DNA from: a virus
IMG/VR virus record: IMGVR_UViG_3300006929_003032
Coordinates: 1-25,017 of that record
Reading direction: 5' to 3' (one strand)
Length of the DNA: 25,017 nt
The position numbers were made by a program, and so were the translations under genes. Below are positions 1-25,017 of this stretch, piece after piece. Position 1 is the first letter of the stretch. Every line of letters starts with the position of its first letter. Below the pieces are notes generated by a model, which saw nothing but the letters and a program-made list of their open reading frames with translations, was not told the origin of the DNA and did not search any database.

Positions 1-3000
1 GGGATTCTACAAAACTCCTCAAGCAACTTTGTTATTCAGAACCCTATTGATGACAAAGACATTCTATTTAAGATCAAAGATGGTGGGACTACAAAAACCG
101 CTCTGACCTTGGACGGGTCGGAAAACGGTAACGCTACATTTATTGGCAACCTAACCACTTCAGGAACAGTAACCTCAACTGGTCTTAGTGTTGCTGGTTC
201 ACCCAGTTTTCAAGGGGCAGCTTTTACTGCTGCAATAACTACATCTAGCAATGTTTCAATATCATCAGGTACTAACAGGCTGCTTGTATTAAACCCTTCT
301 ATTGGCGTTGGAGGATCACTGACCTCAATAGCATTCCAAAGAGGCGGCACAGATAAGTGGAGAGTATTTCAATATGAAGCTGATTCTAAATTAAGTTTTT
401 ACAACGACATTAGTTCCTTGCATCAGTTTGCTTTAAATAGCGATGGCAGTTGTACTTTTGGTGGAGCAGTAACCGCAAGTGGAACAGGACATCTTTTTGG
501 AAAACTTAATGTAGGCTCGGTTAATAACAGTTTTGATTTTTATAACAATGGAACGTCTTATTTTAACGGAGCCGTTACAGTTGATGACACCCTAACCGTA
601 AACAATAATTTAACTGTAGCTGGAAGCTGCACCCTTGCTGCGATTTCTGGAACCACTGCTGGATTTAGTGGTACATTAACTGTAAACAAAAGCGTAGGCA
701 ACGGTCAGCCCACAGACTCGTCCTCTAGTATCTATCTTAACGACCAATCTTCTCTTGCTGCTGGCATTGGTGGTTCAATAGTTTTTGGAGGAAGATATTC
801 TACAAACAATTTCCTTGGCGGTGGGCCATATATTAGAGGCGTAAAAATAAATGCACAAAGTACAGACTACAGTTTTGGTTTAGCATTTGGAGTTAGAAAA
901 AACGGCGTTAATAGTTCAACTGAGGTAGCTAGATTTGATGAAGAAGGTCAACTAGCACTTAACAACACTACCTACATAAGAACCCCAAATAATACGGGAC
1001 TAGCGTCAGCGTTAATCTGGCGGAGATTAGATAACAGTATTGTTGGTCGCATTGTTGCAGACACCACAAATTTACGAACTCAATTCTGGGACAATAACAG
1101 TGCGGTACTGACTATTGCTCAAGATCAAATTTCCATAGGCACAACTGTTCCAACGCAAACATTACACATCGCCGCAAACGGATCAGGTTCTACAGCAGTT
1201 GATAATCATGGCTATGGACTGCGTGTTCAAGACACTAACCACGCTCACGGAGCAATTGACATTTTACAAAATGGAGACACTGCAACATTTGTTTCGCGCA
1301 GCAATGTTCAAGGTGGTTACGAGTTCAAGAGTTACGCATCTGTAGGCACTGCTACTCATGTTCGTTTAAAAATAAAACAAAACGGTGAAACGCATATTGG
1401 TTCAGACGCACAAGGAGTCGCAATTCACGGGAACACTTCTGGTCTTGGTTCAATAATCGGAGTTTCAAGAGATGGCAGTGCATATAAAGGTTTAGAAGTT
1501 AATGCTTCACCAGTTTATTTAAAACACGCTGGAGCGACTCGTTTAACCACAACTAACGATGGTGTATTTGTTTCTGGGTCAGTTACTCGCACACACAAAA
1601 GAGGTTTATATTTAAACAATAACTACCCGTTAAATTACTCATCAGAAGGGGAAACAGTTTGGTCTATTAACCCGCAGTGGAGTGACACTGAACTACAATC
1701 ATTTTTTAATAGCACTAATGTTAATTTTCAAAACGACTCTACTGCTCCCGCTGGTTATTCAGTTTACATAGCTGGAAATGTAAATGTTGGTGCAACTTAC
1801 GGATCACCATTCCCAATGATACCAGTTGAGCCTGACACTATAATTTATTGTGAGTGCTGGGTAAAAGACGCTGGTGCAGTTGGTCACTACATGGGGTCTA
1901 TTGAGTACAAAGAAGATTTTGGACAACCATCAACTGGTTCAGGAAATCCCGGTTCATACGGATACTGGGTAATGATTAACACTAGCCCCGGTACTTCTGG
2001 ATGGACTAAAGTACACGGTTATCTTGGGCCAAATACGGGCAGCTCAACTGGTCAATGGGAAACGGGAACTAAATATTTTACGCCACAAGCACTGTTTAAT
2101 TACACTCACTCGTCAGGCACAAGAGGCACTTACATTTCAGGCTGGAAATATATAAGGGTCAGCCAAGCTGGTAAGCGTACCTTTTCAGATCCAATTGGTG
2201 TTAACACTACTGCCGATTCCCAAGATGCCCTATCAATTAAAAGTACAGGCGATGGAAGAAATGCTCTGAGCATAAAAGACAACGCTGGCGATGCGATGTT
2301 TAATGTTCGTCAATCTTCTAACGATTGTTTAATCCGTGCTTACAAAGATGGAGGAACGCAAACCCTTCAGTTCCATTCTGATGGAGAGAGTTACATCAAA
2401 GGAGGTTCTGGAGGAAATACCGATTTAAGTTTAGGGGGGCCGGGAGTTACTTCGCATGGCACGTTGGTATTAAATAATAGTGGTGGATCTGCAATTGGTA
2501 AAGTTAGATGCGAAGGAGGAGACGATTCGTTTTATGTTAGCAAACTCGCTGGAGGTGGTGCGTTCAACATTACTAGCAATAATGATATAGTAATAAACAG
2601 TACAGATAATGTCAGTATTGGAGCGTCCGATTTATCAAGCTACGCCGAATCGCCTTATGCAAATAATTTAATTGTAGGTAAATACGCAACTGACTCAACT
2701 GGTCACAATGGTATGACTATTGTTTCTGGCCCTTCCCATATTGGTTCAATTTATTTTTCAGATGGTACTAACGGGAACCAAAGGTACAGAGGTTATATTC
2801 AATATGAACACGGCAACGAAAGATATTCTATCGGTGTTGGTGCTGCTTCAAGGTTATGGGTGGACACTGATGGTCTTAAATTTGCTGCTAACCATTATAT
2901 CCGCAACTCCTCTGGACTAAAACAAATCCGATTTAAAGCTAATGAAGTTTGCTTCAATGAAGACGGGCGTGATGACGTAGACGTTCGTATGGAAGGTGAT

Positions 3001-4014
3001 ACCGACACTAATCTTTTTATTTTAGATGCTTCTGTAGATCGGATTGGAATTGGAGCTTATCCATCAAACAAATTTCATGTAACTCAAGCCGCTGATATAT
3101 CGCCCTCTGCTGGAGGAGCTGGGCAATTTGCAGTAACGGGAAATGGCTACACCACATTCTTAGCCATGAATGGAACTGCGGCATATTTTGGCCACAACTC
3201 AAGTGGTAGAGCGTTGACGTTTATGACCAACGAAACTAACAGACTTTCAATATCTGGTAGTGGGCCAATTACTTTTAACAACGCATACACATTTCCAACA
3301 GCTATCGGAAGTGCTAATCAAGTTTTAGCAGTAGGTGGAGGAGGCACACTAAGCTGGGTAGATCAAAGTGGAGGAGGCAGTGGTAGTGGAACAGTAAGTG
3401 AAACCCACGCTGCACAGACAAACCATGAAGTTGCAGTTCATCTTGGCGGCAATGAGGTAGGTGAAGCTCATAGGCTTTGGTATAATTATAATTCTGGAAC
3501 TTCTGGATTAACTGTAAATGCCGCAAGTCCAGAAACAGGTTCTACATATTCACTTTATGTGGGTGGTGGAATTAAAAGCACAACAGGTGGATTACACATA
3601 ACGGGAGATGGTTATATTTCTTCCAGATTAGGTGTAGCAACTCTAGTAGACACATCCTACGGCATAAAAGTCGCTGGCTATATCGCATCCTACGGACACA
3701 CCACTTGGTCAGATCAAAGATTAAAAGATGACACTTCATTATGGGATACTTCTGAAGCTGCATCGTTAGTAAAAGGCGTTCCAGTTTACAGCTACAAGTG
3801 GAGCGACAAATGCGATGCTAAGAAAATTCAAACACAAGACAGAATCGGATTTCTTGCACATGAGGTTGAGGAGAAAATTAATAAGAACGATTTAGTAGTT
3901 ACATCTACTCATGTGGATAGATATAAGAGCGTCAATCAAACTGACATGATCCCAATCCTTTGGGCAGCGTTGCAAGATGCATTGAAGAGAATAGAAGATT
4001 TGGAAAATAAATAA
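1..4014 (+). CDS. Tail fibre / tailspike with C-terminal S74 intramolecular chaperone (5' end outside window)
   Basis: The reading frame is open from base 1 (frame 1), so the gene begins beyond the left edge; the in-frame TTG at 109 is not a convincing start. The N-terminal part has repeated short β-structured units of the GTVT/GAVTASG type, common in phage fibre shafts. The stretch around bases 1620-2170, rich in aromatic residues and glycine, may be a jelly-roll carbohydrate-binding module. The last ~100 residues match peptidase S74: SDQRLK (bases 3709-3726) supplies the Ser and Lys of the self-cleavage dyad, followed by GFLAHEVEE and a closing coiled coil (ALQDALKRIEDLENK). In known S74 fibres this part assists trimerisation and is then released. 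The product is probably the receptor-binding fibre at the virion tail. Receptor specificity cannot be read from the sequence. Confidence 0.88.
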   Translation, partial: GILQNSSSNFVIQNPIDDKDILFKIKDGGTTKTALTLDGSENGNATFIGNLTTSGTVTSTGLSVAGSPSFQGAAFTAAITTSSNVSISSGTNRLLVLNPSIGVGGSLTSIAFQRGGTDKWRVFQYEADSKLSFYNDISSLHQFALNSDGSCTFGGAVTASGTGHLFGKLNVGSVNNSFDFYNNGTSYFNGAVTVDDTLTVNNNLTVAGSCTLAAISGTTAGFSGTLTVNKSVGNGQPTDSSSSIYLNDQSSLAAGIGGSIVFGGRYSTNNFLGGGPYIRGVKINAQSTDYSFGLAFGVRKNGVNSSTEVARFDEEGQLALNNTTYIRTPNNTGLASALIWRRLDNSIVGRIVADTTNLRTQFWDNNSAVLTIAQDQISIGTTVPTQTLHIAANGSGSTAVDNHGYGLRVQDTNHAHGAIDILQNGDTATFVSRSNVQGGYEFKSYASVGTATHVRLKIKQNGETHIGSDAQGVAIHGNTSGLGSIIGVSRDGSAYKGLEVNASPVYLKHAGATRLTTTNDGVFVSGSVTRTHKRGLYLNNNYPLNYSSEGETVWSINPQWSDTELQSFFNSTNVNFQNDSTAPAGYSVYIAGNVNVGATYGSPFPMIPVEPDTIIYCECWVKDAGAVGHYMGSIEYKEDFGQPSTGSGNPGSYGYWVMINTSPGTSGWTKVHGYLGPNTGSSTGQWETGTKYFTPQALFNYTHSSGTRGTYISGWKYIRVSQAGKRTFSDPIGVNTTADSQDALSIKSTGDGRNALSIKDNAGDAMFNVRQSSNDCLIRAYKDGGTQTLQFHSDGESYIKGGSGGNTDLSLGGPGVTSHGTLVLNNSGGSAIGKVRCEGGDDSFYVSKLAGGGAFNITSNNDIVINSTDNVSIGASDLSSYAESPYANNLIVGKYATDSTGHNGMTIVSGPSHIGSIYFSDGTNGNQRYRGYIQYEHGNERYSIGVGAASRLWVDTDGLKFAANHYIRNSSGLKQIRFKANEVCFNEDGRDDVDVRMEGDTDTNLFILDASVDRIGIGAYPSNKFHVTQAADISPSAGGAGQFAVTGNGYTTFLAMNGTAAYFGHNSSGRALTFMTNETNRLSISGSGPITFNNAYTFPTAIGSANQVLAVGGGGTLSWVDQSGGGSGSGTVSETHAAQTNHEVAVHLGGNEVGEAHRLWYNYNSGTSGLTVNAASPETGSTYSLYVGGGIKSTTGGLHITGDGYISSRLGVATLVDTSYGIKVAGYIASYGHTTWSDQRLKDDTSLWDTSEAASLVKGVPVYSYKWSDKCDAKKIQTQDRIGFLAHEVEEKINKNDLVVTSTHVDRYKSVNQTDMIPILWAALQDALKRIEDLENK

Positions 4015-4015
4015 G

Positions 4016-4447
4016 ATGAGTAATAACAACACATACCGTCTGGTCAGATTAGAACCCAGATGTTTAAGCGACAACCCCCAGTGTTGTTGCGAATTAGTAA
4101 TCGGCCTCACTGCCACTTCGGATGACAATGAGGGTAACTCTGCGTACATTGACGGAATCTGGAAACCGGAAGAAGGCACTATGCTAATGCTAAACGATTT
4201 AACTGCCGAGAAAACTTCAGAGATAGTTAATCAATTTGCAGCAGACCAAAATTGGTGGAGTAGCTTGGACGCTCAATTAGTAAGTCAGGCCCAGCAACCG
4301 ATTAATGCTCAAAACTTTGAAGCACCTACAGTGACTTTGGACACAACAGTTGAGCCAACACCAGAACCAGAACCAGTTACACCTGAACCAACACCTGATC
4401 CTGTTAAGGATGACTCTACAAATGATGAGGAGGTAAACGATGCCTAG
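4016..4447 (+). CDS. Unknown small acidic protein with Pro/Glu-rich tail
   Basis: This 143-residue protein starts one base after the tail fibre stop (TAAGATG), which implies translational coupling in the late operon. The N-terminal part contains a CCC cluster (PQCCCELV) and a few tryptophans. Residues from about 112 form a PEPEP-type repeat followed by an acidic end. I do not recognise a family. Its place between the fibre and the lysis-like genes would suit a small fibre-associated or late accessory protein, but that is inference only. Its 3' end carries the strong ribosome binding site for the next gene. Confidence 0.7.
   Translation: MSNNNTYRLVRLEPRCLSDNPQCCCELVIGLTATSDDNEGNSAYIDGIWKPEEGTMLMLNDLTAEKTSEIVNQFAADQNWWSSLDAQLVSQAQQPINAQNFEAPTVTLDTTVEPTPEPEPVTPEPTPDPVKDDSTNDEEVNDA
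4427..4433 (+). promoter_or_regulatory. Strong Shine-Dalgarno site for the 29-residue gene
   Basis: GAGGAGG lies six bases before the ATG at 4440, inside the end of the preceding gene. It is the best ribosome binding site I see in the window and is the main reason for calling the tiny gene that follows. Confidence 0.7.
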
Positions 4448-4529
4448 TGGCCCAGGAACATATCCTAAACCGGGTAGACCTAAGTCAAAGCCAACTGCAA
4501 GACCTAAAAAGAAAAGTGTTAAAAAATAA
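4440..4529 (+). CDS. 29-residue Pro/Lys-rich basic peptide
   Basis: The ORF begins MPSGPGTYPKPGRPKSKP and ends in a lysine-rich tail (KKKSVKK). It overlaps the end of the preceding gene by eight bases in another frame and has a near-perfect Shine-Dalgarno six bases upstream. Short MPxxGxY...KKK peptides are frequent in late operons of environmental phages, and their role is unknown to me. The strong positive charge would suit nucleic-acid or membrane-surface binding, but this is inference. The strong ribosome binding site and tight packing support a real gene. Confidence 0.6.
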   Translation: MPSGPGTYPKPGRPKSKPTARPKKKSVKK

Positions 4530-4540
4530 GATATAATATT

Positions 4541-4693
4541 ATGGATTTTGATTCAGTAAAAGTTTATTTGGCTAGTGTTGGAGGTATTGGCAACTGGTTT
4601 TTGTCCATAGATGTTTTATTAAAGTGTGCAATTTCTGTAGCCACTTTATTTTATATTATTTTAAAATGTAGAGAATTAATTAGAAAAGGGTAA
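4541..4693 (+). CDS. 50-residue single-span membrane protein, holin-like
   Basis: The protein begins MDFDSVKVYLASVGG and has one hydrophobic span at about residues 24-42 (VLLKCAISVATLFYIILKC), ending in a short basic tail (RELIRKG). One span, an acidic or neutral N-terminus, a basic C-terminus and a position just after the fibre gene fit small phage holins. Its stop overlaps the next ATG (TAATG), so translation is coupled. No Shine-Dalgarno is visible; the start is preceded by ATATAATATT. It could instead be another small phage membrane protein, since holin assignments by size and topology alone are weak. No endolysin is visible next to it. Confidence 0.55.
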   Translation: MDFDSVKVYLASVGGIGNWFLSIDVLLKCAISVATLFYIILKCRELIRKG

Positions 4694-5082
4694 TGGCAGG
4701 GGAATTACAAAACATATTTGACGGTATTTACTCAGCAGTAGTACACGCACAAAAATCAGTCGAAGAGAACTTATCCAATAATGTAAGAGATGGTTATTTT
4801 AATGAAGACGGAACTGCAAAGACTGTGAAAATGACGCTTAACAATAAAGAAGTTGAAGTGCCGTTGTTTACGTTAGTTCCTCATAACACTTTGAAAATAG
4901 ATACGTGTGAAGTTGACTTGGAAGTAAACTTGGATCACGACGGAGAAAAAGCAATTGGCTGTTTGGGTAAACTAAGAAAAAACAAAATGGCGAATATTAA
5001 AATAAAATTTTCCAGCACGAATCAGGCTGAAGGCATGGCGAGAGTTGGAGATAACCTAGTTAAATTAATACCTACAATATAA
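4693..5082 (+). CDS. DUF2589-like protein, short paralogue
   Basis: This 129-residue protein has the β-rich middle typical of DUF2589-like proteins (VPLFTLVPHNTLKIDTCEVDLEV). Its C-terminal EGMARVGDNL segment parallels the EGLARFTQML ending of the next gene, so the two are probably related. It lacks the Ser/His/Gly-rich insert seen in the larger neighbour. Its ATG overlaps the holin-like gene's stop, and AAAAGGG just upstream can serve as ribosome binding site. DUF2589 has no established function that I know of. A virion or accessory role is inferred only from its place in the late operon. Confidence 0.6.
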   Translation: MAGELQNIFDGIYSAVVHAQKSVEENLSNNVRDGYFNEDGTAKTVKMTLNNKEVEVPLFTLVPHNTLKIDTCEVDLEVNLDHDGEKAIGCLGKLRKNKMANIKIKFSSTNQAEGMARVGDNLVKLIPTI

Positions 5083-5086
5083 TATT

Positions 5087-5713
5087 ATGGCAGGAGCAGA
5101 TGATGCGCAGTTGAAGGATTTCCAAGGTCTACCGATCTCGGAACTCATCGTTGACCCGTTGGTCAGTGCCGCTAAAGGGCAGAAGAAATTAGCAGGAGTA
5201 ACTTTGGATTTTGTATCCTCGATTGGGTTTGAGCCTGATCCAGATGATCCAAAGAAAACCAGAACCCGTACCGTTGACGTAGAAGTTGAACGACTGATCA
5301 AAGGTCAAACTAAACCATTAAAGCAAATGGTGAAAATGCCTTTATTGACTATGGTCACGATACCTAATTTATCTATATCAGATGTGAAGGTACATTTTGA
5401 TATGGAGGTTAAATCTCATTCATCAAACACTGAGTCTTCAGAGAACACTCAGAAAGATGAATCCAAGACTGAGGGTCATGCTTCTGTAAGTGGGCATTTC
5501 TGGGGAGTGGGCTTTTCGGCAGGTGGATCTCATTCTAATTCACACACTGGAAGTGTAACAACGAAGTCGGAAAATACTAGAGAGACAGATTTTTCTGCTC
5601 GTTATTCTATTGATGTTGAAGCAACTCAGAATCCACCAGCGGAAGGGTTGGCTCGTTTTACACAAATGTTGGCTTCTACGTTAGAGCCAGTAGACACGGA
5701 AGCAGCAAAATAA
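5087..5713 (+). CDS. DUF2589 family protein
   Basis: The N-terminus (FQGLPISELIVDPLVSAA, then QKKLAGVTLDFVSSIGF) matches the helical start of DUF2589 proteins. A β segment follows (MPLLTMVTIPNLSISDVKV), then a low-complexity Ser/His/Gly/Thr stretch at roughly residues 107-160. The family-type ending is ENTRETDFSARYSIDVEA followed by EGLARFTQML. The length of 208 residues is normal for the family. It lies four bases after its shorter paralogue. The family is known from bacterial genomes and its function is not established. Finding a tandem pair in a phage late operon is the notable point. Confidence 0.7.
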   Translation: MAGADDAQLKDFQGLPISELIVDPLVSAAKGQKKLAGVTLDFVSSIGFEPDPDDPKKTRTRTVDVEVERLIKGQTKPLKQMVKMPLLTMVTIPNLSISDVKVHFDMEVKSHSSNTESSENTQKDESKTEGHASVSGHFWGVGFSAGGSHSNSHTGSVTTKSENTRETDFSARYSIDVEATQNPPAEGLARFTQMLASTLEPVDTEAAK

Positions 5714-5720
5714 TAATAAA

Positions 5721-6140
5721 TTGTTAAATACGGATATAAATATAAATCAACCAATTGCCAAGGCTGTTGAGTGGGCTGGGAATGAAGATTTTGATAATAC
5801 ATTTGGGTGGCATCTTCTGCATGGTTATGTGTGGAGTAATCCTAGTATTTTTCTTATGGCTCGTCCTGTCCCTAAACACAGTATTGAGAATGCGGGAGAA
5901 TTAGTAATTTATGACCGTAGTGTTTGTGATGTTTGGTATGTGTGGCTTGCGGCTGGCGTAAATCCTTTTCAAAAATTTTTAAAGGTAGCCCCGTTTAAGC
6001 TGCCATACGTAGCTTGGCATAGAGACACAGAAGAGGTTGAAAGATTTAAAATATGGTCTTGGGATCATTTTAATAAAGTAACAAAAAAATTAAGGACAAT
6101 AAGACATGGGAAGAAAAAAGCAGAAATACTTGAAGCATGA
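5721..6140 (+). CDS. Unknown phage protein, Trp/aromatic-rich
   Basis: The only start before residue 40 is the TTG at 5721; an in-frame stop at 5691-5693 rules out a much longer form. The 139 residues are rich in Trp and aromatics (WHLLHGYVWSNPSIFLMARP, VWYVWLAAG, YVAWHRD) and end in a basic helix (KVTKKLRTIRHGKKK). Its last 35 bases overlap the next gene in another frame. It sits between the DUF2589 pair and the structural genes, where small acyltransferase-like or virion accessory proteins often lie, but no catalytic motif is clear. Function unknown. Confidence 0.6.
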   Translation: MLNTDININQPIAKAVEWAGNEDFDNTFGWHLLHGYVWSNPSIFLMARPVPKHSIENAGELVIYDRSVCDVWYVWLAAGVNPFQKFLKVAPFKLPYVAWHRDTEEVERFKIWSWDHFNKVTKKLRTIRHGKKKAEILEA

Positions 6141-7140
6141 TTCAATAAATTATGGAGACATGATGAATAAGAATTTAGACGCTCAAGCAGGAGTGTTTGA
6201 TAGATATTTAGATTTAGAAAGTCGCTTCGGGGATCAAGTTACAAAGATGGGTTTGGATCGTGACCAAAAACACTCTGAGCAATTTTATGACATATTAGGA
6301 TACGGAGTAGATCGAATGGGTGATATGGCTAGAGGTCAACAATCTTTGGATCGACAAGCTAACATAGGTGCGCTTCGAGACTTAGGCCCACAAGCAATGG
6401 AAGCTTTTGGTGCAGCAGATCCGCGCCAAATGGAAATATCTAATATGTTAATGGACGATTCTATTGAAGGACTACAAAACCGTGGCAAATTAAGTAATAT
6501 TGATTCAAGACGATTAAGTCAGGATGCAATTGGATTAAAAAGTGCGATGGGTTTTGGTACTGGGCCGGAAACAATTGCTTATGCAACTGGTGAATTACAG
6601 CAAGGTCGTGAGCGGCGAATGAATCAATCAAGAAACAACGCCTATAGAGCGCAAACTATGCGTAATCAATTATACGGAAATCCGTTAATGGGATTGCTAA
6701 GTCAAAACGCTAATGTGAATCCGTTAATGGCACTTCAATCAAACTCACAATTGGGAGGCTACACTGATCAGGATGTATTAAATCCTGAATCTCCAATGGG
6801 AACACAACTGCAACTTGCAGATCGTAATGCGCGATTACAAACTAATATGGCTAATAGACAAATTAAGGCTCAGAACCGGGCTAATAAAGTAGCGAATATT
6901 ATGGATGGAGTAAAAACGGCATCTCAAGTTGCTACATTATTTTGTTGGGTAGCTAGGGAAGTGTATGGGTCAACAAATCCAAAATGGTTGCAGTTTAGAA
7001 GTTATATGATGATGGATTCGCCAAGGTGGTTGTTAAGAATTTATTTAAGGCACGGTGAGAGGTTTGCTCAATGGCTTAAAAACCATGCTTGGTTAAAGCC
7101 AATCTTGCGCAAATGGATGGATACAAAAATTAAGGACTAA
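6106..7140 (+). CDS. Probable virion structural protein with CFI-box-like C-terminus
   Basis: This 344-residue protein is mostly helical and rich in Gln, Asn, Met and Arg (for example MNQSRNNAYRAQTMRNQLYG), as is typical of internal virion or ejection proteins of podoviruses. The last ~60 residues begin FCWVAREVYGS and continue with an LQFR motif, two Trp residues and a basic end. This resembles the C-terminal CFI box (C-F-I-A-x-x-x-Y-G ... LR-x-F-R) found at the ends of many unrelated bacterial and phage proteins. The ATG at 6106 is supported by AAGGA about ten bases upstream and creates a 35-base overlap with the previous gene. The exact virion location is unknown; its place directly before the portal suggests a head-tail or internal protein. 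Confidence 0.65.
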   Translation: MGRKKQKYLKHDSINYGDMMNKNLDAQAGVFDRYLDLESRFGDQVTKMGLDRDQKHSEQFYDILGYGVDRMGDMARGQQSLDRQANIGALRDLGPQAMEAFGAADPRQMEISNMLMDDSIEGLQNRGKLSNIDSRRLSQDAIGLKSAMGFGTGPETIAYATGELQQGRERRMNQSRNNAYRAQTMRNQLYGNPLMGLLSQNANVNPLMALQSNSQLGGYTDQDVLNPESPMGTQLQLADRNARLQTNMANRQIKAQNRANKVANIMDGVKTASQVATLFCWVAREVYGSTNPKWLQFRSYMMMDSPRWLLRIYLRHGERFAQWLKNHAWLKPILRKWMDTKIKD

Positions 7141-7145
7141 ATAAC

Positions 7146-9215
7146 ATGGCTAAAGATTACGAGTTAGATTTAGAGGAATTGGTGGTTGAGTACAGTGAAG
7201 CATTGTCTTCGACATTGTTGACTCGACGAGATGAAAACAGAAGGGAGCGATTTAACGAGTGGTCGGGCCAAAGTTCTGATGGGCGTAAATGGAAACGTAA
7301 TCTGGGTAAAAACCCGGTTCCATTTGATGGATGCTCTGATGCGCGAATTCCTTTGGTTGATTCTTATGTTCAAGAAGATGTTGATATGTTGATGACATCT
7401 TTAAGGCAGATGAGAATTACAGCAAGCCCAACAGAAAGCGGGGATGCTAAACGTGCTTTTATGGTCAGCAATCTTTTGCGTTGGGTAATGGAAAACCAGA
7501 TGAAAGAGTTTTTCCATGAAGCAGAATTGGCAGCTAACTATTATTGTGAAAATGGTTTGGCTTTGGTGAGTGTTCTTTGGCAGCAGGAAACCAGTGCAGC
7601 TTATCGTGAAATTGACATGGAAACGATAGGTGCTTGGGCGGCAGAGCAGGAGCCTGACAGTGTGGGTGCTGGCTTGCCTGAAATAATAATGAACGAAGAA
7701 CTTGAAGACCAAGCAATGGTATTGGGTCGGGATCTTCTGGATGATGATTTACCTGATAAAGTAATTCGTAAAATTATAAAGGATCTACGTAATGATGGAG
7801 TTGCAGTTTATACTGCACCTGAATTAATAAAGAATCGTCCTGAAATAAAAGCGTTACGTGTTGGTGAAGATGTGTTTTTTCCACAAGACACTACAGATTT
7901 GCAAGATGCTCGCAGAATATTTTGGAGGCAATTTATGACTGCTGAACAGTTAAAAGATGCAAAGGACGCGCGAGGTTGGGATGCTGAATGGACAGATCAT
8001 GTTTTGGATCGGGCTGAAGGAATAAGTAATGCTGAGTGGGCTGGAGTAACAAATCGTAATCGAATCAACAGGCCCGGTTTAACTGATTTAGATACACGTA
8101 AATTGTATGAAGTAGTTCATGCGTTTGAACGTCGATGTGATGAAAACGGTGTGCCGGGTATTTATTACATTGTCTTTAATCCACATACGAGATCAACCGA
8201 TGGGGGTAAGCAGATTGTTGGTCGAGAAGAATTGTTAAATTACGGGCATGGTCAATATCCATTTGTTGCATTTAGGCGTGAGCATTTAAGTCGTAGGCTT
8301 GATGATAGTCGTGGGTATGGAGAAATCGCAGCAACTTGGCAGCGGCAGATCAAAACTGAATATGATCAAAGAACAGATCGTTCTTACCTATCGACCATGC
8401 CTCCATTGATGCACCCAGTCGGTCGTGCGCCTAGCAAGATCGGCCCAGGTGTAATGGTTCCACGTATGAGGCCGGATGATTATCAGTACATGGATTCTCC
8501 AAGGTTAGATGGGGGAAGCAAAGAGGTGGAGAATACAGTGCGTGAAATGGCTGATAGATATTTTGGCAGACCAGTTGGTAATGAAAATCAATTTTATGCC
8601 CGGATGCGTCAGCAAGGAATGATTTCCAAATGGTTGCGTTATTGGAGTGAAATAGGATGCCAATGTTTGCAGTTGATGCAGCAGTTTATGGATGACGAAA
8701 TTTATTTTCGTGTCGTTGGATCTAGGCAAGCTGAACCGATCCGGGTTGGTCGTGACGAAGTTCAGGGTCAATATGATGTAATGGTTTATTACAATGTTGC
8801 CAATTTGGACATGGAGCTAGTTAAAGAGAAATTAAATCTACTTAAACTTGCGGTTGAGTTTGATGTTAATGGAGTGGTGGATCGGACTTCTGCAATGGAA
8901 GTGTTGTTTGAGTTTATTGATCCGCAACTTGGTGAGCGCTTATTAAAGCCTGAAGAACAGGCAAGCCAACAAGAGATCGAAGATGAAAGAACAGCCTTCG
9001 CGCAAATTGCTGCCGGAGCAGATGTTGATATTAAACCGGGACAAGCTCATCAGTTAAGGCTTCAAGAATTACAACGCTTACTACAAAGCGAAACAGCACA
9101 ATCAGCAATGCAAGGAGACAAGAGTTTTGCAGATCGGGTCATCAAACGGGCAAAACAGCATGAGCATCAGTTGCAACAAAGTGAAAATGCCAAAATAGGA
9201 AGGTTAGGTGCTTAA
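7146..9215 (+). CDS. Portal protein (large, P22/SU10-like)
   Basis: At 689 residues this is in the size range of large podovirus portals. The N-terminal region (NPVPFDGCSDARIPLVDSY, then QEDVDMLMTSLR) is the opening I associate with this class. The central part includes YGHGQYPFVAFRREHL, RGYGEIAATWQRQIKTEYDQ and a PPLMHPVGR loop. A long helical, Gln-rich C-terminus matches the barrel/coil end of such portals. Portals form the dodecameric DNA channel at one head vertex. The start at 7146 follows an AAGGA-containing leader. The terminase normally found nearby is not in this window. The family call is from remembered conserved segments, not from a search. Confidence 0.82.
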   Translation: MAKDYELDLEELVVEYSEALSSTLLTRRDENRRERFNEWSGQSSDGRKWKRNLGKNPVPFDGCSDARIPLVDSYVQEDVDMLMTSLRQMRITASPTESGDAKRAFMVSNLLRWVMENQMKEFFHEAELAANYYCENGLALVSVLWQQETSAAYREIDMETIGAWAAEQEPDSVGAGLPEIIMNEELEDQAMVLGRDLLDDDLPDKVIRKIIKDLRNDGVAVYTAPELIKNRPEIKALRVGEDVFFPQDTTDLQDARRIFWRQFMTAEQLKDAKDARGWDAEWTDHVLDRAEGISNAEWAGVTNRNRINRPGLTDLDTRKLYEVVHAFERRCDENGVPGIYYIVFNPHTRSTDGGKQIVGREELLNYGHGQYPFVAFRREHLSRRLDDSRGYGEIAATWQRQIKTEYDQRTDRSYLSTMPPLMHPVGRAPSKIGPGVMVPRMRPDDYQYMDSPRLDGGSKEVENTVREMADRYFGRPVGNENQFYARMRQQGMISKWLRYWSEIGCQCLQLMQQFMDDEIYFRVVGSRQAEPIRVGRDEVQGQYDVMVYYNVANLDMELVKEKLNLLKLAVEFDVNGVVDRTSAMEVLFEFIDPQLGERLLKPEEQASQQEIEDERTAFAQIAAGADVDIKPGQAHQLRLQELQRLLQSETAQSAMQGDKSFADRVIKRAKQHEHQLQQSENAKIGRLGA

Positions 9216-9304
9216 TGAGAAAATTTTTCTCACGAGGATTCGATCTAAGAGCAGTTTGGGTTCTGTTTAATATAATAGGTGCAGTGAAATTAAAGTCCTT
9301 TTAG
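9215..9304 (+). CDS. 29-residue hydrophobic/basic ORF coupled to portal
   Basis: The ATG overlaps the portal stop (TAATG), and AGGAAGG lies about 12 bases upstream. The product begins MRKFFSRGFDLRAVWVLFNI, a basic start followed by a hydrophobic helix. The first bases also form a small hairpin (TGAGAAA/TTTCTCA, 9216-9232) covering the start. A coupled start and ribosome binding site support translation, but the ORF is short and no family is recognised. It also fills what would otherwise be a 128-base gap in a tightly packed operon. Confidence 0.45.
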   Translation: MRKFFSRGFDLRAVWVLFNIIGAVKLKSF

Positions 9305-9343
9305 CGATGTAGCTAGAAGGCAATAAAAGGAAATTAAAATAAA

Positions 9344-10192
9344 ATGGCGGGATTATCGTTTTCAAAAGGTGGTATAGGGCAAGTTCAGGCAATGCCTCAG
9401 AATTTTGCACAAATGGTGAATGCAACAGCAAATGTTCAAGCTCAATCTTCAGATATAAGTACGACTATAAATGATGCACTTAAACAACGTGTTGAAGAAA
9501 AGAAATTTAACACAAAGATGGGGTCGCTCGCTAAATCAGGATTAAAAGCTATTCAAAAATTTAATCCAAAAGCGTTGCCCTTTGAAGATGGGATAGACAT
9601 TGATGATATGAGTAATGTTGATGCTATGTCTGCATGGGAAGGTTTTAATCAATCGATGCAATCGCAGCATCAGCTTTTAGAAAATCAAAAGCTGCAAGCA
9701 GAAATAAATAAAAAGCCATTTGAGCCTTCTGTTAAGACTGTTGTAGACAAGGATGGTAAGGAGCATCATTTTGGAATAACTTCACACAATAGTGCTCAGT
9801 ATTTAAAATCTTTACCTACTGGAGTAACTGGGCAAGTACCTATATCTGTAAATATTAAAGGAGAGGGTGGTGATATGTCAGCGGTGTATCATCCAGACAC
9901 AGGAGAATACAGTAATTTTAGTAAGATAAAAAAAGAAATTCATCCACAAGATTTTGACTTTGATAACAATGGTGTACTGGATGAAACAGAAGGGGCAAGT
10001 TGGTTAGATACTATAGCAGTAGAAGATCCAGATAAAGCCACTTTCCGTGGTTTAATGACTCCTACTTATCCTTTCAAATACGCTCCTAGAAAAGGAAGTT
10101 CTAATAAGTCAAAGCCAAATAATAAACCAAAGTCTGAAGTTAGTCCTTGGGATCTTTACAACCAGAGAATCAAAAAACAAAAAGGTAAATAA
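9344..10192 (+). CDS. Probable virion protein with a single EF-hand loop
   Basis: The 282 residues start MAGLSFSKGG and contain a Gln-rich helical region (about residues 95-125). A β-like middle leads to a canonical 12-residue EF-hand loop, DFDNNGVLDETE, at residues 205-216: D, D, N, G, L, D and E stand at loop positions 1, 3, 5, 6, 8, 9 and 12. The C-terminus is a basic, disordered-looking Lys/Asn/Ser stretch. The stop is immediately followed by the ATG of the giant gene, so the two are probably co-translated. It may be a partner of the giant protein within the virion. No family is recognised beyond the calcium loop. Confidence 0.6.
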   Translation: MAGLSFSKGGIGQVQAMPQNFAQMVNATANVQAQSSDISTTINDALKQRVEEKKFNTKMGSLAKSGLKAIQKFNPKALPFEDGIDIDDMSNVDAMSAWEGFNQSMQSQHQLLENQKLQAEINKKPFEPSVKTVVDKDGKEHHFGITSHNSAQYLKSLPTGVTGQVPISVNIKGEGGDMSAVYHPDTGEYSNFSKIKKEIHPQDFDFDNNGVLDETEGASWLDTIAVEDPDKATFRGLMTPTYPFKYAPRKGSSNKSKPNNKPKSEVSPWDLYNQRIKKQKGK

Positions 10193-13100
10193 ATGTCTGA
10201 GGTACTTAAATTCTTTAGAGAGGAAATTGATCCTCGGTTTGGAGATGTTAATGATCGGGAGTTAAGTGATTTTATTAAAAATGAATATCCTGATTTTTTA
10301 CAAGATGAAGGATTTAAGTCTTTCGTTTCTGAAATGGAAAGTACCCCGCCGGATATTCCTGATGAATTAACGGGTTATGAAGATCCTTCCTTTTTAGAAA
10401 AAATATTTAATAAATTAAACTCTGGCAAAGTTGGAATGGAGCCAACTGGAGGAGTTACTTTTGATGTTAATCCTATAGCACAACCGGATCAGGAACCAAA
10501 ACCAGAATTGCAGGAGCCTGATATTCTTGCTGATGATATTGGTAAGCCTGTTACGTTTCAGAATAATCAAGTTCCATTATTCATGCGTGAACCCGGAGAT
10601 GTTACCCGTAAAAGTTCTTTTAGAGAATTATATGGTAAAGGAGATTCCCCAAGTTTATTGCAGCGACATGAAGAAACTGATTGGGAAGCTACTGCTGAAG
10701 GGATGCGGGAGACTGATCCTACACGGGCTATACCCGGAGGTGCGTTACAAAGTAAAGCGGGTATCGAAGCAGTTGAAGCAGGGCGTAAAGCTAGAATGGC
10801 TGAAGCAATTGATAGGGAAAAGCAAAAGGCATTAGAAAAAGGGGATAGTGTTATGAGTTATTGGCTGGATCGGGTTCCTTATTTAGGAGGTCTTAAACAA
10901 GCCAATGAATTAGCTTTAACTTATGAAGCGGGTGAGCGTTTAAATAAAGGGGATTATAAAGGGCAATTTGCTTATGAGGATTACGAAAAGGATGTTGCAA
11001 GAATTGGTGAGTATATGGCTAATCTTGAAACTGAAGAAGCCAAAGGATGGTTTCGTAAGGCTGGAGATTTATTAACATCTACTCCAGCTTTTGGTGTTGA
11101 AATCGCTTCTACTTTTGGAGTGTTTAGAGGGGGAGCAAAAGTTACTGAAAATCTTGTTAAGAAAGCTGTTTCTGAAGGGATAAAGAAAAAATTAAAAGGA
11201 ACATTAACTGCTAAAGCTGCAACAGCAGGAATGCGTGGTGTTGGTATTGTTGGTGGTGGTATGACTCAGGCATTTACTCAGCCACAACATATTGCCAAGA
11301 ATTTTGCTGAAACATTAGCCAGTGAAAAGATACAATTATCAAAGGATGATCAAAATCAATTAAAGGCATGGATAAGTGAAGAAGATCCAAAATTTTTAAC
11401 AGCCTTATATGAAGGTTACGCGAAGACTGCCGTTGAAATGGTGTCTGAGCAAATGGGGTTAAAAGCATTTAAATCTTTAGGTAAGGGAGCAGGGGAAGTG
11501 ATGGAGCGTTTATCCCCAGGTTTTAAAGCTGCAATTGCTAGACGCTGGTTTAAAAGTAATCCAAAAAAGAAAGCAGACGCATTTTTTACTGAAATTAAGA
11601 ATCGTGGTTGGAACGGTGTTTTTGGTGAGATGATGGAGGAAAGGTATGGAGAGTTAGGTCGAGCCGCATTAACTAGAGATGAGTTACCTGATCGCACTGC
11701 TAAAGAATGGGGAAGTCATCTTCTTATGGAAGCTTCAGTGTTTAGTATTTACGGAAAAGGATTACGTAAAACTGGGGATCTTTATAATGAGGCATCTTTT
11801 AATCAGTGGATGGATACAATAGCTGATGCACAAGCTACAGCATTATCGTTACCTATAGAACGTGGTAATCAATTTGTAAGTGATTATGAAAATACGTTCT
11901 TCAAGGATGATAGCGCGGAATCAGATGAGTTGCCTCCTGTTGTAATACCTATACCAGAAGAGAGTCCAGATCAGGTAGATGTACCTGAACCTGAAGTTCA
12001 ATTAGATCAGGTTGCTCCAGTAGAAGATCCAACAGAAGGAGAATTAACAGTAGAAGAAGTTTCTGATACCTTAGAAATTGTAGAAAAGCCACCAGTAGAA
12101 GAGTCAAAGGTAGAGGAGCCTGTCAAGGATCAAGAACTAATCGAGGGTCAATCTTATCTTTACCCGGAGGTAAAATTTGATGATCTGATTAATAATGGGG
12201 TAGAGATAGGATTGACCCTCGAACAGTCTCGCGAGTTTTTTAAATTGGCTGTTGCGACAAGCGAAGCGGAAAAGAAACAAAAAGAAAAAACGAAAGACCC
12301 GGTAACGGGCAAAGAATTTAGTGCTGATGAACTAATGAATCAGTTGATAAGCGAGGGCAAGCCAAAGATGGGCGAGGAGTTTTCTCGACGTCGCGGTTAC
12401 ACTAATGAGCAAATAAAAAATTGGAATAGGCGAATGGAGTTAATTAAAAAGTTAACTTCCGTTCAAGGGGTGGACATGGCGGCCTTGCAAGCATTGGAAT
12501 ATGATATTACTTCTGCCGTGATTTATCCAGAACTTGCAAAAGGGCATGGTAGGAGTGTAGCTGAATACAAAACAGCTATTGATAAATTAAAAGAGAAATG
12601 GAAAAACAAACAAATATCGGGAGAAGCATACAAGGCTCAGTTGGAAGGACTAAAAAACTACAGTGAACTAATACTACCAAAATCCGTAGAGAAGCGTTTA
12701 AATGTAGAGTTAAATAAACTACCTGTTATAACTGATGCACCAAAATTTGAAGGCAACACTTTTAAGGTTTACCAAGGATCAGGGAGGAAAGATAAAAAGT
12801 CAGTTTATGCGGAAGGTGCTGAAGGGCCAATTTTAGGAGAGGGAAATTATTTTGCACAAACAGAAGATCAAGCAAAAATTTATGGGCCAAAAATAAAGAA
12901 AGTAACGGTTAAATTAAATAATCCTGCAATCATAAATAATGATGAGGATCTAATGCAGTTTGCGCCTGAAAGTTATTTAGGCGCAATCCCTAATCAAGCT
13001 GCCAACATAAATGCGTTAATGAATTCTGTTCGTACCAAGATGGAGGAGCAGGGGCATGACGGTGTTGTTGTAAATGTTTCCATGTTTGATGTAGATGATG

Positions 13101-16100
13101 CTGGGAAATCACTTAAAGGATTAGCTAGGTTATTTGGTCATTCACAAATAATTAGTTTTAAAACAAAAGAAAACAAAACAGAACCCGAAGTAGACACTGG
13201 TGAACTTAGTGAAAGTAAGGAGCCAAAGAAAATCCAAACTTTACGGGCAAAATTAAAGAAAGCAGAAGTTGGCTATTATGAAATGGACAGTGATAAGTCT
13301 GTAACATTTCAGAAGAAAGCCTTAGATAAAAAGGTAAAGGCACAAAAAGCATTAGATAAAGCGTTATTTGATCATTATAAAGATGATATAATTTTAAGGG
13401 CCAAAGAGTTTTCTGGTTGGGTAGCGCAGAATCCTGATTCAGATGAATTAAGTGAGAAGTATGCAGATTTTAAAAAGTTTGCAACGGAACGGGGAATGAA
13501 TTCTGAGCAATTCGATACTTTATTGGAGGAATATCAAAGCGAGGAAAAGGTTGAAGAGGCTAAAAAAGATGTTCCCCCTCCAAGCACAAAAGCTACCCCG
13601 GCAAATTTTAAAAAGCAGAAAGCGTTTTTAATTGATTTGGTTAACCAAGCAATTAAGAAAGCGCCTACACAAGAAAAAGCAAAGGCATGGAAGAGTAATA
13701 AATATGTAACATTTACCGTTCCTGAAGATGGTGAATTTAAAATTATTAACACTAAAGAAACTTTAAATGAATTTAAAGTATTGGTTAATAAAAAAGGAAC
13801 AGGATTTCCAACTGAAATTTCAAAATATCAAGCGCCGAAATCTCCACCTAAAAATCCTAGGGTAATTCCTGCATTAGGTATAAATATTACACCAAGTAAG
13901 GCTAAAACAATTTTATCACCGTTTACTATACGTAAAACAATTTCGACGCGAGCTAGAAAACAGGAATCTTGGACAGAGGTAGCAACTGTTGAAGATGGGG
14001 TTATGTTTGCGACTGATTCTACGTCAATGGTTATTGCGGAAGTTCCTAATGCAAAAATAGATCAAAATATTAAAGATGAAAATGCCCTGAAGTCTTACAA
14101 GACAATGTTACAGTTTGCGCGACCTGGGGCAAAAATTGCAGGGTATGATACAGCAGATTTAGCCGGGTTAATGCACAAGGCTTTAGGATTAAAATCTGAT
14201 AGCGATGATATTGTTACTGTTTCTTTTTATTCCGGTCAAAACGGTTGGAGTGTCCAAGCAAAAAACAAAGAGGGAGAAACTTTTCAATATGGTAATGAAG
14301 GAGAATTAATTGTTTCTGTAAATGCAGAGCGAGTTCTTAAAATTGCCCGTGCTGCTCGTCAATTAGGTAAGGAGTATATGTCGATTCATATACAAGAAGT
14401 TCAATCTCAAGATCAAATTACAGATACAAGTCCAGTTATATTTCAGGCTCCGGGGTTTACTTCTGCTTTAATGCCAACAATGGATAAAGATGAAGGTACG
14501 TTTAAGAAAAGCAGTACAGTTAAAGACATTGGAGATGCGCCTTTAGCAAGTGTTGAGCAATCTACTTTACCGCGCAAAATTGAAGCGCCCCATTATAAAA
14601 CCGGGCAAGTTGTCGGGTTGCAGGAGATAAGAGAATTTATTTCCAAAGCATTGGATATTCCTGTTACTGAAGGAATAAGGGGCAAGAAGTTCTTGGGATT
14701 GTTTTATCCATTTAGGGAAACAATCAAAATGAAAAAGATCAACGACATCCCTACATTGGCGCATGAGGTTGGTCATTATTTGCATTATATAATGTTTCCG
14801 GGGGGAATTAATAGGGTAAATCCTACTGCAAGTGATTTTGGTAAGGAGTTTGATAAGGAATTAATGGAGTTAGGAAAAGTTACTTCACTTCCATCTTATA
14901 GTGATGGTGATGTCCGAAAAGAGGGTGTTGCAGAGTTTGTTCGCCTTTATATGACTGAAAGAATTAAAGCAGTCGAAAATGCTCCAGTATTCTTTAAATA
15001 TTTTGAGGAAGAATTAACAAAGTTTCCTCAGATAGATAATATCCTACAAGAAGCAACTGGAATGATCGAAAAGTATATTGGTCAAAGTTGGTTTGATAAA
15101 ATAACAAGTCATTTTGGGGTAAGGGGTCAAAGGTTAATGGGTAAGCTTTCACCATCAGCTTTTTTGCGTAAGTTTAGTAACAATTGGGGCAATGAAAACG
15201 CACCGATTGAACGAGCAATAAAACAGTTAAAAGATTATGGGTTGGAGGTTGAAGCTGAAGAGGATGCTTATGAGTTAGTTAAAAATTATGTTGGAGGTTG
15301 GCGCGGTAAAGTGGATTATTCACTTGAATACCGTCAACTGGATGCTGATGGAAATGATGTAGGCCCATCTTTTAAAGATGTTTTGTCTGGGGTGGATGAT
15401 TTTTTAGAGTTTCAGGTTTATTTGGTTGCTTTACGTGCCATTGAAAAGAATGCGCAAGGCAAAGAAACAGGAGTAGACATTCCTTCAGCCAAGCAAGCAG
15501 TTGAAAAGCTGAAGAATAAATATACTGAAGCACAGCAAAAGTTAGATAAATTTTTAACTAACGAATTAACCATGTTGGTTGATGCTGGATTTTTAACTGA
15601 CAACGAGTTTGATATAATTAAGGATGGTAATCAGTTTTATGTACCGTTCCATCGCGTACAAGAGCGTGTAGGAGGAAGTTCAGGACTTGCAGGAGAAAGT
15701 TTCGTTGATTTAAGTAAAGGAGGCTTAAAAGGCTTTTATGGAAGCACATTAGCAATTTTGCCTCCATTGGAAAGTATTATTAAAAATATGTACGTAACCC
15801 GTGATTTGGTTGAACGTAATCGTATTGCCAAGGCTTTTATTGATAATACAGAAGGGGTTCGTGGAGGAGGTCGAATTGCTGAACCTGTGCCTAAAAAAGT
15901 TAAACCAATTGAAGTTTCAGATGAAGAATTTAGATTTGCTTTAAAGCAACTACAATTAGAAGACCAGATTGAAGATTTTGATTTGGAAGATTTACTTGAT
16001 GGCAAGGATCTTTCAATGAGAATTTGGAGGGCAGGAAAAACATCTAATGCAGCAGATGGTGTTTTTAGTGTATGGAGAAACGGTAAGCAGCAATATTGGT

Positions 16101-17842
16101 CAACAAGAGATCCTGAGTTGTATCGTGCATTATTAATGCAGGATAATGCTGCAACAAAATTTTTAAATAAATCCAAACTATCATCTTTTTTAAGTGTTCC
16201 GGCTAAAGTTTTAAGAGCGGGAGCAACTTTAACAGTTGAGTTTATGGTAAGAAACCCTATGAGGGATCAGGTTGGAGCAGCAACTTATTCAAAATATAAC
16301 TACATCCCTTTATTTGATGGTATTAAAGGTATATATCATACCCTTAAAAAAGATAAGTTATATCAAGACGCATTAAAGAGTGGCGCTATGTATTCAGGAT
16401 TAGTTTCAATGGATGATCCTAATGCTCTTAATAAAAAATTAGAAACCATTGCTCCAAGAAGTTTATATCAAAGATTAAAACCTTGGACTAATCCGTTAAA
16501 ATATTTACGTACTGCAAGTGAATTAATGGAACAGGCAAGTCGTATGCCTGAATTTCAAATGGCTCAAAAAGCAACTGGATCAAATTTACAAGCTGCCAAT
16601 GCTTACAAAGATATTACTTTAAATTTTAGTCGTATGGGTCAAATGGGAAAAATATTAAATAGATTTATCCCGTTTTTTAACGCTGGAATACAAGATACCA
16701 GTAAATTTTTTAGAGAACACAAAAGTCGTCCGGTACAAGTAATGACAAAAGGGTCTTTATGGATAACACTTCCATCAATTTTACTTTGGTTTTGGAATAA
16801 AGATGATGAAGAGATTCGCAAGCTACCAACTTGGCGTAGGCGAGGTGCTTGGAATATTAACTTTAGAAAAATTTTTGATGAATTAGGCATCGATAATTTT
16901 AATAAATTTGAATCTGAGTTTTTAAGTTTAATTCCAGGTGAGGATGATTTTATTATGTCCATACCTAAACCTTTTTTATTAGGTCATATTTATGGAACGA
17001 GTGTTGAGACTGCTTTGGATGAAATTTATGACAAAGATCCAAACGCAATTGAAAAATTTGGTAATGAATTACAAAGGATGTTGCCTACTCCTTTAATTTG
17101 GGACAGTTCAAAACCTTTTCCTATTCAAGCAAACCCTTCAATGTTTCCACAAGCAGCACTACCTTTTATTGAATCTGCAACTAATAAAAAATTCTATTCA
17201 GATAAGCCACTTGAAACCCAAGAACAGTTGGGTAGGGAGGCTTATACACGGGCAAATCCGCAAACCAGTTTAATCAGCCAGTTTGCTGCGCGTAATCTTT
17301 ATTTTGGAACAGGAGTAAATGTAAGTCCGATCCATTTTGACCATTTTGTAAATGGTTGGTTTGCTGGGCTTGGAAAGTACGGATTGGATATAATGGACAT
17401 TGGTTTAGCTAAAATGAAACTAGCAGATGTCCCTGATGCGCCTGAAGTAAGTAAACTTGAATATATTGGTGTTCGTGCCTTTTTTAACACACGTTGGCAA
17501 CCAAGTGATGATGTCCGTCATTTTTATGACACATTAAATCATGTTGAAAAAATGGTTAAAACAACAAGGGCTGAGTGGGAAGATGTCGATCAAAAATATT
17601 TAAATAAATATAAAGATCGAATTGGTTATTACGTTTTAAATGAAAATGTATTAAAATCTTTAAGAAAAAAACGTAAAGCAATGGGGGATATGACTAAAGC
17701 TATGATTAGAATTCAGGCTGATAAAAAACTTACATCAAGGGAAAAAACTGAAGAACTATTAAAATTTAAAGGAATAAAAGACGATATGGCTTTAGAAGGT
17801 TTAAAGCTATTTCATGCTGAAGACGTTAAAATGACTAAATAA
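10193..17842 (+). CDS. Giant polyvalent virion protein (ART-like, clamp-like, zincin and LPD38-like regions)
   Basis: The 2,549 residues read as a polyvalent phage protein. Residues ~284-370 are hydrophobic and Gly/Ala-rich. Residues ~577-650 are a Pro/Glu linker. Residues ~856-990 look like an ADP-ribosyltransferase of polyvalent proteins (VYQGSG, GEGNYFA, AKIYG, KLNNPAI, GHDGVVV). A charged coiled coil follows at ~1010-1090. Residues ~1224-1431 resemble a sliding-clamp fold (GVMFATDSTSMVIAEV ... FTSALMPTMD). HEVGH at 1524-1528 with a downstream Glu near 1577-1581 indicates a zincin metallopeptidase. Residues ~2008-2223 carry an LPD38-type region (FMVRNPMRDQVGAA, ASELMEQASRMPEFQ, ILNRFIPFFNAGIQ). 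Such proteins are thought to be packaged and delivered with phage DNA. The ATG directly abuts the previous stop, with AAAGG upstream. It overlaps the converging - strand gene by eight bases. Confidence 0.85.
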   Translation: MSEVLKFFREEIDPRFGDVNDRELSDFIKNEYPDFLQDEGFKSFVSEMESTPPDIPDELTGYEDPSFLEKIFNKLNSGKVGMEPTGGVTFDVNPIAQPDQEPKPELQEPDILADDIGKPVTFQNNQVPLFMREPGDVTRKSSFRELYGKGDSPSLLQRHEETDWEATAEGMRETDPTRAIPGGALQSKAGIEAVEAGRKARMAEAIDREKQKALEKGDSVMSYWLDRVPYLGGLKQANELALTYEAGERLNKGDYKGQFAYEDYEKDVARIGEYMANLETEEAKGWFRKAGDLLTSTPAFGVEIASTFGVFRGGAKVTENLVKKAVSEGIKKKLKGTLTAKAATAGMRGVGIVGGGMTQAFTQPQHIAKNFAETLASEKIQLSKDDQNQLKAWISEEDPKFLTALYEGYAKTAVEMVSEQMGLKAFKSLGKGAGEVMERLSPGFKAAIARRWFKSNPKKKADAFFTEIKNRGWNGVFGEMMEERYGELGRAALTRDELPDRTAKEWGSHLLMEASVFSIYGKGLRKTGDLYNEASFNQWMDTIADAQATALSLPIERGNQFVSDYENTFFKDDSAESDELPPVVIPIPEESPDQVDVPEPEVQLDQVAPVEDPTEGELTVEEVSDTLEIVEKPPVEESKVEEPVKDQELIEGQSYLYPEVKFDDLINNGVEIGLTLEQSREFFKLAVATSEAEKKQKEKTKDPVTGKEFSADELMNQLISEGKPKMGEEFSRRRGYTNEQIKNWNRRMELIKKLTSVQGVDMAALQALEYDITSAVIYPELAKGHGRSVAEYKTAIDKLKEKWKNKQISGEAYKAQLEGLKNYSELILPKSVEKRLNVELNKLPVITDAPKFEGNTFKVYQGSGRKDKKSVYAEGAEGPILGEGNYFAQTEDQAKIYGPKIKKVTVKLNNPAIINNDEDLMQFAPESYLGAIPNQAANINALMNSVRTKMEEQGHDGVVVNVSMFDVDDAGKSLKGLARLFGHSQIISFKTKENKTEPEVDTGELSESKEPKKIQTLRAKLKKAEVGYYEMDSDKSVTFQKKALDKKVKAQKALDKALFDHYKDDIILRAKEFSGWVAQNPDSDELSEKYADFKKFATERGMNSEQFDTLLEEYQSEEKVEEAKKDVPPPSTKATPANFKKQKAFLIDLVNQAIKKAPTQEKAKAWKSNKYVTFTVPEDGEFKIINTKETLNEFKVLVNKKGTGFPTEISKYQAPKSPPKNPRVIPALGINITPSKAKTILSPFTIRKTISTRARKQESWTEVATVEDGVMFATDSTSMVIAEVPNAKIDQNIKDENALKSYKTMLQFARPGAKIAGYDTADLAGLMHKALGLKSDSDDIVTVSFYSGQNGWSVQAKNKEGETFQYGNEGELIVSVNAERVLKIARAARQLGKEYMSIHIQEVQSQDQITDTSPVIFQAPGFTSALMPTMDKDEGTFKKSSTVKDIGDAPLASVEQSTLPRKIEAPHYKTGQVVGLQEIREFISKALDIPVTEGIRGKKFLGLFYPFRETIKMKKINDIPTLAHEVGHYLHYIMFPGGINRVNPTASDFGKEFDKELMELGKVTSLPSYSDGDVRKEGVAEFVRLYMTERIKAVENAPVFFKYFEEELTKFPQIDNILQEATGMIEKYIGQSWFDKITSHFGVRGQRLMGKLSPSAFLRKFSNNWGNENAPIERAIKQLKDYGLEVEAEEDAYELVKNYVGGWRGKVDYSLEYRQLDADGNDVGPSFKDVLSGVDDFLEFQVYLVALRAIEKNAQGKETGVDIPSAKQAVEKLKNKYTEAQQKLDKFLTNELTMLVDAGFLTDNEFDIIKDGNQFYVPFHRVQERVGGSSGLAGESFVDLSKGGLKGFYGSTLAILPPLESIIKNMYVTRDLVERNRIAKAFIDNTEGVRGGGRIAEPVPKKVKPIEVSDEEFRFALKQLQLEDQIEDFDLEDLLDGKDLSMRIWRAGKTSNAADGVFSVWRNGKQQYWSTRDPELYRALLMQDNAATKFLNKSKLSSFLSVPAKVLRAGATLTVEFMVRNPMRDQVGAATYSKYNYIPLFDGIKGIYHTLKKDKLYQDALKSGAMYSGLVSMDDPNALNKKLETIAPRSLYQRLKPWTNPLKYLRTASELMEQASRMPEFQMAQKATGSNLQAANAYKDITLNFSRMGQMGKILNRFIPFFNAGIQDTSKFFREHKSRPVQVMTKGSLWITLPSILLWFWNKDDEEIRKLPTWRRRGAWNINFRKIFDELGIDNFNKFESEFLSLIPGEDDFIMSIPKPFLLGHIYGTSVETALDEIYDKDPNAIEKFGNELQRMLPTPLIWDSSKPFPIQANPSMFPQAALPFIESATNKKFYSDKPLETQEQLGREAYTRANPQTSLISQFAARNLYFGTGVNVSPIHFDHFVNGWFAGLGKYGLDIMDIGLAKMKLADVPDAPEVSKLEYIGVRAFFNTRWQPSDDVRHFYDTLNHVEKMVKTTRAEWEDVDQKYLNKYKDRIGYYVLNENVLKSLRKKRKAMGDMTKAMIRIQADKKLTSREKTEELLKFKGIKDDMALEGLKLFHAEDVKMTK

Positions 17843-18071
17843 ACTGTTTAGAAGCTTTTATATGAGAGATTAAAGCGTTAGTGGCTTCTGTTTGATTCTT
17901 TAATCTGTTCCAATCTAATTCTTTTTGAGCTTTTTTAATGCTCTTTTTTAATTTTTTTTCAATTCCTTTACGCCGGATCTGTATGACTGCCTTTTCTAAA
18001 ATGCTCTCGCGTTGGTGTTTTATTAATAAAGAAGCCACTTCGTCAGCGCGTTGTTCAATTAGATTGTTCAT
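17835..18071 (-). CDS. Small basic helical protein, unknown
   Basis: The 78-residue product starts MNNLIEQRADEVASLLIKHQ and is mainly charged helix (RRKGIEKKLKKSIKKAQKEL). An in-frame TTG just upstream is less likely than the ATG at 18071. Its stop lies inside the end of the giant + strand gene, so the two are convergent and overlap by eight bases. It is the last gene of the leftward group. It could be a small nucleic-acid-binding or partner protein, but no family is recognised. Confidence 0.5.
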   Translation of the reverse strand: MNNLIEQRADEVASLLIKHQRESILEKAVIQIRRKGIEKKLKKSIKKAQKELDWNRLKNQTEATNALISHIKASKQFI

Positions 18072-18172
18072 CAAAAGTAAGTATCTGGGGTGTTAAATAC
18101 CTTTCTTAAATGAATTTTCCAAACAGAAGTTATTAATAGTTATTCACTTTTTATTAATATTAAAATACAGAT

Positions 18173-19039
18173 TTAAATTTTTACATCATTATATGGATCT
18201 ATTAAATCATGTGTTAAAAATTCAAATTTAGTAGCAATGTGTTTAATATAATCTATCTGTTCAATGTTTTTTAAAATTAAATGTGGTTTTCTTTTTTTAC
18301 CTTCCATTTGATCATACTTAAAACCGTTTTTGACTAAATAAGTATGTTTAACTCCACCATTGCTCCAAAGAATTCCCATACCTTCTCCTACTGCATTTTT
18401 TGACTCTAATAAAAATGTTTGTTCCTTAATATTTAATGTGTAACTAAATGAGTCCTTTGTCCTTGTGTCACGTTGTTGTGGGTATTTTTTATTAGCAGGA
18501 TAATTTGACATCAGTGTTTGTGTGAATCCTACATATTCATTTTTATCATTATAATTAGCAATACAACGATAAATATAATTACCAAATTGATCAGTCTTTT
18601 TGTTGCCAATAATTTTCCAATGCCAACGCTCTACAAGTTGCTCGTCTCTCCATATTTCATAACCCGCTGGAAACTCATTATCAACAATCTCAAATGATTC
18701 ATCTAAATTCTGTCGTTTACGATCAAACCAAACTGTTGAAATATTTATTGGTTGAACTATTTCAGATAAATCTAAAATTAAATCGTGTTGTTGTTTTATA
18801 TTTTCAAGTAAAGAAGCAGTAGATGCATTATTGTAGAGTATTGTCCCATAATGGTACGTTTTATAATTAGATAAAGACCATGTTAAAAAAATTGTAATTA
18901 TAACTATTAAAATGTTTATTTTTAATGCGCTTAATTTAGCTATTTTATTTGTTTGATCAGACTGCCTATAATGAGTTGAAATTTGTAGATCCTTAAAGTC
19001 TTCGACCATTTTATCATTTTCGTTAAATTGTTTTTTCAT
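18173..19039 (-). CDS. Membrane-anchored protein of unknown function
   Basis: The protein has 288 residues. A charged N-terminal tail of ~36 residues precedes a single membrane span at about 38-56 (LSALKINILIVIITIFLTW), leaving ~230 residues probably outside the cytoplasm. That part is rich in Trp, Tyr and Lys (GYEIWRDEQLVERWHWKIIG, GEGMGILWSNGGVKHTYLV) and looks β-structured. It starts nine bases after the 57-residue gene's stop, with no Shine-Dalgarno, so it is probably co-transcribed. It does not look like a structural or replication gene. A lysogeny-expressed cargo protein, such as an exclusion factor, would fit but is unproven. Confidence 0.6.
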   Translation of the reverse strand: MKKQFNENDKMVEDFKDLQISTHYRQSDQTNKIAKLSALKINILIVIITIFLTWSLSNYKTYHYGTILYNNASTASLLENIKQQHDLILDLSEIVQPINISTVWFDRKRQNLDESFEIVDNEFPAGYEIWRDEQLVERWHWKIIGNKKTDQFGNYIYRCIANYNDKNEYVGFTQTLMSNYPANKKYPQQRDTRTKDSFSYTLNIKEQTFLLESKNAVGEGMGILWSNGGVKHTYLVKNGFKYDQMEGKKRKPHLILKNIEQIDYIKHIATKFEFLTHDLIDPYNDVKI

Positions 19040-19048
19040 AATAAATTT

Positions 19049-19222
19049 TTAATGTTCTTTATGTTTATTCCCTGTTTTTTCTATTAATTCTTTCGTTAAT
19101 TCTTTTAAAAGTTCACTGACGTTGATCCCTCGACGCTCTGCTTCTTTTGCAAGCGCATCAACATTGCTCTCCCACTCGTAATAGCCTACAAGTTTTTTGC
19201 CTTTTTTTCGTTGGTTAGGCAC
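19049..19222 (-). CDS. 57-residue ribbon-helix-helix-like protein
   Basis: The GTG start shares one base with the TAG stop of the preceding gene (TAGTG), a clear sign of coupled translation. The protein begins with a basic segment (PNQRKKGKK). A β strand (KLVGYYEW) and two helices separated by GIN follow (NVDALAKEAERRGI, SELLKELTKELIEK), the layout of ribbon-helix-helix proteins. It is probably a small DNA-binding regulator working with the RHH protein just upstream. The call rests on pattern and context. Confidence 0.6.
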   Translation of the reverse strand: MPNQRKKGKKLVGYYEWESNVDALAKEAERRGINVSELLKELTKELIEKTGNKHKEH

Positions 19223-19494
19223 TATTTACGTTTCAATTTCTTATTGGTTTTAATCACTTTTTTAACCTCTCCAATTTCTGAATCTAATGACTCAATTTTT
19301 GTCATTAATTCAATAATTTGTTCAGCAGTTAAATCCGTGTCTTCTTTTATATATTTACCAACAAATTTCGTTATGGCCTCAGTAATAATTTCACTAGTGC
19401 GCACATTTTGCTCTTTTGCGGTTTCTTCGACCATAGACCATAGGCTAGGGGAACACCGGAAACTCCGGGTTTGTTTAATTTCTTTATCTGTCAT
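19222..19494 (-). CDS. Ribbon-helix-helix regulator with coiled-coil tail
   Basis: This 90-residue protein has a β strand (TRSFRCSPSLW) and helices (SMVEETAKEQNV, SEIITEAITKFVGKYI) of the Arc/CopG-like ribbon-helix-helix fold at residues ~8-48. A heptad-like acidic/basic C-terminal helix follows (~55-90). It probably binds DNA as a dimer or higher oligomer. It follows the 49-residue gene by 15 bases and is translationally coupled to the next RHH gene. Its targets could include the inverted repeat at 19665-19693 or the related motifs near attP and 24.8 kb. That link is inference. Confidence 0.7.
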   Translation of the reverse strand: MTDKEIKQTRSFRCSPSLWSMVEETAKEQNVRTSEIITEAITKFVGKYIKEDTDLTAEQIIELMTKIESLDSEIGEVKKVIKTNKKLKRK

Positions 19495-19509
19495 GTGGTT
19501 GCTGCTTAA

Positions 19510-19659
19510 TTATTCATTAAGCTGTTTCTTATTTGCCCACCGTTTTTTAGCCATTTCGCGGTAATGCTCAGGATCACGGGCTTTGTTTTGGCCGCTTTTC
19601 TTGCCGCCTTTACGCCCGATCTCCCGCATATATGCTGAAATAAACTTATTAGTAGCCAT
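19510..19659 (-). CDS. 49-residue KGG-type small basic protein
   Basis: The product starts MATNKFISAYMREIGRKGGK and contains RKGGKKSG followed by ARDPEHYREMAKKRWANKK. This resembles the small basic KGG-repeat proteins of bacteria and phages, where Gly-Gly-basic turns precede a DPEHYREMA-type helix. Its ATG is five bases after a strong hairpin, and no Shine-Dalgarno is visible. An internal ATG at residue 11 is the alternative start. It lies at the head of the RHH operon and downstream of integrase. Role unknown; an excisionase-like function is possible but not shown by the sequence. Confidence 0.55.
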   Translation of the reverse strand: MATNKFISAYMREIGRKGGKKSGQNKARDPEHYREMAKKRWANKKQLNE

Positions 19660-19664
19660 AAAGA

Positions 19665-19693
19665 AGCCGCAATACGTATCACGCATTGCGGCT
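19665..19693. repeat. Strong inverted repeat between integrase and the RHH operon
   Basis: AGCCGCAAT pairs with ATTGCGGCT, and an inner CGT pairs with ACG around a three-base loop with a single mismatch between the stems. On the - strand it follows the integrase stop by 19 bases and precedes the 49-residue gene's ATG by five, with only TTCTTT after the stem. It may be a terminator or attenuator. As DNA it carries the CGTATTGC/GCAATGCG motif also found at 21.2, 21.3 and 24.8 kb, so it may equally be an operator. Confidence 0.6.
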
Positions 19694-19712
19694 GGAGCGC
19701 AAGCAGTTTGCG

Positions 19713-21155
19713 TTAGGATAATTTAACTGAAACTGCTTTACGAGTCATGTAGCGGCCTACATAGAATTTCTCAGTAATTTTAATACTGGCGTGGCGCATA
19801 TACTGCTGGGCAGCAATTGGGGAGACTTGAGTGAATATTTTAAAGCCAGTGTAAGCTCGTAGTTCATGGAGCAAATTAACCGTGTCCCAGCCCCACTTAC
19901 GCATTAGCTTGCGCAGTTCATTACCTACGATCTCATATCGGTAACTGTAAGTTTTGCCTAAAAGATATTTATCAGGCAATTTTTCCAGCCACGGAGTTAT
20001 TTTCTCAGCGGCCTCATCAATTATCGGTATTTGGTATTCATCGCCATTTTTACCTATTCCAGTGAAATTAAGTTTACCATCAATTTCAACAATATCAGCC
20101 AGTGATTGATTACACATTTCTTTTAATCTGCATCCTGATCCAACTATGCCCCAAAAAAGAAGATAAACGTGGATCTTTAAAAGATCCTTCTTAGATGATT
20201 TATAGGTTGGCAACCTAACCCAATATCTATCCAAATCGCATTTTTCCATTGATGCGTATTTTTGGATTTCACGGAATGTGGTTTTAATGCACTTGTCACT
20301 CGGCGCTTTGTACTGTCGTTGGTTGGCGCTTGCGCCGCTTACTGCCTGTTTTTTAAAATCATCTAATTTTAGCCAGTTAAGTTTTAAACCGTGATCATCA
20401 AGGCGAGTTTTTAATGAACCGTCTATGTCCCATAGAGCGCCTTTAGCCATTTTAACCATTTTAGCGGCGGCATTGGTTGCCCGAATTCTAACCCTTTTGC
20501 ACTCGTTGCTATCCTTTCCGTGCTCTTTGATTGCGTCTGGTAACACCAAACCCACTCTAAAATCGCGGTATCGTTGAAATAAATGAGGGGTAAATAAGGC
20601 TTCTACGGCAATTTTATCGAATGATTGGCCGGGATAAAGCGCTTCAGCGAGCGTTTTAACGCACCGCAAACCCTTCTGAGCGTGTGATTGTGTCACTGTT
20701 GATTCAGGTTTAATGGTTTCAATTGCTTCAATTAACTCCTGCAATTTTGGTAGGTACTCCTCGCGGCTACGGTTTTTGTACCGTTTCTTTTCGTCAGGCT
20801 CATCAAGCCAGTTTGTTATGGCATGATCAATTGCATAATTTAATTTCGAGCTACCGCAATTTCGCTTGTATTCTTCTTTATTAACTCTTCCTCTAAAATA
20901 CCAGCAAGCTGAATTACTTTTATTTAATTTATACATCACCCACAATCTTGAGTTGTAATAAAAATATTTTTTATAAGGCAGTTCTTTACCTTCCTTATCC
21001 AAGGCAGGAATGACATCCCTTGCTTTGAAGGATGCTCCCGGCGGGATCTTCGCCTTTTTGAGTCCGTGACTGATGTCTCTGAATCGGAGTGATAATATTT
21101 TGTCATCATCCAACTCCATGTTAATTGCGTTGTTGTTTTTCATGTTCAAATCCAT
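19713..21155 (-). CDS. int: Tyrosine recombinase phage integrase
   Basis: The protein catalyses site-specific recombination between attP and the host tRNA-Asn gene. Numbered from the ATG at 21155 (480 residues), the catalytic set is R343 (GSGCRLKEM), H430 and R433 (HELRAYTG), H455 (YMRHASIKITEKF) and nucleophile Y465, with GKNGDEY as the β-hairpin lysine region. The N-terminal half is long and basic, as expected for arm- and core-binding domains. A TTG at 21176 and an ATG at 21143 are alternative starts; the latter has GGAT six bases upstream. The start overlaps a tandem 11-bp repeat that is probably an integrase arm site. That overlap would let the enzyme affect its own expression. The gene lies about 190 bases from the tRNA fragment, the usual integrase-attP arrangement. 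Confidence 0.9.
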   Translation of the reverse strand: MDLNMKNNNAINMELDDDKILSLRFRDISHGLKKAKIPPGASFKARDVIPALDKEGKELPYKKYFYYNSRLWVMYKLNKSNSACWYFRGRVNKEEYKRNCGSSKLNYAIDHAITNWLDEPDEKKRYKNRSREEYLPKLQELIEAIETIKPESTVTQSHAQKGLRCVKTLAEALYPGQSFDKIAVEALFTPHLFQRYRDFRVGLVLPDAIKEHGKDSNECKRVRIRATNAAAKMVKMAKGALWDIDGSLKTRLDDHGLKLNWLKLDDFKKQAVSGASANQRQYKAPSDKCIKTTFREIQKYASMEKCDLDRYWVRLPTYKSSKKDLLKIHVYLLFWGIVGSGCRLKEMCNQSLADIVEIDGKLNFTGIGKNGDEYQIPIIDEAAEKITPWLEKLPDKYLLGKTYSYRYEIVGNELRKLMRKWGWDTVNLLHELRAYTGFKIFTQVSPIAAQQYMRHASIKITEKFYVGRYMTRKAVSVKLS

Positions 21156-21175
21156 TCCGCAGTTATTCCGCAGCA
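21154..21175. repeat. Left tandem 11-bp repeat, candidate integrase arm-type site
   Basis: ATTCCGCAGTT is followed directly by ATTCCGCAGCA, two 11-base units differing only at the last two positions. A close match lies 315 bases away on the other side of the tRNA-like core. Paired tandem sites with about one helical turn spacing flanking a core are typical of arm-type integrase sites. Confidence 0.6.
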
Positions 21176-21197
21176 ATCCACCATTAGATCGGTTAAG

Positions 21198-21226
21198 TTG
21201 TGGTAGGTTGTGCGTAGCGTATTGCG
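21198..21226. repeat. attP-region direct repeat, copy A
   Basis: TTGTGGTAGGTTGTGCG is followed by CGTATTGCG. Copy B at 21314-21346 has GTGTGGTAGGATATGCG, then five extra bases before the same CGTATTGCG. Both lie between the integrase start and the tRNA-like core. They are candidate binding sites for excisionase, integrase or a repressor. Confidence 0.6.
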
Positions 21227-21313
21227 TTGCAATGCGTTTCTTATGATAGACCCATTGGCTAACGTCAAATCAAATAAACGCTATTTATTAACATTTTTAA
21301 GTGAATTCTGTGA

Positions 21314-21346
21314 GTGTGGTAGGATATGCGCAGGAAACGTATTGCG
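21314..21346. repeat. attP-region direct repeat, copy B
   Basis: This is the second copy of the ~30-base repeat described at 21198-21226. The two halves (GTGGTAGG...TGCG and CGTATTGCG) are conserved, while the spacer is five bases longer, which suggests two separate protein contacts. Confidence 0.6.
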
Positions 21347-21363
21347 AAAGAGGGGATTTGAAG

Positions 21364-21413
21364 TGGCTCCTGAGGTAGGACTCGAACCTACAACCTATTG
21401 GTTAACAGCCAAT
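21364..21413 (-). other. attP core: 3' half of tRNA-Asn(GTT)
   Basis: On the - strand the 50 bases fold as the 3' part of a tRNA. There is a 5-bp anticodon stem (ATTGG/CCAAT) with loop CTGTTAA (anticodon GTT, Asn), a 5-base variable loop, a T arm GTAGG-TTCGAGT-CCTAC, a 3' acceptor strand CTCAGGA, discriminator G and CCA. The bases further 5' show no D arm or matching TCCTGAG acceptor strand, so it is not a complete tRNA. Phages that integrate into tRNA genes carry such a 3' segment to restore the host gene. Phage-type genes lie on both sides, so this is attP, and the inferred target is the host tRNA-Asn gene. Confidence 0.85.
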
Positions 21414-21468
21414 TTCACTATCCACTTTAACCCCGGTTTTATTGGGTGAAACGCACTTCGGAATTGCT

Positions 21469-21490
21469 TATGCCGCAGTTATGCCGCGGC
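21469..21490. repeat. Right tandem 11-bp repeat, candidate integrase arm-type site
   Basis: TATGCCGCAGT is followed directly by TATGCCGCGGC. Together with the bases after it, the stretch CCGCAGTTATGCCGCGGCAA (21473-21492) matches CCGCAGTTATTCCGCAGCAA at 21157-21176 except at two positions. The two lie on opposite sides of the tRNA-like core, as arm sites should. Confidence 0.6.
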
Positions 21491-21548
21491 AATCGAAATG
21501 CGGCCTTTGTATTTCGTATTTTTATTAACATTTAAGAGAAGCTTTTTA

Positions 21549-21581
21549 AAAAGGTTTTGAAAAGAAAATCAAAAACCTTTT
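21549..21581. terminator. AT-rich inverted repeat, possible weak terminator
   Basis: AAAAGGTTTT pairs with AAAACCTTTT across a 13-base loop, in the non-coding stretch between attP and the end of the - strand early operon. T-rich sequence follows on both strands. It may back up the stronger terminator at 21616-21647 or be an A/T-rich bending element of attP. Confidence 0.35.
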
Positions 21582-21615
21582 AATTTATTTATTTATAGCT
21601 TGATCGGATCTGCAA

Positions 21616-21647
21616 AGAAAAACCCCCCAGGAATTTTTTGGGGGGTT
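21616..21647 (-). terminator. Rho-independent terminator of the leftward early operon
   Basis: Read on the - strand, an 8-bp stem AACCCCCC/GGGGGGTT with an 11-base loop runs straight into TTTTTC. It lies 25 bases past the stop of the last gene in the operon (63-residue protein) and separates that operon from the attP region. Confidence 0.85.
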
Positions 21648-21671
21648 GTCGCTGCCTTGCTTTGAGGTTGT

Positions 21672-21863
21672 TTATTCAGTCCAGTTTTTAATCCATTCGA
21701 GACATTCTTTTTCAGTGTCAAAAAATTCCTGTGTGCCGTCTGCTAAATTTTGAACATTCCAACATGGGTTAAATGGTTCAATTGATCCTGCCATATCTTC
21801 AGGTGTCAAAATGTGGCCAATTTCAAATCGACCACATTTTGATTTATAAGTTTTTGCGCTCAT
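21672..21863 (-). CDS. 63-residue unknown early protein
   Basis: The protein starts MSAKTYKSKCGRFEIGHIL and has aromatic-rich ends (FNPCWNVQNLAD, FFDTEKECLEWIKNW). It begins six bases after the stop of the preceding gene and is the last gene before the terminator at 21616-21647. I recognise no family. The two inner cysteines do not form a metal-binding pattern. Its small size and the operon context suggest an accessory or host-takeover protein. Confidence 0.55.
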   Translation of the reverse strand: MSAKTYKSKCGRFEIGHILTPEDMAGSIEPFNPCWNVQNLADGTQEFFDTEKECLEWIKNWTE

Positions 21864-21869
21864 GGGGTT

Positions 21870-22127
21870 TTATATTTCGATTTCGTGGAATATAGCAATT
21901 TTTTTCTCCTTCAAGGCGCTCACACGAAGATCAGCCTGTTTTTGAGTTATAAGCCCATTTTCGGCCGCTAGGCGAGTCAAAGTCGGGCCGACACCAATAT
22001 AGCCGCACTCACTCCTTCCGATCCGCACAGGCTCGCCTCGTTTGATCCAGTACAACGTCACCCAATGTTTAGGGTTGCCGTTGATGTCACGTTTTGCCTG
22101 TTTATATATATATGCAAGATTTTTCAT
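21870..22127 (-). CDS. 85-residue unknown early protein
   Basis: Its ATG overlaps the stop of the zinc-ribbon-like gene (ATGA). The sequence starts MKNLAYIYKQAKRDINGNPK and has a conserved-looking core VTLYWIKRGEPVRIGRSECG, followed by LTRLAAENGLITQKQADL, which resembles a small helical domain. I recognise no function. It belongs to the same co-transcribed block of small genes. Confidence 0.55.
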   Translation of the reverse strand: MKNLAYIYKQAKRDINGNPKHWVTLYWIKRGEPVRIGRSECGYIGVGPTLTRLAAENGLITQKQADLRVSALKEKKIAIFHEIEI

Positions 22128-22294
22128 TTTTTAATTCTTTTCGCGAAATAATTTGGTTTGATAGAAAACGAATTTACTTCAATATCAAAACACGTTTCAC
22201 AGTACACTTTAACGGCATTTATTGAGATCGTGCCGCTATAAGGCGCTGAAAGTGTTATTTCGCACCCTGCGCATTTTCTTTTTTTAGTTTTCAT
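22124..22294 (-). CDS. 56-residue zinc-ribbon-like protein
   Basis: The product starts MKTKKRKCAGCEITLSAPYS. It has four cysteines in two CxxC pairs, C8/C11 (CAGC) and C32/C35 (CETC), about 20 residues apart, as in small zinc ribbons. The gene is coupled on both sides: its ATG lies one base after the previous stop (TAAAATG) and its TGA overlaps the next ATG. Small zinc ribbons in phages often bind nucleic acid or host polymerase, but nothing here shows the partner. It fills an otherwise empty 170-base gap in the operon. Confidence 0.65.
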   Translation of the reverse strand: MKTKKRKCAGCEITLSAPYSGTISINAVKVYCETCFDIEVNSFSIKPNYFAKRIKK

Positions 22295-22295
22295 T

Positions 22296-22526
22296 TTACC
22301 AATCAGTAGACTCTAGTATTTCGGTGATAGCAGCAGACCTTAAAAATTTATGATCTCCGTGACTTTCACCCATGCTTTTTATAATTTCGTGATATTCTGC
22401 AAATGCTTCTTTTTTGTCTTCAAATACAATCCACTTGTCATAAGTCTTTGAATCATCAAGGGCATTCATTGCTTCCTTTGAGGAATAATAATGTAGACAC
22501 AAAATATAAGTTTTTTCAGTTTTCAT
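22296..22526 (-). CDS. 76-residue unknown early protein
   Basis: The protein starts MKTEKTYILCLHYYSSKEAM, followed by an acidic helix and AEYHEIIKSMG. The β-α-type layout and size resemble small phage accessory proteins, but no family is recognised. It starts one base after the preceding stop (TAAAATG) with no Shine-Dalgarno, and its first bases (ATGAAAACTGAA) are identical to those of the next upstream gene. Confidence 0.55.
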   Translation of the reverse strand: MKTEKTYILCLHYYSSKEAMNALDDSKTYDKWIVFEDKKEAFAEYHEIIKSMGESHGDHKFLRSAAITEILESTDW

Positions 22527-22527
22527 T

Positions 22528-22740
22528 TTATAATGTTCTGCAATTTTCTGGTAATTCTAAAACGGGGCAACCTAGCACCTTTCCGCATTTCACATGGTCG
22601 TTAATAAAAAGAGCCATATCATAAACCCCCTTGTCAGTTTGGCCTTTGCAGTCATTTATTGACTTTGCAATATAGCTTCGCACCGGGTCACAATTTAAGT
22701 CGTCAATTCTGACCCATTTACTTTGATCTTCAGTTTTCAT
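22528..22740 (-). CDS. 70-residue unknown early protein
   Basis: The protein starts MKTEDQSKWVRIDDLNCDPV and later has GQTDKGVYDMALFINDHVKC and a C-terminal LGCPVLELPENC. It has four cysteines, but their spacing does not fit a known metal motif. It starts one base after the preceding gene's stop. No function recognised. Confidence 0.5.
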   Translation of the reverse strand: MKTEDQSKWVRIDDLNCDPVRSYIAKSINDCKGQTDKGVYDMALFINDHVKCGKVLGCPVLELPENCRTL

Positions 22741-22741
22741 T

Positions 22742-22969
22742 TTAAAATATTAATTCTATTTCTTGAGTTTCCCAATTAATTGAATAGAGAGAATTCACAG
22801 TTGCGTCTTCACTCTTTTCATATTCTTTAAGCATTGCTTCCCATTCTTTTTGGAAAATATCAGAGAGAGCAATTTTGTGGCTGTTTGCAATTTGTTCAGG
22901 TGTGAAGTTCAGAGTTAAATCTGCCTCCTGACCTTCATTAGTTCCTAAGTAAGTTATTTTTGTTTTCAT
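22742..22969 (-). CDS. 75-residue unknown early protein
   Basis: I chose the ATG at 22969 (MKTKITYLGTNEGQEADLTL). It matches the MKT[E/K] starts of the next three genes, and a longer form would run into the structured spacer after the methyltransferase. The rest is an acidic helical segment (FTPEQIANSHKIALSDIF) and a hydrophobic end (ETQEIELIF). No family recognised. It probably relies on read-through transcription from the methyltransferase gene. Confidence 0.5.
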   Translation of the reverse strand: MKTKITYLGTNEGQEADLTLNFTPEQIANSHKIALSDIFQKEWEAMLKEYEKSEDATVNSLYSINWETQEIELIF

Positions 22970-22975
22970 AATTGA

Positions 22976-23019
22976 AGCGCGTAGCGCTCCCCTATGCCCT
23001 CGAAAAGAGGGCAACGGGG
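22976..23019. repeat. Structured intergenic spacer with two hairpins
   Basis: The 54 bases between the methyltransferase stop and the next start hold two inverted repeats. AGCGC-GTA-GCGCT is at 22976-22988. GCCCTC/GAGGGC is at 22996-23012 and extends through a 3x3 internal loop to CCCC/GGGG (22989-23019). There is no T-run on the - strand, so it is not a standard terminator. An mRNA processing or stability element is possible. Confidence 0.5.
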
Positions 23020-23023
23020 AAAA

Positions 23024-23614
23024 CTACGGATTAGCTTTGAAGAACGCCCTTGCGAAGCCGCGCGGGGTTTGACTGCGCATTTCTTTTGTTCGCTCAGACT
23101 TGCCCCCGTACTTGCTCCACATCTTAGAACCTAGCACGGGCGGCAATTCCTTTTTTTCTGGCTCGTTAAACTTACCCCAGAGACAAGTATATTTTGTGTA
23201 TTGTTCCTCGCGTTGCTCGAACTGATTAAGCCACCCGGCGAATTCGTAAGGGTGGAAGGAATAATCTTTTTTACCAATCCAATCACGCAAGCGGCCAACC
23301 GGGTTCTCAAGCACCCAAAACGCGGGGTCATATATTGCAACCGTTCTAAGACAGGCATCAACTAGCGCGAGATTGTCGGTTAATTTTTCCGGCGTTTTTT
23401 CGTGTTTAGATTTCCAATGACGCGCACCCGATCCGGCGAACTCCGTGCAGGGTGGAGCCATTAAAACTCCATGAACTGGATCGTTAATTTTTGGGAAGGT
23501 GCGAACATCAAAACCAAGTTTGATATCCACTTGGATCACCTCGTATCCGTTTTCTCGGTACGGTTCAGACCAGCGGCCCGAATAGTCGCAAAGCGATAAA
23601 ATGACCTTACTCAC
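23024..23614 (-). CDS. Minimal C5-type DNA cytosine methyltransferase
   Basis: The enzyme would transfer a methyl group from S-adenosylmethionine to cytosine C5 in DNA. Motif I is SLCDYSGRWSEPYRENGYEV, followed by VDIKLGFDV. Motif IV is MAPPCTEFA with the nucleophile C56. LENPVGRLRDW (E103-N104-P105) corresponds to motif VI, with Pro where the usual residue is Val. The end, TPRGFARAFF, resembles the closing motif. At 196 residues it is much shorter than typical Dcm-type enzymes and has little room for a target recognition domain. Small versions like this occur in many phages, where they may protect phage DNA from restriction. The GTG start overlaps the preceding stop (GTGA). Confidence 0.75.
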   Translation of the reverse strand: MSKVILSLCDYSGRWSEPYRENGYEVIQVDIKLGFDVRTFPKINDPVHGVLMAPPCTEFAGSGARHWKSKHEKTPEKLTDNLALVDACLRTVAIYDPAFWVLENPVGRLRDWIGKKDYSFHPYEFAGWLNQFEQREEQYTKYTCLWGKFNEPEKKELPPVLGSKMWSKYGGKSERTKEMRSQTPRGFARAFFKANP

Positions 23615-23937
23615 TTTGCCCCCTTAATAATTATTTCTCCGGGGTTATATATTACGGTATAATGAGTGAACCCCTCAAAGAATTGCTTAACAACCCATCC
23701 CGTCAGATCAATGACGCTAGTGCCTTTTTTGTCGGTTACTTTGCGAACTTCAAGAGCAATATCATCATCATTTAAAACGGTTAGAACTAGGGCTGGAAAT
23801 TTTCCCATGACCCAATCACAAGAATAATAACAATTTGGTTTAAAACCGTTCTCACTTAGCTTTTTATTTTCGAGCCAAATCCGGGCATTTTCTTGCCCCG
23901 TTTTTTGGCACTTTCCTAGTTTAAGTTTTTTTATCAT
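23611..23937 (-). CDS. 108-residue protein translationally coupled to the methyltransferase
   Basis: The gene overlaps the methyltransferase start by four bases. The protein starts MIKKLKLGKCQKTGQENARI and has ARIWLENKKLSENGFKPN near the N-terminus and HYTVIYNPGEIIIKG near the C-terminus. The two ends are reminiscent of a swapped-hairpin (SymE/AbrB-like) β fold interrupted by a middle insert. I have a general memory of similar small proteins next to phage C5 methyltransferases. That memory and the fold idea are tentative. It may assist or regulate the methyltransferase. Confidence 0.5.
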   Translation of the reverse strand: MIKKLKLGKCQKTGQENARIWLENKKLSENGFKPNCYYSCDWVMGKFPALVLTVLNDDDIALEVRKVTDKKGTSVIDLTGWVVKQFFEGFTHYTVIYNPGEIIIKGAK

Positions 23938-23952
23938 ATCAAGTTATAGAAA

Positions 23953-23977
23953 AGCCCGGAGTAGTTAGTTCCGGGCT
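23953..23977. terminator. Bidirectional terminator/attenuator inside the early operon
   Basis: AGCCCGGA pairs with TCCGGGCT (8 bp, 9-base loop). The + strand continues GTTTTTTG and the - strand continues TTTTC, so it can act in both directions. It lies between the 174-residue gene and the 108-residue gene, splitting the leftward operon into a leading two-gene part and the methyltransferase part. Confidence 0.75.
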
Positions 23978-23986
23978 GTTTTTTGT

Positions 23987-24511
23987 TTAATTGGAAAATG
24001 AATTTTTTTTGGAGTCGAAAAATTCTTTTTTGATTCTTTCTTTTGTCTTCTCCCTGTCTGCCATTACTGAGGGAGTATATTCCCAAAGCGCTTCGTTTGA
24101 TCCGTCATAACTTTCTTTTGGCCCTGATGCGGTTCTGGAGCACTTAACAATTTCGTACCGAATTTCGTTACATAGCTTTTTTGCTTCGGATTTTTCAAAG
24201 CCATTAGTTTCACAGGCTTGGTATTCATAACAATGAAGCATTCCGGCAACGTCTCCTAGTGTAAGGCGATTATCAAAACGAACGCTTTTTTGACAGTCTG
24301 TCACATAGTCTTTTAATTCCTGTTCGCTGTAGCCCATCCCGTCAGAGTATCGAGCTTGTATTGATACAATATTTTCATTTGCTAAAACAAGCGCATCAAG
24401 GTGCGCCATGTTTTTTGGTTGTTCCTCAAATGTTAACCAATTATTTTTTCCGTGATCCTTAAAGGCGGCGAGTTGTTGAATGTGAGTTTCATCACAGAGG
24501 AAAGCGCTCAT
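23987..24511 (-). CDS. 174-residue conserved-type phage/plasmid protein, unknown function
   Basis: The protein opens MSAFLCDETHIQQLAAF and has a central DVAGMLHCYEYQACETNGFE stretch. This pattern recalls small proteins of unknown function found in early regions of phages and on plasmids; I cannot name the family. The C-terminal part is charged. Its ATG overlaps the stop of the first gene of the operon (ATGA), and the bidirectional terminator at 23953-23977 follows its own stop by about ten bases. Confidence 0.6.
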   Translation of the reverse strand: MSAFLCDETHIQQLAAFKDHGKNNWLTFEEQPKNMAHLDALVLANENIVSIQARYSDGMGYSEQELKDYVTDCQKSVRFDNRLTLGDVAGMLHCYEYQACETNGFEKSEAKKLCNEIRYEIVKCSRTASGPKESYDGSNEALWEYTPSVMADREKTKERIKKEFFDSKKNSFSN

Positions 24512-24747
24512 GCAAGTGCCTCCTTCATTTTACTGAATTGCAAAGTTGCAAACGCATTTGAGGCACGTTGGCCGCGTTCCTTTTTTGTAGGCTTTGCGAA
24601 GTCTTTTATTGTTTCCAAGTTCGCGCAAATTGCAGCGGCCTTTTTTTTGCCGAAGCTAAATGAGCGCCCGTCTTCTGTTTCGATCTCTATAACTTGATGA
24701 CCGTTGAATTTCTTCCGGGTCAAGCGGTAGGTTTGTTGATTTATCAT
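24508..24747 (-). CDS. 79-residue unknown protein, first gene of the early operon
   Basis: The ATG at 24747 (MINQQTYRLTRKKFNGHQVI) has GGAT about ten bases upstream. An in-frame ATG at 24765 would add six residues but lies inside an inverted repeat and has no ribosome site, so the shorter form is preferred. The protein has a β-hairpin-like start (IEIETEDGRSFSFGKKKAAA) and a basic helical end (KPTKKERGQRASNAFA). It is coupled to the next gene by an ATGA overlap. No family recognised. Confidence 0.55.
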   Translation of the reverse strand: MINQQTYRLTRKKFNGHQVIEIETEDGRSFSFGKKKAAAICANLETIKDFAKPTKKERGQRASNAFATLQFSKMKEALA

Positions 24748-24760
24748 TATATTAGTGATC

Positions 24761-24784
24761 CGCATTGCGTTCTATGCAATGCAG
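24761..24784. repeat. Inverted repeat, candidate operator at the early operon start
   Basis: GCATTGC (24762-24768) and GCAATGC (24776-24782) form a perfect 7-bp inverted repeat with a 7-base spacer. With flanks it reads CGCATTGCGTT-CTAT-GCAATGC. The attP-region element at 21218-21236 is CGTATTGCGTTGCAATGCG, i.e. the same sequence without the CTAT and with one change. It lies just downstream of the predicted promoter. Confidence 0.6.
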
Positions 24785-24792
24785 ATCCGGCA

Positions 24793-24822
24793 ATTCATAC
24801 GCAAGCGGGTTCGCTTACGCAA
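24793..24822 (-). promoter_or_regulatory. Predicted promoter of the leftward early operon
   Basis: On the - strand, TTGCGT (24817-24822) is followed after exactly 17 bases by TATGAAT (24793-24799), a weak but well-spaced -35/-10 pair. Transcription would start near 24786, just ahead of the inverted repeat at 24761-24784 and the first gene. The -35 part and its surroundings carry several ACGCAA repeats. Confidence 0.35.
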
Positions 24823-25017
24823 TACTTAAAACGCAATTCGTTTGACCTTTTTTTTCCGGCGTTTTTTCTCGGTAAAGTAATTTGTGCGTTTAAATTCTCT
24901 AGGTTTTAAGCGGATTTTTAGCCAGCCCCGCCCTGGGGATGAGATTTCTATCAATGCAATACGTTGTTTTTTTGCTTGGCTCTTTTTCGATTTTTTGGAC
25001 GATCAAAGGGCATGGAA
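24823..25017. other. Right-edge region without a secure gene
   Basis: This stretch has A/T-rich runs, a GC-rich patch (24922-24938) and another GCAATACG motif copy at 24956-24963. Two edge-truncated possibilities exist. A + strand ORF from ATG 24939 (MRFLSMQYVVFLLGSFSIFW) is hydrophobic but may only reflect T-rich DNA. A - strand ORF entering from the right edge ends at a TAG at 24899-24901. Neither can be decided from this window. Confidence 0.3.

Follow-up and report, generated by a model that had tools for sequence, protein, structure and literature searches.

A giant polyvalent phage protein with an ART-like segment, a zincin and an LPD38 core: a probable ejection protein

Why would a phage place a protein of 2,549 residues next to its virion genes, and what might so large a polypeptide do? 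The window analysed here is the whole record of a virus contig, 25,017 bases in length, from a marine phage. An earlier note on this DNA had pointed to a reading frame at 10193-17842 encoding 2,549 residues, and both the frame and its translation were recovered exactly, as one unbroken ORF from ATG to stop. Several unrelated domains lie in this one polypeptide (LPD38, a zincin and an ART-like segment; Table 1), and it is by such a combination that large polyvalent proteins are recognised. The phage-type members of the class, which include ART, zincin and LPD domains, were described in 2017, and LPD38 was listed as phage-only (Iyer et al. 2017, PMC5512222). We propose that the window protein, as a member of this class, is probably an internal virion (ejection) protein, one that would carry cargo into the host.

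Table 1. Features of the giant ORF and the genes before it, with residues of the 2,549-residue protein and positions in the window.
Feature	Residues	Position	Strand	Basis
Portal protein gene		7146..9215	+	tblastn
282-aa gene, directly upstream of the giant ORF		9344..10192	+	relatives found only in the same phage population
2,549-aa large polyvalent protein		10193..17842	+	ORF, translation; residues 1-812 identical in L002
Possible short N-terminal tag	~1-45	10193..10327	+	weak similarity
Weak LPD14-like match	411-497	11423..11683	+	PF18827
ART-like segment	853-988	12749..13156	+	PF18760 below cut-off; Q861/Y886/D956
Claimed sliding-clamp segment, orphan	1225-1445	13865..14527	+	database scans, AF2, profile test
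Zincin metallopeptidase domain	1464-1614	14582..15034	+	homologs, AF2 model, structure match
Conserved, mostly helical C-terminal core	1660-2549	15170..17839	+	relatives, alignment, AF2
LPD38	2247-2418	16931..17446	+	PF18857, E=5e-25

Does the reading frame represent one gene? The 2,549-residue ORF is genuine. The earlier note had itself raised the possibility of an assembly fusion, which as the main explanation of the ORF was rejected. A partial chimera, in which unrelated genes were joined between residues 813 and 1460, is highly improbable in our judgement. That interval is covered by a single contig, and a search for its relatives found none. Against this, the frame is open throughout, its base composition is fairly uniform and shows no abrupt step, and residues 1-812 are encoded at 100% identity by an independent contig, L002. 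The junction between the zincin and the core is judged natural because the alignments with relatives from Thalassomonas phage BA3, Vibrio phage vB_ValP_FGH and 41E34 run through it uninterrupted.

The most secure domain lies near the C-terminus. As read from its sequence, the assignment of LPD38 is certain: the match to PF18857 scores 89.1 bits against a curated cut-off of 27 (Pfam). The earlier note had expected an LPD38-type region at residues 2000-2230, so that the domain stands but its position was about 200 residues off. LPD38 forms part of a longer core, the last ~900 residues, which is encoded by at least 563 viral stretches (contig scan) and has homologs in 152 phage records (tblastn). 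Among viral predicted structures, 75 match the core at E<=1e-3. An AF2 model of the zincin plus core (residues 1455-2549), built from an alignment of 66 sequences, reached a mean pLDDT of 79 and a pTM of 0.74. The structure matches listed for the core are filled by zincin and long helices, and neither T7 gp16 nor any solved ejection protein is among them.

In the relatives, this helical core is the constant C-terminal module, often with a zincin before it. In the window protein the zincin domain, which the earlier note had placed at residues 1470-1640, is well supported by motifs and by the predicted fold. The HEVGH motif occupies residues 1524-1528 and EGVAEF begins at 1577; both are kept in Thalassomonas and Vibrio phage relatives. 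HExxH together with a downstream Glu in the following helix is the signature of a zincin-like metallopeptidase. Among the LPD38 relatives listed, about 30 have HExxH at the matching position. The predicted domain comprises, in model numbering, a helix (22-33), three strands (37-39, 48-51 and 56-59) and helices at 65-80 and beyond. The first 160 residues of the model match the lethal-factor-type zincin 4dv8 (Z 8.8, 134 aligned residues, rmsd 6.6), while certhrax and IrrE/PprI zincins appear lower in the ranking. The 2017 polyvalent-protein paper tied the zincin of phage N4 to this same best-matching structure (PMC5512222).

What lies upstream of the constant module? The relatives align with the window protein over the zincin and the core and not upstream, and in those that look complete the length before the match varies between ~200 and over 2,600 residues. 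When 23 relatives were scanned with Pfam (all fetched via the core, so that they carry LPD38 by construction), the domains found were SLT, lysozyme, methylase, SNF2/helicase, ParB, PBECR3, Zeta-like, His-phosphatase and ART. Even where the zincin is shared, the part before it differs: BA3 has a methyltransferase, and L014 starts like a transglycosylase. The earlier note had described the domain set as unusual and its order as worth describing. None of the relatives fetched showed the exact order, but cargo that varies was already known for this class, as was its ART, zincin and LPD content, and the window protein is one more example.

The ART-like segment is the candidate cargo of this particular protein. 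Scanned in isolation it matches PF18760 (ART-PolyVal) with E=7.3e-5 and 24.0 bits, below the curated cut-off of 31.2, and a Pfam scan of the whole protein gave no ART-PolyVal match. The catalytic triad of ART-PolyVal is H-Y-D (PMC5512222). In a pairwise alignment with the relative encoded on L030, Q861 replaces the strand-1 catalytic His and Y886 is kept; D956 is assigned as the triad Asp from its motif only. Because of the score below the cut-off, the change of His to Gln and the placing of Asp by motif, we name the segment ART-like only. The resemblance is thus weakly supported at the level of sequence, and the segment, lacking an intact triad, is left outside the ART-PolyVal family. The earlier proposal of an ADP-ribosyltransferase-like segment at residues 840-1000 is thus borne out weakly. 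The L030 relative (2179-12030) is an LPD38 protein of 3,284 residues; it has HExxH three times, and the YHGT motif of its ART is intact.

To most of the first ~1,450 residues no domain is assigned. A match to PF18827 (LPD14-like) falls below the cut-off of 27 (E=0.029, 14.8 bits). The first ~45 residues resemble the N-termini of LPD38 proteins from Vibrio, Shewanella and Thalassomonas, weakly and in register (X14, E=0.16).

Could the protein also carry a sliding clamp? Residues 1220-1435 had been read in the earlier note as possibly clamp-like, and a working DnaN-like clamp would hold the protein, or else a replication factor, on the incoming genome. We regard this as unlikely. Searches of Pfam, PHROGs and PDB sequences gave no clamp match in residues 1160-1460, and PF02768 was not found in the window. 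Relatives of the segment were found neither in phages and plasmids (tblastn) nor in viral and genome contigs (scans), and its single-sequence AF2 model was uninformative (pLDDT 36). One set of clamps for comparison combined nine full-length DnaN sequences and two short phage clamps; the other was a profile of 33 short phage clamps. Local hhalign against these clamps gave scores inside the null, with the end of the segment aligned in register with the clamp C-terminus, a point in favour of a clamp; the global mode of hhalign produced meaningless overlaps. The HMMER clamp-profile score was also inside the null, and the best local match lay in the ART region instead. A further argument for a clamp is a custom profile-global alignment against the 33 short phage clamps, in which the segment outscores all other stretches of the protein (34.5 versus 15.0 for the next unrelated stretch). 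Of 1,500 random tiles 9 scored as high, as did 11 of 1,000 shuffles; the corresponding p~0.01 is optimistic, as the segment had been chosen for its looks. The segment lacks the RYYLNG, ATDGH and PD motifs that short phage clamps share and retains only ATDS and MP. Judged by sequence, an embedded DNA sliding clamp is possible yet not supported, and with the custom profile as the only one of these approaches to give a signal, the claim was dropped. A short DnaN-like phage clamp is encoded at 501-1049 of L287, a contig of metagenome 3300006735, to which L002 belongs as well.

The position of the gene also bears on its role. The portal gene (tblastn E=5e-23 to annotated portal proteins and E=1e-87 to a protein of phage C75C1) lies 1 kb upstream, and the giant ORF can therefore be placed within a virion gene block. 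The surrounding late and packaging genes also include a Peptidase_S74 tail-fibre gene on the same strand. This tail-fibre-like ORF (1-4014, +) is open at the contig start and has the chaperone domain at its end. The portal gene follows it, and no capsid gene was recognised in the interval; by comparison with relatives this is an unusual arrangement. For a 344-residue protein (6106-7140, +), the CFI-box C-terminal match is weak (E=0.05), and relatives of it were not found. For the 282-residue gene no relatives were found beyond the same phage population. Beside homologous portal genes on the viral contigs fetched, no homolog of the giant protein, or of its ART/clamp stretch, was found. LPD38 was likewise not found in C75C1, the closest portal relative, in a search where the positive control gave no signal either.

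Other genes of the window lie on the minus strand. A tyrosine integrase gene occupies 19713-21176, and ~195 bases upstream of it an Rfam tRNA match (21371-21433, minus strand, 35.7 bits; no call by ARAGORN) is possibly a tRNA attachment site or a remnant of one. A DNA methyltransferase-like gene (PHROG 757, E=3e-52) is found at 23024-23614.

Three Pelagibacter phages (HTVC034P, Lederberg and HTVC204P) and ct8d5349 share a gene order among the relatives: an annotated internal virion protein (B-like), a gene for ~500-590 residues, and then the homologous gene, which directly precedes the tail fibre. A position at the end of a set of three internal virion genes fits these Pelagibacter-phage relatives; such a set is not evident in the window. 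HTVC034P gp44 (1,229 aa), the last of its ejection-type gene set, is 28% identical to the window protein over the core (E=1.7e-76), but it has no zincin, a short N-terminal part and other upstream genes. In T7, the third ejection protein is gp16, the function of which has been described (PMC8954989). Its proposed role is alike, and some relatives of the window protein hold the third place in an ejection gene set. The likeness is by analogy only: no sequence or structure match between T7 gp16 and the window protein was obtained, and the transglycosylase present in some relatives is absent here.

The reading as an ejection protein is the most likely one, backed by LPD38, by the large number of viral stretches that encode the core, by the swapped upstream domains and by the neighbours of the relatives. 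Against it, the giant gene of the window stands beside a portal gene and a 282-residue orphan, rather than the small plus ~600-residue pair of the Pelagibacter phages, and the giant protein has just one hydrophobic stretch, a weak one at residues 293-311.

The strongest outside support for a packaged ejection protein comes, by analogy, from Burkholderia phage JC1. Its LPD38 protein gp69 was detected in purified virions by mass spectrometry with 51 unique peptides (PMC9144972). JC1 gp69 (DarB-like, 4,515 aa) and the window protein are both giant and late, and both have an LPD38 end after which opposite-strand genes follow (PMC9144972). They differ in their cargo: N-terminal LT-like, YtxK-like and COG4646-type in gp69 (PMC9144972), ART-like here. 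Together with the relatives that lie beside internal virion proteins, the gp69 proteomics makes it plausible that the window protein, too, would enter with the phage DNA, as the earlier note had expected of polyvalent proteins.

The same relatives raise the question of whether the protein acts mainly against host defences, as a DarB-like factor, instead of as an ejection protein. JC1 gp69 and relatives are annotated as DarB-like antirestriction proteins, and several relatives contain methylase or SNF2 domains. Pfam detected neither domain in the window protein, however, nor does it hold any specific pointer to countering defences, and what is conserved is the core and not the cargo. A mainly anti-defence role is thus quite unlikely in our view, and we retain the ejection reading.

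How might such a protein work? The last ~1,090 residues, the zincin and then the helical LPD38 core, would form a conserved chassis, most likely the part that guides the protein into the head during packaging and later through tail and host envelope. The first ~1,450 residues would be cargo that varies between phages, here with a divergent ART-like segment. At the boundary between the two, the zincin probably cleaves the chain and so frees the cargo, either ahead of packaging or once inside the host. The cutting of polyvalent chains by their zincins was proposed in the 2017 paper (PMC5512222). Cleavage is not assured, because the N4 virion RNA polymerase, which bears a zincin, is packaged uncut (PMC5512222). 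For the window protein, then, packaging, ejection, self-cleavage and any activity of the cargo are inferred. Compared with the phage-type polyvalent proteins described in 2017 (PMC5512222), it is likewise a very large late protein that combines LPD38, a zincin and an ART-like segment, but its ART-like segment has no strand-1 His and its N-terminal part is mostly domainless.

The N4 polymerase is of interest for a further reason. N4 gp50 ends in C1, with HExxH, and then C2, which is mostly helical and without a known structural relative (PMC12633501). Both proteins thus pass from a zincin to a long helical domain at the C-terminus; gp50 is packaged and ejected, and its cargo is a polymerase, unlike that of the window protein. 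Could the zincin plus core be homologous to C1-C2, so that the polymerase and the polyvalent proteins are built on one ejection chassis? The order and the similar size (PMC12633501) would fit, the zincin profiles align (P=0.001), and core residues ~2134-2189 align with the extreme C-terminus of gp50. This terminus is involved in the top three of 108 tile pairs, two of which overlap that part of the core, and a focused tile pair exceeded 150 column shuffles (P=0.006). On the other hand, hhalign gave a probability of 1-2% for the whole domain or a sub-domain, zincins alone are widespread, and LPD38 was not found in N4, in a search that had no positive control. Homology with N4 seems to us somewhat doubtful; for the core and C2, the alignments are suggestive, a lead rather than a result.

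A broader idea, for which we hold slightly less hope still, is that the zincin plus LPD38 core is a single chassis for hundreds of polyvalent proteins and for the N4 polymerase, with polymerase, ART, methylase and helicase as interchangeable cargo. Should the C-terminal module prove to be a delivery chassis in general use, it would offer a testable handle on how very large enzymes are pushed through a narrow tail. The same chassis, if the reading is true, would predict which of the uncharacterised giant phage proteins enter the host first.
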